Below are positions 1 to 64,000 of a DNA stretch of 64,000 nt, piece after piece. Position numbers and translations under genes: made by a program. The notes beneath the pieces were generated by a model. It made no database searches. It was not told where the DNA came from and saw only the letters and a list, made by a program, of their open reading frames with translations. Positions within the stretch are counted from its first letter, which is position 1. Each line of letters starts with the position of its first letter. This DNA is from Catenovulum sediminis (GTDB lineage: Bacteria; Pseudomonadota; Gammaproteobacteria; Enterobacterales; Alteromonadaceae). The stretch lies in assembly GCF_007289895.1 (NCBI RefSeq), contig NZ_CP041660.1:1054001-1118000 (forward strand). The letters run 5' to 3'.

Positions 1-1888
1 CAAAAGGCGGTGTATAACCTTCAATCACAACCGGTATCTTTTGTTGAGCGGCGACATTTTCGATACTGGCTAATAAACTCAAATATTGCTCAGCACAACG
101 TAAAGGCGGCATAAATAAATACAGTTTACCTTCGCGACATTCTAACGCGAGCGCGGTTTTCAGTAATTCTTCGCCGACATAACCTTTATTTTTTGCCTGT
201 ACAGCAGCATCAAACTGTTCGGGCAACTGAGTCGGATCTCGTTCTATTAAAGGGGCCGCTTCGCCTAAACTAGACAGAGGTAATCGATAACCAATGGGCG
301 AATCGCCCGGTAGTAAAAAACAATACTGACGTTTAAATTGCCATACGCAAGACTGCCAAAGGTTTTGACTATCATCCCACGTGAGTGGGATCACATAACC
401 AACCGGTTGCTCAATGCCTTTTTCCATTTTGGCTAAGAAGCCTTTACGGCTCATTGCATGCAGGAGCTCAGGTGTTTTAGGTTCGGGGTCAACTGGCAAA
501 CAACCTTCTTGCCACAGGTGATATAAGATATCTTCGTAGGCTGTCGTAATACAGCTTTTTTGTAATCCGAGCTCTAATACCAAAGCCTGACTAAACGCTG
601 CCGTTTTATCTATATCAATTGCATAATCTTTAGTAATGTCAGCCAATAACGCGGGAGATTTCCAAATCGGCTCGCCGTCTCTTCGCCAATAACACGCATA
701 TTGCCAGCGTGGCAGGGGTTCACCTGGATACCACTTGCCTTGACCATAATGGGTAAAACTGCCCGGACTAAAGGTGGCTTGCATTTTTTTAAATAACTGA
801 TGTGCTAAACGACGCTTGTCTTCTCCTTCGGCTGCGGTGTTCCATTGCTCGCTTTCCATATCATCAATTGAAATAAAGGTCGGTTCACCGCCCATCGTTA
901 ATTCAATGCCATTTTTCTGCAATAAATTATCAACGGTTAAACCCAATTTATTAATTTCGGCCCACTGAGCTTCTGAGTAAGGTTTAGTCACCCGCGGCAT
1001 TTCGTGCACACGAACCACTTTATTATAAAAATCGAAAGTGGATTCACATTTTTCAATCACACCAGATACGGGCGCAGCGGAGCCCGGTTCGGGAGTACAT
1101 GCCAACGGGATATGCCCTTCCCCAGCAAATAAACCTGAGGTCGGATCTAATCCTATCCAACCGGCCCCCGGTACATACACCTCACACCATGCGTGCAAGT
1201 CAGTAAAATCTTTTTCGGGACCGCTCGGGCCATCAAGGGATTTTTCATCGGGTGCCAACTGTACTAAATACCCAGAGACAAAACGTGCGGCCATGCCAAG
1301 ATGCCTGAACAGTTGAACTAAAAGCCAGGATGAATCACGACATGAACCCGACTTTTTCTGTAACGTTTCATCTATTGTTTGTACGCCCGCTTCCATTCGA
1401 ATGCCATACTCAATCATTTGATAAATGATACGATTCACATTAACGATAAAATCAACGGTACTGGTATCTTTTTTGTTTTCTTGCTGACAGCGCGCTATCA
1501 GTTGTACAAAAGCCTCGGATGCAATGTCGTGTTCCAGATAAGGCGTTAAATCTTTTTTAAGCCGCTCTGGGTAACTAAAAGGGAACGTTTGTGCGTACTC
1601 TTCAACAAAAAAGTCAAATGGATTAATGACTGTCATTTCAGCCACTAAATCAACGGTGAACCAAAATTTTTCAGTTTTTTCAGGAAAAACAACACGTGCC
1701 AGATAATTCCCGAAAGGATCTTGTTGCCAGTTAATAAAATGTGTTTCAGGATAAACTTTGAGTGAATAACTTTTAATCGGTGTCCGACAATGCGGGGCGG
1801 GTCTTAAACGAAATGTATGCGGCTCCATGCGAATTGCTTTGTCGTATACATACTCAGTGTGATGCGTAATACCAATGGTAATTGTCAT
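1..1888 (-). CDS. Transglutaminase-like / DUF2126 family protein (C-terminus beyond window)
   Basis: The minus-strand frame is open from ATG 1888 to the window edge (629 codons). An N-terminal beta-rich region is followed by a bacterial transglutaminase core. The catalytic cysteine lies in GSCRDSSW near residue 187, and the histidine lies in DLHAWCEVYVPG, followed by the Asp-containing GLDPTSG. From about residue 325 the DUF2126 part begins, with the typical ELTMGGEPTF segment. This fusion is a known bacterial family usually found with an alpha-E domain protein; its substrate is not established, but a cysteine protease or transglutaminase-fold activity is expected. AGGGGA lies 6 nt before the ATG. 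The N-terminal half shows no frameshift in the segments I checked. The C-terminal part of DUF2126 lies outside the window. Confidence 0.85.
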   Translation of the reverse strand, partial: MTITIGITHHTEYVYDKAIRMEPHTFRLRPAPHCRTPIKSYSLKVYPETHFINWQQDPFGNYLARVVFPEKTEKFWFTVDLVAEMTVINPFDFFVEEYAQTFPFSYPERLKKDLTPYLEHDIASEAFVQLIARCQQENKKDTSTVDFIVNVNRIIYQMIEYGIRMEAGVQTIDETLQKKSGSCRDSSWLLVQLFRHLGMAARFVSGYLVQLAPDEKSLDGPSGPEKDFTDLHAWCEVYVPGAGWIGLDPTSGLFAGEGHIPLACTPEPGSAAPVSGVIEKCESTFDFYNKVVRVHEMPRVTKPYSEAQWAEINKLGLTVDNLLQKNGIELTMGGEPTFISIDDMESEQWNTAAEGEDKRRLAHQLFKKMQATFSPGSFTHYGQGKWYPGEPLPRWQYACYWRRDGEPIWKSPALLADITKDYAIDIDKTAAFSQALVLELGLQKSCITTAYEDILYHLWQEGCLPVDPEPKTPELLHAMSRKGFLAKMEKGIEQPVGYVIPLTWDDSQNLWQSCVWQFKRQYCFLLPGDSPIGYRLPLSSLGEAAPLIERDPTQLPEQFDAAVQAKNKGYVGEELLKTALALECREGKLYLFMPPLRCAEQYLSLLASIENVAAQQKIPVVIEGYTPPF

Positions 1889-1991
1889 GCTAAATCCCCT
1901 TTATGCCAATGACTAATATTTAGGCAGGGATTTATTAAACTAGCAAGGGAAATTATTTAAATTTTAATGATTTATTGATTGATAAAGACTT

Positions 1992-2024
1992 AAAAGCGGA
2001 AAAAGCAATAAGGCTTTTTCCGCT
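1992..2024 (-). terminator. Intrinsic terminator after di-haem oxidoreductase 1
   Basis: A perfect 12-bp stem (1995-2006 with 2013-2024) with a 6-nt loop is followed, in the minus direction, by TTTT. It lies 19 bp after the stop of the gene ending at 2043 and separates it from the DUF2126 gene. Confidence 0.75.
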
Positions 2025-2042
2025 GTTGGCTAATTGTTCCGC

Positions 2043-3416
2043 CTATAACGATTTTAAAAATGCTAAAACTGCATCTTTATCCGCTTGTGATAACGCTTGA
2101 TAAGCATTTTTACTCGTTTCAGCTTCACCTCCATGCCAGAGAATAGCTTCTTCGATTGTACGCGCACGACCATCGTGTAAGTAACCTATACGATTCATAT
2201 TTTGTTCTCTTTGCTGCGCATTAACGATGGATATCTGATCGTTGCCTTTTAAATCACCTAGCATCACACTTTCAGTATGTCCTAATCCCCACAAGGGCGC
2301 TGTTCGCCATTCAGCGCCTGATGCACTGCCTTCAGCTAGGTTATCGGCTAATCCGGGTCCCATATCGTGCAATAACAAATCTGTGTAGGGTCGAATTGTT
2401 TGATTACGCAACTCTGTCAATGGGTGATGTGCGCTGGTTTGCATTTCAGGTCGATGGCAAGCGGCACAATTCATCTCACCAAATAAGTCTTCACCTCGTA
2501 ACGTTTGCAAATCTGTCAAATCGCGGCGTGCTGGCACCCCTAATAAACTGACATATTTAACTAGGTCATCTAATGTTTCATCTGATAACTCGGATCCCTG
2601 TTGATTACCACATGTGGTTTGCTGCGAACCACAATCAGGTGTGGGTAACACAGAAGTCATCACCCCCATATCACTATTAAAAGCAGCTGCGACTTGATGA
2701 CGCACGCTGGAAGTGGCTGCTTTATAGCCAAAACGTCCCACGCGGGTGTCACTTGTGACCGGATCAATCACCAAAGAAACTTTACCCGAAATTCCGTCGC
2801 TTGATTTGCTGTCATCGGGATCTGCCCAAGCGATGATATCTTCTTCACTAACTGCTTCTAAGAGTCCCAATCCCACCAGATTAGGGGCAATGCGAGCAGA
2901 AAATTGCGCAGGCTGAATGCCGCTGAAAACATAATTAGGCTGACGTAAACCATTGGTTAATTCAGTCCAAGGCGCTAAGGTAACATTCCCCTCACTCGCC
3001 ACATTGCCAATTTGATTGGGTTGCAATACGCGTCCAGCCGCTGGGTGCGGGTTACCCGCTTCATCACCAATTTTAAACACCCACTTATCTAAGGGTTCGC
3101 CAACATCAGCAACAAAAGCACGACCATTGCGCACATGACAACCTGAACAAGATTCGTGAATGTAGTGCGTGCCGACTTTACCTACCTGTTCATTCCAAAT
3201 TCCATTTTCAAAACGCTCGTCATGCTCGCCTGTCTCAAAGTTAGTATGGTGGACACGACGACCTTCAACAAAAGCTTGGCCATTAACATGGCTCAGATTA
3301 GTGGCCATTTGCATAAATCGTCCAGCGGGTTCATTGGTATAGTTGTAACCTAACGTTGTATCGCCGCCCAATAACCCTTGGCTCGCAATTGGATAACCAT
3401 CGTCATAGGAGTCCAC
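2043..3416 (-). CDS. Di-haem oxidoreductase 1, C-terminal catalytic part (frameshifted fragment)
   Basis: This is the C-terminal section of one gene that runs 5715-2043. It belongs to the DHOR/DUF1111 family of di-haem c-type cytochromes related to CcpA/MauG-like peroxidases. Two haem-attachment motifs are visible: CSGCH (in ESCSGCHVRNGRA) and CAACH (in NCAACHRPEMQ). The C-terminal motif GRARTIEEAILWHGGEA is typical of the family. The frame stays open upstream of the listed GTG to about 3500, where the frame is lost at a run of five G (3498-3502, plus strand). One extra base there joins it to the middle fragment through PEGSRKNYYGTTFLY, which matches the paralogue's AGTRLNYYGTTFLY. With both frameshifts corrected the protein is 1224 aa. 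It is probably periplasmic or surface-exposed, because c-type haem is attached outside the cytoplasm. Its physiological substrate is unknown. Confidence 0.8.
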   Translation of the reverse strand: MDSYDDGYPIASQGLLGGDTTLGYNYTNEPAGRFMQMATNLSHVNGQAFVEGRRVHHTNFETGEHDERFENGIWNEQVGKVGTHYIHESCSGCHVRNGRAFVADVGEPLDKWVFKIGDEAGNPHPAAGRVLQPNQIGNVASEGNVTLAPWTELTNGLRQPNYVFSGIQPAQFSARIAPNLVGLGLLEAVSEEDIIAWADPDDSKSSDGISGKVSLVIDPVTSDTRVGRFGYKAATSSVRHQVAAAFNSDMGVMTSVLPTPDCGSQQTTCGNQQGSELSDETLDDLVKYVSLLGVPARRDLTDLQTLRGEDLFGEMNCAACHRPEMQTSAHHPLTELRNQTIRPYTDLLLHDMGPGLADNLAEGSASGAEWRTAPLWGLGHTESVMLGDLKGNDQISIVNAQQREQNMNRIGYLHDGRARTIEEAILWHGGEAETSKNAYQALSQADKDAVLAFLKSL

Positions 3417-3451
3417 TTCCCACTCAAAGGGCTTTAAGCCACCTTCACCGA

Positions 3452-3739
3452 CTATGTATAAAAATGTCGTGCCATAATAATTTTTTCTCGAACCTTCGGG
3501 GGTTGAATTAAAAACTGGCTCAGTTCAAATTCCATGCGCTGCCCCTTTGCCAGTGGAATTCTTTGCTGCCCGCCATTTAACCACTTGCTGGTAATTGAAA
3601 CCTGATACTTCCACTGATGACCTTGATCGCTAACGCGCTGAAATTCATTGTTGTAAGTACCGGGTGTGCCATCGACCACTATCACATCTTGTTCCATATT
3701 GTGATGAAATTGACCGGTTGCATTAATGCCCAGAACCAA
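3452..3739 (-). pseudogene. Di-haem oxidoreductase 1, middle fragment between two frameshifts
   Basis: These 95 codons fill the gap between the N- and C-terminal fragments of the same gene. The segment from ATGQFHH to RMEFELSQFLIQPP aligns by eye with TTGQFNF to RMEFEVSQFLLSPP in the paralogue at 16624-19862. The TTG that opens the frame is not a genuine start. Entry into this frame needs one extra base near 3736-3737: adding a G gives EFRAWVLGINATGQF, against EFRVWYNGLTTTGQF in the paralogue. Exit needs one extra base in the run at 3498-3502. Both are single missing G/C bases. I treat this as part of one gene, not as a separate protein. Confidence 0.75.
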
Positions 3740-5715
3740 GCCCTAAACTCTTTAACGCCCAATTCCCATTCGGTGATAAAAGTCACATCAATTCTATCTC
3801 CGCCATGATCAACATAGTCTTCAATCTGGATCCGCGCAGTACGATAAATCCAATAAGTCGCCAGATAGTGGTCATAGTGGTCATTTTGCATGCTGTCTTT
3901 GGCGTGACGGTCGCGACCTCGATCGGAAAAACGTGTAACCCAAGCATCGCCTCGGTTATAAACCGTTGCAGGTTCTTGTGCTGTTTGCGCATTATATAAA
4001 GGGGTAACCGCCCCCAGCTCAATACTACATCCTTGCGAGTCAACCGTATCATGAGTGGGTGTATTGGGGCACTGGTCATCGCTATCGGCCACACCATCAT
4101 TGTCGCTATCTGTTATTTGGCAGCCAACCGAATCAACCATGGCATTTGCTGGCGTATTTGGACATTGGTCTTGTGAATCGATAACACCATCATTGTCTGC
4201 ATCTGGGTTTGATGGTATTTCACAGCCATCAGCATCCACTGCAGCGCCTGAAGGTGTATTTGGGCATTGGTCGACGTTATTATTAACACCATCTTGATCA
4301 TCATCGGACTCTGAAACCACTGTCCCATTAAAAGTATAAGTGTTGGCTTCAGTATCGATTGCACCGCCATTATTTTCATGCGTGAAATAATACCAAATTT
4401 GATCCCCATCATTGAGGTTAGAAACTTCATACTGCATTTGGTTGTTATTTAAAGACATCGCAACATTTAGCTGCCCACCATTGTTTACTCGGTAATGCAA
4501 ATCTGCCCAGCTTGCATTACAATAAAAAACAACCCCAGTTGTGGATTCACTTGCGATACCACAAGCACCTGTGGTCGGATATTCACAACCATTAGCGGAA
4601 ACATTTGCCCCAGCACTGGTATTAGGGCATTGATCGATGTCATCTGTTACGCCGTCTTGATCGCTATCCATACAGCTTGCTGATTGACAAGCTGTAACAG
4701 GATCAAACTGCAACCAATTGATATTGACAGGCCCTGAATCGATATTCACTCGCATCGTGTGTAGACCCGCGGAGCTGACAGAAATTGTCCCTAATACCTG
4801 ATCAATATAACTTTGCCAACCGCCAGTCGCATCAACTGATGCACTACCAACGGCTTCACCTGAGAATAAAACCGAGTAATTCGCACCACTTACTTGACTG
4901 GCGACTCGACTGGTTAATTGATACTCACCAGCTTGCAACTCTACCTGATATTCAAGCCACTCGCCCGCATCTGTCCAACCTACATTAAAACCACCATCCG
5001 TGTCTGTTGTAGATTGAATATCCACATCATCAGTACGATATTCCCCTCCCACATTACCAGCTGTGGTATCGAAAAATGCACTATAATCTTCAGCTTCAAC
5101 ACGCACTGTTTGCGCACTATTCGAGTTTACCCGCCAGAGAATATCATCAATGCCTAACGAAAAAGTACGGGCTGGCAACTGTCCGTCGATGCTGGCTATA
5201 TTAAACAGGTCTTTCATTGAGTGCAGAGCAATAAACTGCCCCCGCAGTTCATTTACGGGAATCGAAACTAAACTCCATTCACCATCTCTGATTAAACCAT
5301 ATTGATTCTGATGAGCGGCAAAATCAATCCAATGTTCGTTGCCAAACGTATCCGAAACGCCCACTTTAAAACTGATATCCGCCGGAATTTTAATTTGAAA
5401 CTCTAGAACGCCTTGCTCAAAAGCTGACATGTCTTGCGCATTTCTCGCCTGCACCCCGCCGCCGAACCATTGATTTTCAGAAACATAATCCCAACTGATG
5501 ATATTGCTGCCTTCATAAGCGGGCATATTACCCTGTTGCATTGAGTTTGGGTTCCAAATGTAAATATCCGATGTGGACCCTGTTTCGAGTTTAGTATCGA
5601 CGGTTGTGGTATCTGTAAAGACGCCGTAATTGTATGAGGTACTGGTGTTGGCTTGTGCATGTGCAAATAATCCTGCAGACAGTACGGCAAACACCATTTT
5701 GTTAATGTTAAACAT
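3682..5715 (-). CDS. Di-haem oxidoreductase 1, N-terminal part: signal peptide, CBM6, TSP3 repeats, CBM56-like module
   Basis: The protein starts with a Sec signal peptide (residues 1-22, ending AHAQA). About residues 25-195 form a beta-sandwich module that resembles modules in the lipoprotein at 28152-30493 and the GH17-like protein at 33905-35715. A CBM6 follows at about 205-340 (VEAEDYSAFFDTTAGN, then GGFNVGWTDAGEWLEYQV). TSP3 calcium-binding repeats of the form DxDxDGVxDxxDxCPNT follow. They are interrupted at about 385-465 by a module with WADLHYRVNNGGQLNV that resembles the beta-1,3-glucan-binding CBM56. The final section begins the oxidoreductase domain and goes out of frame near 3737. 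The last ~18 listed residues are therefore out of frame. The binding modules imply attachment to a beta-glucan; that target is inferred. The gene is monocistronic, with the terminator at 1992-2024. Confidence 0.8.
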   Translation of the reverse strand: MFNINKMVFAVLSAGLFAHAQANTSTSYNYGVFTDTTTVDTKLETGSTSDIYIWNPNSMQQGNMPAYEGSNIISWDYVSENQWFGGGVQARNAQDMSAFEQGVLEFQIKIPADISFKVGVSDTFGNEHWIDFAAHQNQYGLIRDGEWSLVSIPVNELRGQFIALHSMKDLFNIASIDGQLPARTFSLGIDDILWRVNSNSAQTVRVEAEDYSAFFDTTAGNVGGEYRTDDVDIQSTTDTDGGFNVGWTDAGEWLEYQVELQAGEYQLTSRVASQVSGANYSVLFSGEAVGSASVDATGGWQSYIDQVLGTISVSSAGLHTMRVNIDSGPVNINWLQFDPVTACQSASCMDSDQDGVTDDIDQCPNTSAGANVSANGCEYPTTGACGIASESTTGVVFYCNASWADLHYRVNNGGQLNVAMSLNNNQMQYEVSNLNDGDQIWYYFTHENNGGAIDTEANTYTFNGTVVSESDDDQDGVNNNVDQCPNTPSGAAVDADGCEIPSNPDADNDGVIDSQDQCPNTPANAMVDSVGCQITDSDNDGVADSDDQCPNTPTHDTVDSQGCSIELGAVTPLYNAQTAQEPATVYNRGDAWVTRFSDRGRDRHAKDSMQNDHYDHYLATYWIYRTARIQIEDYVDHGGDRIDVTFITEWELGVKEFRAWFWALMQPVNFITIWNKM

Positions 5716-6035
5716 ACCTATTACCCATTATTGTGTGTTATGTGTAAGTGAAGCAAATGTCTTCACGTGAAAGATTTCAATGACATCCAGATCTATCAGT
5801 GGCCATTAAAACCCGATACACAAAATCTAAGCAGAATGTTTAAATTTGTCGTCACCATTAACATTTTTAATACAAAATAAAATAGACACTTAGCTAAGAT
5901 ATTGATTTTAATGTAGCTTTAAGAGTAGGCAATGCCCATTATGACCAGTGGTCACTAGTTGAAATTCGTTTGCGTTATCTTACGTCTATCACAGAAACAG
6001 GTTTTATGCTGATCAGCTTAAAGTTATTAAACGCT
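5716..6035. other. Intergenic region upstream of di-haem oxidoreductase 1
   Basis: These 320 bp separate the AraC regulator stop from the oxidoreductase start. They are AT-rich and show no credible ORF. They hold an inverted repeat GTGAAG-N7-CTTCAC at 5748-5766 and the palindrome at 5942-5954 listed separately. A promoter for the oxidoreductase must lie here, but no clear -35/-10 pair could be assigned. Confidence 0.5.
5942..5954. promoter_or_regulatory. 13-bp palindrome, possible operator
   Basis: TGACCAGTGGTCA is a perfect odd-length palindrome (6+1+6). It lies 82 bp downstream of the AraC gene stop and about 230 bp upstream of the oxidoreductase start. A regulator site is plausible, but no binding protein can be named. 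Confidence 0.3.
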
Positions 6036-7223
6036 TTATAAATGTTGTTTACGGTATTGGCTGGGAGACATTTGCACAAAGCGATTAAAAAAACGATGAA
6101 ATGAAGACTTATTATTAAAGCCAGATTGCAATAATATGTCCATAATACTGAGTGTTTGGGTCGATTCTTGTAACAACAAACGCTTTGCATGCTCGACTCG
6201 ATGAAAGTTAATCAACTCATAAAAGTTGGTCTGCATAATTTTATTGATTGCCGTTGATACATCTTTGACATTTGAGCCAACCGTCAGCGCTAAATCTTCA
6301 ATGGTTAAATTAGGCTGAAGATAAATTTTCGATTCATCTAAAGCGTGTTTAATTTGTGAGGTAAGCTGTTGCCAATTATCTTGTGTAAAGTCATCCTCTA
6401 TTGCGGTGTCATTTTCAATTTTCACCTCTTTTGATTGCGTGATTTGTTGAGTGTATTTAAGGTTAAACAACATAAGGATATTAATTAAGATAAAAACAAG
6501 ATAACTGTAGGCGGTCGCGACACTATCCGCCGTTGGCCCTCCCCAAATGTCATCTGTAAATGCAATCAGTAAAGACCAAGCCCATACCAGCATAAAACAA
6601 CAGCTAAATATGGTCAGCCAGATAACCTGCTCAAGTGAAAATGAAGAATAATTAACTTGTAAATCCTGATAGTGTTTTTTGACCGCCCAAATAACCGCCG
6701 TCGCATAAATGATTGAGATAAGTATCGTCATATACCAGATAATTCGGGCTGATAATTGCTGATTGAAACTGCCCTGCGCGAAGCGGTAATTATCTAATTG
6801 AATAGCAAAAACAGAAAACAGGAAAATCACCAAAATGGGACTAATAAAATGCAATAAATGGCTGAGTTTTAGTGAAAAATCTTTTCTTGTTAAGCTTAAA
6901 ATAAACAATAAAAAAACCGGGCCTCGAAGCAATTCAGCGACAATATAGACATATAGCAGCAGCGTTTGCGCAAGCCATGACGCACTTTTTAATTCTGGGT
7001 TCCACATAAAAATTAAACACAGACAGTCAATCGCAATTATCAGCATAAACGCCGCTAACAAATAACTTTCCAGTGTCCGCTTGGTTGGTGGCAATAAGCG
7101 ATAAACAGCTAAAAGCATGGCTTCACAAACCGTTACAAACAAAAAAACATCGTGCAGATTATAAATTCGCTCGGTTAATCCGGGGGAAGCCTGAGTGACA
7201 TTATTTACCACATAAATCAACAT
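6036..7223 (-). CDS. AraC-family transcriptional regulator with multi-pass membrane N-terminus
   Basis: The 395-aa protein has about seven hydrophobic helices in residues 20-265, a short charged linker and a C-terminal AraC/XylS helix-turn-helix domain (about 285-395). The second HTH carries the usual SIMDILLQSGFNNKSSFHRFF and FVQMSPSQYRK signatures. Membrane-embedded AraC proteins of this layout are common in Alteromonadales and Bacteroidetes and probably sense an extracytoplasmic signal. The ATG lies 9 bp after the stop of the serine hydrolase gene, so the two are co-transcribed. The ligand is unknown; a sugar or a product of the serine hydrolase is a guess from context. Likely targets are neighbouring genes such as the oxidoreductase or the hydrolase. 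Confidence 0.85.
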   Translation of the reverse strand: MLIYVVNNVTQASPGLTERIYNLHDVFLFVTVCEAMLLAVYRLLPPTKRTLESYLLAAFMLIIAIDCLCLIFMWNPELKSASWLAQTLLLYVYIVAELLRGPVFLLFILSLTRKDFSLKLSHLLHFISPILVIFLFSVFAIQLDNYRFAQGSFNQQLSARIIWYMTILISIIYATAVIWAVKKHYQDLQVNYSSFSLEQVIWLTIFSCCFMLVWAWSLLIAFTDDIWGGPTADSVATAYSYLVFILINILMLFNLKYTQQITQSKEVKIENDTAIEDDFTQDNWQQLTSQIKHALDESKIYLQPNLTIEDLALTVGSNVKDVSTAINKIMQTNFYELINFHRVEHAKRLLLQESTQTLSIMDILLQSGFNNKSSFHRFFNRFVQMSPSQYRKQHL

Positions 7224-7232
7224 AAGCGCGAC

Positions 7233-8414
7233 TCACATCTCTACCTGCTTGCTTAATGCAATCATTGACTTAATTTGAGGGATGATGAAATTTTCCACCA
7301 ATCTTCTACTTTGCTCAGAATAGACCGGCCAGTTGAGGTAGTGTCCCTGTGTTATCACAATCACCAATTGTAAACTGGGAACCGTAATTACATACTGGCC
7401 CCCATCTCCTTCCATTACCCATGCAGAATAGCCTGCATAGTCACGCAACCACAAATAATAGCCATAATGCTCTTCATTGACAGCAACGTGCGGCTGCTGC
7501 ATTTGTTTTACCCAACTCGCATCTACTATTTGCGTTCCCTGCCAAGCGCCTTGGTTTAAAAGTAACTGACCCAATTTTAATAAATCGCGGCTGCGCATAA
7601 ACATTCTGGCTGATGCTTCTGGCGCTCCGTTTGGCTGCTGAAACCATTGATACTCTGTAATTTCAAGCGGTAAAAACAAATTCTGATCGGTCCAATCCTT
7701 CAATGTAGTTTGCCGCTCCTGCCTTAGTTTACGATCAAACAGGCTCAACAAAAAATTTGGCAAGGCGCTGTTATAGGTCCAATATTTTTTCTCTGACGAA
7801 CAATCTTGTGATAATAGATAGGTTACGAAATCAGCTTGCTGCCACAAGTTTTTTAAATCATCGCCCTGCCATTCATCCCATTGATAAGCCGTTTGCATTG
7901 TCAACGCATCAAAAATAGTCAAATCTTGGTGTGCTTCGCATTTACTCAGTAATGCTTGTTCTTTTTCGGTTAAAAGTTGAGCGACGTTTGTATCCGCAGT
8001 GAAATTAAACGCTGGCAGTAAACTCCCCACTATCAGTGCACTAATGCTTTTATTAACAGACGCAATATAGTGCAAGTCGTCCTGTTGCCATTGTTTAATT
8101 CTTTGGCTGTGTATCCGTTTAATGCCGGCGGAAAAATCGATGTAATCTTGATTGCCGACGTAATATTGTTCAAAAAGAATTTGTGATTTATGGTAAATCA
8201 GCAGGCTATGCAGCTCGCTAAAACCGCCTTTTTCAGCTGGTATTGTAGTTTGCGCGAATAACTTAGGAAATGCACTGCGATTTTTTTCTAGCATGTGCAG
8301 TGATTTCATATCTTTATAAGCAGCAGCAAACAACAATACAGCCAGCGACAAAGGGATCGCAAACAACAAGAGCCAAATCAATTTCTTAAACGAAAACGCC
8401 GTTTCTCTTGCCAT
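7233..8414 (-). CDS. Serine hydrolase of the beta-lactamase (class C / PBP4*) family
   Basis: This 393-aa protein has an N-terminal hydrophobic anchor or signal segment (about residues 10-33) and the SxxK motif as SVNK in YIASVNKSIS near residue 125. A downstream YWTYNSALPNF segment supplies the tyrosine motif region, and late GDGGQYVI residues stand in for the KTG strand. The family contains esterases, D-aminopeptidases and carboxypeptidases as well as beta-lactamases, so resistance should not be assumed. ATG 8414 is chosen because AAGG lies 10 nt upstream; an in-frame ATG at 8435 lacks a ribosome-binding site. A LacI-type palindrome at 8476-8489 sits in the promoter region. The gene is followed directly by the AraC regulator. 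Confidence 0.8.
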   Translation of the reverse strand: MARETAFSFKKLIWLLLFAIPLSLAVLLFAAAYKDMKSLHMLEKNRSAFPKLFAQTTIPAEKGGFSELHSLLIYHKSQILFEQYYVGNQDYIDFSAGIKRIHSQRIKQWQQDDLHYIASVNKSISALIVGSLLPAFNFTADTNVAQLLTEKEQALLSKCEAHQDLTIFDALTMQTAYQWDEWQGDDLKNLWQQADFVTYLLSQDCSSEKKYWTYNSALPNFLLSLFDRKLRQERQTTLKDWTDQNLFLPLEITEYQWFQQPNGAPEASARMFMRSRDLLKLGQLLLNQGAWQGTQIVDASWVKQMQQPHVAVNEEHYGYYLWLRDYAGYSAWVMEGDGGQYVITVPSLQLVIVITQGHYLNWPVYSEQSRRLVENFIIPQIKSMIALSKQVEM

Positions 8415-8475
8415 AAAAAGAATTCCTTGTTTCATTGACTAATACTGTCACGAGCCGCTCTAGCTGATAATTAAA

Positions 8476-8489
8476 GGTAAGCGCTTTCA
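8476..8489. promoter_or_regulatory. LacI-type operator upstream of serine hydrolase
   Basis: The 14-mer GGTAAGCGCTTTCA has the central CG and flanking dyad of LacI-family operators. It lies about 62 bp upstream of the preferred start and matches five other intergenic sites in this window. Confidence 0.55.
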
Positions 8490-8543
8490 ACTGCACATAG
8501 CCCTTTAACTTAATAATGAGAGACGAGCCGATGTACGTGCCAA

Positions 8544-9587
8544 CTAGCGATTAAGCCTATTCAAAACCAACGAACGTAACCTGCGTACTATATTTTCATT
8601 CATCGGTGCCAACGACCCTTGGCTGTGGGGCGGTATATGTTGCCGAGGTTTGTCAGCATCACCAAAAACATAATACTCAAATAAGTTTTTCCAAGCAGCC
8701 TTTTGAGCCGGCGGCAAGTCACGGATTGTCATTTGAGCATAGGTTAATACACCCGCTGGTGTTTCCATAAAATCAGGTGATTGACGCCACCAATAGTTAA
8801 CCAGTATGTTATAACGCGCTAAACTTTCAACATGGTGCCACCACATAGCTGGAATAAATAACGCATCACCGGGTTCAAGCTCGGCCACTAGCGCCTGCTC
8901 AATTGCCTGTTTGAATTTAGGATACTTGTTATAATCTGGCTGATGAAAATCAACTAAACTAATAGCCTGTCCTGCAGGGTTAAACTCCAGCGGGCCAATA
9001 TATAAATTTTCTAGCTGCTCAGGCGGAAAAAGTGTAAAACGGCGTTTACCCACCGCATTAACTGCAATGTTGTCCGGTAAATCAAAATGTGCAGAAATAC
9101 GCGACTGATTGCCAATCCAGATGCTGGCATGCGGTTTTTTACCCAGTAAACCTTTCTCTTGCCCCCCTTTGTCTTGAAGAAAAAGGTTATTCTCGCTTTC
9201 AAAACCTGGTAAGCACTGCTCGATAGCGGTTGAGCCAACATAAAAGCTAGGGGGTTGTGCATCATCTAAATGCTGAAAAATTTTATCTAATACCTGATCT
9301 AACGGCACCATCGCCCTGTCGAAGTTTAAATTAGACAGATCTTCGTTATATGCATAACGTCCAGCAATTTCAGGTTGCCCGTGAAACACGCCTACTTTTT
9401 GCCCACGATAAAAACGCCGAATATATTCATCTGCATGGCGTGCGGATTGTTGGCCCGCTTTAACAACAGGCCAGCTCTGACATAATCCTTTTATCACATA
9501 GGGTTGCTCTGACGTCAATAACGCTTCAGGCAAATCCCCAATGGTACAACTCCTGATTTCTTTAACTTTTTTATCAACCACTATCAT
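8544..9587 (-). CDS. Cupin-like JmjC-fold protein (cupin_8 family)
   Basis: The 347-aa protein has the cupin_8/JmjC fold. The Fe(II) ligand motif HxD is present in SAHFDLPDNIAVNAVGKRR, and the second histidine lies in FIPAMWWHHVESL about 80 residues later. The preceding TLFPPEQ and the GDALFIP turn are typical. Family members are 2-oxoglutarate- and iron-dependent oxygenases (hydroxylases); the substrate here is unknown. It lies 53 bp after the halogenase and is the last gene of the SapC-halogenase-cupin operon, an association repeatedly seen beside TonB-dependent receptors. No signal peptide is visible, so it is cytoplasmic. The ribosome-binding site is weak. Confidence 0.8.
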   Translation of the reverse strand: MIVVDKKVKEIRSCTIGDLPEALLTSEQPYVIKGLCQSWPVVKAGQQSARHADEYIRRFYRGQKVGVFHGQPEIAGRYAYNEDLSNLNFDRAMVPLDQVLDKIFQHLDDAQPPSFYVGSTAIEQCLPGFESENNLFLQDKGGQEKGLLGKKPHASIWIGNQSRISAHFDLPDNIAVNAVGKRRFTLFPPEQLENLYIGPLEFNPAGQAISLVDFHQPDYNKYPKFKQAIEQALVAELEPGDALFIPAMWWHHVESLARYNILVNYWWRQSPDFMETPAGVLTYAQMTIRDLPPAQKAAWKNLFEYYVFGDADKPRQHIPPHSQGSLAPMNENIVRRLRSLVLNRLNR

Positions 9588-9640
9588 TTTTGTCTGCTTG
9601 TCTTAACTTTCAGCGTGGGTTTCGGCTGTTACTCTGGCAT

Positions 9641-11128
9641 TTAACTAGAAGGGCAATATTGTTTTAAATATTGTGCATGTATTGGTAACATTTCAACCGT
9701 TTTTCTGACGCTAGCACGAATACCGTTTAAAAAAAGTGTTTGCTCCTGCTCACTCATCATATCTGCAATTGGGTGATAAGTTTTAGGTGTAATACCCTGC
9801 CCTAGCATAACTTGAATCCAGGAATTTTCAGCGAACAAGTCCCATGGTTCTTTAAAAACGCAACCGGAATCACTAAACAAATCAATCTTCCGTTGTAAAC
9901 TCTCCGGAACTTCCATATTTTTGCAATACTGCCAAAAAGCACTGTCTTTTCTCTCTGTTACTTTATAGTGCAATATAATAAAATCCCGAACGAACTCTGT
10001 TTCAATTCGAGCTTGCTCATTAAATTCATCAATATTCGCTTGCTCAATTTTAGCTGTTGGGAACAACTGGATTAATCGAATGATACCTCGTTGAATTAAA
10101 TGAATACTTGTAGACTCTAATGGTTCAATGAACCCGCTAGATAAGCCTAGCGCGACACAGTTTTTATTCCATTGTTTTCGCCGTACTCCAGTTGTGAACT
10201 TTATCGTTTTTGGTTCGGTGAGTAATTTACCACTCACATTGCGCAGCAATTCTTCTTCAGCTGATTCATTCGACTGGTAACGACTGCAATATACAATTCC
10301 ATTGCCACACCGTTTTTGTAACGGGATTTTCCATTGCCAACCAGAATCTCGTGCCACAGATCGGGTGTAAGGTAGGGGCGCTTCCTCGGCTTCTGTTTGT
10401 ACAGCGATTGCACTATCACAAGGTAACCAATGTGACCAATTTTCATACCCCGTATGCAACGCTTGTTCGATTAATAAGCCCCGGAATCCAGTACAATCGA
10501 TAAACAGATCGCCCTCTATCGATTGCCCATCGGCCAGCAGCAAAGATTCAATATAGCCACTGTCATTCGACAATTTGACCTTATGAATTTTTCCTTCTAT
10601 TCTTCGAACGCCATGCTGCTCAGCAATGTTACGGAGAAATTTTGCGTACAACCCAGCATCTAAATGGTAAGCATAATTTAAAGAGTTGTCTTTTAGATGG
10701 GCGAATTTTTTATTTTTCGCAGCTTGTAGTTCTAAACAATATTCACCATAATCAGCTTCAAACCCTTCTCTGCGTCCTCGTAACCAAAAATGCTGAAACG
10801 TTGCAGCCCAACAATCTTTACCGGTCGTCCCAAAAGAGTGGAAATACTCAGTTTCTTTATCTTTCCAGTTTTCAAAGTTGATACCAAGTTTAAATGTCGC
10901 TTGTGTGAAACGCATAAATTCAGCTTCATTGATTTTTAATAACTGGTGAAATGTTTTTAATGGCGGAATGGTCGCCTCTCCCACCCCCACCGTTGAAATT
11001 TCATCCGATTCGACCAGTTTTATATCAATATTCTTGCCAATCAATTTTGCCAGCGCCGCTGCAGCCATCCAACCCGCGGTGCCTCCACCAGCTATAACCA
11101 CTTTTTGAATACCAGATTTATTGTACAA
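9641..11128 (-). CDS. Flavin-dependent tryptophan halogenase family protein
   Basis: The protein is a 495-aa PrnA/RebH-type flavoenzyme. It has a dinucleotide-binding GGGTAGW near the N-terminus, GVGEAT, and a lysine in TFKLGINF that aligns with the catalytic lysine of PrnA. The halogenase signature WxWxIP is present as GWQWKIP, and PLESTS supplies the conserved glutamate. TTG 11128 is preferred as the start because GGAG lies 7 nt upstream; a longer TTG start at 11176 has no such site. Known members use FADH2, chloride or bromide and O2. Members linked to TonB receptors and SapC have no proven substrate, and no flavin reductase gene is visible here. It lies between SapC and the cupin in one operon. 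Confidence 0.85.
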   Translation of the reverse strand: MYNKSGIQKVVIAGGGTAGWMAAAALAKLIGKNIDIKLVESDEISTVGVGEATIPPLKTFHQLLKINEAEFMRFTQATFKLGINFENWKDKETEYFHSFGTTGKDCWAATFQHFWLRGRREGFEADYGEYCLELQAAKNKKFAHLKDNSLNYAYHLDAGLYAKFLRNIAEQHGVRRIEGKIHKVKLSNDSGYIESLLLADGQSIEGDLFIDCTGFRGLLIEQALHTGYENWSHWLPCDSAIAVQTEAEEAPLPYTRSVARDSGWQWKIPLQKRCGNGIVYCSRYQSNESAEEELLRNVSGKLLTEPKTIKFTTGVRRKQWNKNCVALGLSSGFIEPLESTSIHLIQRGIIRLIQLFPTAKIEQANIDEFNEQARIETEFVRDFIILHYKVTERKDSAFWQYCKNMEVPESLQRKIDLFSDSGCVFKEPWDLFAENSWIQVMLGQGITPKTYHPIADMMSEQEQTLFLNGIRASVRKTVEMLPIHAQYLKQYCPSS

Positions 11129-11183
11129 TTTAAATCTCCGAATATTTAACTGACTTCCATAGGCATAACCTAACAACTTATTT

Positions 11184-11909
11184 TTATTTGAGTCGTTTAT
11201 TCTGTCTTTCTATTAGCTTTCTAAAATTGGATAATGAACCAATTACCATATAAATTTGTTTCAAATAACCATTAGAATTTAAACAGTAAAGGTTTTCAGC
11301 TGAAAGCTGAGACAATTTATCTTCATTAATAGTCCAAAACCCAGACAATGTATTTTTAGAACCATCTTTAAGTTCAATCTCTGCCGTAAAAGGCTCGATC
11401 AACTCTAACTCATTCAGCATATTTGCAAATTTTTTACTACTTTCAACCCCTGCATGCGCTGCCCCTAAAAGGCCACTTACGTAACTCAAATACTCGCTGT
11501 TACCGCCAAACTCTAAAAATATAGGTGTACCTTCTGATTTACTGATTCTTGGACTATCTAAATCAATGTGCAAAACCGCTTGGGTCACTTCCTGGCTATT
11601 CTCTATTTGCTTTTGCAAGCCAATTAAAAATGGTTGCGTTTGAATAATGTTAGGTATGTATTCGCTATCCCAACCAGAATCATTAAGAAAAAGATTTTGT
11701 CCCTGTTCAAAACCAAACAAAGCACAGGGCTGTAATTGCCCTGAACTTGAATCTTTATAAAACACGATAGGGTAATATACTTGTAAGTTTTGAAACTCTT
11801 CCGGGAAAGTGGGAGCGAACATCACATTGTCGCCATACTTAACACCACGCTGAGTGATAACTTTAAGATCTTTATGTTCAACATTATTTAATAAAACATG
11901 ATTGGCCAT
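11184..11909 (-). CDS. SapC family protein
   Basis: This 241-aa protein matches the SapC family (named after a Campylobacter S-layer-locus protein), with NVMFAPTFPEEF, YPIVFYKD, ALFGFEQGQNLFL and a late SGFWTINEDKLSQLS. The biochemical role of the family is unknown. The ATG is supported by GGAG 7 nt upstream. It is the first gene of the operon running into the halogenase and cupin, separated from the TonB receptor by a terminator at 12094-12119. No signal peptide is visible. The repeated co-occurrence with halogenase-like and JmjC-like enzymes suggests modification of an imported compound or a surface component; that is inference. Confidence 0.8.
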   Translation of the reverse strand: MANHVLLNNVEHKDLKVITQRGVKYGDNVMFAPTFPEEFQNLQVYYPIVFYKDSSSGQLQPCALFGFEQGQNLFLNDSGWDSEYIPNIIQTQPFLIGLQKQIENSQEVTQAVLHIDLDSPRISKSEGTPIFLEFGGNSEYLSYVSGLLGAAHAGVESSKKFANMLNELELIEPFTAEIELKDGSKNTLSGFWTINEDKLSQLSAENLYCLNSNGYLKQIYMVIGSLSNFRKLIERQNKRLK

Positions 11910-12093
11910 GTTATCTCCGCAAAAACTGAATTTTTGAGTAAAAATATCGCATTCGAATAATATGAATTATTGACGTTGCTGTTTTTAAATATCTTGAATT
12001 AAAAATAGCAATAATTGTGTCGCTTTAACAGTGCATCTTACAATGACTCACTCTTTACCGTAAAAACTCGATAATATTGTCTGGCTCATGATT

Positions 12094-12119
12094 AAAAAAG
12101 CCGCTCATAAGAGCGGCTT
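12094..12119 (-). terminator. Intrinsic terminator after TonB-dependent receptor
   Basis: A perfect 9-bp GC-rich stem (AAGCCGCTC, TTAT loop, GAGCGGCTT) is followed by T residues in the minus direction. It lies 25 bp after the receptor stop and isolates it from the SapC operon. Confidence 0.85.
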
Positions 12120-12143
12120 GACACACACAAACACTAAATCAAA

Positions 12144-15100
12144 TTAAAAAGTAAAGCGGGCACCAATGTTATAACGTGCACCTTGCTCTATCGCATTTAA
12201 CAGCTCATTTTGGTAACGACTATGCATTCGCTGAGTTTCATCGGTCAAATTAATGGCTTCAACAAACACAGTTACTTGCTCTGTTACATCATAACTAGCG
12301 TTTACATCAATTTGCGAATATTCCTCAGTAATTCTAGGGTTATTATTCCCATTATCCGTAGAGTTTAAGAAAGCATCACGCCAGTTATACGCGATACGCA
12401 CTTGAATTCCATCTTTATCATAAAATGCAACAACGTTCGCTGTATCACTTAAGCCCGGCAGTGCGAACTGCTCGTTAAATACGTTTGGATCATACTCTGC
12501 ATCACTTTCCACAAACGTATAGTTAACTTGTGCACCAAAACCACTTTCAAAAGTATGTTGCAATGCAATTTCGACACCGTCAATTGTCGCTTCTTTTTCG
12601 TTAAATGGAACCTTGGTTTCAAATGAGATTGCCGGATCACCATCAACTGATTGGATATACCCAGTTGGATTACCTGAAGCATCTTGTCCTGTTACAAACA
12701 CACCATCCGCTTCACCATAATTATCAAACAAGTATTGACGAATTGCGCCTTGATCATTTGGATCACTGATATTTGCTCTTGCATCCGCAGCTCTAGGCCC
12801 GTTTGCTGGCATCTTTAAATCAAATAATGGCTGGGTTTGCGTTCTTGAACCGACATAATTTTCAACTTTCTTATGGAAATACCCAATAGACGCATAACTT
12901 GCATCATCAAAATACCATTCAACACTTAAGTCGAAATTTTGTGATTCATGAGGTAATAACCCAGGCTCACCACGCTCAGCTCGAGAAGTCGTGCTTCTCA
13001 GTGACGTGATCGCGACACCACCACGCAAATGATTATATGTTGCACGAGCAATTGTTTCACTGAAAGAAGTTCTGACCTTCAAATCATCTGTTATTTCAAG
13101 TGAAAGGTCTAAATTAGGTAAAAAGTTAGAGTAGTCACCTGAAAATTCAGTGAACGCACTTTCACCAGAATCGACTGTCTCAAATTCATTATTTGATACC
13201 CAGTTTACCGCAGTATAAGCAGGCACCATCGCATTTGAAGTCACATCAGTTTGTTCGTATCTAAAACCTGCTGCACCTTTCAAATACATATCACCCAGCT
13301 CAACTTCGAAGTTCGCTTGCATATAAGCAGCCAACATTTCTTCCTTTACCCGTTCATCGGTTGTCCAGTTCTCAGTGACACAAAAGCGGTCGGCACATGG
13401 CCAAACAGCAGGGTCTACAACATTATCAGCACTATTATCAGGTGCTGCAAAGCTTGCTACTTGATCTGTTGCATCCTGAGTTGAGAATGTATAGAACAAG
13501 TCAAACACATCGTAAGGGTTGCCGTTAGCATCGATACCTTGATTTGATAAATTATCGATTGTATTAGATGAAGACTGGGCACTAAAAATACCGTCATCGA
13601 TATTCTCAGGTGTACCTTCACCACCCCAAGTAGCGCGTTCAGCTTTCATAAAAACAGCTTGTACTGTATTTTCGGTTGCACCAATACCAAAATCGACACT
13701 GGTAATGACACCCTCATCAAAAGTGTATTTACCTTTGAGTTGAACTTGACTAACGTCATTTGTAAATTGGCTATTACGCAATGAACTACCCGTCGCATAA
13801 ATTTCATCTGCTGATGCATCATTTCCTGGTGTTGTCTCAATACCGATAACTGGGAAATCCTGTCTAAAGTCAATGGTTGAATTTAAACGTGAGCCATTAG
13901 CGAATTCGACCACCGAGCTATTACCAAATGGGCTAGCTGAACCAGATTCTGCAGTCGAATCATGTGCGTCAAATTCAAAGCTTAAATTATCTGATACATC
14001 CCACTCGACATTAAAACCCAGTGATTTGTTTTCGTGCACTTCACCGAATGCAGCGGTACCGAACGTTAAATCAGGACCTGCGAGTGAATGCCAAACCAAA
14101 GGCGTTTTATTTTTATCACCAGTCCACAACGACTTACCATTACCGGCATCAATTCTTTCACCTTCCCAAAACCATGCACTCATACGGTTTTGTACATTAG
14201 TTATCTCATTTTTAGTATAAGTGTAGTCAGCAGTAAATGTTAAAGCATCACTAGGTGCAAACTGCACTACTAATTGTGCATTGTCTCTAGTTCGTTCAAA
14301 GTCATTATATTCATAACCAAAGTTTTGCGGGCGGTTAAAAGTATCACTTGAGGCAAAGCCATCATCTTTACCCAATACATTCGCTTGATCCGCATTATCC
14401 ATGCCACCAGAGAACCAACCACCTTGGTCAACCCCTTCTTGAGTTTGCGTATGCCAGTTACCTATATTAGCTTGTTTATTGCCACCGTTACGTTCCTGAT
14501 GACTGGCAGAAATTGCAATACCAAATTTGTCATCAGCAAACGTTTGGCTGTATATACCAGAAATTTCAGGCGTAATGCTATCGCCTTTGTCTGTCGATTT
14601 GTCGATAACACCTTTTACACCAACAGCAAAGTTTAAACCGGGATCATTTAAGGGACGAGCCGTTAAAACGTTAACGGTTGCACCAATACCACCAGTAGAA
14701 ATATCTGCACGGGAAGTTTTGTATACTTCAACACCACTGACTGCTTCAGAAGCAATATTCGCGAAATCGAAAGAACGAGAACTATTAATTGCTGTACCAG
14801 TCAAACCAGAAGTAGGCATTTGACGGCCGTTTAAAGTTACGAGGTTAAAATCAGAACCTAAACCACGAACCGTAATTTTTGAACCTTCACCATTTGAACG
14901 ATCGATTGAAACACCGGTAATACGCTGCAGTGATTCAGCTAAGTTGGTGTCAGGGAATTTACCGATATCCTCAGAAGAAATGCCATCAACAACACCTTGA
15001 GCATCGCGCTTCATATCCATCGCACGCATCAAACTTCCGCGAATACCTGTAATCACAATAGTTTCGTCAACCGCTTCATCTGCACCTTCGGCAGCGTTAG

Positions 15101-15179
15101 CAACTTGTGCATTTGCAGCCAGCATTGCTACTGTGACAGCAGATGCTAATAATTTTGGTCTAAATGGAATGTGTCCCAT
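12144..15179 (-). CDS. TonB-dependent outer-membrane receptor (TonB-Xanth-Caul type)
   Basis: The protein is 1011 aa with a signal peptide (cleavage after about residue 29, ANAQVANA), a plug domain (about 45-165) and a long 22-strand-type beta-barrel ending in the terminal phenylalanine of YNIGARFTF. The segment ETIVITGIRGSL is the likely TonB-box region, and EDIGKFPDTNLAESLQ is the plug signature of TonB-Xanth-Caul receptors, many of which import oligosaccharides. The size, the GH16 gene upstream and the SapC operon downstream fit import of glucan oligomers; the ligand is inferred. Two LacI-type palindromes (15234-15247 and 15295-15308) lie upstream, so sugar-dependent derepression is likely. 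AAGGG precedes the ATG by 9 nt. Transcription ends at 12094-12119. Confidence 0.92.
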   Translation of the reverse strand: MGHIPFRPKLLASAVTVAMLAANAQVANAAEGADEAVDETIVITGIRGSLMRAMDMKRDAQGVVDGISSEDIGKFPDTNLAESLQRITGVSIDRSNGEGSKITVRGLGSDFNLVTLNGRQMPTSGLTGTAINSSRSFDFANIASEAVSGVEVYKTSRADISTGGIGATVNVLTARPLNDPGLNFAVGVKGVIDKSTDKGDSITPEISGIYSQTFADDKFGIAISASHQERNGGNKQANIGNWHTQTQEGVDQGGWFSGGMDNADQANVLGKDDGFASSDTFNRPQNFGYEYNDFERTRDNAQLVVQFAPSDALTFTADYTYTKNEITNVQNRMSAWFWEGERIDAGNGKSLWTGDKNKTPLVWHSLAGPDLTFGTAAFGEVHENKSLGFNVEWDVSDNLSFEFDAHDSTAESGSASPFGNSSVVEFANGSRLNSTIDFRQDFPVIGIETTPGNDASADEIYATGSSLRNSQFTNDVSQVQLKGKYTFDEGVITSVDFGIGATENTVQAVFMKAERATWGGEGTPENIDDGIFSAQSSSNTIDNLSNQGIDANGNPYDVFDLFYTFSTQDATDQVASFAAPDNSADNVVDPAVWPCADRFCVTENWTTDERVKEEMLAAYMQANFEVELGDMYLKGAAGFRYEQTDVTSNAMVPAYTAVNWVSNNEFETVDSGESAFTEFSGDYSNFLPNLDLSLEITDDLKVRTSFSETIARATYNHLRGGVAITSLRSTTSRAERGEPGLLPHESQNFDLSVEWYFDDASYASIGYFHKKVENYVGSRTQTQPLFDLKMPANGPRAADARANISDPNDQGAIRQYLFDNYGEADGVFVTGQDASGNPTGYIQSVDGDPAISFETKVPFNEKEATIDGVEIALQHTFESGFGAQVNYTFVESDAEYDPNVFNEQFALPGLSDTANVVAFYDKDGIQVRIAYNWRDAFLNSTDNGNNNPRITEEYSQIDVNASYDVTEQVTVFVEAINLTDETQRMHSRYQNELLNAIEQGARYNIGARFTF

Positions 15180-15233
15180 GAGTTTTACCCTTAGTTTAAT
15201 TATATTTTCACAACACGTTTATCTACACACAAC

Positions 15234-15247
15234 TGAAAGCGCTTACA
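15234..15247. promoter_or_regulatory. LacI-type operator 1 upstream of TonB receptor
   Basis: TGAAAGCGCTTACA is an almost perfect palindrome centred about 61 bp upstream of the receptor start. Confidence 0.65.
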
Positions 15248-15294
15248 GAAATCTATTCATTTCTTTTTACAAAAAGCAATCGGTCGCCAACACA

Positions 15295-15308
15295 TGAAAG
15301 CGCTTCCA
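15295..15308. promoter_or_regulatory. LacI-type operator 2 upstream of TonB receptor
   Basis: TGAAAGCGCTTCCA lies exactly 61 bp from operator 1, close to six helical turns. This would suit cooperative or looped repressor binding. Confidence 0.6.
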
Positions 15309-15468
15309 ACAAGAGGTTATGAAATAAACAGAATTATGTCAACATTAAGTTAACGATTTCCAAATATTTCATACCCAAACTGTAATAGAAGTATAGACAA
15401 AAACCTTGATATTGCGATTTTCTTAAAACCAAGTTCCTGAAAAAAAACAATAAAAATCAGCTTATTTT

Positions 15469-15504
15469 GCTCTTTTATGTAAACAAAAGTTTACATAAAA
15501 GAGC
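15469..15504. terminator. Perfect 16-bp stem-loop downstream of GH16
   Basis: A 16-bp perfect inverted repeat with an AAAA loop lies 72 bp beyond the GH16 stop. There is no T tract directly after it, so it may stabilise an mRNA 3' end or act as a weak terminator. Confidence 0.5.
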
Positions 15505-15575
15505 CGCGTTGCTTTTCTTTCAGTACTCAAGGGAGCAATCCAATCGTCCAAAACCTATATGTAATGGTCAATAGT

Positions 15576-16526
15576 TTACCAATTTTCAAAGGGAGCATTA
15601 TCCCATTCGTAGATACGGATCCAGTCATATTGAGTAATCATTGGGTAAAGGTTTCTATGTTTATTACCACCAAAGACATCTTGAATTTGATCATTAGGGA
15701 TCCAAAAATTCATCATTAATTGCGTTAAATTATCTGGAATTGGCGTCTTATGTATTTGTGGTGGTTTGCAGCTTGGCTCACAATTAAGATCGCTTTGTGA
15801 TAATGTCTTTACTAGAGTACCATCCACAAACCACTTAATTGCATCCGGCGTCCATTCAATCGCAAAAACGCGCCAGTCATCTACCGGGCCTACGACTATT
15901 TTATCTTCCCATGCGCCCCACTCTCTGGTTTTGCTCCAATTCACGGTATTTAAACCATAAATTAAATTCGCTTGAAACTTGTCAGGTCGACCACCTTCCA
16001 ACTCGACATCGATTTCTTCCCATTCTTGTAATCCAGAATTGGTATAAGTGAACAGTGACGAAATGTAACCAGACGCTGTTTCTCTATTTGGCGCTTTCAT
16101 ACGCGTTTCGAAACGGCCAAATTTGACTTTTTTTTGTTCAACGGTTCTTAATTCGCCACAAGAATATGAGTAGGCTTTTTTATCTTTCTGATGATCAACT
16201 GAAAAACCAGCCTCTATCTCTTCCTGCTGAATAATTAAATTGAGTAAACCATCGACAACTTGCACACCCTGCGGCTGAAAGCGACAGTCTGATTCATTAC
16301 CCACAGCACCATCCCCTTTAGCCCAAATTTGCTCGTTAAAAGCATCAAACCTTTCATCCAGCTTAAGTGTGAAACCGGGGTAAACACCGGTGTAACCCTC
16401 ATATGCTGTCGGCATTACCTTCTTGTCCATACTTTGGGATTGGAACTCGGTGCTACAGCCGACACCTAAGCTGGTTACGACTACACTTAAGAGTGACAAT
16501 TGAGTTAGGTGTTTAAAGTTCATCAT
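15576..16526 (-). CDS. Glycoside hydrolase family 16 (lichenase/laminarinase-like)
   Basis: The 316-aa protein carries a signal with a near-lipobox (LGVGCS, Cys24), so it is probably a lipoprotein or secreted. The GH16 catalytic motif ExDxE is present as EIDVELE in EWEEIDVELEGG (about residue 170), supplying nucleophile, assisting Asp and acid/base. The form without the beta-bulge is typical of the lichenase/XTH-like side of the family. WRVFAIEWTPDAIKWFVDG and the late LMMNFWIP strand confirm the jelly roll. Expected activity is endo-hydrolysis of beta-1,3- or mixed-linkage glucan. It follows the second di-haem oxidoreductase by 97 bp on the same strand and is probably co-transcribed with it. 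AGGGG precedes the double ATG. Confidence 0.88.
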   Translation of the reverse strand: MMNFKHLTQLSLLSVVVTSLGVGCSTEFQSQSMDKKVMPTAYEGYTGVYPGFTLKLDERFDAFNEQIWAKGDGAVGNESDCRFQPQGVQVVDGLLNLIIQQEEIEAGFSVDHQKDKKAYSYSCGELRTVEQKKVKFGRFETRMKAPNRETASGYISSLFTYTNSGLQEWEEIDVELEGGRPDKFQANLIYGLNTVNWSKTREWGAWEDKIVVGPVDDWRVFAIEWTPDAIKWFVDGTLVKTLSQSDLNCEPSCKPPQIHKTPIPDNLTQLMMNFWIPNDQIQDVFGGNKHRNLYPMITQYDWIRIYEWDNAPFENW

Positions 16527-16623
16527 TATAGCCCCTTCGCAAAATCTGATGTGTTTACATTAGTACGAGAAACAAGTGGATGATTAAGGTTTAACAATGA
16601 GCTTAATCATCCATTTGAATCCT

Positions 16624-19005
16624 TTATAAAGAATTTAAAAAAGACAAAATATCTGCTTTTTCAGGTTCAGTAAGTGCTTGGTAAGCATCGGCTGAAGCTT
16701 GAGCCTCTCCGCCATGCCACAATATTGCTTCTTCGATTGTGCGCGCGCGACCGTCATGTAAAAAGCCTACTCGATTAATATCGTCGCCACTTTGTGCAAT
16801 CGAAACCGAATCGTTGGCTTTCGCGTCACGCACCATAACGTCTACTGCATGACCTAGTCCCCATAAAGGTGCGGTGCGCCATTCTGCACCGGTCGCATTA
16901 CCATCGGCTAAATTGTCGGCTAAACCTGCCCCCATGTCGTGTAACAACATGTCAGTATAAGGATGGATGGTTTGCCCTCTAAGTTCAGCAAGTGGATGAA
17001 ATTCAGACGTGACATAAGTCGGCCTATGACAATCTGCACAACCAATTTGACTGAATAGATCTTCACCGACTTGATTATTATAGTCTCGCCTGGCCGGTAC
17101 ACCGAGCAAACTGATATATTTAACCAGTTTATCCAGTTCAATATCATCTAACTCAGCTCCTGCTGGGCCGCAATCCAGTTGCTCCGCACCACAATCTGGA
17201 TTCGGCAGAACTGATGTCATTACGCCCATGTCAGTATTCAAGGCGGCAGCCACCTGATGTTTGACACTCGCTGTCGAGGCTTTGTAACCAAAACGTCCCA
17301 GACGCGTGTCTCCCGTAACTGGGTCTAGCGTGACAGAAGCTCTACCGGAAATGCCGTTTTGATCTGCATCATCAATATCCTGATATTCTAATATTGTGCT
17401 TTCGGGTATCGCTTCTAATAATCCTAAACCAACCAATTGAGGTGCTATGCGGGCTGAAAATTGAGTCGGTTGACCGCGACTAAAAACATAATTAGGTGCT
17501 CTTAAACCACTGTCTAATTCAGTCCACTGCCCCAGCCTTACCTCACCTTCTTCTTCACCATCACCCACCATTTTCGGTTGTAAAACACGCCCGATTGAAG
17601 GGTGTGGTGCACCATTTTCGTCGCCCACCTTAAACACCCATTTTTCCAGAGTCTCACCCGGTTCAGCGACCAAAGCACGGCCATTTCGGATGTGACAATT
17701 AGCGCAGGATTCATTGATATAAAACTTGTCAGATTTGCCTATTTGTTCTTGCCAAATAGGATTATCGTGTCGCTCATCATGGCTGCCATCGACAAAACTG
17801 GTATGGTGTACTCGCCGTCCTTCAACCCAAGGTTGCGCATTTTCAGCACTCATATTAGTTGCCATTCCCATAAAACGGCCCGCCGGTTCTTCGCTGTAGT
17901 TATAACCTAGTGTAGTTTCGCCGCCGGATAAACCTTGAGCTGGGATAGGATAACTATCGTCATACTCATTTCTGTCCCACTCAAAAGCATGAACACCAAG
18001 CTGACCGGTAATATATAAAAATGTCGTGCCGTAATAATTCAATCGCGTACCGGCTGGAGGTGAAAGTAAAAACTGACTGACTTCAAATTCCATACGTCGA
18101 CCCGTTGTTAAAGGCACGATACCGCTTGGTGCGCCCCACTCATCGACAATATCCAGTGAGTACATAAACTGGTGGCCTTCATCACTTATTTTTTCGAAAT
18201 TCTCATTCCATGTGCCACGCCCGAGATATTTAACGCCTGTTTCGTTCGGATTAACTTTTTCTTCTTCTTTTTGCGGATTAAAATTAAATTGACCGGTTGT
18301 AGTTAACCCGTTGTACCAAACACGAAACTCGCGTGCACCTAATTCGGCCTCCGTAATATAAGTTGCTCTGATTAAACTTTGGCCAAGCTGGGTATAGTCT
18401 TCTAGCTGAATGCGTGCAGTACGGTACTGCCAATAATGCGCTAAGAAATGGTCGTAATGGTCTGAGTTATAGATATTATTTGGATCATAGTAACCGATAT
18501 CTTTAGCATGACGATCGCGTCCTCTATCAGCAATGCGGGTCACCAATACACCGTCATCGCGAACAAATTTAGCAAGCGGCTCAAGCTCTGTTGTTTCATT
18601 ATAAAGTGCAACAAAATCGCCAACTAAACCAATTTCAATTGTATGCCATGTTTCTAACTCTCCATTTTTTTGCCCAGCTTCTGTATCTAGGATATAAAAA
18701 TAAAGCGGGCGACCATTGTAAGCGGCTTGCAACGTACCATCATCTCGCGCAATGGTTGATAAGTTTTGTACCCCAGAAGCATTCCCATCCGTGACTAAAA
18801 CAGGTGGCCAATTGTCTGCACAAGCGTCGTTACACGCACTTCCCTCTACCGCTAAATCATTGTCAAAAACATAGACAGTGAAGCCGGGTTTGGCAGAGTC
18901 AGCGCCACCCACTAGAATATTATTGTTAAACGAAATTTCAGCTAGAGGCTTGGTTGTTGTACAACCTTGCGCATCGACATAATCCCCTTCGGGGTCTCTA
19001 AACAT
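16624..19005 (-). CDS. Di-haem oxidoreductase 2, C-terminal part (frameshifted fragment)
   Basis: This fragment starts with the end of a TSP3 repeat and then a segment like the secreted-repeat family PF03640 (VYVFDNDL, CNDACADNWPPV, GRPLYFYILD; residues about 35-125). The DHOR/DUF1111 di-haem domain follows to the C-terminus. Haem motifs are CANCH (ESCANCHIRNGRA) and CADCH (GCADCHRPTY); GRARTIEEAILWHGGEA closes the domain. It is the clear paralogue of the product of 2043-5715. It is separated from its N-terminal part by one missing base at CCCC 18984-18987 or GGGG 18991-18994 (plus strand). Repair gives ETPEGDYVDAQGC or ETPKGDYVDAQGC, a normal TSP3 junction, and a 1101-aa protein. The ATG at 19005 is an artefact of the break. 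The substrate is unknown. Confidence 0.82.
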   Translation of the reverse strand: MFRDPEGDYVDAQGCTTTKPLAEISFNNNILVGGADSAKPGFTVYVFDNDLAVEGSACNDACADNWPPVLVTDGNASGVQNLSTIARDDGTLQAAYNGRPLYFYILDTEAGQKNGELETWHTIEIGLVGDFVALYNETTELEPLAKFVRDDGVLVTRIADRGRDRHAKDIGYYDPNNIYNSDHYDHFLAHYWQYRTARIQLEDYTQLGQSLIRATYITEAELGAREFRVWYNGLTTTGQFNFNPQKEEEKVNPNETGVKYLGRGTWNENFEKISDEGHQFMYSLDIVDEWGAPSGIVPLTTGRRMEFEVSQFLLSPPAGTRLNYYGTTFLYITGQLGVHAFEWDRNEYDDSYPIPAQGLSGGETTLGYNYSEEPAGRFMGMATNMSAENAQPWVEGRRVHHTSFVDGSHDERHDNPIWQEQIGKSDKFYINESCANCHIRNGRALVAEPGETLEKWVFKVGDENGAPHPSIGRVLQPKMVGDGEEEGEVRLGQWTELDSGLRAPNYVFSRGQPTQFSARIAPQLVGLGLLEAIPESTILEYQDIDDADQNGISGRASVTLDPVTGDTRLGRFGYKASTASVKHQVAAALNTDMGVMTSVLPNPDCGAEQLDCGPAGAELDDIELDKLVKYISLLGVPARRDYNNQVGEDLFSQIGCADCHRPTYVTSEFHPLAELRGQTIHPYTDMLLHDMGAGLADNLADGNATGAEWRTAPLWGLGHAVDVMVRDAKANDSVSIAQSGDDINRVGFLHDGRARTIEEAILWHGGEAQASADAYQALTEPEKADILSFLNSL

Positions 19006-19862
19006 GCATCAAAGTTATCGAATATCCCATCGTTATCCAAATCCGGGCAACCCATATTATTTATCAAGCTACCAGCCGGGGTATTACCACATTGATCAAT
19101 TTCATCCTGAATGCCATCGCCATCAGTGTCGATGACACTTTCTAGTTTAATCCAGTTTAAATTGAAGTCGCCGGTATTCACTTGTAATCGAATCGTGTGC
19201 GTACCAGCTGCCACATTAAACGCGCCAACCTGTTGCGTCTCAAACGACTGCCAGCCACCGGTAGAGTCAACCTGTGCTGAGGCAACCGACTCACCATTGA
19301 CTAAAAATTCGTAGTCTCCGCCATTAATTTGCGAAGCAACTCGGGTTGTTAATAAATAACTGCCCGCGGGTATCTCAAGCTGATACTCCAACCATTCTGT
19401 CGCACTGATCCAACCTACATTAAAACCGCCACTTTCGTCGCTGGTAGTTTCAATATCGACATCGTCATTTTTATACGCACCACCGGTATTGCCCGCAGTT
19501 GTATCATAATATGCTTGATAATCTTCAGCTTCTATCTGAATGGAGACCTTTTCTGCCACCTGCACTTTACAGCCGTTATCATCAACCGTCGCTCCCGCTT
19601 CGGTATTTGGACAAGTGTCGTAATCATCAATGACACCATCAGTATCTGAATCCAAAACCACTTGACAACCAGCAGCATCGACTATGACGTTCTCGGCTGT
19701 GGATGGGCAAAGATCTACACTATCATTGATGCCGTCTTTATCCCGATCTTGCACTTGATCTCCATTATTGTTATCTGCCTCGTCTGCTTGCTGTATATCC
19801 AGCCCACAACCAACCAGTGAAATGGCCAATAACCCTAATGTTAGCCCAGAAGTAATTTTCAT
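18942..19862 (-). CDS. Di-haem oxidoreductase 2, N-terminal part: lipoprotein signal, TSP3 repeats, CBM6
   Basis: ATG 19862 is chosen because it opens a lipoprotein signal (MKITSGLTLGLLAISLVGC) with GAGA upstream; a start at 19928 would add 22 residues and bury the signal. TSP3-type repeats (DRDKDGINDSVDLCP, DSDTDGVIDDYDTCPNT) are followed by a CBM6 (IEAEDYQAYYDTTAGN, GGFNVGWISATEWLEYQL) and two more TSP3 repeats. The frame is then lost near 18985 and continues in the fragment ending at 16624. The last ~13 residues listed are out of frame. The lipid anchor and calcium-binding repeats place the enzyme on the cell surface or in the periplasm. A LacI-type palindrome lies at 19933-19946, about 71 bp upstream. 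Confidence 0.8.
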   Translation of the reverse strand: MKITSGLTLGLLAISLVGCGLDIQQADEADNNNGDQVQDRDKDGINDSVDLCPSTAENVIVDAAGCQVVLDSDTDGVIDDYDTCPNTEAGATVDDNGCKVQVAEKVSIQIEAEDYQAYYDTTAGNTGGAYKNDDVDIETTSDESGGFNVGWISATEWLEYQLEIPAGSYLLTTRVASQINGGDYEFLVNGESVASAQVDSTGGWQSFETQQVGAFNVAAGTHTIRLQVNTGDFNLNWIKLESVIDTDGDGIQDEIDQCGNTPAGSLINNMGCPDLDNDGIFDNFDACLETPKGIMSMRKVVQQPSL

Positions 19863-19932
19863 ATTATTCTCAATTTTTACGTTTGTTGTATATGTGGACC
19901 GAGATAAAAACCTCCAGTAACCACACATAAAG

Positions 19933-19946
19933 TGTAAGCGCTTTCT
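19933..19946. promoter_or_regulatory. LacI-type operator upstream of oxidoreductase 2 / GH16 operon
   Basis: TGTAAGCGCTTTCT matches the shared 14-bp palindrome and lies between the GT2 stop and the lipoprotein start, in the expected promoter position. Confidence 0.55.
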
Positions 19947-19957
19947 CTACAGCATTA

Positions 19958-20956
19958 TTAGTGCCAAGGTCCTTTTTCTTTAGGGCCATTTAATAATTTA
20001 AGTAGTTTTGACTGCCGAATATTTCCTTCAAATTCATTGATATAGTCTGCATATTGACAAATGCCATTATTATAGTCATCGGTTTTTTGCATACTCGGGT
20101 ATGCATTGATAAGTTTTTGCAGTTGAGCTTTGTTTGTATCAATGGTGTCGTAGATAAAAATAAGAGAAAATATTGCCATCAAATCATCCAGTAGTGCACG
20201 TGATGCTTGCGGGCACGCTGCTATTAATTTAGCTGGATCGGCAAGGTAAGCTGGCATTTCTTTGACCAAGTTACCACCACCTATTAATCCAGAGTCTTCG
20301 GTGTGATACCAAACTAAGGGGTCGATATGATTGTAACCTGTTTCATTTAAAATGATTTGCAACCATAAATATGAATCTTCACCATGCAAAGAACGCTTAT
20401 TGTCGTAGTAGCCCCCATACTTTTTCACAATTTCTGTCTGACATACAACAGAGCTCGAATGGTGAAACCATACTAGACCCAACAAACAATAGGCATTCGC
20501 ACAGTTTGAAATATCAAATTGACCAATAGGGATATCATAAGCCAAAAAATAATCAGCAAAGCTCTTAGCTTCCCCTTGCACAGTACAATAGTGCGCTGAC
20601 GCAAAGATATTGATATTTGAATTAGCACTAAAACACTCGACCGCCGTTTGTAAAAAGCTTGGCATGTATTCATCATCCGCATCCAAAAATGATATCAACT
20701 CTCCCTTTGCTGACGCTAAACCTAAGTTTCGTGCCCTGCCTGGTCCGGCATTACTTTGTGACAAAAGTACGATCTTGTTATTTACTTTCATTATATCTTT
20801 GACAATAGAAACACTATTGTCTGTACTACCGTCATCAACCACAATAATTTCGTAATGTCTGTACGTTTGTGACTCGATAGAAGAAATAGTTCGGGCGATC
20901 ACAGACTCTTTATTGTACAAAGGGATCACAATCGAAATTAGTGGCGCTGTTGTCAT
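19958..20956 (-). CDS. GT2 family glycosyltransferase
   Basis: The 332-aa GT-A protein has ISIVIPLYNKESVIARTISS at the N-terminus, the UDP-sugar-binding VVDDGSTDNS, and the DxD metal motif as FLDADDEY near residue 95. A C-terminal EDSYLWLQI supplies the likely catalytic acidic residues. No signal or membrane span is seen, so it acts at the cytoplasmic face on a nucleotide-sugar donor; donor and acceptor are unknown. It starts 54 bp after the exported rhodanese and is probably in the same transcript. Its location beside an operon with another GT2 and an aminotransferase hints at a shared glycan or glycolipid product, which is inference. Confidence 0.85.
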   Translation of the reverse strand: MTTAPLISIVIPLYNKESVIARTISSIESQTYRHYEIIVVDDGSTDNSVSIVKDIMKVNNKIVLLSQSNAGPGRARNLGLASAKGELISFLDADDEYMPSFLQTAVECFSANSNINIFASAHYCTVQGEAKSFADYFLAYDIPIGQFDISNCANAYCLLGLVWFHHSSSVVCQTEIVKKYGGYYDNKRSLHGEDSYLWLQIILNETGYNHIDPLVWYHTEDSGLIGGGNLVKEMPAYLADPAKLIAACPQASRALLDDLMAIFSLIFIYDTIDTNKAQLQKLINAYPSMQKTDDYNNGICQYADYINEFEGNIRQSKLLKLLNGPKEKGPWH

Positions 20957-21010
20957 AAAATCAACCTTTAAAATAGACGTTTAAATATCACGCAGCAGAC
21001 AAATGTTCAG

Positions 21011-21763
21011 TTAATATGCTTCGCTACTTTCCAATCTCGCTATAGAATCATCTGAAAAACCACCTTCACTAATGACGTAGAGTCTTTCAGTTAACTCTGA
21101 GAAATGTGCATTTTTTACAACCTTGCCATCTACGACAATCTCAAAAGCATCATCTGCATCTACCCCGTAAAAATGCATTTGCATTACAAATTGGCCAATT
21201 TCATCTGTACGCGTCGCTTCTATTTGCCGTGTTTTTTTATGTATTAGGAAAATATTTGTTTGAGCAATCGGGAGTTGCTTTGAGTTGTGTAAAACACCCA
21301 AGATATCGAAAGAAGTCAACGGCAAATCAGTGCTTGATGTTTTCTGACTGGAAATTGGGTAACCCATTGCGTCTTTCCAATAAAAATACCCTTCATCTAG
21401 AATTTTTACATTTTGATGACCTAGTTTTTGTAAATGACGAGCTGACAAACCCGACAAATGATGAGGGCAACCACAATACAGTATCAACGCTTGATCTTTA
21501 TCATAAGGCAAGGTCTCAAGTTTAATGATATCTTCGTAACTCTTAGAGATCGCACCTTTGATATGATTTTGCTGGTATTCATAATGGCTTCGAACATCAA
21601 CCAGTGTAATATCTTCTTGTGCGTCAAAAACCTGAGCTTTAACGATTTCGGCTCTAACTAATAAATCTATAAACTCATCAGCTTGAGCTGCAAAAGGTTG
21701 CACAAAAGTCAGTGTTAGACAAAATGTCAATAAACAAGATACAAAACAATTTCTTATTTTCAT
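21011..21763 (-). CDS. Exported rhodanese-domain protein
   Basis: ATG 21763 opens a signal peptide (KIRNCFVSCLLTFCLTLTF, cleavage near QPFAAQA). The longer frame would need a TTG start at 21808. Residues about 35-140 form a single rhodanese domain with DVRSHYEYQQNHIKGA and the active-site loop CGCPHHLSG after ILY. The C-terminal 90 residues look like a beta-sandwich similar to carboxypeptidase-regulatory domains (TNIFLIHKKTRQIEATRTDE). Such periplasmic rhodaneses may bind persulfide or act as protein-interaction modules. It is divergent from the aminotransferase operon and is followed by GT2. The role is not known. Confidence 0.8.
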   Translation of the reverse strand: MKIRNCFVSCLLTFCLTLTFVQPFAAQADEFIDLLVRAEIVKAQVFDAQEDITLVDVRSHYEYQQNHIKGAISKSYEDIIKLETLPYDKDQALILYCGCPHHLSGLSARHLQKLGHQNVKILDEGYFYWKDAMGYPISSQKTSSTDLPLTSFDILGVLHNSKQLPIAQTNIFLIHKKTRQIEATRTDEIGQFVMQMHFYGVDADDAFEIVVDGKVVKNAHFSELTERLYVISEGGFSDDSIARLESSEAY

Positions 21764-22063
21764 GTTAAAAATCGCTATATTCAATTGGGTGAGTGGCCTC
21801 AACTTCAAAACACAATGTTAATACATAGTTACCCATAATTAACATACCATTCCATCGTATATAACAACCATTACATCGCATTTTGGAGTAAATCGGTTGC
21901 TAAAACCCACTCAAAAAAGTAGAAATACCCGTTAAAAAGAAAGCGCTTCCAGAAATTGCGACATCCCCATCATTTGTAAAAAATATTATTCATATTTAAC
22001 AACTTCGGGTGCCGCCTTTAAATAAGTTCGCACATAATAAGATCAAAAAAAGGTAGATTTAGG
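21764..22063. other. Divergent promoter region between rhodanese and aminotransferase
   Basis: About 300 bp, AT-rich, without a credible ORF. It must hold promoters for both the leftward rhodanese-GT2 unit and the rightward five-gene operon. One LacI-type palindrome is present at 21938-21951. Confidence 0.6.
21938..21951. promoter_or_regulatory. LacI-type operator in divergent promoter region
   Basis: AGAAAGCGCTTCCA shares the AAGCGCTT core and outer CA of the TonB receptor operators. It lies 113 bp before the aminotransferase start and about 175 bp before the rhodanese start, so it could control either. Confidence 0.5.
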
Positions 22064-23398
22064 ATGAACACACTAAAACCGTCAACCGATTCAGATAGTG
22101 ACAAAGATTTATTTGAGGAATATTCAGGGGACGGAATTTATCTCTACATCAATGGGAAAAAGCATATTGACTGCGCGTCGGGCACATTTAACCTTTCATT
22201 AGGATACTCGACAAAAGAAATAACGGATGCGCTACATAAGCAATTAGATAGAAACTCTCACTTGTCTTCAAGCTATACTAAAAAGCAATCTGCACAAGTT
22301 TTCAATGCATTAAAAGAGTTTTTGCCTGAGCATATAACCAGCTATTGGTTTAGGGATATTACCGGTTCATCAGCAAATGAATGCGCGTTACGAATAGCAC
22401 ATAAAGCAACCGGTAAAAGCGGTGTTGTTTCTTTATTTCTCTCGCATCATGGACAAAGCATTACCACAACAAGTATTTCTGGCAATGCATTTCGCCTGCA
22501 GAACTTTCCGGTTCCTGTGTGTAACTCACTAAAAATACCAGCCCCCGATTGCAACAATTGCTTTTATAAGCAACAACCAACAAGTTGCGGAACGCTATGC
22601 GCCAGAACTTTAGAACAATTTATAGAATATGCATCAAATGGTCAGATCGCAGCCTTGATTATTGAACCGATACTAGGCAATGGTGGCAACATTGTACCAA
22701 CGGAGGAATACTTTAGGATTATTAGAGAAATATGCGACCGATATGGCATCTTAATTATTGCCGACGAAGTGCAAACAGGATTTGGTAGAACAGGAAGTTT
22801 TTTCGCTAGCACCGGTTTTGCCAAGGCTTTAAAACCAGACATTATTACTTTTGCCAAAGGTGCAGGCGGAATTGGCATTCCTGTAGCAGGCGTATTAACA
22901 CGTGCAAACCTAAATGTGTTAGAGGCATGGGAGCACTCTTCAACTTCAGGTGCAAATCCTCTGTCTCTAGTCGCTATGGAAGAGGTTATCAAATACATCA
23001 AAAAAAATCAGATCCTTAAAAACGTCCAACAGCAATCTATTTATTTGAAAAAAGGCCTCGTTCAATTAGCTGAAAAGTATCAGTCGGTTAACAACGTCAG
23101 AGGTAAAGGGTTAATGCTTGCTTTCGATTTACCCAGCAATACAGATGTTGCCTCGTTTATCAAGATCGCACAAGAAAACCAATTGATAGTCCGAGGCAGC
23201 CGTTATGGCTTTGGCAACACAGTAAAAATACGACCTCCTTTAATTATTACACATGCAGAAGTACAAGAAACCATTCGACAACTTGATCGTGCACTCGCGC
23301 AGTATGAAAGCATCAAAACAACACTCGAGCGCACTGTCAAACATGCAGAGCGCACATCGAGCCAAGCAGTAGAAATCACCAGTAATTTTTTTAATTAA
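22064..23398 (+). CDS. Class III PLP-dependent aminotransferase
   Basis: The 444-aa fold-type I enzyme has IIADEVQTGFGRTG (the PLP-pocket Asp), the Schiff-base lysine in ITFAKGAGG, and EPILGNGG. A cysteine cluster CNNCFYKQQPTSCGTLC (about residues 166-182) may bind a metal or be structural; related enzymes with such a cluster are known. Typical reactions transfer an omega-amino group to a keto or aldehyde sugar or acid; the substrate cannot be read here. It is the first gene of a plus-strand operon. Some downstream genes overlap, and a LacI-type site lies upstream. AGGTAGATTTAGG precedes the ATG. Confidence 0.87.
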   Translation: MNTLKPSTDSDSDKDLFEEYSGDGIYLYINGKKHIDCASGTFNLSLGYSTKEITDALHKQLDRNSHLSSSYTKKQSAQVFNALKEFLPEHITSYWFRDITGSSANECALRIAHKATGKSGVVSLFLSHHGQSITTTSISGNAFRLQNFPVPVCNSLKIPAPDCNNCFYKQQPTSCGTLCARTLEQFIEYASNGQIAALIIEPILGNGGNIVPTEEYFRIIREICDRYGILIIADEVQTGFGRTGSFFASTGFAKALKPDIITFAKGAGGIGIPVAGVLTRANLNVLEAWEHSSTSGANPLSLVAMEEVIKYIKKNQILKNVQQQSIYLKKGLVQLAEKYQSVNNVRGKGLMLAFDLPSNTDVASFIKIAQENQLIVRGSRYGFGNTVKIRPPLIITHAEVQETIRQLDRALAQYESIKTTLERTVKHAERTSSQAVEITSNFFN

Positions 23399-23427
23399 AT
23401 TTAAACCATTCAAAACAGAGATTAAAA

Positions 23428-24558
23428 ATGCCTAAAATTAGTGTTGTTACCCCCTATGCTCGAAGAATTAAATCAATTCATTACATGCTAAAAGGTTTGA
23501 GCCAACAAACCATGGCTAATCAAGACTTTGAAATTGTGATTGCTTGTTTAGAGCACAGCGATGAATTATATCACTTGATAAAAACTGAATTTGCCGATTT
23601 AAATATTATATTAGTCATGGCTGATATTAGCTGGAATGTCTCTAAAGCAAGAAATATGGCATTAAAAGTCGCCAGTGGAGATTATATTGTTTTACTAGAT
23701 GCTGATATGGTGGTGCCACATGACTGCCTAGAGCAGCACCATCTAGCTCATCTAGCATCGAAAAATAATAAACTTGTTGTAGGGCAAATGCGAGACTACG
23801 ACGAACGCAAAGATATAGAGGAATATTCTTATCCATCTTTTGCGCACTATGTTGAAAATTTCCTAGCGAAGTCAGCCTGCCAACTTGACTTGGAAGCCGA
23901 TATTCGCTGGACAATCGATGTATACATAGACTGGGCACTGGGTTGGACCGCCATCATGTCTTTGCCCAAAACAGCGATGCTAGAAAACAACCTATTTTTT
24001 GACGAAGAATTCATCGGCTGGGGCGTAGAAGACTTAGACTGGGCCTTAAGAGTAACGCGTGCGAATGTAGAGATTGAGTTTTCTGATAAAATTTGGTCAA
24101 TTCACCTACCTCACCCGCGCAATGTTGCAGAGAACCAGCGCACTGAATACGTTAATTTTCAGCGTTTATTGCACAAATTTCCAGAATCAGATGTCGAAGT
24201 TGTTGTCGCTTTCGGTGACGTTGCAGGTAACCAGCGTTATCTGGATTACCTGCGCAATGCAAAGTTATTGCAAAATAACCAATATACCCACAACTGTGTT
24301 GCCGAATTTACCTCTCAAGAGGGACAGCTAGCTCTACTAATTGGTGCGTGTACAGATGAACAAGGCAACCTAGACCCCAGTCAAGTGCCTGTCGAACTCA
24401 ATCCTCTCAAACCAACGAAAACCCTACCGTTACTAGGCATTGCGCTACCCTATTCCGATAAATCTATCACTCAAGTTTTTTACACTGATCAGATAGCAAA
24501 ACTGGATAACGCGTTTCAAAACAAAATATCACAAGAAACGAAACGCATCAGCACTTAA
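23428..24558 (+). CDS. GT2-like glycosyltransferase (GT-A with galactosyltransferase-type C-terminal motif)
   Basis: The 376-aa protein begins PKISVVTPYARRIKSIHYML, with the DxD motif in LLDADMVVPHD (about residue 90). The acceptor-side motif WGVEDLDWALRV (about 195-206) resembles the WGxEDxD of GT7/GT27 C-terminal regions. The family transfers sugars from nucleotide donors; donor and acceptor are unknown. It follows the aminotransferase by 29 bp. The last ~100 residues do not match a domain I recognise. An 11-bp stem-loop at 24573-24599 lies after the stop. Confidence 0.82.
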   Translation: MPKISVVTPYARRIKSIHYMLKGLSQQTMANQDFEIVIACLEHSDELYHLIKTEFADLNIILVMADISWNVSKARNMALKVASGDYIVLLDADMVVPHDCLEQHHLAHLASKNNKLVVGQMRDYDERKDIEEYSYPSFAHYVENFLAKSACQLDLEADIRWTIDVYIDWALGWTAIMSLPKTAMLENNLFFDEEFIGWGVEDLDWALRVTRANVEIEFSDKIWSIHLPHPRNVAENQRTEYVNFQRLLHKFPESDVEVVVAFGDVAGNQRYLDYLRNAKLLQNNQYTHNCVAEFTSQEGQLALLIGACTDEQGNLDPSQVPVELNPLKPTKTLPLLGIALPYSDKSITQVFYTDQIAKLDNAFQNKISQETKRIST

Positions 24559-24572
24559 ACTCAAAAAATAAA

Positions 24573-24599
24573 TAGCCAAACAAAAAAATTGTTTGGCTA
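24573..24599 (+). other. 11-bp stem-loop inside operon
   Basis: TAGCCAAACAA pairs perfectly with TTGTTTGGCTA around an A5 loop. There is no T tract, so it is more likely a processing or partial attenuation element than a full terminator; genes downstream are in the same direction. Confidence 0.45.
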
Positions 24600-24656
24600 A
24601 ATATAAAACCAATATTGGATAAGAAAGATGTTATCCGGCCTACAGTGAGATGACAA

Positions 24657-24944
24657 ATGCAAGCGGAAATAATTAAGACAGCAGCCACTATACAAACAAT
24701 AAACCTCGCGTCGCCGTTTGAACCTGGCATAATGAAACAGCCTTTGCAACAAGCATTTGCAAACAAACGACAAAGCACAAGACGCAATGGCAAGCCGATT
24801 TTCAACTACCATTACAACCCTAATGAAGAAGTAGATGTATTCTATGAAGCAGACCAAGTTTGGTATAAATTCAGTTTTGTATCTGGTCGCTCAGGTTATG
24901 ACAACCCAATTCCTGTCGAACAAATCCCCCAGCATCCGCCGTGA
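24657..24944 (+). CDS. Small hypothetical protein (95 aa)
   Basis: This 95-aa protein is not recognised. The N-terminal half is basic and without clear structure (QAFANKRQSTRRNGKP). The C-terminal half is acidic and aromatic (FNYHYNPNEEVDVFYEADQ, VWYKFSFVSGRSGYD) and ends with Pro-rich EQIPQHPP. It has no cysteine and no signal peptide. It is likely a real gene because its stop overlaps the GTG start of the next gene by 4 bp (GTGA), a sign of translational coupling, and it lies in a same-strand operon. TGAGA precedes the ATG. It could be an accessory subunit of the following HIT/GalT-like protein. Confidence 0.6.
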   Translation: MQAEIIKTAATIQTINLASPFEPGIMKQPLQQAFANKRQSTRRNGKPIFNYHYNPNEEVDVFYEADQVWYKFSFVSGRSGYDNPIPVEQIPQHPP

Positions 24945-25807
24945 CTGTCATGGCACAACATACCTCGCCCCAGAACAGACCTTGCCCATTTTGTTCAGCG
25001 CAAAAAGCAGACAGTACAATACATGAAGAAATACTCTGTTACGCCAACTTAGCCAACAACACACAAAAAGACATATTTTTAATGAACGTCAATGAATATG
25101 CTGAAGACCATATGTGCATGGTTGAACAAGGTGAACAGGCTCAAGTCTTAACACAAAGTAAAATAAAAAAAGCACTCTTATATGCCAAAGCACTAGGGCC
25201 TGATTATGAAGGGCTATTTAATAGTGCCGGTGCTGCAACGGTCAATCACTATCATGTGCCTTTTTGTAAAAAAAAGTCGCCCGTTTGGCGTAATTTAGAA
25301 GAACAACGAGTCACCATTACAAATGCACAACAAATCAATCAAATCGTGCATGGTGAACTATCAAAAAACTGGGTAAGAAGCCGATTCTTTAAAGGCAAAG
25401 ATCTAGATGAACTATGTAAACAAGTCTATTGGGAAGTAAAAGACCTGCAACAGAAAAACATCATTCACAATTGCAAGTTTATCTACCAACAAGACGGCAG
25501 CTTTGTATGGCTGATGAGCCCTCGCTTAAACGGCTATATGACATACGTCTATCACTTTTTAGAACCAGTCGGCACGCCTGAACCTGGACTCGTCAACACC
25601 TGCGGCAGCATCGAAATACCTGGAGGAGATGCCATTATGTTTTTTGAGCTACCAGACAAGCTAAGCGCAATGCAAAAACAAATAATGGCACAACGCTTTA
25701 AAAAATCCCTTGACAAAACTTGCGACCGACAATGGCAACCGCCTTGTTACAAACGTTACCTGGATCTAACTTCAAATACCTCAATAGAGTCGATAAACTG
25801 TGATTGA
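24941..25807 (+). CDS. HIT/GalT-like nucleotidyltransferase or phosphorylase fold protein
   Basis: The 288-aa protein has an N-terminal CPFC pair (residues 15-18) and a later histidine motif VNHYHVPFC in LFNSAGAATVNHYH (about 98-118). This resembles the HxHxQ-type active site of the galactose-1-phosphate uridylyltransferase/AP4A phosphorylase branch of the HIT superfamily, although the canonical H-x-H-x-H/Q is altered. A nucleotide-transfer or phosphorolysis role is plausible but not shown. The start is GTG 24941, overlapping the upstream stop; ATG 24950 is an alternative. The stop overlaps the next start by 8 bp, so the two are translationally coupled. Confidence 0.6.
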   Translation: MTVMAQHTSPQNRPCPFCSAQKADSTIHEEILCYANLANNTQKDIFLMNVNEYAEDHMCMVEQGEQAQVLTQSKIKKALLYAKALGPDYEGLFNSAGAATVNHYHVPFCKKKSPVWRNLEEQRVTITNAQQINQIVHGELSKNWVRSRFFKGKDLDELCKQVYWEVKDLQQKNIIHNCKFIYQQDGSFVWLMSPRLNGYMTYVYHFLEPVGTPEPGLVNTCGSIEIPGGDAIMFFELPDKLSAMQKQIMAQRFKKSLDKTCDRQWQPPCYKRYLDLTSNTSIESINCD

Positions 25808-28082
25808 CAAAACCACCAAAAGAATACTACACCGAGTAGAAACCCTTAACCAATTGCAATCAGCCCTAAACCAAAAAGTGGATGGCATTGAAGTCGATGT
25901 ACAACTCACTCGCGACAATAAACTCATTGTATTCTGGGGTAAAGTAGGTTCTACACAGCTTGTCTATGAACTGACTTATCAACAGATTAGTGAACAAATT
26001 AACAGCGAACCATTAATGCTGAGCGAGGTTTTTATATGGTGCAAAAACAAGCTCCTGATTAACTTGGATATCAAAGACTGGTGTGACTGTATCGCAGATT
26101 ATCGACAAACGCTAAGTACGCAATTAATTGCATTGATAAAAAAACATAAAATGCAAAACACTGTTTTGCTAGAGTCTTTTAATCCAGACTATTGCACAAG
26201 CATAACAGCTGCAGCTAAATTGCAAGATGTTGATATTCTTACAGGCTGTGCACTGCACCGAACAGACAGGCCCTGCAGCGTTAAAACAGAGATAACAGCT
26301 GCAAAAGCACGCGGTGTACAATTTATTTTTGTCTATGCTGATCAATTAAATTTCGACATAATTGAACATTGCAAAAACTTAAACCTCAACTTAATTTCAG
26401 AACAATCTGCAGCTCAAAAATTTTACCCTATGCTGGATATGGTAATGTGTGAAAGTCCAATAGCGAACACAGTTGACATAATGCAACTGAGCTACAATGA
26501 TATTTTAGATGGGGCCGCTCCATCCATACGAGATCATTCTATTCGCCACGCGCAAATAGCCACAATAATAGCCAAAGAGCTTAACCTGACTACCAAACAT
26601 ATCAGCACACTGCAACGTATCTGTTGGGCCCATGATATCGGTGGTTTCATGAAAACCGACTACCCAGAGATACATTGCCGTTTACTGCAATGGGAGTTCA
26701 AAGCCTGTCATAGTAATCAGCACGGAGTAAAACCAAGTTACAATCCCAAACTTTGTTACCAACACGCGAACGATAGAATAAAGCAAGGGTTGCGCTCAGA
26801 GCTAACCGCAGAAGAGTTAGCCGATCCCTTTTTACTCTACCAAGAAGAGTTTGCTCTATTAAAAGGCGAACCATTAACGGATATAGAAGCCAAAATGTTG
26901 CATTCTTGGTGGTATCACCCTCTACTCTCTACGCAATTACTCAAACAAAGAAACATAACTTTCGGAGCAGAAATAGAAGCGATAATTCGCTGCAACGAAC
27001 AACCATGGTTGTTTGATACAGATCCGCATATGTTGGCACTGAGAAACAATATGCACGATTTTTCGCTTACCGAATTGCGGCTTTTTTTGGCTATTGTAAG
27101 GGCCTGTGACATCTTAGAAAACGGAAACAATAAATACCGACGAGAAGTGTTGAGAGGCGTCAATGTTGAGGACTTTCAAACGACTTTAGCATTTATGCGA
27201 TACAAATTCGAACTGGATAAACTGAACGACAATATCCACGTCGTTGATATTTTAGAAAAACTTATGCAAAAACGCTCACCTGAGTTAATTTCTGTTGTTT
27301 CTGCCGCCAGAGAATCAAATACACGACTCCCAGGTGACGAGGTCAAACCCAGCTCCTCTGCTTATAACAGCCAGCAAAACAAATCAAGGACACTTGAGCA
27401 GTACGAAATTAAGAATATAAATAACAAACTGAAAAATATTGAAGTGATCTTGTTTGATATGGATGGCACCCTGATTAAAAGTGATCACTTGGCCGAATTG
27501 GCAATCAAACAGGTCATGCACTCTCTGAATATAGATATAACAGGTTTAGATTTAAAATTTTGCCATGGTAAAACGTGGTCACTAATTGCGCAAAATCTAC
27601 ACCAGTTTTATCCAGAGATTCATTGTACTAGCTTAGAAAATATCCTGTTAGATGCCTTTGATAGTCTATTCTTATCACAGAAACCAATTTATATGCAAGG
27701 CATTGATAAATTTATAAAAAAGCTATCAAATACTCACCGGATGGCTATCGTCACCGCGGCACATAAAGCAGCGGTAGAACATGTATTAAAACATGCAAAT
27801 TTTGCGAATGAGATTTACTTTTACATCTGCGATGAACATGTAACAGAATCTAAACCCAGTCCTGAATGCTACCTTAAAGCAGCACAAACTTTCGACGTAT
27901 CGCCTGAACAATGTTTGGTTTTTGAAGACAGTGTGTCTGGTTTACAAGCAGCACAAGCAGCTGGCATGAAAAGCATTGCAGTATTGGGCGATAACCTCGA
28001 TGCTCCGACAGGAAAATATCTAAATGTAATTCGCAATTTTGAAAGTTTAGAGCATGAATTTTTTCAAGCTTTAAAAGATTAA
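25800..28082 (+). CDS. Trifunctional fusion: GDPD/PLC-like phosphodiesterase, HD domain and HAD phosphatase
   Basis: This 760-aa protein has three parts. Residues about 8-220 resemble glycerophosphodiester phosphodiesterase-like TIM barrels (ILHRVETLNQLQ, VDGIEVDVQLTRDNKLIVF, LINLDIKDW), although the second HN motif is not obvious. Residues about 235-500 form an HD-type metal-dependent phosphohydrolase (RDHSIRHAQIA, CWAHDIGG). Residues about 540-755 form a beta-phosphoglucomutase-like HAD hydrolase with motif I DMDGTL, the later lysine in ESKPSPECY and FEDSVSGLQAAQAAG. All three act on phosphate esters. The listed start is GTG/ATT-proximal and overlaps the upstream gene by 8 bp. It is the last gene of the operon, before the terminator at 28087-28122. 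The combination is one I do not know. Confidence 0.75.
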   Translation: MIDKTTKRILHRVETLNQLQSALNQKVDGIEVDVQLTRDNKLIVFWGKVGSTQLVYELTYQQISEQINSEPLMLSEVFIWCKNKLLINLDIKDWCDCIADYRQTLSTQLIALIKKHKMQNTVLLESFNPDYCTSITAAAKLQDVDILTGCALHRTDRPCSVKTEITAAKARGVQFIFVYADQLNFDIIEHCKNLNLNLISEQSAAQKFYPMLDMVMCESPIANTVDIMQLSYNDILDGAAPSIRDHSIRHAQIATIIAKELNLTTKHISTLQRICWAHDIGGFMKTDYPEIHCRLLQWEFKACHSNQHGVKPSYNPKLCYQHANDRIKQGLRSELTAEELADPFLLYQEEFALLKGEPLTDIEAKMLHSWWYHPLLSTQLLKQRNITFGAEIEAIIRCNEQPWLFDTDPHMLALRNNMHDFSLTELRLFLAIVRACDILENGNNKYRREVLRGVNVEDFQTTLAFMRYKFELDKLNDNIHVVDILEKLMQKRSPELISVVSAARESNTRLPGDEVKPSSSAYNSQQNKSRTLEQYEIKNINNKLKNIEVILFDMDGTLIKSDHLAELAIKQVMHSLNIDITGLDLKFCHGKTWSLIAQNLHQFYPEIHCTSLENILLDAFDSLFLSQKPIYMQGIDKFIKKLSNTHRMAIVTAAHKAAVEHVLKHANFANEIYFYICDEHVTESKPSPECYLKAAQTFDVSPEQCLVFEDSVSGLQAAQAAGMKSIAVLGDNLDAPTGKYLNVIRNFESLEHEFFQALKD

Positions 28083-28086
28083 ATGC

Positions 28087-28122
28087 AAAAGGGGCAGTAT
28101 GACTGCCCCTTTTGTTTGTTTT
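28087..28122 (+). terminator. Intrinsic terminator, probably bidirectional
   Basis: A stem AAAAGGGGCAGT / ACTGCCCCTTTT (loop about 3-4 nt) is followed by T-rich sequence on both strands. It closes the plus-strand operon (stop 28082) and can also serve the minus-strand lipoprotein gene that ends at 28152. Confidence 0.85.
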
Positions 28123-28151
28123 TGCTCAGTTGAAACTGAACGGTTTAAAAA

Positions 28152-29156
28152 TTAGTAGAAGTAAATATTATCCAGATAAACCGCATCGCTGGTAGAGCCC
28201 CACAACTGCACACCTAACTGGCTTAATGTTGCCGGATCAAAGTTTCCAGTTGGATCTGTCAGTTGATCAAATGGTATCTCGACCGTCACCCATTGGTCTG
28301 TTGTAACAGTACCCATGGTATAGATACCTGGGCCACTTGCAGAGACCAATTGAATGACCGATTGCGACACACCTGTCGTTGCATACATATCAAAACGGAA
28401 GCCGGTTTGAGCGGATGCATCTAACACGACACCATCAAGCACACCATACTGAATCCCAGTTACGCCGCCTTCAGTACCTTCTGGTATTATCTGTAATTTA
28501 GCGACTTTATCACCGCTTAAGTCAATTTCTGAAAAAATAGGTGCATTCCACCAGTTATCAGACCAATAGGTAATTGCGCGATCAACAGACAAGGCATCGC
28601 TATACAAAACTAAAGCCTGATCATCTGTCTGTGCCGGATCTGGCGCTGCTGTCGCAGGTCCTGGATTGCTCGCTTTTAAAGTAAATGACATACTGCTGTC
28701 CGCGCCCAATAACGAATGCGCTTGTTTGGCAGTGCCATAACCATCGGCTTCGACCAGAATACTGTAATCACCTTCCGCCAATGTTAAGACAGCAGAGCCT
28801 GTAGCATCTGTTGAGGCTGATTGAGGCCCAGCGCTAACCGTTGCATTGACAATTGGATTACCCTGCTCGTCTTCAACCGTTGTGGTTAAATCATAGGTAA
28901 TTGCTTCACCAGAGAAATATATGTTATCGATATAAACTGATTTGCCTGAAGTACCCCAAAGTTGAATACCAATTGAGGTTAAAGTAGAGGGTGTTAACAC
29001 GCCGTCACCTTCCCCGTCTGCATCGATTAAATCTGAATATGGAATTGAGAAACTCGTCCACTGCTCTGCCGTTGGATTATCTAAAATCTGTTTTGCAACA
29101 CCATTGCTGGATATTAATTGTAATTCAACTTTAGAAATTCCCGGCTCAACATACAA
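28152..29156 (-). CDS. Surface lipoprotein, C-terminal part with repeated beta-sandwich modules (frameshifted fragment)
   Basis: This is the C-terminal section of a gene that starts at 30493. It holds the end of one beta-sandwich module (EQWTSFSIPYSDL, YIDNIYF), a carboxypeptidase-regulatory-like repeat (QGNPIVNATVSAG), and a second complete module (RAITYWSDNWWNAP, DQWVTVEIPFDQL, YLDNIYFY). The same module opens as SYIGVWRADWWNAP in the N-terminal fragment. The frame is lost at CCCC 29230-29233 (plus strand); one added base gives a 780-aa protein and restores GIEGGIAGLEFGFENG. The TTG at 29156 is not a genuine start. The function is probably glycan binding; no catalytic motif is seen. Confidence 0.72.
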   Translation of the reverse strand: MYVEPGISKVELQLISSNGVAKQILDNPTAEQWTSFSIPYSDLIDADGEGDGVLTPSTLTSIGIQLWGTSGKSVYIDNIYFSGEAITYDLTTTVEDEQGNPIVNATVSAGPQSASTDATGSAVLTLAEGDYSILVEADGYGTAKQAHSLLGADSSMSFTLKASNPGPATAAPDPAQTDDQALVLYSDALSVDRAITYWSDNWWNAPIFSEIDLSGDKVAKLQIIPEGTEGGVTGIQYGVLDGVVLDASAQTGFRFDMYATTGVSQSVIQLVSASGPGIYTMGTVTTDQWVTVEIPFDQLTDPTGNFDPATLSQLGVQLWGSTSDAVYLDNIYFY

Positions 29157-29215
29157 ATCAAAATTCCAGTTTGTTTTGGCAGAAGCGTCTAACGGACCAT
29201 TTTCAAAGCCAAATT

Positions 29216-30493
29216 CTAGGCCTGCAATTCCCCTTCGATACCGCCATCGGTAATAGTATATTTTGCAAGGTAATCACCGTTAATATCAATTTCTTGATAC
29301 ATTGGTGCATTCCACCAATCCGCTCGCCATACACCTATGTAACTATCCAAAACTAAACTATCACTGTATAAAACAATCGCTTCATCTTCTGCCAACATTG
29401 GAGGGGCAGGCGCGGCAACATCTAATTCATTTTCATCAACAACTTCCATGATCGTAAAATATAAATCTGACATTAGGATAGTGGTGCCAGCATCTCCCAT
29501 AAAATCTAGCGCAAACCAAGTCATATCGCTAAAATCTGGTAGCGGCACTGCCATCTCAATCCAACCGTTATCCAGCGGCTCACCACTCGTTAGGTTATAA
29601 GTTACTTTTGATTCAGCTTGTGTCGCACTTTGCACAAAGACCTGTACAGCATCAAACGAATCCGTTTTCACTTTAAATTTTGCATGTGTGTGCAGAGAAA
29701 TATCTATGCTGTTTTCTGCAGTATTACCCCAAGCAATAACACTGCCCCAACTATCACTTTTTGAAATTTCTAGCGCTCGAGCATAAGTATCATCGGTTGG
29801 TTGATCAGTGTATACAGTGCCAGTGCCCCATGTATCCCCCCAGAATTCAAAAGAAAACGAAGCGTCATTTTCAGAGTGGAAGAGAAACGCATCGTCACTC
29901 GCTGGCATTTCATCTGGCGCTTCAACATAAATAGTACGCACGACAGACGTTTCATTACCGGCTAAGTCTTTAGCTGTATAGGTCAGTATATATGTGCCAG
30001 CTGTTGTGGTATCGACTTCGCCTGTGACAACAACATTGATATCGCTGTCGGTATCATCAAAAGCGATTGCACCTTGGTCTGTGTAGATGTCGCCCACTTC
30101 AAGGGTGACGCTGGCATCACCATTTAACTCAATGGTAGGGGGTGTTTGATCTACAATAACAGATTCGACAACGACCGTGCGCGTGACAGAAGTTTGATTA
30201 CCGGCACTGTCGACAGCCAAATAAGTAATGGTATAGGTACCGTCAGTATCAGTATCAACCATACCGCTTATTTCAATCGATATATCGCCATCGACATCAT
30301 CATATGCTGACGCGCCGGGATCTTGAAAGTCATCACCAACAGCCAAATAGACGGTTGATTCACCATGCAAACTGACAACGGGCGCGATATTATCTTGCGT
30401 ATCGTTATCTTGTTCATCATTCAAATCTAGGTCGATACAACCGGCAGAGGCAACCGCTAGTGGTAGCATGCTATAGCGAATTAGTTTTTTCAT
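29216..30493 (-). CDS. Surface lipoprotein, N-terminal part with Ig-like (DUF5011-type) repeats
   Basis: The protein opens with a lipoprotein signal (MKKLIRYSMLPLAVASAGC, Cys19). Two Ig-like repeats of the DUF5011/HYR type follow (GDDFQDPGASAYDDVDGDIS and GDIYTDQGAIAFDDTDSDIN, each with GTYTITY or GTYILTY). A beta-sandwich module (FKVKTDSFDAVQVFV, GWIEMAVPLPDF, MSDLYF) and the start of another (VWRADWWNAP) complete the fragment. It then goes out of frame near 29230. The layout of lipid anchor, Ig-like stalk and glycan-binding-like head resembles surface glycan-binding proteins. A LacI-type palindrome at 30544-30557 lies about 50 bp upstream, tying it to the glucan locus. The ligand is unknown. 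Confidence 0.75.
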   Translation of the reverse strand: MKKLIRYSMLPLAVASAGCIDLDLNDEQDNDTQDNIAPVVSLHGESTVYLAVGDDFQDPGASAYDDVDGDISIEISGMVDTDTDGTYTITYLAVDSAGNQTSVTRTVVVESVIVDQTPPTIELNGDASVTLEVGDIYTDQGAIAFDDTDSDINVVVTGEVDTTTAGTYILTYTAKDLAGNETSVVRTIYVEAPDEMPASDDAFLFHSENDASFSFEFWGDTWGTGTVYTDQPTDDTYARALEISKSDSWGSVIAWGNTAENSIDISLHTHAKFKVKTDSFDAVQVFVQSATQAESKVTYNLTSGEPLDNGWIEMAVPLPDFSDMTWFALDFMGDAGTTILMSDLYFTIMEVVDENELDVAAPAPPMLAEDEAIVLYSDSLVLDSYIGVWRADWWNAPMYQEIDINGDYLAKYTITDGGIEGELQA

Positions 30494-30543
30494 TGGACAT
30501 CCTGTAATTTTTCTATTTATAAAATGCAGGCAATTGGCCTAAT

Positions 30544-30557
30544 TGTTAGCGCTTACA
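30544..30557. promoter_or_regulatory. LacI-type operator upstream of surface lipoprotein
   Basis: TGTTAGCGCTTACA is a nearly perfect palindrome 51 bp before the start codon and matches the shared consensus. Confidence 0.6.
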
Positions 30558-30715
30558 CAAAAATGTAAGTGAATTGTTATTGTAATGTTTTGGCGAGATT
30601 TATATATATTTAGCTGTCCAACCTACCGCACGAAAAAACCGTTTGGTCGAATCCAATAAAAATAGCGGCGATAAGTTGGTGTTAAGCAAATGCGAGAGGC
30701 ATTAAGTGAGAGGTG

Positions 30716-32953
30716 TTATGTGTGAGATAGCAATGAAAAATCGATTTTCTTCTGCTGTGTATCAACCTGTCGCAATACAACGACAACCTTATCTCCCATT
30801 GCGAAATTGAGTCGGCCACAGGTTAATTGTAATTTCTCTGCATCATAATGGCATTTATGTTGATTCAAACTGGAAAGCGGAATCAAGCCTTCAATGTGAC
30901 TATCATCCAAAGTGACAAAAAGACCGAAGTTAGTTACGCCACTAATGGTTGCATTAAATTGATTGCCGATGAACTGTTGCATGTATTGACACTTTAATGC
31001 AGCCGCAACTTCACGGCTCACGTCCTCTGCTTGTCGAGATTGATTAGAGCAATGTTTACTGAGTTGCGCTATGACAGATGCGCTATATGGATAACCATTT
31101 CTTTCAAGGTCTTTTGTAGCTGATTTACCTCCGGTGAGTACATTAAATATACGGGAAATTCGGCTATCTTTACCACTTCGAATTTTTGCTCGAATCGCAC
31201 GATGCGTTAGTAAATCAGGGTAACGCCTAATGGGTGATGTAAAATGTGCATAAGTTTCATAGGCTAATCCAAAATGCCCTTGATTATCTGCTGAGTACTC
31301 AGCTTGGCTTTGAGAGCGCAATAATAAAGTGCGTATGACACTGGCGTCATCACGATGCTTAATCTTATTAAGCAGCTCATTATAATGGTGACTCGATGGT
31401 TTTTCAGCGCCACCTAAGGCCAACCCTTTTTGTGCTAAATAAGCGCGCAACGCGGTTAATTTCTTTTGTTGCGGGCCAGCATGAACACGAAACAAGCTTG
31501 GGATTTTATGCTGAGCTAAAAATTTCCCGGCGGCAACATTGGCGCATAACATAAACGCTTCAATCATCCGGTGCGCATCGTTACGCTGTATCGTATCGAT
31601 TTTCACTATCTTGCGATTTTTATTCAGCTTTAGTGTCGTTTCTTTTGTTTCAAATTCAATCGCACCGCGCTGCTGACGAACCGCCGAAAGCTGCAGGTAA
31701 AGTGCATGTAGGTTTTTAAGGTGCGTTGCAATGACGGGCATTGACTCAATCACTTTTTTGCTCGTTTTGGATTGAGGATTCACTAAAATCGCGTTTGCTT
31801 GCGGATATGTCAACCTAGCGTGTGAACGAATCAGCCCTTCGATAAACTCAGATCGCAACACATTCCCTTTATCGTCAATCGTCATCTCACAGACTAAAAC
31901 CAATCGATCTTGATGTGGATTGAGTGAGCACAAACCATTGGATAGAGACTCAGGCAGCATTGGAATCACTTGTCCCGGGCAATAAATAGAAGTCGCGCGG
32001 CTTTGCGCTTCGACGTCTAAACAATCCCCCGGTTTTACATAATGTGATACATCGGCAATCGCCACCCAAAGTCGCCAGCCACCCGAGGCGACTTGCTGAC
32101 AATACACTGCATCATCAAAATCTTTTGCATCGGCACCATCTATTGTCACAAATGGCAAACTACGAAAATCCGTTCTAGAAACCATATCTTTGCTCGCCAC
32201 TGCGTGACCGAAAGTCTTAGCATGTTGCAATAATTGGGTATCCCATTTTTCGGTCAACCCGTATTTGCGCAGCGCTAATTTAGTTTCCATCCCAATAGAT
32301 TGTGGCGCACCTAACACCTCGGTTATTTTAACTAAAGTCGTCTGCCGGAAATTAGGGTATTGAATAATACGGGTATTAACATATTCACCCGGTTTGGCGG
32401 ACATTAATTGCTGTTTATCAACTTGTATTGATTGCCAAAGTTTGACGTTGTCTGATTGCAAAAAGTAGTTTTCGCCCTGTTTTTTGAGCTTACCTACCAC
32501 TTCAACTGTATTGCGCTCAAGGACTTTAATCAGTTTATGGACCGCACGTTTATGCTCATCATTCGTGCCTTGCAAAACTTGTACAAGGTCACCATCAAAA
32601 ACATGGGTTAACTGATTCTTAGGTAAAAATAAATCTTTTTCGCTCGCGCTGTGGCTGACAAATCCAAAACCATCAGGATGGATCTTGATGACGCCAGTGA
32701 CTAAAGCATCTGCTGCGATTAACTGGTAGCCGTAATTGCGGGTAAAGCTGAGTTGTCCATCTCTTTCCATCGCGCGTAAACGCCGTCTAAGTGCTTCCTT
32801 TTGCTCTGGTGCTAAGTCTAGCGCTTGTGCTATCTGTTCACGGTTTAGATATTGTTTCATCTTACCGAATAAACTTAGAATAAATTCTCGACCAGGGATT
32901 GGGTTTTCATAGGTAGTTAAGTTGGATGGTTGTGCGGTTGGGTTATAATTCAT
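30716..32953 (-). CDS. rnr: Ribonuclease R (RNB-family 3'-5' exoribonuclease)
   Basis: The 745-aa protein shows the RNase R order: an N-terminal winged HTH (about 30-90, LNREQIAQALDL), cold-shock domains (HPDGFGFVSHS), the RNB catalytic domain with ADAKDFDDAVYC (about residue 280), whose aspartates bind Mg2+, and a C-terminal S1 domain (ISGVTNFGLFVTLDDSHIEG). It degrades structured RNA processively from the 3' end. It lies 130 bp downstream of the terminator of a cold-shock gene, which fits the known cold-linked role of RNase R. The usual rlmB partner is not adjacent. AAGAGCG precedes the ATG. Confidence 0.92.
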   Translation of the reverse strand: MNYNPTAQPSNLTTYENPIPGREFILSLFGKMKQYLNREQIAQALDLAPEQKEALRRRLRAMERDGQLSFTRNYGYQLIAADALVTGVIKIHPDGFGFVSHSASEKDLFLPKNQLTHVFDGDLVQVLQGTNDEHKRAVHKLIKVLERNTVEVVGKLKKQGENYFLQSDNVKLWQSIQVDKQQLMSAKPGEYVNTRIIQYPNFRQTTLVKITEVLGAPQSIGMETKLALRKYGLTEKWDTQLLQHAKTFGHAVASKDMVSRTDFRSLPFVTIDGADAKDFDDAVYCQQVASGGWRLWVAIADVSHYVKPGDCLDVEAQSRATSIYCPGQVIPMLPESLSNGLCSLNPHQDRLVLVCEMTIDDKGNVLRSEFIEGLIRSHARLTYPQANAILVNPQSKTSKKVIESMPVIATHLKNLHALYLQLSAVRQQRGAIEFETKETTLKLNKNRKIVKIDTIQRNDAHRMIEAFMLCANVAAGKFLAQHKIPSLFRVHAGPQQKKLTALRAYLAQKGLALGGAEKPSSHHYNELLNKIKHRDDASVIRTLLLRSQSQAEYSADNQGHFGLAYETYAHFTSPIRRYPDLLTHRAIRAKIRSGKDSRISRIFNVLTGGKSATKDLERNGYPYSASVIAQLSKHCSNQSRQAEDVSREVAAALKCQYMQQFIGNQFNATISGVTNFGLFVTLDDSHIEGLIPLSSLNQHKCHYDAEKLQLTCGRLNFAMGDKVVVVLRQVDTQQKKIDFSLLSHT

Positions 32954-33081
32954 AAAACGCTCTTATAGCCGCCCATCGCTTTGTCTGTGTATCTTCGAAC
33001 TAGGAATATAATTAATATCAATATAAGAAAATGAGGATAAAGCACTTGGCGGGACTGACTTTACTTGTGAGTCAGTATAGT

Positions 33082-33108
33082 AAAAAAAGAGCCGCAATGA
33101 GGCGGCTC
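33082..33108 (-). terminator. Intrinsic terminator after cold-shock gene
   Basis: A GAGCCGCC/GGCGGCTC-type stem (33089-33108) is followed in the minus direction by seven T. It lies 34 bp after the csp stop. Confidence 0.9.
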
Positions 33109-33141
33109 AGATAAACGGGTTAAGCTAACAATAACATCGTT

Positions 33142-33351
33142 TTAGATACAAACAATGTTTTCTGCTTGTGGGCCTTTTGCACCCTGAGAAACTTTAAACT
33201 CAACACTTTGGCCTTCAGCCAAAGTTTTAAAACCGTCGCTCATAATAGCACTGAAATGGGCAAAAACATCAGGACCTGATTTTTGCTCGATAAAACCAAA
33301 GCCTTTTGACTCATTAAACCACTTTACTGTACCAGTTGTTGTATTAGACAT
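33142..33351 (-). CDS. Cold-shock protein, CspA family
   Basis: The 69-aa single-domain OB-fold protein carries RNP1 (KGFGFI) and RNP2 (DVFAHFSAI), starts [16 protein letters not shown] and ends [10 protein letters not shown], all standard for CspA-family RNA chaperones. AGGA lies 9 nt before the ATG. A strong terminator follows. Several paralogues are normal in these bacteria, so no specific symbol is assigned. Its position beside RNase R suggests both serve low-temperature RNA metabolism. Confidence 0.95.
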
Positions 33352-33553
33352 AATAGATATCCTAAAAAATAAAAAAATAATGTGCCTGAAAAATCAGACG
33401 AAAAAGCAGGAAGAAAACAAGTATTTAATGAGGATAACGCGAAGAATTATTACTAATACACCGAGGAACATACAAATAAACAGGGCTTTCTCTCAAGCCA
33501 GAAACGCAGCTTAACAGTAACTAGCGGCACAAAGCAAGGTTTTATTTTTTTAA

Positions 33554-33823
33554 TATATACCCAAGCGACTTGAAGATGCATGTTTCAGAGCTATCACAGC
33601 GTTTTTAGTACAAGGCATGTTAATGAAGTAATGTAGGCACCTTTCAAATTAACATAACGCGGTAATAGAAACGCTGTGAAGCTCCCAAAGGGCAAGGCTA
33701 AAAAGCATTTATACTGCGTTATTGATTTTGAAAAGGGATTACCATTATCTTCAATCAATGCCTTGTCTAAATGCTTTTTATCTCTTGCTGAAATCTCGCA
33801 TATTCAAGTAGTTTGGGTATATA
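33554..33823. mobile_element. MITE-like element, 270 bp
   Basis: The element is bounded by imperfect terminal inverted repeats of about 35 bp. The left end begins TATATACCCAAGCGACTTGA; the right end, inverted, reads TATATACCCAAACTACTTGA, and both continue into ATGC and TTTCAG. A 65-aa ORF inside (from 33676) has no recognised domain and is probably not a gene. The element fills the 553-bp gap between csp (33351) and the GH17-like gene (33904). The first 200 bp of the gap hold the csp leader and nothing else I can identify. Confidence 0.65.
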
Positions 33824-33904
33824 AAATGTATTTTCTCAGCGTGCCATTACAGCTATTAGCACCAGGGCGTTAAAAAGGTACGGCAAGATAAAACGACCTA
33901 GTTT

Positions 33905-35092
33905 CTATTTCGCATAATATAAATTTTTAATATAAATATGCTTGCCATCAAAATCGGAAACGCCTAAAAAATAAAGCGGTTCGGTGACGTTCTTAAAGTT
34001 TGCGCCTTTGTCCATTTGAGACAGTGGAATTGACATTTTTATCCAGCTTTGCGTTAGCGGGTACTTTCCTTTCGGCCCCATCTGTATAAAATTATTGACC
34101 AATGTACCATCCAGAGGATCCCCACTTCTAAAGCCTATGTTAAAGGTGGATGAGGTATCCCCTTTAATTTCAAAATGAAGAGAGCCTGATTTAAAATCAG
34201 ATAAATTTTCACCTTTCGAACTATCCAGTTTTACGGTGCCACCCCACCAGTTACGCGAGCCAGTTTTCACTTTAATCACCCCATTTGGCAGAATGCCAAT
34301 TTCACTGGTATTGTGCCATGGCTGAAACTTCAGGATACGGCTAGGATAACTAACCGATTCAGTATTTTGCGTCATGGTTTGGTGCGTCAGTACATAAAAT
34401 TGTTTTTTTACTGCATCACCGGTTTGTATTTTTTGATTATACTGTTTACTTTGAGCTAGTGGTGTTTGGCTCACAAAATCCGGTGCCTGTAGCTCGTTTA
34501 AAATAAACTTTTTTTGCCCTTGGTGGGTTTTAGTTAATGACTTGCCTGCACGTGTTAAACCTTCAAAAACACCTTGTTCATACAAAGCCCAAAGCGCAAA
34601 TTTAACCTGGCCTTGCGTGTTAATGAGACCAAAATTATTTTCTTCATTAGCTGGATTTGGATGGTGCCAATGTGTATCGAAAGGCTGATAATAAAAAGCG
34701 GTTATTTGATTGTTAAGGCTCCAGCGCTCAATTGCTTGATGGAAAACACCGGCTTTGTATTCGTCTGCTGCTTTAGATCCCGCTTGACCAAAAAGTTCAT
34801 CCGATTGGCTAGCCCAGTCAACACGCCCTATATGAACTGGTTTATCTATACCCGCCTTTTTAATATATTGCACCGTGTTATGGTACTGCGCTAGCGTATA
34901 ATCTAGCGCGCGTTGCATAGCAGCGTCTACCTGTCGCTGAACTGCAAACTTTTCTTGCGCTTCAGGCACCAACCAAAAATCACCTTCATAGTATGAGTGG
35001 CTAAAAGCCGTCGTATGTACCGAAATAAAATCAACTGCTGCGGCTAGTTTAAGCAAGTCACCTGTATGGTAAACGTCGGGACCGCCTCCCAA
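33905..35092 (-). CDS. GH17-like protein, C-terminal part with beta-sandwich module (frameshifted fragment)
   Basis: This fragment continues the GH17-like TIM barrel from GGGPDVYHTGDLLKL. The strand that normally carries the nucleophile glutamate reads HIGRVDWAS, where most GH17 enzymes have IGETGWPS, so the glutamate position appears to hold Arg. The FYYQPFDTHWH and NNFGLINTQGQVKFALW segments match the family's C-terminal strands. Residues about 265-395 form a beta-sandwich module (NWWGGTVKL, LHFEIKGDTS, QSWIKMSIPLSQM, YIKNLYY). The frame break is at CCC 35088-35090 (plus strand); one added base restores ESWGGGPDVYH and gives a 603-aa protein. The TTG at 35092 is not a genuine start. Confidence 0.72.
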   Translation of the reverse strand: MGGGPDVYHTGDLLKLAAAVDFISVHTTAFSHSYYEGDFWLVPEAQEKFAVQRQVDAAMQRALDYTLAQYHNTVQYIKKAGIDKPVHIGRVDWASQSDELFGQAGSKAADEYKAGVFHQAIERWSLNNQITAFYYQPFDTHWHHPNPANEENNFGLINTQGQVKFALWALYEQGVFEGLTRAGKSLTKTHQGQKKFILNELQAPDFVSQTPLAQSKQYNQKIQTGDAVKKQFYVLTHQTMTQNTESVSYPSRILKFQPWHNTSEIGILPNGVIKVKTGSRNWWGGTVKLDSSKGENLSDFKSGSLHFEIKGDTSSTFNIGFRSGDPLDGTLVNNFIQMGPKGKYPLTQSWIKMSIPLSQMDKGANFKNVTEPLYFLGVSDFDGKHIYIKNLYYAK

Positions 35093-35715
35093 GATTCATA
35101 CAAATCCGAGCTGGTCACCCAAATGTGGTCCGGTAAACTATTTTCGTTTTTCAGTTTTTGTAAATATTTAACCCACTTTAAAATCACTTTAGGTTGCACA
35201 TAATATGCTGCTTGCCATTTAACCATCGCCTCTAGGCCTACTGATATCATCTGCACGATATCCGGATATTGATTTGCCAAATCGACAGCCTTTTGAATCT
35301 CAGCGCGGTTATTATCTTCGTCACCCAATTCATGATTAACATTATTTTGGCTCCAAGCATTTTGACATTGTATCCATGTACCCAACATGACATACATTTC
35401 AAAACCCGGATTCTGCTTTTTCAATTGACTAATTGCTTCAACAACCCGTTCTGAGTGCCCGCCTCCCATGGTTTGGGTGCTCAGCAATTTAACCCCCATT
35501 GCTGAGAGAATTTGCATGTCTTCTTTTATTTCTTCGATTTCAGGCAACTGATTACGATTCTGGGTGCGATGGCCATTGTAGGTATAAGCCAAAGCCTGTG
35601 GGTTAGACAACAACTGCTGTGGACTTGTTGTACTGAATAGTTGTTGTGCGAAGCTGTAATGACATAATGATGTTAATAAAAATGAGGCACAAAGCCTTAC
35701 AATAGCGCGTTTCAT
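35044..35715 (-). CDS. GH17-like protein, N-terminal part with signal peptide (frameshifted fragment)
   Basis: ATG 35715 is preferred because it opens a signal peptide (MKRAIVRLCASFLLTSLCHY, cleavage after SFAQ) with AAAGG upstream. The body has the GH17 pattern: AYTYNGHRTQN, EIEEIKEDMQILSAMGVKLL, YVMLGTWIQC, and VGLEAMVKW, where the Glu aligns with the acid/base of the canonical VGNE. The protein is exported. If catalytic, it would cut beta-1,3-glucan, consistent with the GH16 and CBM56-like modules elsewhere, but the missing nucleophile in the C-terminal part argues for caution. The final residues after DLYESW are out of frame. Confidence 0.72.
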   Translation of the reverse strand: MKRAIVRLCASFLLTSLCHYSFAQQLFSTTSPQQLLSNPQALAYTYNGHRTQNRNQLPEIEEIKEDMQILSAMGVKLLSTQTMGGGHSERVVEAISQLKKQNPGFEMYVMLGTWIQCQNAWSQNNVNHELGDEDNNRAEIQKAVDLANQYPDIVQMISVGLEAMVKWQAAYYVQPKVILKWVKYLQKLKNENSLPDHIWVTSSDLYESWEAVPTFTIQVTCLN

Positions 35716-35916
35716 CTTTAGACCTTTTGTTGTAATTAATATCCATTGCTTTACCACGCTGTAAAGGCTTTAAGAACACAACCTGCCCCCTACAATCAGT
35801 TTTTTGCTGGTCGTGGCATAACTCAACTGGTAACATCAAATAGAGTAATGAAATCGCTTTCACAAAACAACAAAAGAATGCCATTTATAACAATTTTAAC
35901 ACAGGCTACTAACCAT

Positions 35917-37209
35917 ATGCATGACTTAGACAAAATCAAACTACGTATCACCCTTTTATTATTTTTTGCTTTTATATTTAAAACGACTGCAGAGCCTATT
36001 GCGATAAAAGCAGGCCATTTGATTGATCCGCAAACCGGCCAAGTTTTTAAAAGTAAGATAATATTGGTCGAAGGTGACCGTGTCAGCGAAATTGTAGACT
36101 CGCTACCAGAAGACCAAACCCACAAGGTGATCGACTTATCAGACTTTTGGCTAATGCCCGGTTTAATTGATATGCATACCCATATTACGTACAGCACCCC
36201 TCCCAACCTATACCACGCTCCGCCTGATGCAACTTACTTACAACAAAGTACAGCCTATCGAGCTTTAAAGGGGCTGAAAAATGCGCAAGATATGCAAAAA
36301 GCTGGATTTACGACGCTTAGAGATTTAGGCAACAATGCCAACTATGCTGATACCGCCCTAGTACAAGCGATTAACGCAAACCTAGTACAAGGTCCGCGCA
36401 TTATTAATGCCGGCAAAATTATTACGGTCACAGGTGGTCAATCTCATAATATTTCTCCAGAAGCAGGCCAACCGTGGGAATACGAATTCATTACCGCTAA
36501 TACACCAGCACAAATTATTGAATCCATCCGTCAAAATGTGTTTTATGGCGCACAAGTTATCAAGTTAGTGGTCGGTGATCACAACTATCAGTATAGTGAA
36601 GAAGATATCCGCGTATTTGTCGACGAAGCAAAAGCGATGCGTCAACCTTTAACGGTGGCAGCCCATGCAGTTTCTGATTTAGCGATTCAAAAAGCGGTTA
36701 GAGCCGGTGTTGATACCATAGAACATGGTTACGAAATCAGTGAAGCATCACTAAAGTTAATGGCTCAACATGGCACAACTTTGGTCACCACTGAAGCAAC
36801 CCTAGAGGTTGTCAGTGTTTTAAGCGGTCATAACCCAGCAGCTATTGAAGGTTTTAAAATTTGGCAAAAAGAGCATATGCAACGTTTCGAGTTGATAAAA
36901 AAGCATCAAGTGAAAGTGGCTTTTGGCTCTGATATGTACTTTGATTTTGCAGATAATGATAGAGGCCGAGTGGCCAAAAACTCTGTTTACGTTTACCAAT
37001 CTGCTGGGTTGTCACCTTTGTATATTCTTCAAATGATGACAGTGAATGCCGCCACAGCATTACAATTACCTAAGCAATTAGGCCAAATTAAATCGGGGTT
37101 TTATGCAGATATTATTGCAACGAAAAACAATCCATTAGACAACATCAAAGCATTGGATGATATCCGTTTTGTGATGCAAAGCGGTGTTGTGGTAGAAAAC
37201 AAAAACTAA
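35917..37209 (+). CDS. Exported metal-dependent amidohydrolase (imidazolonepropionase/prolidase-like)
   Basis: ATG 35917 opens a signal-peptide-like N-terminus (KIKLRITLLLFFAFIFKTTA). The open frame extends further upstream to 35746, but that part overlaps the promoter region of the GH17-like gene. The 430-aa protein has DMHTHITYS (metal-binding HxH), a central lysine in QVIKLVVGDHN, AAHAVSD, TIEHGYE and GSDMYFD, the full set of amidohydrolase-superfamily metal ligands. Relatives hydrolyse Xaa-Pro or Xaa-Arg dipeptides and related amides. It is convergent with the NRPS operon, so involvement in processing the peptide is possible but not shown. Confidence 0.85.
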   Translation: MHDLDKIKLRITLLLFFAFIFKTTAEPIAIKAGHLIDPQTGQVFKSKIILVEGDRVSEIVDSLPEDQTHKVIDLSDFWLMPGLIDMHTHITYSTPPNLYHAPPDATYLQQSTAYRALKGLKNAQDMQKAGFTTLRDLGNNANYADTALVQAINANLVQGPRIINAGKIITVTGGQSHNISPEAGQPWEYEFITANTPAQIIESIRQNVFYGAQVIKLVVGDHNYQYSEEDIRVFVDEAKAMRQPLTVAAHAVSDLAIQKAVRAGVDTIEHGYEISEASLKLMAQHGTTLVTTEATLEVVSVLSGHNPAAIEGFKIWQKEHMQRFELIKKHQVKVAFGSDMYFDFADNDRGRVAKNSVYVYQSAGLSPLYILQMMTVNAATALQLPKQLGQIKSGFYADIIATKNNPLDNIKALDDIRFVMQSGVVVENKN

Positions 37210-37214
37210 AGCCT

Positions 37215-37243
37215 AACAGCCTAGTGAGCAAGACTAGGCTGTT
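37215..37243. terminator. Shared terminator-like hairpin between convergent genes
   Basis: AACAGCCTAGT pairs perfectly with ACTAGGCTGTT across a 7-nt loop, between the amidohydrolase stop (37209) and the NRPS-3 stop (37268). T tracts are weak on both sides; a bidirectional role is likely from position. Confidence 0.6.
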
Positions 37244-37267
37244 AATATAATAGTCGTTTAAATGACT

Positions 37268-40200
37268 TTAATCGGTCTCTACAGGCCTTGTTTTTTGTAA
37301 CGCGTCAACTAACAACACTAGTTTGTTTACAACTGTGTTAACCACTTCAGACATCAGTGATTGAGAATACATTTGTTGACCGTATTTCCATTCAATCACA
37401 AGCTCCTCCTGTACAATATTAGCAATACAGAAAAACTGAACATCACGCTCATTATCTGGGTGCGCCCAAGTACTACCTGCACCAATACTGTCCAATTGCT
37501 GCCTTAAAGGAGAAATATTTTGCGCTTGTTCCTCTGCTTTGCCTGCATAATTTAAGGTAATATTAGGCTTTGGAATATCTCCCATTACCTGCTGTACTTG
37601 TGAATTTTGATGATAACATTTTAGCAAGCTATAACCACTTCCCTGATTAGGGAGACTGGCAATTTGTTTGTCGATAGCTGAGAAAGTACTCACCATATCC
37701 AACTCGTGCGGTTGAGCCTGTAACATCAACAGACGATCTATCGACAACCAGCCGACAGTGCGCGACAAATCCACGTTATCCTGCAATGCCAAATTTCGCC
37801 CTGAATCAATTACCTTCATTGACAACCAATCACCTTTAGCAAATTCTGAAACACTTTGTGTAACTGCTGCAATAAGCACATTCACAAATGTAGTCCCCAA
37901 CCGGGCTACAGCATTTTCTAACAAATACTGCGTGTATTTATGCGGTAATACGGCTGTTACGGTTGTTTCCGTGTCGAGTGTATTCTTTTGTTTATCCGTC
38001 GCAATATCACTTGGAATGGCCGCAACACCCTGCCAAGGCAAGGTTCGCCAATATTCAATTTCGCTATTCATTTCTGGTCCGTTAACATATTGCGATAACA
38101 GATCCAGCCAAGCGGGAACTGACATGGTTTTTTCGGGCAGCCTATATGTTTGCCCCTGAACCAGCGCTTGGTAACAATTAAAAAGGTCCTCCATCACGAC
38201 ATCTGTAGAATAACCGTCGGTTAATAGGTGGTGAATTCCCCAACCGATAACACTCCCATTTTCGCCTAAGTTATATACATCAATATGAATTAGTGCCTGT
38301 GATAATAAAGGCTGCTTTGCAGCATTATCCGCCTCACGCGGTGAACTCCCCTGTGTTGATTCGACAACACTTTTTTCAATTGCACTGATTTGCTCTACCG
38401 TTGACAGCGCAGCCAAATCAAACGATTTAAAGGCAACCTGCACTTGCTCCACAGGTAAATATGTCTGTTGCCATCCATTCTCTGTATGTGTAAAACAAGC
38501 CCGTAAAGCATCGTGATGCGCTAAGACTTGATAAAACGCTTGCTGCAATAATTTATCATCAATTTGATTTTCAAAATCTAATATTGATCCAACGTAACCC
38601 CAACTGGGTTGCACTTTGATATTATCTAAGAACCAATGCTGAGAAGCACTTAAGGGCACCTCACCAACAATCAAGGTTTGTTGGTTATTTTGTTGTGGAG
38701 TGTTATTTTCCGCCCCGTTCTGAAGATGGCTATCTTGTGCATCAGCATTGAGTAATTCCGCGATACTTTGATAGCGGAAGAAATCGTTCACGGAAAACTG
38801 AAAACCAAACTTTTTAAGGCGACTAACCAGTTTTAATACCAATAATGAGTCTCCGCCTACGGCAAAAAAGTTATCGTTTAAACCAACTTTCGGCACACCT
38901 AATACGTCTGCGTAAATAGTACAAATCTGTTTTTCCAGGTCACTTTGAGGCGCCTGATAAACAGAGGTTTGGATATTATTATTCTTATTATCAGCAAGAT
39001 ATTGGTTGGTATAAGCATATATTTTATCGACTTGGTTTAAGGTGCTTATCTCTTCCAAAGTATTAGCGTAAAGAGAAGTTTCTTTTTGGTATTTTACTTT
39101 GGGTGCTTGTTGTTGCACGTTCTCTAGATTTCCTTCGTCTTGACCTTTTTCTTGACTCTCGTTCGCAACTAAATTTTGCTCTGTTTGCAAACAAACTGCT
39201 TTTGCAACATCTACCACCAATAGATTTTTAGCTGTGATTGTATGATTTAATTCGGCTGGCTCTGCACCGAGAATAAGCGTTAAAAATTGTTTAGCCGGTA
39301 AATTTCTACTGGACGCAACAAACTGCAATTCAATATCTGTACAGTCATTGTTATAGGCATATTCAGCTAGAGCTCTAATCATCGCGTATTCAACACCCCG
39401 TCCCATTGCCCGGCAACTCAACATAAAGTCGGTTAATGTCAGGTACCTCTGATTAATTTGACCAAACATCAAACCTACTTGTCCATAATCACCAAAACGA
39501 TCGGATACGGTCACTATCCATGCTGATTTTTGTCGGTTGTTCAGATACTGCTTAATGTCATTTTCATAATATCGCCTAGTGGTAAAGTTAAATTGATTTG
39601 TACGTAAACTCAATTCACTCGCACGTGCAAGATCTTGCGGCATTAAACGCTCCACTTTAATATTCAAGGCTAAGCCTTCAATAAAGCTGCCTAAGCTTTG
39701 GTGTGATTGCTGCAGGTTTTTTCGTTGCTGATTTTGTTGATAAAATTCTGTTCTTTGGAGACCATCAGTCTCCCCCGGCTTTTCATCAAGTGACCAGATA
39801 TGTTGTAAAAAATGCGGAATAGATTGTGTTCTTTTGGGCACTTGTAAAGTTAACACCGCGGGACAATGCGCTTTGACTTCAGCGCACTGAACATCATCAT
39901 CATCAATAAAGACCATACTGTCTAGTGACAAGTTTAGCTCAGTTGCTAATGCTTTGATATTATCGGATTTAGCTTGCCAATTTACCTTTGCGGCAACAAT
40001 ATGTTTCATTTGCAACACCATATCTGGCTGCTGCTCAAATACCGCAGCAACATCTTGCGGGTTATTTTTACTACACAAACACAGTAGCACTCCGCGCTGA
40101 TATTGTTCCAACATAAATTGTTGCAACATTTTAAACTCTGCCGTTACTTTGATACCATGCGGCCCTACTTCCCCACAGATGCCTTGCCACAATGTATTGT

Positions 40201-42337
40201 CACAATCTAAAATTATCACTTTTACTGCTGGGTTAAGGGTCGCAAACATTGCTCTAAAGATATTGCTCGCTAACGCCGTATATTGTTTATCGGTATACGG
40301 TTTAGTGGCAACAAGCTCAGGATTACTTTCGTAATAATCATCAACTGGATACCTAAGCCCCAAGACCTGACGCGTGCATATGGTTAAGTTATCACTGTTT
40401 TTTGCCAATGTTTGCCAATTAAACTCAATAGACTGGCAAACAGCCAACATTTTTTCATCCGCCACTGATTGAGGTGACAGAGGGCAAATCTGCACAATAA
40501 ACTGGCCACTGTGCTGCTGGCAACATGCTAATAACGCGGTTATAAATGCTTCGCTGTTTTTTTGTAAGCTACTCAATAGACGGTCTTGCCCCAACCAATC
40601 TTCAAATCGCACCAGAAAAACATTACAGCCACCTTCGTTTAAGTGTGTTTCACTGCGACTATCCAACAATTGCTGAAAGCACTGGTTATAAGGGGCAAAG
40701 TTTAAATTTAACGGGCATCCTAGTTTATCAGCCAAAAATGACAATGTGTCTGCTAAAGGCTCTAGCGTATAAGTACCACTTAACACCACTGGCAGTACTT
40801 CTTGAGGTTGTATTTGCGGTCCCAAAACCTCCAACCGTTGAGCGGTTACCGCTTTGTTCTCATTTTCTATCAACATTATTTGCCCCAACGGGCTTGTGAG
40901 CACCACAACCAGTGCTGAATCATAAAGTTGTGATGGTTGTGCAGCTTGGGCTACTTCACAACCTAAACGCGCAAAATGTTGTACGGCCAGCACCATATCT
41001 TGCACAACAAAACTAAAGTGACTTAATTTTATCCCGTTTGCGGCATGCCATTGTGCTTTTTCAAATAATTGTATTTTCATATTGTCTGCTGAAGCCAGCA
41101 CAGACAATTTACCACCGACGCCTTGATCTTGCTGATGCTCTTCTTGTATGGACCAACCAAAAATTCGATTGCTTTGCCAATTCGCTTGCTGCACCTGATT
41201 AACAACCGCGCCATAACCATAAAATTGTAGTTCGCTAGCCTGTTTTACAACTTTTTTGGATACTGGTATTGATGCTGTATCGGGTATCTGGGCATTTATC
41301 TCGAGCAACTCAACTAAGCCAGCGTCCGTATCTAAAAACGCGACAAGTTGCCCTTCAAACAGGACGGCTGGTGTCGGCTTGCTGATGAGCTTCGCGCCTA
41401 ATTTTTCGAAGTATTGAATCGCTGAGTTTAAATTTTCTGTCTGATAGCAAACGTGATAAAAACCAATATCCCGACTGCGTAAGCTGTCGACTTGCGCACC
41501 TTGCACGAGCTCGATACGCATCCCCTCTGCAGCCTCGAACATACATAAGTTAGCTTGCTGTTTTTCATCCCAGACAATTTTACTTTGCGATTCAATATTA
41601 AACATCTCACTGACCAGTTTAATGCTGTGCTCAATATCATCACAAGCAATGCCAAGATGATGGAATTCAAGTGCAGGCACTTGTTTTGCTAAAGGCAGCG
41701 GTGGCATCAGCTTGTTAACTTCTATGTCCGGTTGAGCGGCCATCATTTTGAGAATGTGTTGTAAATCTTGTAACATTTGCTCGACGGTTTCAGCCACAAA
41801 CAGGTCTGTACTGTATTGAATAGACAATTCAGCGCCTTGTGCATGTTCTTCAATATTAAAAAATAGATCGAATTTAGAGACTCCCTCGCCACTGCGCTCA
41901 ACAGGCCGGCTGGAGATATCAAGTCCTTGTACCTGCCACAACTCCTGAGGTGCATTTTGTAATACAAACAAAACCTGAAAGATAGGCGAATAGCTTTGAT
42001 CCCTATGTGGACATAGCTGTTCAACCATCTTATCAAATGGGACTGCCTGATGATTGAACGCTTGCAAGCTATTATGTTTTACCTGTTTGAGCAATTGCTC
42101 CACTGTCATATCAGGGTTCACTTGGCTGCGTATCGGTAACGTATTGACAAAAAAGCCAATCAAATTTTCTAGTATTTTTTGCTGACGGTTTGCCACCGAT
42201 GTACCAATTACGATATCTGACTGCCCAGAGTAAGCAGCCAATAGTATATTTAAGGCAGTTACGCAAGTCATATAGAGAGTGCTATCGGCGCCTAGACTAA
42301 ATGTTTTTAGCTCCGTCATCAGTGTTTCCGGCAGCAC
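37268..42337 (-). CDS. NRPS-3, C-terminal part: C (end) - VOC - VOC - FkbH - PCP - E-like (frameshifted fragment)
   Basis: This is the 3' section of one 12.5-kb gene. Residues about 1-215 finish a condensation domain begun in the previous fragment (IVIGTSVANRQ, GFFVNTLPIRS). Two glyoxalase-fold VOC domains follow: about 220-352 (LEFHHLGIACDDIEHS, methylmalonyl-CoA-epimerase-like) and 365-505. About 515-1045 is an FkbH-type HAD-IIIC domain with ILDCDNTLWQG (about 708-718), SMVFIDDDDVQCAEV and RTNQFNFTTRRYY. FkbH enzymes load glyceryl units from 1,3-bisphosphoglycerate on carrier proteins. A PCP follows (FFAVGGDSLLVLK, about 1160). The last ~450 residues are an epimerisation-type domain (SASQHWFL, HHLLTDGYS, RTVGWLS, NYAGK). 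There is no adenylation domain in this module and no thioesterase. The frame is lost at CCCCC 42352-42356 (plus strand). Confidence 0.82.
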   Translation of the reverse strand: MLPETLMTELKTFSLGADSTLYMTCVTALNILLAAYSGQSDIVIGTSVANRQQKILENLIGFFVNTLPIRSQVNPDMTVEQLLKQVKHNSLQAFNHQAVPFDKMVEQLCPHRDQSYSPIFQVLFVLQNAPQELWQVQGLDISSRPVERSGEGVSKFDLFFNIEEHAQGAELSIQYSTDLFVAETVEQMLQDLQHILKMMAAQPDIEVNKLMPPLPLAKQVPALEFHHLGIACDDIEHSIKLVSEMFNIESQSKIVWDEKQQANLCMFEAAEGMRIELVQGAQVDSLRSRDIGFYHVCYQTENLNSAIQYFEKLGAKLISKPTPAVLFEGQLVAFLDTDAGLVELLEINAQIPDTASIPVSKKVVKQASELQFYGYGAVVNQVQQANWQSNRIFGWSIQEEHQQDQGVGGKLSVLASADNMKIQLFEKAQWHAANGIKLSHFSFVVQDMVLAVQHFARLGCEVAQAAQPSQLYDSALVVVLTSPLGQIMLIENENKAVTAQRLEVLGPQIQPQEVLPVVLSGTYTLEPLADTLSFLADKLGCPLNLNFAPYNQCFQQLLDSRSETHLNEGGCNVFLVRFEDWLGQDRLLSSLQKNSEAFITALLACCQQHSGQFIVQICPLSPQSVADEKMLAVCQSIEFNWQTLAKNSDNLTICTRQVLGLRYPVDDYYESNPELVATKPYTDKQYTALASNIFRAMFATLNPAVKVIILDCDNTLWQGICGEVGPHGIKVTAEFKMLQQFMLEQYQRGVLLCLCSKNNPQDVAAVFEQQPDMVLQMKHIVAAKVNWQAKSDNIKALATELNLSLDSMVFIDDDDVQCAEVKAHCPAVLTLQVPKRTQSIPHFLQHIWSLDEKPGETDGLQRTEFYQQNQQRKNLQQSHQSLGSFIEGLALNIKVERLMPQDLARASELSLRTNQFNFTTRRYYENDIKQYLNNRQKSAWIVTVSDRFGDYGQVGLMFGQINQRYLTLTDFMLSCRAMGRGVEYAMIRALAEYAYNNDCTDIELQFVASSRNLPAKQFLTLILGAEPAELNHTITAKNLLVVDVAKAVCLQTEQNLVANESQEKGQDEGNLENVQQQAPKVKYQKETSLYANTLEEISTLNQVDKIYAYTNQYLADNKNNNIQTSVYQAPQSDLEKQICTIYADVLGVPKVGLNDNFFAVGGDSLLVLKLVSRLKKFGFQFSVNDFFRYQSIAELLNADAQDSHLQNGAENNTPQQNNQQTLIVGEVPLSASQHWFLDNIKVQPSWGYVGSILDFENQIDDKLLQQAFYQVLAHHDALRACFTHTENGWQQTYLPVEQVQVAFKSFDLAALSTVEQISAIEKSVVESTQGSSPREADNAAKQPLLSQALIHIDVYNLGENGSVIGWGIHHLLTDGYSTDVVMEDLFNCYQALVQGQTYRLPEKTMSVPAWLDLLSQYVNGPEMNSEIEYWRTLPWQGVAAIPSDIATDKQKNTLDTETTVTAVLPHKYTQYLLENAVARLGTTFVNVLIAAVTQSVSEFAKGDWLSMKVIDSGRNLALQDNVDLSRTVGWLSIDRLLMLQAQPHELDMVSTFSAIDKQIASLPNQGSGYSLLKCYHQNSQVQQVMGDIPKPNITLNYAGKAEEQAQNISPLRQQLDSIGAGSTWAHPDNERDVQFFCIANIVQEELVIEWKYGQQMYSQSLMSEVVNTVVNKLVLLVDALQKTRPVETD

Positions 42338-44151
42338 TGTACTGAGCGTCGCCCCCGAGTGCTGCGAATTTGAGGTCTGGGTTTATCTGTCGGTAGCTTC
42401 AGTCGATTCGGTATGTCGCTGAGTGTTTCGCGCCAAAAGTTAAGGCCTTGCGTGTATTCTTCGCTCTGTAACCAACCTCGCTGCCAATATGCATAGTCTG
42501 CGTATTGAATTGCCAAGTCCGCTAGCGGCTGTGGTGCATTGTTTATATAAGTCTCGTATAGCTCATTAAACTCTTTGATAAAAACACTATTAGACCAACC
42601 GTCAAACGCAATATGATGAATCGCGCAAACTAAAACATAATGCTGCGGGTGCAAGCGAATCAATTGCGCCCGCAACATTAAATCATTACTTAAATCAAAT
42701 GGTTTATCTATTTCTGCCAACATCGCACGCTTAAGTTCACACGCTTGTTTGGTTGTCGCATAGCCAGATAAATCGACTAATGGTAAATGAAACTCACTGA
42801 CATTTCGTATCTTTGTTTCGGGCTCTCCACTATCAGACTGTATAAACAGGGTGCGCAATACCTGATGACGATGAATGATTGTTTCGATACTTTTTTCAGC
42901 CGCTTGAATATTTAAATCACCTTGCAGATCGAGTGCTATGGCAATGTTGTATTCAACACTGCTGCCTTCAAGTTGATCGAGCACCCACAAGCGTTGCTGA
43001 CTATACGACAATACCCCTTTTTCGCTGTTATTCGCTTTTACAATTTCGACTATATGACTGACATTAGAGCTGTCGATGATCAGTGCCAAGTCTTGAACGT
43101 TAGGCTGCTCGAAAACGGCACTGACGTTCACGTCAACATTGAACACGGTTTGAATCTCCGTTACTACACGTGCAGCCAACAAAGAATGCCCCCCTAAATC
43201 AAAAAAGTTGTCATAAATACCAACTTGATCAATTCCAAGTACACTTTGCCATATCTCACACAGCTGTTTTTCTGTTGCATTGCGCGGCGCTACATATTCT
43301 GCCTGCACTTGAGTCACTTCATATGTCGCCAGCTTGTTGCGGTCAATTTTGCCATTGCTTGTCAACGGTAATGTTTCCAGTACAACAATCGCACTGGGCT
43401 GCATATAGTCCGGTAAGCTGCTTTTTAAGTTGGCTTTTAGTGTGTCTTGTAAGGTTGCCCATTCACTTTGTGCACTGTGTGTCGCAACATAAGCCACCAG
43501 TTGTTTTTGTGCTGAATTAACCAGCACGGTACTGGCAGTAATCTCGGCATGCTTTTGCAGCTCACTCTCTATTTCGCCCAGCTCTATCCGGTAACCTCTC
43601 AGTTTGATTTGATGGTCTGCCCGTCCAATAAATTCAAGTTCGCCATTTTCCAGCCATCTGACTAAGTCGCCTGTTTTATAGAGCTTTTCCCCTCTTTCTT
43701 GAGCAAACGGGTTGTCGATAAATCTTTCTGCTGTCAGTTCCGCTCTGTTTAAATAGCCTCGTGCTAAACCAACGCCGCCGACATACAGTTCTCCAATAAC
43801 GCCCGTGGGCAGTAAGTTTTGCCTGCTATCTAGGACATAAACCTGCATGTTGTCTATCGGTTTGCCAATACTCAGCACTTCGCTGCTGGCGTTAAATTCG
43901 TTGATACTCGTACAAACTGTCGTTTCTGATGGGCCATAGGCATTGTAAAATCGTCTTCCTTTTGACCATTGCTGAGCCAAGGTCAACGGACAGTTTTCAC
44001 CGGCTACTATTAAGTCGGTTACCCCTTGCCAGTTGTTGATGTTTAATGCCGGTAACAGTGCCGGGGTAAGGTCGCATGGCTCACACCCATTTGCTGTATC
44101 GACGCTTCCAGTTCGTTCGGTGAGGCGATTGTGTTTTGTTTTACTAGGCAT
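42319..44151 (-). CDS. NRPS-3, middle part: end of A, PCP, start of C (frameshifted fragment)
   Basis: Coding starts effectively near 44065. The first ~30 listed residues are out of frame. It contains the C-terminal half of an adenylation domain (NAYGPSETTVCTS, GELYVGGVGLARGYL, KLRGYRIELGEIES, LTSNGKIDRNKL), a PCP (FFDLGGHSLLAARV) and the first part of a condensation domain with HHIAFDG. Entry is at GGGG 44063-44066; the two intact copies of this sequence have GGGGG (50856-50860 and 54204-54208), so one base is missing here. Exit is at CCCCC 42352-42356, where one added base gives STRGATLSTVLPETL. With both corrected, NRPS-3 is a single 4177-aa protein. Confidence 0.85.
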   Translation of the reverse strand: MPSKTKHNRLTERTGSVDTANGCEPCDLTPALLPALNINNWQGVTDLIVAGENCPLTLAQQWSKGRRFYNAYGPSETTVCTSINEFNASSEVLSIGKPIDNMQVYVLDSRQNLLPTGVIGELYVGGVGLARGYLNRAELTAERFIDNPFAQERGEKLYKTGDLVRWLENGELEFIGRADHQIKLRGYRIELGEIESELQKHAEITASTVLVNSAQKQLVAYVATHSAQSEWATLQDTLKANLKSSLPDYMQPSAIVVLETLPLTSNGKIDRNKLATYEVTQVQAEYVAPRNATEKQLCEIWQSVLGIDQVGIYDNFFDLGGHSLLAARVVTEIQTVFNVDVNVSAVFEQPNVQDLALIIDSSNVSHIVEIVKANNSEKGVLSYSQQRLWVLDQLEGSSVEYNIAIALDLQGDLNIQAAEKSIETIIHRHQVLRTLFIQSDSGEPETKIRNVSEFHLPLVDLSGYATTKQACELKRAMLAEIDKPFDLSNDLMLRAQLIRLHPQHYVLVCAIHHIAFDGWSNSVFIKEFNELYETYINNAPQPLADLAIQYADYAYWQRGWLQSEEYTQGLNFWRETLSDIPNRLKLPTDKPRPQIRSTRGRRSVQCCRKH

Positions 44152-45140
44152 AAAGTCGCTCCGCTACACAGCGCCATGGCCCATTCTGAGGTGGCGGCAT
44201 CAAAGGCCAGTGAGGCAAATTGCAATACTTTGCTGTGCGTGCTGACTTTGAATGCTTTGGCTTGCGCTTGTGCTAAGTTACATAAGCCTCGGTGCTCTAG
44301 TAGCGTCCCTTTCGGTTGACCTGTGCTGCCTGAGGTGTAAATGACATACGCTAGGTTTCGACTGCTTAACCCTTGTTTGGTTACGCTCAGGTTGTCGCTG
44401 TTTTGCTGTTGTATGTCCGCTTGGGTTTCTGCTTTATCAATTTCTATGATTCGGCTTACGCCCTCTGGTGCGCTTTGCGTATCTAATTCATCTCGTGTGT
44501 CTAGTTCTCTCTGTGCGCCTGTCGCATATCTCTGGCTCAGTTGGTGTGTTTCATTCAATGCTTCGCTGCTGATGATATAGTCCAGCTGCGCATCTTCTAT
44601 CATGTAAGTTAATCTGTCTGTCGGGTAACTCGGGTCTAATGGAACATATGCGCCGCCTGCTTTTAAAATCGCGAGTATACTCACCATCATCTCTGCTGAG
44701 CGCTCTAAACACACACCAATACGATTTTCTTTAACTGAGCGGCCTTGCTTTGTTAGGCTTTTTAAATAGTGTGCTACTTGGTTTGCCCGCGCATTCAGTT
44801 GTTGATAGCTGATGCTTTGATAGCTCTCCTGCCCTTCACAGTATAACGCGATGCTCTGCGGTGCTTGTGCAACTTGTGCTTCAAATAATTCGTGAATACA
44901 TTTGTCTGCCGCATACGCCGATTGGCTCGCATTCCAAGTCTTTAATTGTCGTTGTTGTTCGGCTGCTGGTAAGACGGACAAAACATTGTCCGATGGGTTT
45001 TGTAGTGCGAAAACCAGCTGTGACAAGGCACTTTGCATATACCCCAACACACGCTCTGCATTAATACTGGCATCCACTTGAATTTCCAGCTCGAAGGCTT
45101 GACCTAAATCGTCTACTGATAAACTAAAAGGATAATTAGT
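43201..45140 (-). repeat. Near-identical A-PCP repeat, copy A (in NRPS-3)
   Basis: This is the third copy of a ~1.76-kb A-PCP coding unit, related to 49994-51934 and 53342-55102. Between the same end points copy A is 1760 nt, whereas copies B and C are 1761 nt; the difference is the missing G at 44063-44066. Similarity with copy B continues to about 45140, into the C-domain end. Confidence 0.85.
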
Positions 45141-48100
45141 GCGTTCTTGACCGTTTAAAAATTCAATCCCGCTCATTGCTTGCTCAGCATTCTCAAAGCT
45201 AAGTGAATGACGATAGTTAAAGATAGCGCTAAATAAAGGCACGCCGCTTGCTAATCCACTACACTGCTGAACTTCTGATAACTGAGTTTGTTCGTATGGT
45301 AATAAATCTTGCAATGCATTTTGCACTTGTGCAATTAACGCTTGGACCGACATTTGCCCGGTTTTAACCCTGATAGGTAAAGTGTTTATCAACACGCCCA
45401 ACATATCCTCAGCGCCAGATGTACCTTGTAATCGCCCAGATAAGACGGTGCCAAACACCACATCGTCTCGTCCGCAGCAAGCAGCAACTACCAAAGCCCA
45501 TGCACTATGGAACAGTATCGCTGGGCTGGTATTCAGGGTTTGGCTTAAATCGCGTAACTGCTGTGCTAAATCGTGCGGCACCGCTTTTCTAACTTCTATG
45601 ATGCGGCTGCCATCTCCTTGCACATCAGTTAAATTAAACGGTGTGCAAGCTTCTTCAATATCCGATAGCATCTGAGTAAAATATACTTTTGCATTATTCC
45701 GCTTAGCCTGATGTAACCCCTGCGCAATAAATTCACGGTATGGTACCGGTGCGGATAATTGTGCAAATGAGCCTCTCTGATAAGCTGCTAGCTCTTTTTG
45801 TATAACCTCTAAACCCTGATGATCAGAAATAATATGGTGGTATCGCATAAGCACATAAAACTCGCTGGTACCTTGCTGTTCGGCTATTTGCAACGTTAAT
45901 AATGGTGGTTTAGACAAATCGAATTTGGCCTGCTGTACTTCGCACAATTGTTGCATTTTTGTCAATGCATTCTGTTCGTTGTTAATTGACAACCAGGAAA
46001 TAGCAAGTTCAGCTGTTCGGCATACCACTTGTACTGGCTGTGAAATGCCCTGCCAAATAATGGCAGTACGCAGTACGTCATGCCTTTTAATGATCTGCTG
46101 CAAGCCGTCAATCAAGTTTTGTAAGGTATCTTGGTTATTAATTTTCAATAACGAAGGTAAAATATAAGGGTCTCTGTTTGTATTCACCCGATGGTTGAAT
46201 AAGATCCCCTCTTGCAACGGCCCTAATGGATAAATATCTTGAATATTTTCAACACCACCGTCTACCTGAAAGCTAATTTTTTCAATTTCTTCATGACTAA
46301 GCTGAATGAGCGGCAACATGTCTGGTGTGATTTGATTACAAACTTCGGGTATACGATTTTCTGGCGCTTCAAATATTTCAGAATCTGAGGCTTCATCAAT
46401 TTTTTTGGCCAAATCAGACAAAACCGGTAAGGTAAATATATCTCGCGCTGTAACATGAATATTTATTTTTTGCAGTTTACTGATAACCTGGGTGACCAAT
46501 AATGAGTGTCCGCCTAACTCAAAAAAGTTGTCTGTAGCACCGACCCTATCGAGTTTTAATACGGTTTGCCATATACCTGCCAATCTTTTTTCATTCTGGC
46601 TAACCGGCTCTTGATATCCGTTTTTTTGTGAAAAGTCCGGTTCGGGCAATGCTTTACGATCAATTTTACCATTCGTATTAAGTGGCAAACTTGGCAGTAT
46701 TTCAAAAAAAGAAGGCACCATGTAGTGCGGCAAATGTGATTGCAAATATTGTTTTAACGCAATAAAATCAAGCGATTTTTCTTCCTGTGTACATACCTGA
46801 CTGAGTACCACATAAGCAACCAACATTTGCTCGCCAGTTCCACGCGATTGCTCTTTAACCATGGTCACACTATCTTTTATGGCAGGATGACTGTTGAGTA
46901 CATTTTCTATCTCTCCTAACTCAACTCTATAACCTCTTAATTTACACTGGTAATCTAGGCGACCTAAGAATTCCATATTATCATCTGCTAACAATCTGCC
47001 TCGATCACCTGTTTTATACATCCGTGGATTTTTTTGCTGTGGGTTGTAGGGATCGGGTAAAAACGCGGCATTTGTTTTTACCTCATCATTTAAATACCCT
47101 TCTGCTACACCGACACCACCGATATAAAGCTCTCCCGCAACCCCTTTAGGTACTGGTTTTAAGTAACGATCAAGTATGTAAAATCGATTGTTCTGAATTG
47201 GTTTGCCATATGGAATACTGCTTTCTTTAGATAAGTCTTTTTCTATTGGATACACATTTGACCAAACAGTACCTTCAGTTGCGCCACCTAAACTTTGCAC
47301 TTTGACTTTAGGAAAATATTTTAAACAACGCTGTGGTAAACTCACCGGAATCCAATCACCACTCATAAAAACAACACGTAAACTAGGTAATCGATAATCC
47401 GGTTGTTCTTGCTCGATAAAGTTAACAAGGTGATTAAAGGTACTGGGAACAGAATCCCAGAAGCTAATTTGCTCTGCTTGCATTAACTGCAATAATGAAC
47501 TTGGATCTTGTGCCATTTGTGCGTCAGCCAGAACAATACAAGCGCCGGCCGCCAGCCCACCAAATAAATCATATACTGACAAATCAAAACACATTGAAGT
47601 AACGCATAAAATACGATCAGCGCAATTCACTGAATACTGCTGATTAACCCAGTCAATTAAGTTAACGGCGGCATGATGTGCAATCATCACCCCCTTAGGT
47701 TGGCCAGTCGAACCAGAGGTATAAATAACATAAGCCAATTGCTGTGCATTCAGACCAATCGCTGTCGGGTCAATATTTTGTGTTGGGTATCCAGCTAATT
47801 CCGTTTGTTTTTTTGGATTGTCTAGACAAATAATCTGACGTTTTCGCTCTGGCGAAAACGTTGACTGAGCTAATGATTCCTTCGTAATAATGCACCCGAG
47901 TTGAGCAAAGGCGACCATATGTTCAATTCTAGCAACGGGATAGTCTGGGTCTAGCGGTACATACGCTCCGCCCGCTTTTAATATGCCCAGCATGCCAACC
48001 AACATATCAATCGAACGATCAATACATAAGCCTACCAGTGTACCTGGCTTAACATGCCCTTTTTCTACTAAATAATGTGCCAGTTGATTGGCTTTTTCAT

Positions 48101-49799
48101 TTAATTTTTGATAACTGATTGAATGCTCGCCACATTTCATTGCAATGGCATGCGGCGTGCGCTGCATTTGTTGTTCAAATAATTGATGAATACAATGCTC
48201 GTTTGGATAGTCTGCTGTGGTGTCATTCCATTCAAAGAGGTATTTTTGAACTTCGACAGGCGCTAAAATATCCACTGCAAACACATTTTTTGCAGGCGAG
48301 GCGACTAAGCTTTCAAGTAACTTAGCAAAACAACTTGCCATATTGTCGATTGATTGTTGGAAGAACAAATCCGTGTTGTACTCCCACTCTAGTTTGAGGC
48401 CATCTGGCCCTTCTTCTGCATGCAGAGTTAAGTCGTATTTTGCTTGTTGGTTAAGCTGATTTTCAATCGTTAAGGTTAAATCTGGCAGTGTCAGTGCCGG
48501 AACTTCATTATTTTGCAACACCAGCATAATTTGAAACAATGCACTGTGGCTTAGGTTGCGCTCAGGTTGCAATACTTCAACGATTTGTTCAAAAGGGGTT
48601 TGTTGATTGGCATACGCCTCTAATAACATTTTTTTACTGCGGTTGAGTAACTCGATAAATCCCGGCTCACCGGACAGATCTGTGCGTAATACCAAGGTAT
48701 TGACAAAAAATCCAATTAGCGGGGCTATCTCAGCTTGCTCTCGGTTAGCAACAGGGCTACCAATTACAATATCTGTTTCATTACTAAAACGAGCCAACAA
48801 TGCAGAAAACGCGGCATGCAACCCCATAAATAATGTTGCATTTTGCTTTTGGCAGATTTGTTTTAGACCTTCTAAAGTGTCCACTGATACCGTTGAATAC
48901 ACGCGATTGCCGGCAAAAGTTTGCGCTTTAGGTCGAGCTTTATCTAAAGGTAAATTATGCTCAACAGGCAGATCGACTAATTGCTCTGTCCAGTATTTAA
49001 GCTGTTGCTCTAAGACTTCTTTCTGTAAATGGTTGCGTTGCCAGTGTGCATAGTCGATATATTGTATCGCAAGGGGTTGCAAAGGGTTAGCTTGCGCTTG
49101 GCTGTATGCCCGATACAAAGCACTCAATTCATGGATTAATATTCCCATTGACCAGCCATCAGACGCAATATGATGCATACTAACTAACAACAAATATTCT
49201 TCATGCTGTTCTTTTAGAATTTGTGCTCGCAGCAATATATCTTTGGTTAAGTCATAGGTTTGCAGTGAGAAGCTTTGTGTTTGCTGGGCTAACACCTGAT
49301 GCTTTCTTTCGTCTGCGAGCGTGGATAAATCATGTACCTCTATCGCAAAATCAATCTCTGACTGTACGACTTGTATCGGTTGATCCTTGTCATTTTTAAC
49401 AAAGCAGGTGCGTAAACTTTGATGCCGCTCTACAATACTGACAAAAGCTTTGTTTAACGCTTCGATATTCAGCTGTCCAGTTAAACGTATACTGCCAGTG
49501 ATATTATAGTGGGCACTACCACCATCTATCTGATCTAACAACCACAATCGCTGCTGTGCAAACGAGAGTTCGCCCTGTTGCAACTGTCGCGCATCGATTG
49601 TCTTATGCTCTGCTGCTCGATGCTCTGTGCGACAGCTCAAATATTCCAGCAACGCTTCTTTGTGACTTTTAATCAGCGTCACGATATCGGCTGTTAATGC
49701 ACTTTTGTCAGAACGTGTTTTTAATTTACCATCTTCAACAAAAACAAAAACCCCTGAATCTGAGAGTTGTTTAATTATTTTAGTTATATTGCTCACCAT
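44043..49799 (-). CDS. NRPS-3, N-terminal part: C-A-PCP-C-A (frameshifted fragment)
   Basis: The first 60 residues resemble the small docking region before a C domain. Domain order with approximate residues: C (65-490, HHIASDG about 210), A (500-1010, YTSGSTGQPKG about 693), PCP (1060-1120, FFELGGHSLLVTQ), C (1170-1600, HHIISDH about 1325) and the first part of a second A (YTSGSTGQPKG about 1823). The specificity residues of the first A, aligned by eye to GrsA, read DLYDFSLVWK, close to cysteine codes (DLYNLSLIWK) but with Asp for Asn. The second A has DASTIAAVCK, like aromatic (Tyr/Phe) codes. The ATG overlaps the NRPS-2 stop (ATGGTGA). The frame is lost at 44063-44066. Confidence 0.88.
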   Translation of the reverse strand: MVSNITKIIKQLSDSGVFVFVEDGKLKTRSDKSALTADIVTLIKSHKEALLEYLSCRTEHRAAEHKTIDARQLQQGELSFAQQRLWLLDQIDGGSAHYNITGSIRLTGQLNIEALNKAFVSIVERHQSLRTCFVKNDKDQPIQVVQSEIDFAIEVHDLSTLADERKHQVLAQQTQSFSLQTYDLTKDILLRAQILKEQHEEYLLLVSMHHIASDGWSMGILIHELSALYRAYSQAQANPLQPLAIQYIDYAHWQRNHLQKEVLEQQLKYWTEQLVDLPVEHNLPLDKARPKAQTFAGNRVYSTVSVDTLEGLKQICQKQNATLFMGLHAAFSALLARFSNETDIVIGSPVANREQAEIAPLIGFFVNTLVLRTDLSGEPGFIELLNRSKKMLLEAYANQQTPFEQIVEVLQPERNLSHSALFQIMLVLQNNEVPALTLPDLTLTIENQLNQQAKYDLTLHAEEGPDGLKLEWEYNTDLFFQQSIDNMASCFAKLLESLVASPAKNVFAVDILAPVEVQKYLFEWNDTTADYPNEHCIHQLFEQQMQRTPHAIAMKCGEHSISYQKLNEKANQLAHYLVEKGHVKPGTLVGLCIDRSIDMLVGMLGILKAGGAYVPLDPDYPVARIEHMVAFAQLGCIITKESLAQSTFSPERKRQIICLDNPKKQTELAGYPTQNIDPTAIGLNAQQLAYVIYTSGSTGQPKGVMIAHHAAVNLIDWVNQQYSVNCADRILCVTSMCFDLSVYDLFGGLAAGACIVLADAQMAQDPSSLLQLMQAEQISFWDSVPSTFNHLVNFIEQEQPDYRLPSLRVVFMSGDWIPVSLPQRCLKYFPKVKVQSLGGATEGTVWSNVYPIEKDLSKESSIPYGKPIQNNRFYILDRYLKPVPKGVAGELYIGGVGVAEGYLNDEVKTNAAFLPDPYNPQQKNPRMYKTGDRGRLLADDNMEFLGRLDYQCKLRGYRVELGEIENVLNSHPAIKDSVTMVKEQSRGTGEQMLVAYVVLSQVCTQEEKSLDFIALKQYLQSHLPHYMVPSFFEILPSLPLNTNGKIDRKALPEPDFSQKNGYQEPVSQNEKRLAGIWQTVLKLDRVGATDNFFELGGHSLLVTQVISKLQKINIHVTARDIFTLPVLSDLAKKIDEASDSEIFEAPENRIPEVCNQITPDMLPLIQLSHEEIEKISFQVDGGVENIQDIYPLGPLQEGILFNHRVNTNRDPYILPSLLKINNQDTLQNLIDGLQQIIKRHDVLRTAIIWQGISQPVQVVCRTAELAISWLSINNEQNALTKMQQLCEVQQAKFDLSKPPLLTLQIAEQQGTSEFYVLMRYHHIISDHQGLEVIQKELAAYQRGSFAQLSAPVPYREFIAQGLHQAKRNNAKVYFTQMLSDIEEACTPFNLTDVQGDGSRIIEVRKAVPHDLAQQLRDLSQTLNTSPAILFHSAWALVVAACCGRDDVVFGTVLSGRLQGTSGAEDMLGVLINTLPIRVKTGQMSVQALIAQVQNALQDLLPYEQTQLSEVQQCSGLASGVPLFSAIFNYRHSLSFENAEQAMSGIEFLNGQERTNYPFSLSVDDLGQAFELEIQVDASINAERVLGYMQSALSQLVFALQNPSDNVLSVLPAAEQQRQLKTWNASQSAYAADKCIHELFEAQVAQAPQSIALYCEGQESYQSISYQQLNARANQVAHYLKSLTKQGRSVKENRIGVCLERSAEMMVSILAILKAGGAYVPLDPSYPTDRLTYMIEDAQLDYIISSEALNETHQLSQRYATGAQRELDTRDELDTQSAPEGVSRIIEIDKAETQADIQQQNSDNLSVTKQGLSSRNLAYVIYTSGSTGQPKGTLLEHRGLCNLAQAQAKAFKVSTHSKVLQFASLAFDAATSEWAMALCSGATLCLVKQNTIASPNELEASIQQMGVSHATLPRHCYRH

Positions 49800-52700
49800 T
49801 CTACCTCTACACCATCTGAAACCGTTTCTTTTAAAAGGTTGTTGTTTTTGTTTATATTTATTTCATCTATTAATTGAGACAAGTCGGCAATGCTTTCACA
49901 TTCAAACATGTCCTTTATCTCAAGGTTGATATCGTATTTCTGTTTACCGATAGTTAATGCTTTGACGGCCAACAAAGAATGCCCCCCCAAATCAAAAAAG
50001 TTGTCATAAATACCAACTTGTTCAATCCCGAGTACAGTTTGCCATATCTCACACAGCTGTTTTTCTGTTGCATTGCGCGGCGCGACATATTCAGCCTGCA
50101 CTTGAGTCACTTCATATGTCGCCAGCTTGTTGCGGTCAATTTTGCCATTGCTTGTCAACGGTAATGTTTCCAGTACAACAATCGCACTGGGCTGCATATA
50201 GTCCGGTAAGCTGCTTTTTAGGTTGGCTTTTAGTGTGTCTTGTAAGGTTGCCCATTCACTTTGTGCACTGTCTGTCGCAACATAAGCCACCAGTTGTTTT
50301 TGTGCTGAATTAACCAGCACGGTACTGGCAGTAATCTCTGCATGCTTTTGCAGCTCACTCTCTATTTCGCCCAGCTCTATCCGGTAACCTCTCAATTTGA
50401 TTTGATGGTCTGCCCGTCCAATAAATTCAAGTTCGCCATTTTCCAGCCATCTGACTAAGTCGCCTGTTTTATAGAGCTTTTCCCCTCTTTCTTGAGCAAA
50501 CGGGTTGTCGATAAATCTTTCTGCTGTCAGTTCCGCTCTGTTTAAATAGCCTCGTGCTAAACCAACGCCGCCGACATACAGCTCTCCAATAACGCCCGTG
50601 GGCAGTAAGTTTTGCCTGCTATCTAGGACATAAACCTGCATGTTGTCTATCGGTTTGCCAATACTCAGCATTTCGCTGCTGGCGTTAAATTCGTTGATAC
50701 TCGTACAAACTGTCGTTTCTGATGGGCCATAGGCATTGTAGAATCGTCTTCCTTTTGACCATTGCTGAGCCAATGTCAACGGACAGTTTTCACCGGCTAC
50801 TATTAAGTCGGTTACCCCTTGCCAGTTGGTGATGTTTAATGTCGGTAACAGTGCTGGGGGTAAGGTCGCATGGGTCACTCCCATTTGCTGTATCGATGCT
50901 TCTAGTTTGTTCGGTGAGGTTATTGTGCTTTGTTTTACTAGGCATAAAGTCGCTCCGCTACACAGCGCCATAGCCCATTCTGAGGTGGCGGCATCAAAAG
51001 CCAGTGAGGCAAATTGCAAAACTTTGCTGTGCGTGCTGACTTTGAATGCTTTGGCTTGCGCTTGCGCTAAGTTACATAGCCCTCGGTGCTCTAGTAGCGT
51101 CCCTTTCGGTTGACCTGTGCTGCCTGAGGTGTAAATGACATACGCTAGGTTTCGACTGCTTAACCCTTGTTTGGTTACGCTTAGGTTGTCGCTGCTTTGC
51201 TGTTGGATGTCCGCTTGGGTTTCTGTTTTATCAATTTCTATGATTCGGCTTACGCCCTCTGGTGCGCTTTGCGTATCTAATTCACCTCGTGTGTCTATCT
51301 CTCTCTGTGCGCCTGTCGCATATCTCTGGCTCAGTTGGTGTGTTTCATTCAATGCTTCGCTGCTGATGATATAGTCCAGCTGCGCATCTTCTATCATGTA
51401 AGTTAATCTGTCTGTCGGGTAACTCGGGTCTAATGGGACATACGCGCCGCCTGCTTTTAAAATTGCAAGTATACTCACCATCATCTCTGCTGAGCGTTCT
51501 AAACACACACCAATACGATTTTCTTTAACTGTGCGGCCTTGCTTTGTTAGGCTTTTTAAATAATGTGCTACTTGGTTTGCCCGCGCATTCAGTTGTTGAT
51601 AGCTGATGCTTTGATAGCTCTCCTGCCCTTCACAGTATAACGCGATGCTCTGCGGTGCTTGTGCAACTTGTGCTTCAAATAATTCGTGAATACATTTGTC
51701 TGCCGCATACGCCGATTGGCTCGCATTCCAAGTCTTTAATTGTCGTTGTTGTTCGGCTGCTGGTAAGACGGACAAAACATTGTCCGATGGGTTTTGTAGT
51801 GCGAAAACCAGCTGTGACAAGGCACTTTGCATATACCCCAACACACGCTCTGCATTAATACTGGCATCCACTTGAATTTCAAGTTCGAAGGCTTGACCTA
51901 AATCGTCTACTGATAAACTAAAAGGATAATTGGAACGTTCCTGACTAAAAATAATCTCACCGGCTACTTCAGCCTGTGTTTGAGTTTCCCATTTGTGCGT
52001 GTGCCGGTAATTTAATACACTACTGAATAGCGGTGCTCCATCCGGTATATCACTGCACTTTTGAGCCACCGCTAGTGAAGTTTGTTCATAAGGCATTAAA
52101 TCACTTAATGATTGCTGCACTTGCTGGACCAAAAACTGCGCGCGCTCTCCTTGCAAACGAACCCGAACTGGCAAAGTATTGATAAACAGCCCCAACATAT
52201 TGTCGATGTGTCCATTGTGTGTGAATCGCCCAGACAAGACTGAGCCAAAAACCACATCCTGCTGCCCGCTGCAAGCAGCGACAACCATTGCCCACGCAGT
52301 GTGAAACAAAGTAGCTACACTAATAGAATGAACTTGTGCTTGTTCGCACAAACGTTTTGCTAACTTTTCAGATAATTTGCGCCTGCATTCAACAATTTGT
52401 TTACCGTCACCCTGCACATTTAACAATCCATATGGCGCAGTACTGTCATTTATGCCCTGTAGCTGTGCGCTGAAAAATGATTCACTGTCTAATTTTTGCG
52501 GTTGCTGAACTTGCGCGATAAATTGGCGATAAGGCGCTGGTTTTTCCAATTTCTCAGCTTGCCCTGTCAGAATGAACTGAATTTCTTGCTGTAAGATCTC
52601 AAGTCCAATGTGATCAATCACAATATGATGCACTTGTATTAATGCATAATGGGGGAAATTTTCGGCATTTGTTGTGCTCTCAACTGGCTGATTGAGCTGT

Positions 52701-55700
52701 AATCTTAATAAAGGGCCACTTTCAAGATCAATTTGACATCCAAGATTACAGGTAAGCGCTTTCACTTGTTTTTCAATCAGCAAGACGTCCTGCTCATTTC
52801 GCGCTTCATACCTGTGCTTATCGATACGCAATTTTGCCTTGCGGGCAACAACCTGTAGCGGCGTTTGCAGCGCTTTCCACAAGATAGATGTTCTTAATAC
52901 ATCATGTCGGTCAATTACGATTTGCAATGCTTCGACAAAATTTTGCAACGCATCGGCACTGTCAAATTTCATCAATACCGGCATAATGTAAGGATCATAC
53001 GCTTTGTGCATCATGTGATGAAACAAAATACCAGACTGCAAAGGTGCTAATGGATAAATATCCTGGATATTGCGCATCCCACCTGAAAACCCATCTGCGA
53101 TGCGGTTTATTTCTGTTTGACTTAGTTTTACCAAAGGCAACATTTCAGGTTTAATTTGTGCACACTCAGTTGGGATCAAGTTCTCAGATAGGGTTATGGT
53201 TTCACTATCTAGAATACTGACGTGTGCTGCCAGCTCTGCAACTGTTGGTTGGCAAAATACAGTCCTAGCTTGAATGGAAAAATTTTGTTTGCGAGCTTGC
53301 GAAATCACTTGCATCACTAATAATGAGTGCCCTCCTAGGGTAAAAAAGTTGTCATAAATACCAACTTGCTCAATCCCGAGTACACTTTGCCATATCTCAC
53401 ACAGCTGTTTTTCTGTTGCATTGCGCGGCGCGACATATTCAGCCTGCACTTGAGTCACTTCATATGTCGCCAGCTTGTTGCGGTCAATTTTGCCATTGCT
53501 TGTCAACGGTAATGTTTCCAGTACAACAATCGCACTGGGCTGCATATAGTCCGGTAAGCTGCTTTTTAGGTTGGCTTTTAGTGTGTCTTGTAAGGTTGCC
53601 CATTCACTTTGTGCACTGTCTGTCGCAACATAAGCCACCAGTTGTTTTTGTGCTGAATTAACCAGCACGGTACTGGCAGTAATCTCTGCATGCTTTTGCA
53701 GCTCACTCTCTATTTCGCCCAGCTCTATCCGGTAACCTCTCAATTTGATTTGATGGTCTGCCCGTCCAATAAATTCAAGTTCGCCATTTTCCAGCCATCT
53801 GACTAAGTCGCCTGTTTTATAGAGCTTTTCCCCTCTTTCTTGAGCAAACGGGTTGTCGATAAATCTTTCTGCTGTCAGTTCCGCTCTGTTTAAATAGCCT
53901 CGTGCTAAACCAACGCCGCCGACATACAGCTCTCCAATAACGCCCGTGGGCAGTAAGTTTTGCCTGCTATCTAGGACATAAACCTGCATGTTGTCTATCG
54001 GTTTGCCAATACTCAGCATTTCGCTGCTGGCGTTAAATTCGTTGATACTCGTACAAACTGTCGTTTCTGATGGGCCATAGGCATTGTAGAATCGTCTTCC
54101 TTTTGACCATTGCTGAGCCAATGTCAACGGACAGTTTTCACCGGCTACTATTAAGTCGGTTACCCCTTGCCAGTTGGTGATGTTTAATGTCGGTAACAGT
54201 GCTGGGGGTAAGGTCGTATGGGTCACTCCCATTTGCTGTATCGATGCTTCTAGTTTGTTCGGTGAGGTTATTGTGCTTTGTTTTACTAGGCATAAAGTCG
54301 CTCCGCTACACAGCGCCATAGCCCATTCTGAGGTGGCGGCATCAAAAGCCAGTGAGGCAAATTGCAAAACTTTGCTGTGCGTGCTGACTTTGAATGCTTT
54401 GGCTTGCGCTTGCGCTAAGTTGCATAGCCCTCGGTGCTCTAGTAGCGTCCCTTTCGGTTGACCTGTGCTGCCTGAGGTGTAAATGACATACGCTAGGTTT
54501 CGACTGCTTAACCCTTGTTTGGTTACGCTTAGGTTGTCGCTGCTTTGCTGTTGGATGTCCGCTTGGGTTTCTGTTTTATCAATTTCTATGATTCGGCTTA
54601 CGCCCTCTGGTGCGCTTTGCGTATCTAATTCATCTCGTGTGTCTAGTTCTCTCTGTGCGCCTGTCGCATATCTCTGGCTCAGTTGGTGTGTTTCATTCAA
54701 TGCTTCGCTGCTGATGATATAGTCCAGCTGCGCATCTTCTATCATGTAAGTTAATCTGTCTGTCGGGTAACTCGGGTCTAATGGGACATACGCGCCGCCT
54801 GCTTTTAAAATCGCAAGTATACTCACCATCATCTCTGCTGAGCGTTCTAAACACACACCAATACGATTTTCTTTAACTGAGCGGCCTTGCTTTGTTAGGC
54901 TTTTTAAATAATGTGCTACTTGGTTTGCCCGCGCATTCAGTTGTTGATAGCTGATGCTTTGATAGCTCTCCTGCCCTTCACAATATAACGCGATGCTCTG
55001 CGGTGCTTGTGCAACTTGTGCTTCAAATAATTCGTGAATACATTTGTCTGCCGCATACGCCGTTTGGCTCGCATTCCAAGTCTTTAATTGTCGTTGTTGT
55101 TCACTTGCTCGTACGATTTGAGCGTCAAATAAGTTACGCTTGGGATCAGCAATCACAGATTGCAATAATTGAGCAAAATTCTCAGCCATATTTTCAATAA
55201 ACGCTGCAGTAAAAAGCTCAGTGTCAAACTCCCAAGTTAACAGCAATTGATTTGCAACCTCAGATACCACAAGCGTCAAATCATATTTTGCAACTGTCTC
55301 TAATGGTTTAATGCTTTCGACGGTTAAGCCAGGCAACGACAATGTTTGTTGTCGGCTATCATCTACCACCAGCAACACTTGAAACAAAGGGCTATAATTA
55401 AGATTTCGATTTGGTTGTAAACGCTCAACAACTTGCTCAAATGGTACTTGTTGATGAGCGTAAGCTTCCATTAGTGTGGATTTATTTTTTGCCAGTAATG
55501 TTAAAAAGCTTTCCTCACACGATAACTGACACCTTAAAACTAAGACATTCACAAAAAAACCGATTAAATCGGATAATTGTGGATTGGCCCGATTGGCGAC
55601 AGGCGTACCCACTACAATATCGTCCTGACCACTGTAGCGTGCCAATAACACAGAAAAAACACTGTGTAGTCCCATAAAAACAGTCGCATCATTTTGTTCA

Positions 55701-56656
55701 CACAATGTTTTAAATTGTTTACTCAGATTCTCACTTATTAGGTTGTTATACTGAGCACCGGTAAAACTTTGAGTTTCTGGCCGACTTTTGGCCAAAGGTA
55801 AATTGTGTAATTCTGGCAAATCGACCAACTGTTGTTCCCAATATTTGAGTTGTTGTTGGTAACTGTCCCCTTGCAACTGAGTGCGTTGCCAATAGGCGTA
55901 ATCAGCGTATTGAATTTCGAGTTGAGCCAATGGGTTTTCCTGTCCATTGGTGTATGCCTGATAGAGTGTCTCGAACTCTTTAACCAACAGTGACATGGAC
56001 CAGCCATCAGAGGCAATATGATGAAGGGTAATCCAGAGTAAATGTTCGTCTTGCGCCAGTTTAACGACATGTACTCGTAACAGATAATCTTGCGTCAGAT
56101 TAAATTGTGCTTTTGCTTCAGCTTTTATCAATCTATTACTGCAGTCCTGTTGTTCGATTTGCGCCAATTCCGAGAGGTCTGTAAACTCAACCTGAAATGC
56201 ATCTGGGGTGCGAACAGTCTGGATTGCCTGAGCATTTTCACCTTCTTGAATGCAGGTTCTCAAACTTTTATGGCGCTGCACTATCGTAAAAAATGCACTC
56301 TGCACAGCATGAAAATCAAGCCGTCCGGCGAGTTTAAGCCCACCGGTCATGTTGTAGACATGACTGACATTTTCAATTTTATCGAGCAACCATAAACTTT
56401 GCTGCGCGTATGACAAGGGCACATTTTGGCAACTTGGGTCGACAGGTGAAATTGACTCTAACGAACTCACTGTAGTTTGATTTTGATGCTCGTGAATAAG
56501 CGCAATAATTTCGCCTTTAAGCTCTTTGATTTTGCCAACCAATTCATTTGTTAGTACGCGTTTGTTACCTTTGATGGATAAAGATTGATTGTCATCTGAC
56601 ACCAATTTGATGCCTAATGAGTTTAGCTCTTGTAATAATGAAACAACCGGGGTCAT
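49793..56656 (-). CDS. NRPS-2: C-A-PCP-C-A-PCP, two aromatic-type modules
   Basis: The protein is 2287 aa and intact. Domains with approximate residues: C1 (65-500, HHIASDG about 212), A1 (510-1010), PCP1 (about 1085-1145, FFTLGGHSLLVMQ), C2 (1195-1630, HHIVIDH about 1345), A2 (1640-2140), PCP2 (about 2200-2260, FFDLGGHSLLAVK). A1 and A2 share nearly identical DNA and the same eye-derived code, DASTIAAVCK, which resembles Tyr/Phe-type codes. C2 has an extended IQDIYPLAPLQSGILFHH start typical of a C-domain subgroup with HHxxxDH. No epimerisation domain is present. The ATG overlaps the NRPS-1 stop as ATGA, so translation is coupled. Carrier domains need a phosphopantetheinyl transferase, not seen in this window. 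Confidence 0.9.
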   Translation of the reverse strand: MTPVVSLLQELNSLGIKLVSDDNQSLSIKGNKRVLTNELVGKIKELKGEIIALIHEHQNQTTVSSLESISPVDPSCQNVPLSYAQQSLWLLDKIENVSHVYNMTGGLKLAGRLDFHAVQSAFFTIVQRHKSLRTCIQEGENAQAIQTVRTPDAFQVEFTDLSELAQIEQQDCSNRLIKAEAKAQFNLTQDYLLRVHVVKLAQDEHLLWITLHHIASDGWSMSLLVKEFETLYQAYTNGQENPLAQLEIQYADYAYWQRTQLQGDSYQQQLKYWEQQLVDLPELHNLPLAKSRPETQSFTGAQYNNLISENLSKQFKTLCEQNDATVFMGLHSVFSVLLARYSGQDDIVVGTPVANRANPQLSDLIGFFVNVLVLRCQLSCEESFLTLLAKNKSTLMEAYAHQQVPFEQVVERLQPNRNLNYSPLFQVLLVVDDSRQQTLSLPGLTVESIKPLETVAKYDLTLVVSEVANQLLLTWEFDTELFTAAFIENMAENFAQLLQSVIADPKRNLFDAQIVRASEQQRQLKTWNASQTAYAADKCIHELFEAQVAQAPQSIALYCEGQESYQSISYQQLNARANQVAHYLKSLTKQGRSVKENRIGVCLERSAEMMVSILAILKAGGAYVPLDPSYPTDRLTYMIEDAQLDYIISSEALNETHQLSQRYATGAQRELDTRDELDTQSAPEGVSRIIEIDKTETQADIQQQSSDNLSVTKQGLSSRNLAYVIYTSGSTGQPKGTLLEHRGLCNLAQAQAKAFKVSTHSKVLQFASLAFDAATSEWAMALCSGATLCLVKQSTITSPNKLEASIQQMGVTHTTLPPALLPTLNITNWQGVTDLIVAGENCPLTLAQQWSKGRRFYNAYGPSETTVCTSINEFNASSEMLSIGKPIDNMQVYVLDSRQNLLPTGVIGELYVGGVGLARGYLNRAELTAERFIDNPFAQERGEKLYKTGDLVRWLENGELEFIGRADHQIKLRGYRIELGEIESELQKHAEITASTVLVNSAQKQLVAYVATDSAQSEWATLQDTLKANLKSSLPDYMQPSAIVVLETLPLTSNGKIDRNKLATYEVTQVQAEYVAPRNATEKQLCEIWQSVLGIEQVGIYDNFFTLGGHSLLVMQVISQARKQNFSIQARTVFCQPTVAELAAHVSILDSETITLSENLIPTECAQIKPEMLPLVKLSQTEINRIADGFSGGMRNIQDIYPLAPLQSGILFHHMMHKAYDPYIMPVLMKFDSADALQNFVEALQIVIDRHDVLRTSILWKALQTPLQVVARKAKLRIDKHRYEARNEQDVLLIEKQVKALTCNLGCQIDLESGPLLRLQLNQPVESTTNAENFPHYALIQVHHIVIDHIGLEILQQEIQFILTGQAEKLEKPAPYRQFIAQVQQPQKLDSESFFSAQLQGINDSTAPYGLLNVQGDGKQIVECRRKLSEKLAKRLCEQAQVHSISVATLFHTAWAMVVAACSGQQDVVFGSVLSGRFTHNGHIDNMLGLFINTLPVRVRLQGERAQFLVQQVQQSLSDLMPYEQTSLAVAQKCSDIPDGAPLFSSVLNYRHTHKWETQTQAEVAGEIIFSQERSNYPFSLSVDDLGQAFELEIQVDASINAERVLGYMQSALSQLVFALQNPSDNVLSVLPAAEQQRQLKTWNASQSAYAADKCIHELFEAQVAQAPQSIALYCEGQESYQSISYQQLNARANQVAHYLKSLTKQGRTVKENRIGVCLERSAEMMVSILAILKAGGAYVPLDPSYPTDRLTYMIEDAQLDYIISSEALNETHQLSQRYATGAQREIDTRGELDTQSAPEGVSRIIEIDKTETQADIQQQSSDNLSVTKQGLSSRNLAYVIYTSGSTGQPKGTLLEHRGLCNLAQAQAKAFKVSTHSKVLQFASLAFDAATSEWAMALCSGATLCLVKQSTITSPNKLEASIQQMGVTHATLPPALLPTLNITNWQGVTDLIVAGENCPLTLAQQWSKGRRFYNAYGPSETTVCTSINEFNASSEMLSIGKPIDNMQVYVLDSRQNLLPTGVIGELYVGGVGLARGYLNRAELTAERFIDNPFAQERGEKLYKTGDLVRWLENGELEFIGRADHQIKLRGYRIELGEIESELQKHAEITASTVLVNSAQKQLVAYVATDSAQSEWATLQDTLKANLKSSLPDYMQPSAIVVLETLPLTSNGKIDRNKLATYEVTQVQAEYVAPRNATEKQLCEIWQTVLGIEQVGIYDNFFDLGGHSLLAVKALTIGKQKYDINLEIKDMFECESIADLSQLIDEININKNNNLLKETVSDGVEVEW
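49994..51934 (-). repeat. Near-identical A-PCP repeat, copy B (in NRPS-2, module 2)
   Basis: Copy B matches copy C (53342-55102) over 1761 nt without a visible length difference and matches copy A over about 1.94 kb. Only scattered substitutions distinguish them by eye. Confidence 0.85.
53342..55102 (-). repeat. Near-identical A-PCP repeat, copy C (in NRPS-2, module 1)
   Basis: This copy ends sharply where the shared adenylation start (sequence encoding QRQLKTWNASQ) passes into a different condensation-domain C-terminus, which marks a recombination boundary. Confidence 0.85.
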
Positions 56657-59600
56657 ATTGTTATCTCCAAGTCATCTTCCGCAATACCTTGCGCGCTATC
56701 GTTCGCTTTTAGACTATTTAGTAAACAGTGCTTTTCAATTTGTTTAGCAAGCCCTTTGATTGTTTGTGCGGTAAATATAAGCTGCAAACTAAAATTGCTT
56801 TTAAATTGCAGATTAACTTCTGCAATCAGTTTAGTGGCCAGCAAAGAATGTCCGCCAATCGCAAAAAAATTGTCGTCTACCCCAATCTGTTGCAAGCCCA
56901 ATATCCGCTGCCAAATATCACATAGCTGTTGTTCCAGTTCGCTGCTAGGAGCCACGTAGCCTGTCAATGATTCTGATACGTCAGGTTCAGGCAAGGCATT
57001 GCGATCTAATTTCCCATTAGCTGTTAGCGGAAATTCGGCTAATACAACAAAGCGGGCTGGCAGCATATATTCTGGTAATTTTTCTGCTAATCGCTGCCGA
57101 TATTGCACAAAAATATCTGTTTGGGGTTGGTCATCCATAATCAAATAAGCAACAAGCTGTTGGCTATTACCTGATTCTTTTACCGCTACAACAGCATCTT
57201 TAATATGTTCAAGTGCTTTTAAAACCGTCTCAACTTCGCTCAACTCTATTCTGAATCCATTCACTTTAACTTGCTGATCAGCTCGGCCTTGATAATCTAA
57301 AACAAGTTGGCCTTGCTCATCTTTCATCCAACAGACAAGATCACCGGTTTTATACAAATTTTTATAGCCCGCTTGTGTTTTAAAAGGGTTAGCTATAAAA
57401 CGCTCTTCAGTGAGTTTTTTTCGTTGCCAATAGCCAGTCGAGACACTATCGCCAGCAATATAGAGTTCCCCAACAACTCCCTCTGGTACTAACTGATAAT
57501 GTTTATTCAATACGACAAACTGTGTATTAGCCATCGGCCCCGCTAAATACACTTTTTGGCCATGTTTAACCTGATTAATCGAAACCCACACTGTCGCTTC
57601 CGTTGGCCCGTACATATTGAAAACCTTGAGACTTGCAGACTGGGTCAGTTGATTGGCTAGATCATTTGATAGTGCTTCACCACCGACCAATAATACAGAC
57701 AGGTGCTGCAGCGTTTCTGTTGACAATTGCTTAGCAAAAGAAGGCGTACATTGTAAGTGCGTAATATTGTTTTGCTTGACCAACACTTCGGCTTGCCAAA
57801 CATGATTCAGTCTTTTATTCAGCAATTGTTGCTGTTGCTTGTCTTGCTTTGTTATAGATTGACCGCTTTGCGCAATTGGCCTTTCAGGCTGTATTGTCAC
57901 ACAGTCGCCGCGACAGGAAGTCCAGAAAAGTTCGAGAACCGAAATGTCAAAGCAAATACTGGTTACCGCAAGCCAATGACTATATTGCTTTGTCGGTCGG
58001 CCAAACTTTTGTTCAAGACCCACAAAAAAATTAATCAGATTTGCATGATTAATTTGTACCCCTTTGGGTTTCCCTGTTGAGCCAGAGGTGTAGATAATAT
58101 AAGCAAGATCTTGCTCACACGCGGTGGGTAAATCGACTAGTTGCGTATTAAACGGTGGTTTTGTCAGAACATCAAAGTCAAGCTGTAAACAACTAGCGGG
58201 AATATCTAACATATCGAGCGTGTCTGTCTGGCACAACAAAATACAGGCAGCTGAATCCTGTAACATATAATTCAAACGTTCTAAGGGGTATCCGGGATCA
58301 AGCGGTACATAGGCAGCACCACTTTTTAAAATAGCCCACAAACCAACCAGTGTGTCTATACTGCGCTCCATACAGATCGCCACGCATCTGCCTTTCTGTG
58401 CACCATTGTCGATCAAACGATACGCAAGCTGGTTTGCCTGCTTATTTAAGTCGGAAAATGTGATTGATTGTTGCTTAAAAAATAGCGCTTTTTTATTTGG
58501 TGTTTGATTGACTTGTGCAACAAAACAATCAACAACGGATTGCCATTTTTTAGGCGCTTCAAGCTGGTTAACACCAGCGCGCAATAGATAATGTTGCTCT
58601 GACTGCGTGAGCAATATTTGTTGGCTAATTGGTCGCTCTGGCGATTTAACAATTGAAGTTAAAAGTTGTTGAAAATGTATGTTCAATCGATTGATAGTTT
58701 TCTCATTGAAAATATCACGCGCGTATTCCCAAACTAACGACAAACCATCGGTCTGTTCAGTTACCTCCAACGCAATATCAAAACGTGCATAAAGTCTTTC
58801 ACAGGGGATTGCTTTAACGTCGCATTTTGCCAGATTTAAAGATTGCTCCGATGCTTGATTGAAGGTAAATAAAATTTGAAATAATGGATGATATGCCAAA
58901 CTACGCTCTGGTTTAAGCAAGTCAACGAGTTCGACAAACGGCAAGTGATGGTGCTTGAGCGCTTTTTCGATGATTTGTTTGTGATATTGTAATTGCTCAT
59001 TAAACGGTACGTTATCAGCAAAGTTATTGCGTAATACCAACGGATTGACTAAATAACCAATCATTTGATTGGTCTCTGGTAGCTCCCGGTTTGCATAAGG
59101 AGACCCCATTACAACTTCATTATGCGCTGTATAACGGTGGATTAGGCAAGCGAAAGCTGTTTGCAATACGGTATATAAGGTCGTTTTTTGCGTTCGCGCA
59201 AGTAATTTCAGTGATGCCAGTAGTTGAGGGTTGATCTGAGCATTAACACTGCCGCCCCGGAATGTCAGTTTACTTGGCCTTGGTTTATCTAACGGCAAAT
59301 TATGACATGCGGGTAAATCTTTTAATGATTGCAACCAATAGTTTGTACAAGCCGTTCGATTAGCCGACAAGCTTTGCATTGCATTGGCGGCATAATCGCT
59401 GAACTGAAACGCATGTTGACCTATTGTTGGTGTTTGATCGTTCTGATAGCCGTGGTAGAGGGTCGACAATTCTTGCTCTAAGATTTGCAACGAAATACCA
59501 TCGACTGCGATATGATGAAAACAAAGCAATAAACGATAGTGTTGAGGTTTCAGACACAGTAATTCAGCACGTAACATCAGGTCCTTTGATAAGTTAAAGA

Positions 59601-61869
59601 CCTGCTTCTGCTGTTGATAAGCACGCTCGATAACCTCGCTTTCATTGCTAACTTGTCGTTGCAGCAATTTAAAAGTGAACTCTGATTGCACACAGGCTTC
59701 CACGCTGTCAGACACTGAGTGATAAGTGGTGCGTAGAATGGCATATCGTTGAATAAGCGTATTTAATGCGGCTTGGAGCGCAATGATATTGAGATCGCCT
59801 GTTATCTCAAACATCGAAAAAATATTATAGTGTGGGCTGCCCGTGTCCATTTGATCGAGCAACCATAAGCTTTTTTGATTGGCGGTGACTATGGGTTTAT
59901 TATTTAGAGTGATACGACTCGGCATATTCACGCAAGTATCTTGCTCGGCAATTGCATTGGTTAAATACGCGGCCAATGACTTTAAATCTTGGCATTCAAA
60001 CAGCACACTTAAAGATAAATCCAGCTGATAAGTCTGATTAATTTTTGTAATTAAAGATGCCGCAGCCATCGATTGCCCGCCCAATTGGAAAAAATTATCA
60101 TGACGTCCAATACGATTCTGCAACAACGGCTGCCATAGTGAAGCTAGATAAATTTCCATTGAGCCCTGCGGGGCTTCGTACTGTGTAGATGTTGTGATTT
60201 CAGACAAGCTAAATAATGGGCTAAACTCATGGTTAAGATAACTTTGTTTTGTGCGTTGTCTTTGGACTTTGCCACTTGAAGTTTTACTCAACTTACCTGC
60301 TCGGATAAACACAATATCCTGCAGCAAAATGTCAAATGAGGCAAAAATATTGGCTGCAATATTTTGCGCTGCCCATTGATAGTTAAATGATTTCAGCGCA
60401 CGCGTATCCACCTCTGCAATCAACACAACGCCATCTTGCTGCTCGAATGCTACGATGCCACTCGCTCGAAGACCATCGCAACTGGCAAACGCGCTTTGTT
60501 CAATATCTTGCGGATAATAATTTCGCCCTTTGATAATCAAGACGTCTTTAATACGCCCGCATATATATAACTCACCAGCATGTATAAAACCTAAATCACC
60601 GGTCCGCAAAAAATGTCCTGAATCATGAGACAAACTTTGATTAAAACTTTCGGCTGTTTTTTCAGCGGCATTCCAATAGCCTTGAGCAACACTTGGACCA
60701 CTAAACCAAATTTCGCCGATTTGCTCTTCTGCGACTTCTTGTAAGCTTTCTGGACTAACAATTTTAATGTTATGCGATTCTTGCACTCTACCACAAGCAA
60801 CTAGCTTCAGCGTTTTACTGTCTGTTGAAGCACTATAAGCTTCTCCTTGCTGTATTTTATCAGCGCTAAAAGAGTGGGTAATAAAAGGCTTATCCGGTTG
60901 ACCGCCGGATATAAACACAGTCGCTTCTGCCATACCATAACTAGGATAGAATGCATTGTCTTGAAAGCCATGTACTGCAAATTTTTGCTGAAACTCAACT
61001 AAGGTCTGTAGCTTAATCGGCTCAGCTGCATTAAAAGCAACACGCCAGCAAGACAAATCAATATTTGTTAATTGTTGGGCTGTGATACGATTTGTACACA
61101 ACTCAAAAGCAAAATTAGGTGCCCCACATATACTCGCCCGATATTGGCTAATTGCTTCGAGCCAGGCAACCGGCCTTTTCATAAAGCGACTGGGTGACAT
61201 CAGTACAGAGTGTGCACCTAAGTAGATGGGCAATAACAATGTATTGACCAACCCCAAGTCATGAAACAAGGGTAACCAATTGCAAAACACATCCTCTCTA
61301 TGACAAAGAGTCGCAGATTCTAACGATTTTAAGTTAGCGATAATATTACTGTGTGAAACCATCACACCTTTGGGATTACCCGTTGAGCCAGAGGTATATT
61401 GTAAAAACGCAAGTTGCGATTGCTCGATTTTCGCATCACATTTTTGATTGGAGATTTCGTATGACATGCCATCAGCTAACGTGCACACCTTTAGTGGCTG
61501 TAAACTTTCTAGCAAAGTAGGTTTCAGCTCGTGCGAAGTCAAAGCCAATGCAGCATGACAGTCTTTTATGACTGAGTGCACTCGGTCAGTATGCTGTGTA
61601 TTTGTGGGCGGGTAAAGCGGGACGGCTATCACTCCAGCATGCAAACAACCTAAAAATGCTTTGATGTAATCCAATCCTTGCGGAAACAACAAAACAACCG
61701 TGTCTCCCGGTTGGACCTGACGATGTAAAAATAAACTGATTTTTTGCGTTGCATGGTAAAGCTCTGCAAAACTTAGCTTGGTCGCTGCGCCGCAGCTTTC
61801 AATATAAGTAAAAGCGATATCCGTCGGGTTTGAGTTCGCGTGGCGCGCCAGTTGGTCTATTATCGACAC
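56653..61869 (-). CDS. NRPS-1: FAAL-ACP-C-A-PCP, lipopeptide starter
   Basis: The 1738-aa protein starts at GTG 61869 with GGGAG 7 nt upstream. Residues about 1-560 are a fatty acyl-AMP ligase (FLQYTSGSTGNPKGVMVSHS, LPLFHDLGLVNTLLLP, PSYGMAEATVFISGG), which activates a fatty acid without CoA. An ACP follows (FFQLGGQSMAAASL, about 596), then C (HHIAVDG, about 786), A (YTSGSTGKPKG, about 1260) and PCP (FFAIGGHSLLATK, about 1673). The A-domain specificity residues by eye are DILQLGMVWK, very close to published glycine codes (DILQLGLIWK). The enzyme therefore probably makes acyl-glycine on the PCP. It follows the exporter by 41 bp and is coupled to NRPS-2 through ATGA. Confidence 0.9.
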   Translation of the reverse strand: MSIIDQLARHANSNPTDIAFTYIESCGAATKLSFAELYHATQKISLFLHRQVQPGDTVVLLFPQGLDYIKAFLGCLHAGVIAVPLYPPTNTQHTDRVHSVIKDCHAALALTSHELKPTLLESLQPLKVCTLADGMSYEISNQKCDAKIEQSQLAFLQYTSGSTGNPKGVMVSHSNIIANLKSLESATLCHREDVFCNWLPLFHDLGLVNTLLLPIYLGAHSVLMSPSRFMKRPVAWLEAISQYRASICGAPNFAFELCTNRITAQQLTNIDLSCWRVAFNAAEPIKLQTLVEFQQKFAVHGFQDNAFYPSYGMAEATVFISGGQPDKPFITHSFSADKIQQGEAYSASTDSKTLKLVACGRVQESHNIKIVSPESLQEVAEEQIGEIWFSGPSVAQGYWNAAEKTAESFNQSLSHDSGHFLRTGDLGFIHAGELYICGRIKDVLIIKGRNYYPQDIEQSAFASCDGLRASGIVAFEQQDGVVLIAEVDTRALKSFNYQWAAQNIAANIFASFDILLQDIVFIRAGKLSKTSSGKVQRQRTKQSYLNHEFSPLFSLSEITTSTQYEAPQGSMEIYLASLWQPLLQNRIGRHDNFFQLGGQSMAAASLITKINQTYQLDLSLSVLFECQDLKSLAAYLTNAIAEQDTCVNMPSRITLNNKPIVTANQKSLWLLDQMDTGSPHYNIFSMFEITGDLNIIALQAALNTLIQRYAILRTTYHSVSDSVEACVQSEFTFKLLQRQVSNESEVIERAYQQQKQVFNLSKDLMLRAELLCLKPQHYRLLLCFHHIAVDGISLQILEQELSTLYHGYQNDQTPTIGQHAFQFSDYAANAMQSLSANRTACTNYWLQSLKDLPACHNLPLDKPRPSKLTFRGGSVNAQINPQLLASLKLLARTQKTTLYTVLQTAFACLIHRYTAHNEVVMGSPYANRELPETNQMIGYLVNPLVLRNNFADNVPFNEQLQYHKQIIEKALKHHHLPFVELVDLLKPERSLAYHPLFQILFTFNQASEQSLNLAKCDVKAIPCERLYARFDIALEVTEQTDGLSLVWEYARDIFNEKTINRLNIHFQQLLTSIVKSPERPISQQILLTQSEQHYLLRAGVNQLEAPKKWQSVVDCFVAQVNQTPNKKALFFKQQSITFSDLNKQANQLAYRLIDNGAQKGRCVAICMERSIDTLVGLWAILKSGAAYVPLDPGYPLERLNYMLQDSAACILLCQTDTLDMLDIPASCLQLDFDVLTKPPFNTQLVDLPTACEQDLAYIIYTSGSTGKPKGVQINHANLINFFVGLEQKFGRPTKQYSHWLAVTSICFDISVLELFWTSCRGDCVTIQPERPIAQSGQSITKQDKQQQQLLNKRLNHVWQAEVLVKQNNITHLQCTPSFAKQLSTETLQHLSVLLVGGEALSNDLANQLTQSASLKVFNMYGPTEATVWVSINQVKHGQKVYLAGPMANTQFVVLNKHYQLVPEGVVGELYIAGDSVSTGYWQRKKLTEERFIANPFKTQAGYKNLYKTGDLVCWMKDEQGQLVLDYQGRADQQVKVNGFRIELSEVETVLKALEHIKDAVVAVKESGNSQQLVAYLIMDDQPQTDIFVQYRQRLAEKLPEYMLPARFVVLAEFPLTANGKLDRNALPEPDVSESLTGYVAPSSELEQQLCDIWQRILGLQQIGVDDNFFAIGGHSLLATKLIAEVNLQFKSNFSLQLIFTAQTIKGLAKQIEKHCLLNSLKANDSAQGIAEDDLEITI

Positions 61870-61910
61870 AATAAAACTCCCATAATTATAATTATTTAAC
61901 CTTGCCCGGC

Positions 61911-63593
61911 TTAACAGGCTAGTGCAGGTTTTTGCGTTAATTGTTTGATGTCTCTGACACTTCCTTGCTCCATAATGATTATTTGATCAGCACAGTCAAA
62001 ATACCTGTCATCATGAGAGATAACGATGACCATTTTTCCGCTTGATTTCAGCATGGGTAAAATGTCTTGATAGAATATTTTTTTAAATCTGGGGTCTTGG
62101 TCGGCCGCCCATTCATCAAATAAACAGATGGGTTTGTCATCTAACAACAATGCCAACAATGCAAGCCGCTTTCTTTGTCCATCGGAAAGTGCTGTGGTAT
62201 CTAATCTATGATTGACGACACTGACCTTGTCGGCTAATTCAAGCTTTTCCAGATAAGATTGGATTTTGTTTTGTTGGTGTTCACCGTATATTTTTTCAAA
62301 AACGAAAAAGTCGGTGTAAATAGCTGAAATTAAGCTGCGAGCTTGTCTTATATTATGCTTGTCTATTTGCTGATCCCCGATATAAACCGCACCAGAGCTT
62401 GGCAAATAATGCATTGATATCAACTTAGATAGCGTTGACTTCCCTGAACCGTTCCCCCCAACGATAAAGGTAATTTGCGATTTTTTAAGTTCAAAACAAA
62501 CATTGTTCAGTGCAAATTGATTGGTCCGGTTTGGATAATAATAACTCACCTGATGTAATTTAAGACGGTCCCACTGCTGGATACTTTGCTTTTGCTCTGC
62601 TAAGTCTTCTTCGGTGAGTTCTTGGTAGAACGTTTTAATTTTTTTAAGTGCAACTTTACCTTGCTGTAATTCTCCCATCGCATTGAGAATAATACCGACA
62701 GGCCCGGTTAGGTAAAGCAGAGCCAGCACGATGCCAAACAACTCAGTGGTCGTAATGCTATATAAATAAGGCAAATGAAATATCACAGCACCAATCACCA
62801 AAAATGAAATCATTTCGCCGTAAACTTGCGCAAATATAATGATACTTTTACCTTTAACATCCGCGGATAATCCGCTTTTTTCAGGCTCAAACAACTCTTC
62901 TTCTATGTATTGCTCTGCACGTTGGTGGTTTAGTTTTAGTTCTTTGGCACCATAAATTAATCCTTTCACTCCCAACTGGACTTGGTCGTAATATTCCCGT
63001 GATTTAGAGAAAAATCTAAGACCGATGAATATTGGTAATTGGTAACAAACAACCGAAATAAACAAGCAAGCAATAACGAAGAAAAAAACCTGTGAATTCA
63101 GATAAATTAGATAGCCTAAAGTACCCAACACAGTCACCAGACTAATCCAAATGACGGGTAAATTGGCTGCAGCAACTGTTAAGGCAGGTATATCGACATT
63201 GAGCAAATTGATGAGTTTTGCCTGCCCAATACGCTCTAAATTGGCATACGGGAGTGCATTAATGCGCTTATATAGACTGATTCGATGAACAACAGAAGCA
63301 CGTTCGGCAATATACATCGACAATATTGTCGATGTCGACTTTATCGCCACAATGCCAATACAGATAAGTACAAAAACCCATCCCATTTCGCTGGTCGGTG
63401 AATTAAAGAAATTATAATTTTCAACGCTCAGTTGATTGTTAACAGACTTATCAGAGGCTGTTGCATACAAGATAAAGGGGATCAGTGTGGCATAACTTAA
63501 ACCAGTTATGATACCCAGTAAAATAGAGGCAAAAAACAAATTAGGTGATACTCGCCAAAACAAGTCTGATATATTTTTAAGTTCCATATTCAT
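61911..63593 (-). CDS. Cyclic-peptide-type ABC exporter (PvdE/SyrD-like)
   Basis: The 560-aa half-transporter has an N-terminal membrane domain with about six helices (residues 15-320) and a C-terminal ATPase. Walker A is GGNGSGKST, the signature is LSDGQRKR, and Walker B lies in ICLFDEWAADQDP, a segment characteristic of the PvdE/SyrD cyclic peptide transporter family. Family members carry acylated peptide precursors such as ferribactin to the periplasm. The ATG lies 2 bp after the acylase stop and the gene precedes NRPS-1, so the operon encodes an exporter for its own product. Homodimer function is expected. Confidence 0.9.
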   Translation of the reverse strand: MNMELKNISDLFWRVSPNLFFASILLGIITGLSYATLIPFILYATASDKSVNNQLSVENYNFFNSPTSEMGWVFVLICIGIVAIKSTSTILSMYIAERASVVHRISLYKRINALPYANLERIGQAKLINLLNVDIPALTVAAANLPVIWISLVTVLGTLGYLIYLNSQVFFFVIACLFISVVCYQLPIFIGLRFFSKSREYYDQVQLGVKGLIYGAKELKLNHQRAEQYIEEELFEPEKSGLSADVKGKSIIIFAQVYGEMISFLVIGAVIFHLPYLYSITTTELFGIVLALLYLTGPVGIILNAMGELQQGKVALKKIKTFYQELTEEDLAEQKQSIQQWDRLKLHQVSYYYPNRTNQFALNNVCFELKKSQITFIVGGNGSGKSTLSKLISMHYLPSSGAVYIGDQQIDKHNIRQARSLISAIYTDFFVFEKIYGEHQQNKIQSYLEKLELADKVSVVNHRLDTTALSDGQRKRLALLALLLDDKPICLFDEWAADQDPRFKKIFYQDILPMLKSSGKMVIVISHDDRYFDCADQIIIMEQGSVRDIKQLTQKPALAC

Positions 63594-63595
63594 AA

Positions 63596-64000
63596 TTAAT
63601 TAGCTTTGATTTTGGGTTTTAGCGTGAGTCGCTTATTGTGAAAATTAGTCAATAGTAGGATATATTTGCCCTGATGGTGGAAGGCGATTAAATCATCGTA
63701 ATGCTGGCTCAAAACATTGCCTGATTGACCTGTTGAAATACTAAAAAGGGAGTTTTTGTCATTTTTCAAATCAATAATCTGGCGATAACTTGGACCAAAA
63801 AATTGATTGAAACGACTGTCTTCCATTAAGCTAACAGGCGCAACATTAACCGTATCGCCACCACCAGGACTTGCAATTGAGCGATGAAAGACTTCAGATA
63901 AAATGCTATCTGGCGACTTGGGAGAGTGAGGCGCTTGTATATTATCGCTTAGCGGAAAATGAGGATACTGAGCAATATGTAGTTTTGACCACTGCCATGT
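63596..64000 (-). CDS. Penicillin acylase family enzyme, C-terminal end (partial; PvdQ-like role)
   Basis: The frame is open to the window edge; the stop is at 63596. The visible 134 residues match the C-terminus of Ntn-hydrolase penicillin amidases: WQWSKLHIAQYPHFPL, then SPGGGDTVNV, PSYRQIIDL and STGQSGNVLSQHYDD near the end. The catalytic Ser/Cys of the beta chain lies outside the window. The family includes PvdQ, which removes the fatty acid from pyoverdine precursors, and acyl-homoserine-lactone acylases. A 2-bp gap to the PvdE-like exporter and a downstream FAAL-type starter fit maturation of a lipopeptide prodrug. Which family member it is cannot be told from this fragment. Confidence 0.82.
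   Translation of the reverse strand, partial: TWQWSKLHIAQYPHFPLSDNIQAPHSPKSPDSILSEVFHRSIASPGGGDTVNVAPVSLMEDSRFNQFFGPSYRQIIDLKNDKNSLFSISTGQSGNVLSQHYDDLIAFHHQGKYILLLTNFHNKRLTLKPKIKAN

Follow-up and report, generated by a model that had tools for sequence, protein, structure and literature searches.

A terminal NRPS module in Catenovulum sediminis with two VOC domains between its condensation and FkbH domains

FkbH proteins that replace the adenylation (A) domain in nonribosomal peptide synthetases (NRPSs) are known already; the portions of the literature available to us describe them for vioprolide, corramycin, suomilide, dysinosin and varlaxin. In vioprolide assembly, an FkbH domain stands in place of A, glycerate is loaded and the condensation (C) domain forms an ester (available parts of review PMC8949500 and of the corramycin paper). 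The vioprolide and corramycin lines share the order FAAL-ACP-C-FkbH-T, in which the FkbH module is the second, and the available passages mention no VOC domain. In the suomilide, dysinosin and varlaxin loading modules, FkbH is likewise proposed to load glycerate in an NRPS; it belongs to the first module, the glycerate is methylated and sulfonated, and VOC domains again go unmentioned in the portions available.

The locus described here lies in a 64,000-nucleotide stretch of C. sediminis DNA, which we call the window. It has the FAAL start and the FkbH-for-A replacement in common with the vioprolide and corramycin lines, and its C domain is proposed to form an ester with glycerate as in vioprolide. 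In contrast to those lines, its FkbH module is the last one, has two VOC domains inserted and ends in an E-like domain. The window features given below from 37268 onwards are on the minus strand.

Anatomy of the terminal module and its FkbH relatives

The open reading frame (ORF) at 37268-42337 encodes 1689 amino acid residues (aa) and carries the second half of a C domain, VOC1, VOC2, an FkbH N-terminal extension, FkbH, a peptidyl carrier protein (PCP) and an E-like domain; Pfam and NCBIfam profiles found no AMP-binding match, and hence no A domain, in this frame. The first half of the C domain (42343-43014; PF00668, 167.6 bits, profile positions 6-228; motif HHIAFDG) occupies aa 380-603 of ORF 42319-44151, in another frame, so that the module begins near 43014. 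The second half (41708-42334; PF00668, profile positions 232-444) occupies aa 2-210 of the 1689-aa frame. It is followed by VOC1 (41321-41662), VOC2 (40856-41236), the extension (40256-40789), FkbH (39278-40231), the PCP (38747-38929; PF00550, 52.3 bits, aa 1137-1197; motif GGDSL) and the E-like domain (37304-38680). Pfam, NCBIfam, hhalign and predicted folds together confirm the order C-VOC-VOC-FkbH-PCP-E-like without an A domain, as first given in the preliminary description of this DNA.

The FkbH domain, by family a glyceryl transferase/phosphatase with an HAD part (DCDNTLW) and a GNAT-like part (RTNQFN), matched the NCBIfam model TIGR01686 at aa 703-1020 with 282.5 bits against a cut-off of 146.65, and Foldseek matched it to 3slr (E 1.2e-22) as well as to GNAT structures. 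The module thereby holds a C domain, an FkbH domain above its family cut-off and a PCP, and it holds no A domain. Seven other FkbH proteins have, ahead of the HAD domain, a stretch that aligns with residues 517-694; such an extension is named NEX in the part of PMC12304814 available. Assignment of region 515-1045 to another family was considered: besides FkbH, only the related HAD-IIIC model TIGR01681 and a sub-threshold NIF match were obtained. In an alignment of 57 rows, the window included, DCD, the T after it, the S and N of SKN, the later DD pair and the R, N, Q and N of RTNQFN are identical throughout; the T of RTN (56/57) and the F of RTNQFN (52/57) are less strict. The HAD aspartates on which the original FkbH assignment depended are therefore kept. 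Motif conservation and the vioprolide precedent support the proposal that FkbH should load glyceryl from 1,3-bisphosphoglycerate on the PCP. Ester formation, also suggested at the outset, gains from the same precedent; as glycerate lacks an amine, the bond formed by the C domain would have to be an ester.

Comparison with other FkbH loci separates what is common from what is new; a scan for FkbH relatives confirmed at least 296, of which the best 80 were examined. A C domain directly precedes FkbH in 27 of the 92 loci examined, or at 25 separate sites once L003/L054 and L045/L140, each pair being a single site, are counted once, and in L078 and L177 the pair also forms the last module, followed by a thioesterase. 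This rules out C before FkbH as something unknown. The closest arrangement (G084 locus L054) has the terminal order C-FkbH-PCP-E-like, as in the window, but without VOC between C and FkbH. No fused VOC was found in any of the 92 loci, and in 91 of them no VOC was found in the stretch around the locus, from which it follows that C-FkbH-PCP modules do not generally need one. A second VOC fusion was absent from searches of 394, 369, 398 and 246 genomes (overlapping sets), and single-sequence scans of genome and viral contigs for C-VOC-VOC-FkbH gave pattern matches and no relative. A plasmid collection gave 119 matching records, none of which covered more than 80% of the query at a single site. 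The claim that this exact order is undescribed thus stands for the VOC domains, which occur between C and FkbH in no relative searched, and falls for the direct succession of C and FkbH; other C-VOC-VOC-FkbH proteins were sought, and the genomes searched held none. As judged from these sequence comparisons, the novelty is the tandem VOC insertion, not FkbH in place of A.

The VOC domains and VOC-FkbH gene pairs

Glyoxalase_4 (PF13669) matched the whole protein with 78.1 bits (Pfam cut-off 27) in two stretches, the best at aa 226-334. VOC1 (PF13669/PF00903; Foldseek match to 3hdp, E 9.1e-9) has the full set of metal ligands H, E, H and E, which are invariant in 12 of 12 VOC rows, and it keeps an invariant D as well. 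In the alignment VOC2 (about aa 368-494) retains one of the four ligands and has lost three. Weak in single-sequence search, VOC2 gave 96.2% (E 2.6e-9) in hhalign against 12 VOC domains, and its predicted fold (AlphaFold2, mean pLDDT 80) matches glyoxalase 2qh0 in Foldseek (E 1.1e-8); its first half was modelled poorly in an 838-aa fold and well only with VOC2's own alignment. On this profile alignment and predicted structure, VOC2 is a genuine, diverged VOC fold. That VOC1 has kept all four ligands as well as the invariant D, and VOC2 just one ligand, suggests selection on VOC1.

The closest solved relatives of both domains are structures of Clostridium acetobutylicum glyoxalase I (2qh0, 3hdp); the glyoxalase I profile TIGR00068 scored 21 bits against a cut-off of 120. 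Assignment of VOC1 as a methylmalonyl-CoA epimerase was rejected: TIGR03081 reached 35.8 bits (cut-off 114.95), and the column of E43, the second catalytic glutamate of the Streptomyces coelicolor epimerase, placed from the E43L entry 6xbr, holds L, V, G or I in 12 of 12 VOC rows. VOC1 lacks this second base, so that an epimerase activity would have to depend on its two glutamate ligands, as the glyoxalase I reaction does. The C. acetobutylicum enzyme, which acts on methylglyoxal-thiol adducts, is a free homodimer, unlike the fused VOC1-VOC2. Its active sites lie inside single subunits, according to the part of PMC5412262 available, so there is no need for VOC2 to supply ligands to VOC1.

Of 95 FkbH genomes, 80 were searched, and 16 of these have a VOC1 relative no more than 2 kb from a stand-alone FkbH gene. 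Nine of these 16 contributed rows to the VOC search alignment and seven did not (G341, which had been seen earlier, G703, G994, G044, G084, G851 and G638). Two further genomes (G793 and G923) have a VOC within 5 kb of FkbH. In 64 of the 80 genomes no VOC lies as close as 2 kb to FkbH, and 29 are without any VOC match. A hand estimate from 66 VOC matches and genome size puts the chance of such proximity at about 0.1. Searches made with the window protein before the alignment was built covered 394, 369 and 398 genomes (overlapping) and placed a VOC within 2 kb of FkbH in 7/11, 1/7 and 0/8 genomes having a VOC-type match, respectively; the later search of 246 genomes gave 0/2. Some VOC1 relatives occur without FkbH, for example beside LuxE/LuxC (L059).

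As a VOC-FkbH gene pair recurs in 16 of 80 genomes, the window fusion mirrors it. This recurrence lends indirect support to the speculation in the preliminary description that the VOC domains might bind or rearrange the glyceryl group. The pairs (L047-L053, L056-L058, L146-L151) have the same partners, and their aligned VOC rows share the invariant residues, but they are separate genes and not a fused module. Nearby acyltransferases, where identified, are MBOAT, GNAT or AAC(3)-like (L047, L048, L147, L148), and the L151 pair lies in a PKS/NRPS locus. In the literature searched, FkbH is nowhere connected with glyoxalase or VOC proteins, no open-access paper searched names both FkbH and glyoxalase, and editing of a glyceryl group by a VOC enzyme did not turn up there.

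Assembly line, frame breaks and chain release

The remaining NRPS genes precede the terminal module. The gene at 56653-61869 carries the lipid starter and module 1 (PF00501 twice, PF23024, PF00668, PF00550 twice, PF13193); we take it to be FAAL-ACP-C-A-PCP, the FAAL reading coming from family knowledge. According to Pfam matches, 49793-56656 encodes a TubC_N docking domain and C-A-PCP-C-A-PCP (modules 2 and 3), and 44043-49799 encodes a TubC_N docking domain and C-A-PCP-C-A(start), modules 4 and 5. By the ORF list and Pfam, 42319-44151 contains the remainder of A5, then PCP5 and the opening half of the terminal C domain, and it has a frame break at either end. Assembly order need not follow this gene order. 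Specificity codes read by eye are DILQLGMVW for A1, DASTIAAVC for A2, A3 and A5 (the last read from two separate frames) and DLYDFSLVW for A4; as a lead only, they suggest Gly, three Tyr and a Cys-like residue. A probable exporter, an ABC transporter in which the membrane and ATPase parts are fused, is encoded at 61911-63593 (PF00005, 87.4 bits; PF00664, sub-threshold at 24.6 bits, cut-off 28). Directly upstream of it, a gene of the penicillin-amidase family (PF01804, 714.6 bits) has its end at 63599-64000 and runs past the window (L061:100-2628).

The frame breaks appear as ORF overlaps at 42319-42337 and 44043-44151. The broken frame was left unmended and the separate ORF pieces were analysed; with these two breaks, a single protein would not result from the gene as it stands in the assembly. 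The gene ends with a stop codon and an 11-bp inverted repeat read by eye.

The E-like domain matched the PvdL chain (E 4.2e-38) and the gramicidin S synthase 1 chain (E 1.7e-37) in phmmer searches. It keeps HHxxxDG as HHLLTDG, and Ile replaces the glutamate of the EGHGRE-type motif; TIGR01720 (NRPS-para261) reached 50.4 bits at aa 1554-1682, under its cut-off of 74.2. On these two counts we rejected a standard epimerase. Among 24 distinct E-like rows the glutamate is present in 17 and absent in seven, the window included; the L155 and L157 rows both lack it. Ends without the glutamate occur in the window, in G084 and in five genomes where the domain ends A-PCP proteins, and the tree of these domains has long branches and weak support. 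No thioesterase was found near the gene, the closest thioesterase-family match being about 159 kb from the gene end. Loss of the epimerase glutamate, together with the lack of a thioesterase in the cluster, makes the E-like domain a likely release or hand-over domain. A comparable case is glidonin, in which a terminal condensation domain and not a thioesterase completes the chain, adding a C-terminal putrescine (available part of PMC10587159); the window gene, by contrast, ends in an E-like domain.

Proposed reaction sequence and competing readings

From this anatomy we infer, tentatively and at somewhat less than an even chance, an NRPS line with a lipid start and five amino acids, whose last module adds glycerate in place of a further amino acid. 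Going by its family, FkbH would take D-1,3-bisphosphoglycerate, remove phosphate and put D-glyceryl on the PCP, and the C domain would move the peptidyl chain to a glyceryl hydroxyl, giving an ester. VOC1, with a one-domain metal site of glyoxalase I type, would act on the 2-hydroxyacyl thioester, the same type of chemical group as in S-lactoylglutathione, the product of glyoxalase I. Most likely it would epimerise C2 through an enediolate, from D- to L-glyceryl, which is the weakest step of the scheme. VOC2 would be a copy without catalytic function, serving as a scaffold in a pair with VOC1, and the E-like domain would release the chain or hand it on. Export by the ABC protein would come next, and the penicillin-amidase-family enzyme would then remove the fatty acyl group, the role that PvdQ has in pyoverdine maturation.

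Both VOC domains may instead be non-catalytic, a spacer or docking unit that positions the PCP, C and FkbH and whose source was a chance recombination with a glycan-type VOC-FkbH gene pair nearby. The degenerate VOC2 and the C-FkbH loci that do without VOC agree with this, and the fusion could be a by-product of VOC and FkbH being neighbours elsewhere; the complete ligand set and invariant D of VOC1, set against the losses in VOC2, make it rather unlikely. VOC1 might also be active and make no epimer. It could, for example, isomerise or dehydrate the C3 unit in the direction of a lactyl or pyruvyl-type thioester; alternatively, it could carry out the glyoxalase I reaction on a carrier protein, converting the hemithioacetal of a 2-oxoaldehyde with the PCP thiol directly into a 2-hydroxyacyl thioester. 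Such chemistry would suit the nearest solved relatives and the absent second base. We consider it improbable, as all FkbH motif residues are kept, which would make a second loading route redundant, and the literature searched connects no FkbH with glyoxalase or VOC proteins.

Two further alternatives concern the gene as a whole. Two frame breaks within 1.8 kb would fit a decaying pseudogene in which both are real and the module makes nothing, but two more window genes look frame-split by eye (28152-30493 and 33905-35757), which indicates residual assembly errors. Moreover, the 44043-44151 break falls in one of three near-identical module copies, where the DNA matches each sister with one gap, and the motif residues are intact in the 1689-aa frame, so we give decay little weight. 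It is likewise unlikely, though less so, that the module is not the last in the assembly and that its E-like end serves as docking donor for a different NRPS, for example that of a second cluster on this contig (about 910-950 kb). Terminal E domains often act as docking donors, and that cluster exists and has a FAAL-like start and a thioesterase; yet this start is its own, it lies more than 100 kb away, and the window gene closes with a stop and the inverted repeat mentioned above.

The broader form of the glycerate-adding, epimerising scheme, possible but doubtful, is that FkbH and a glyoxalase-type VOC constitute a recurring two-enzyme unit of bacteria, in which FkbH would make D-glyceryl thioesters on carrier proteins and VOC would afterwards invert or rearrange their C2 through a metal-bound enediolate. 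The window NRPS would be its fused form, ended by an E-type domain that lacks the glutamate and would have a release function; such a terminal domain suggests a further type of chain release. The combination points to an unstudied partnership of two enzyme families. FkbH glyceryl thioesters feed polyketides, peptides and, judging from some neighbourhoods, perhaps surface glycans, and the fusion gives a testable prediction for a small-protein pair present in 16 of the 80 FkbH genomes searched. If true, a fused NRPS would have revealed the FkbH-VOC partnership, glyoxalase I chemistry would extend to a carrier-bound thioester, and a metal-dependent hydroxy-acid editing step would be added to the NRPS toolkit.

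The FkbH module and its operon

The NRPS operon runs on the minus strand from 61869 to 37268 of the window (G000:C1:1054001-1118000), which belongs to a genome of 4.87 Mb in two contigs. Domain searches resolved it into FAAL-ACP-C-A-PCP (56653-61869), docking-C-A-PCP-C-A-PCP (49793-56656), docking-C-A-PCP-C-A (44043-49799), the remainder of the preceding A module plus half of the C domain that comes after it (42319-44151) and the final frame with the FkbH module (37268-42337), all on the minus strand. This frame of 1689 aa contains the second half of the C domain, two glyoxalase-fold domains (VOC1 and VOC2), the FkbH N-extension, FkbH, a PCP and an E-like domain, and domain searches found no adenylation domain in it, bearing out the C-VOC-VOC-FkbH-PCP-E-like order without A proposed in the preliminary description. 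The module is a variant on a known type, with FkbH in place of A, and not a wholly new kind.

The FkbH match, the only one in this genome, scored 282.5 bits, well above the cut-off of 146.65. The DCD motif, a later DD pair and R/N/Q/N of RTNQFN are identical in all 57 rows of an FkbH alignment (A6) that includes the window's own; the Asp residues of the HAD motif recognized previously are thus kept. The predicted model of VOC-VOC-FkbH (838 aa, mean pLDDT 83) matched the phosphatase part of BF1531 (3slr) and C. acetobutylicum glyoxalase I (3hdp, 2qh0). It also matched several GNAT acyltransferases, taken to be matches of the FkbH C-terminal part. The N-extension has been named NEX and described as a region that may assist transfer of glycerate units to carriers (PMC12304814). 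From family knowledge and published work, FkbH would load glyceryl onto the PCP and the C domain would form an ester.

The NRPS reading frame is broken at 42319-42337 and 44043-44151, and was analyzed as assembled, in pieces. Residual indel errors in the assembly are the simpler reading, because two more genes in the window appear by eye in the ORF list to be split likewise (28152-30493 and 33905-35757), and because one break falls in a module whose DNA is 97.3-97.5% identical to that of two sister modules, each match having a single gap. The A-PCP modules of A2, A3 and A5 (43175-55102, minus strand) are nearly identical, sharing 97.3-99.4% of their DNA sequence across 1.76-1.98 kb, a sign of recent module duplication.

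Ahead of the operon lies an ABC transporter gene (61911-63593, minus strand) and, a few bases upstream of it, the end of a penicillin-amidase family gene (63599 onward), which continues outside the window, with a TonB-dependent receptor gene still further out (L061:100-5775 covers both). This arrangement resembles one for maturing an acylated precursor, as with pyoverdine; judging from its position, the amidase is a predicted deacylase. Elsewhere in the window, a single protein (25800-28082, plus strand) combines a GDPD part (aa 14-189) with a HAD phosphatase part (aa 547-722), and the roughly 350 aa between them match no Pfam family at E 1e-4.

The two VOC domains

VOC1 groups with small VOC proteins, all 12 aligned rows of which share H, G, D, E, H, F and E; H/E/H/E is the ligand set of E. 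coli glyoxalase I. Among solved structures, the VOC profile matched 2qh0 and 3hdp (C. acetobutylicum glyoxalase I) best. The second base of methylmalonyl-CoA epimerase is absent from VOC1 at the corresponding alignment column. Its scores are also well under the curated thresholds of the models for glyoxalase I and for the epimerase, so that VOC1 is a VOC protein belonging to neither of these curated families. VOC2 is homologous to VOC domains in profile alignment, and its fold is predicted as a VOC domain when relatives are supplied as an alignment (pLDDT 80; Foldseek match 2qh0); it retains a single metal ligand. Since C. acetobutylicum glyoxalase I is described as having active sites inside single subunits (PMC5412262), VOC1 could by analogy work alone, with VOC2 as a scaffold. 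Chemical analogy suggests that VOC1 may act on C2 of glyceryl-S-PCP.

The terminal E-like domain and its possible role in chain release

The E-like domain (E*) matches the E domains of PvdL and gramicidin S synthase and keeps HHxxxDG, with Ile in place of the Glu of EGHGRE. This Glu is kept in 17 of 24 distinct E-like rows and missing in seven: the window, G084, G064, G044, G019, G020 and G036. In the last five genomes the Glu-less domain follows A-PCP at the protein end and has Cys or Gln where the Glu would stand (L155, L157, L158-L160, L166-L168); a free thioesterase gene lies nearby in L166. In an E-domain tree of 26 rows, built before G020 and G036 joined the set, Glu-less rows lie apart from a group formed by 16 canonical E rows; the branches are long and the support is weak.

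Other terminal FkbH modules end in a thioesterase (L078, L177) or in a Glu-less E-like domain (L054, from G084). In Thalassomonas (L066) a further NRPS protein comes after the FkbH module. None of the three thioesterase-family matches in the genome is near the FkbH-module gene, the strongest (C1:931649) being in the other NRPS cluster, about 159 kb from the end of that gene. This second cluster is also FAAL-started (L062-L064, G000:C1:906000-962000). For glidonin, a terminal condensation domain is reported to complete the chain without the thioesterase (PMC10587159). By its position, E* is a predicted release domain.

FkbH relatives and the FkbH-VOC gene pair

Patterns from FkbH alignment A1 yielded at least 296 confirmed relatives in the GTDB collection; the best 80 of the 296 were taken further and, with 12 further loci, form a set of 92. 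A C domain directly precedes FkbH at 27 of these 92 loci (25 distinct places), a VOC domain shares the FkbH frame at none of the 92, and a VOC gene adjoins FkbH at one (L105, Paenibacillus). Among the best 80 of 296, the closest sequences are from Thalassomonas (L066, 46%); two genomes of the window's family also reach 46%, one of which (G1157) is probably the Thalassomonas genome of L066. Seven other species of the genus gave no FkbH match. When the whole VOC-VOC-FkbH protein was used as a query in overlapping sets of 394, 369, 398 and 246 genomes, each including the genome itself, no second fusion was detected, in agreement with the preliminary description, which knew of no NRPS with this order. 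One protein in L175 (7070-11926) joins DH-like, FkbM methyltransferase, FkbH, PCP and C domains near a CmlA-type hydroxylase; L176 (7059-11876) appears to share the FkbH-PCP-C layout.

The whole-protein searches also revealed VOC matches beside stand-alone FkbH genes in other genomes. A VOC-type match lay within 2 kb of FkbH in 7 of 11, 1 of 7, 0 of 8 and 0 of 2 genomes with such a match (sets of 394, 369, 398 and 246, respectively). With a VOC-domain profile, this distance was found in 16 of 80 FkbH genomes, seven of the 16 not among the profile's own rows; two further genomes had a VOC match within 5 kb, and 29 of the 80 had none by this profile. Many lower-scoring VOC matches elsewhere in these genomes may be ordinary epimerases. 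Around the pairs in L047, L048, L147 and L148, Pfam identified FlaF, a polysialyltransferase-like gene and acyltransferases of MBOAT, GNAT and AAC(3)-like type. Such neighbours suggest that glyceryl is transferred at these loci to glycans of the surface or of flagellin. At L151 the VOC-FkbH pair lies between PKS and NRPS genes (737-13820), the NRPS with a nitroreductase-like insert.

VOC relatives that lack an FkbH neighbour speak against a strict FkbH-VOC link: at L059 (6373-9265), where the fetched stretch contains no FkbH, a VOC1 relative with 40% identity adjoins a LuxE-LuxC fusion, and the locus is surface-polysaccharide-like. The FkbH-VOC pair, although a side-finding, is general and probably matters more widely than the NRPS.
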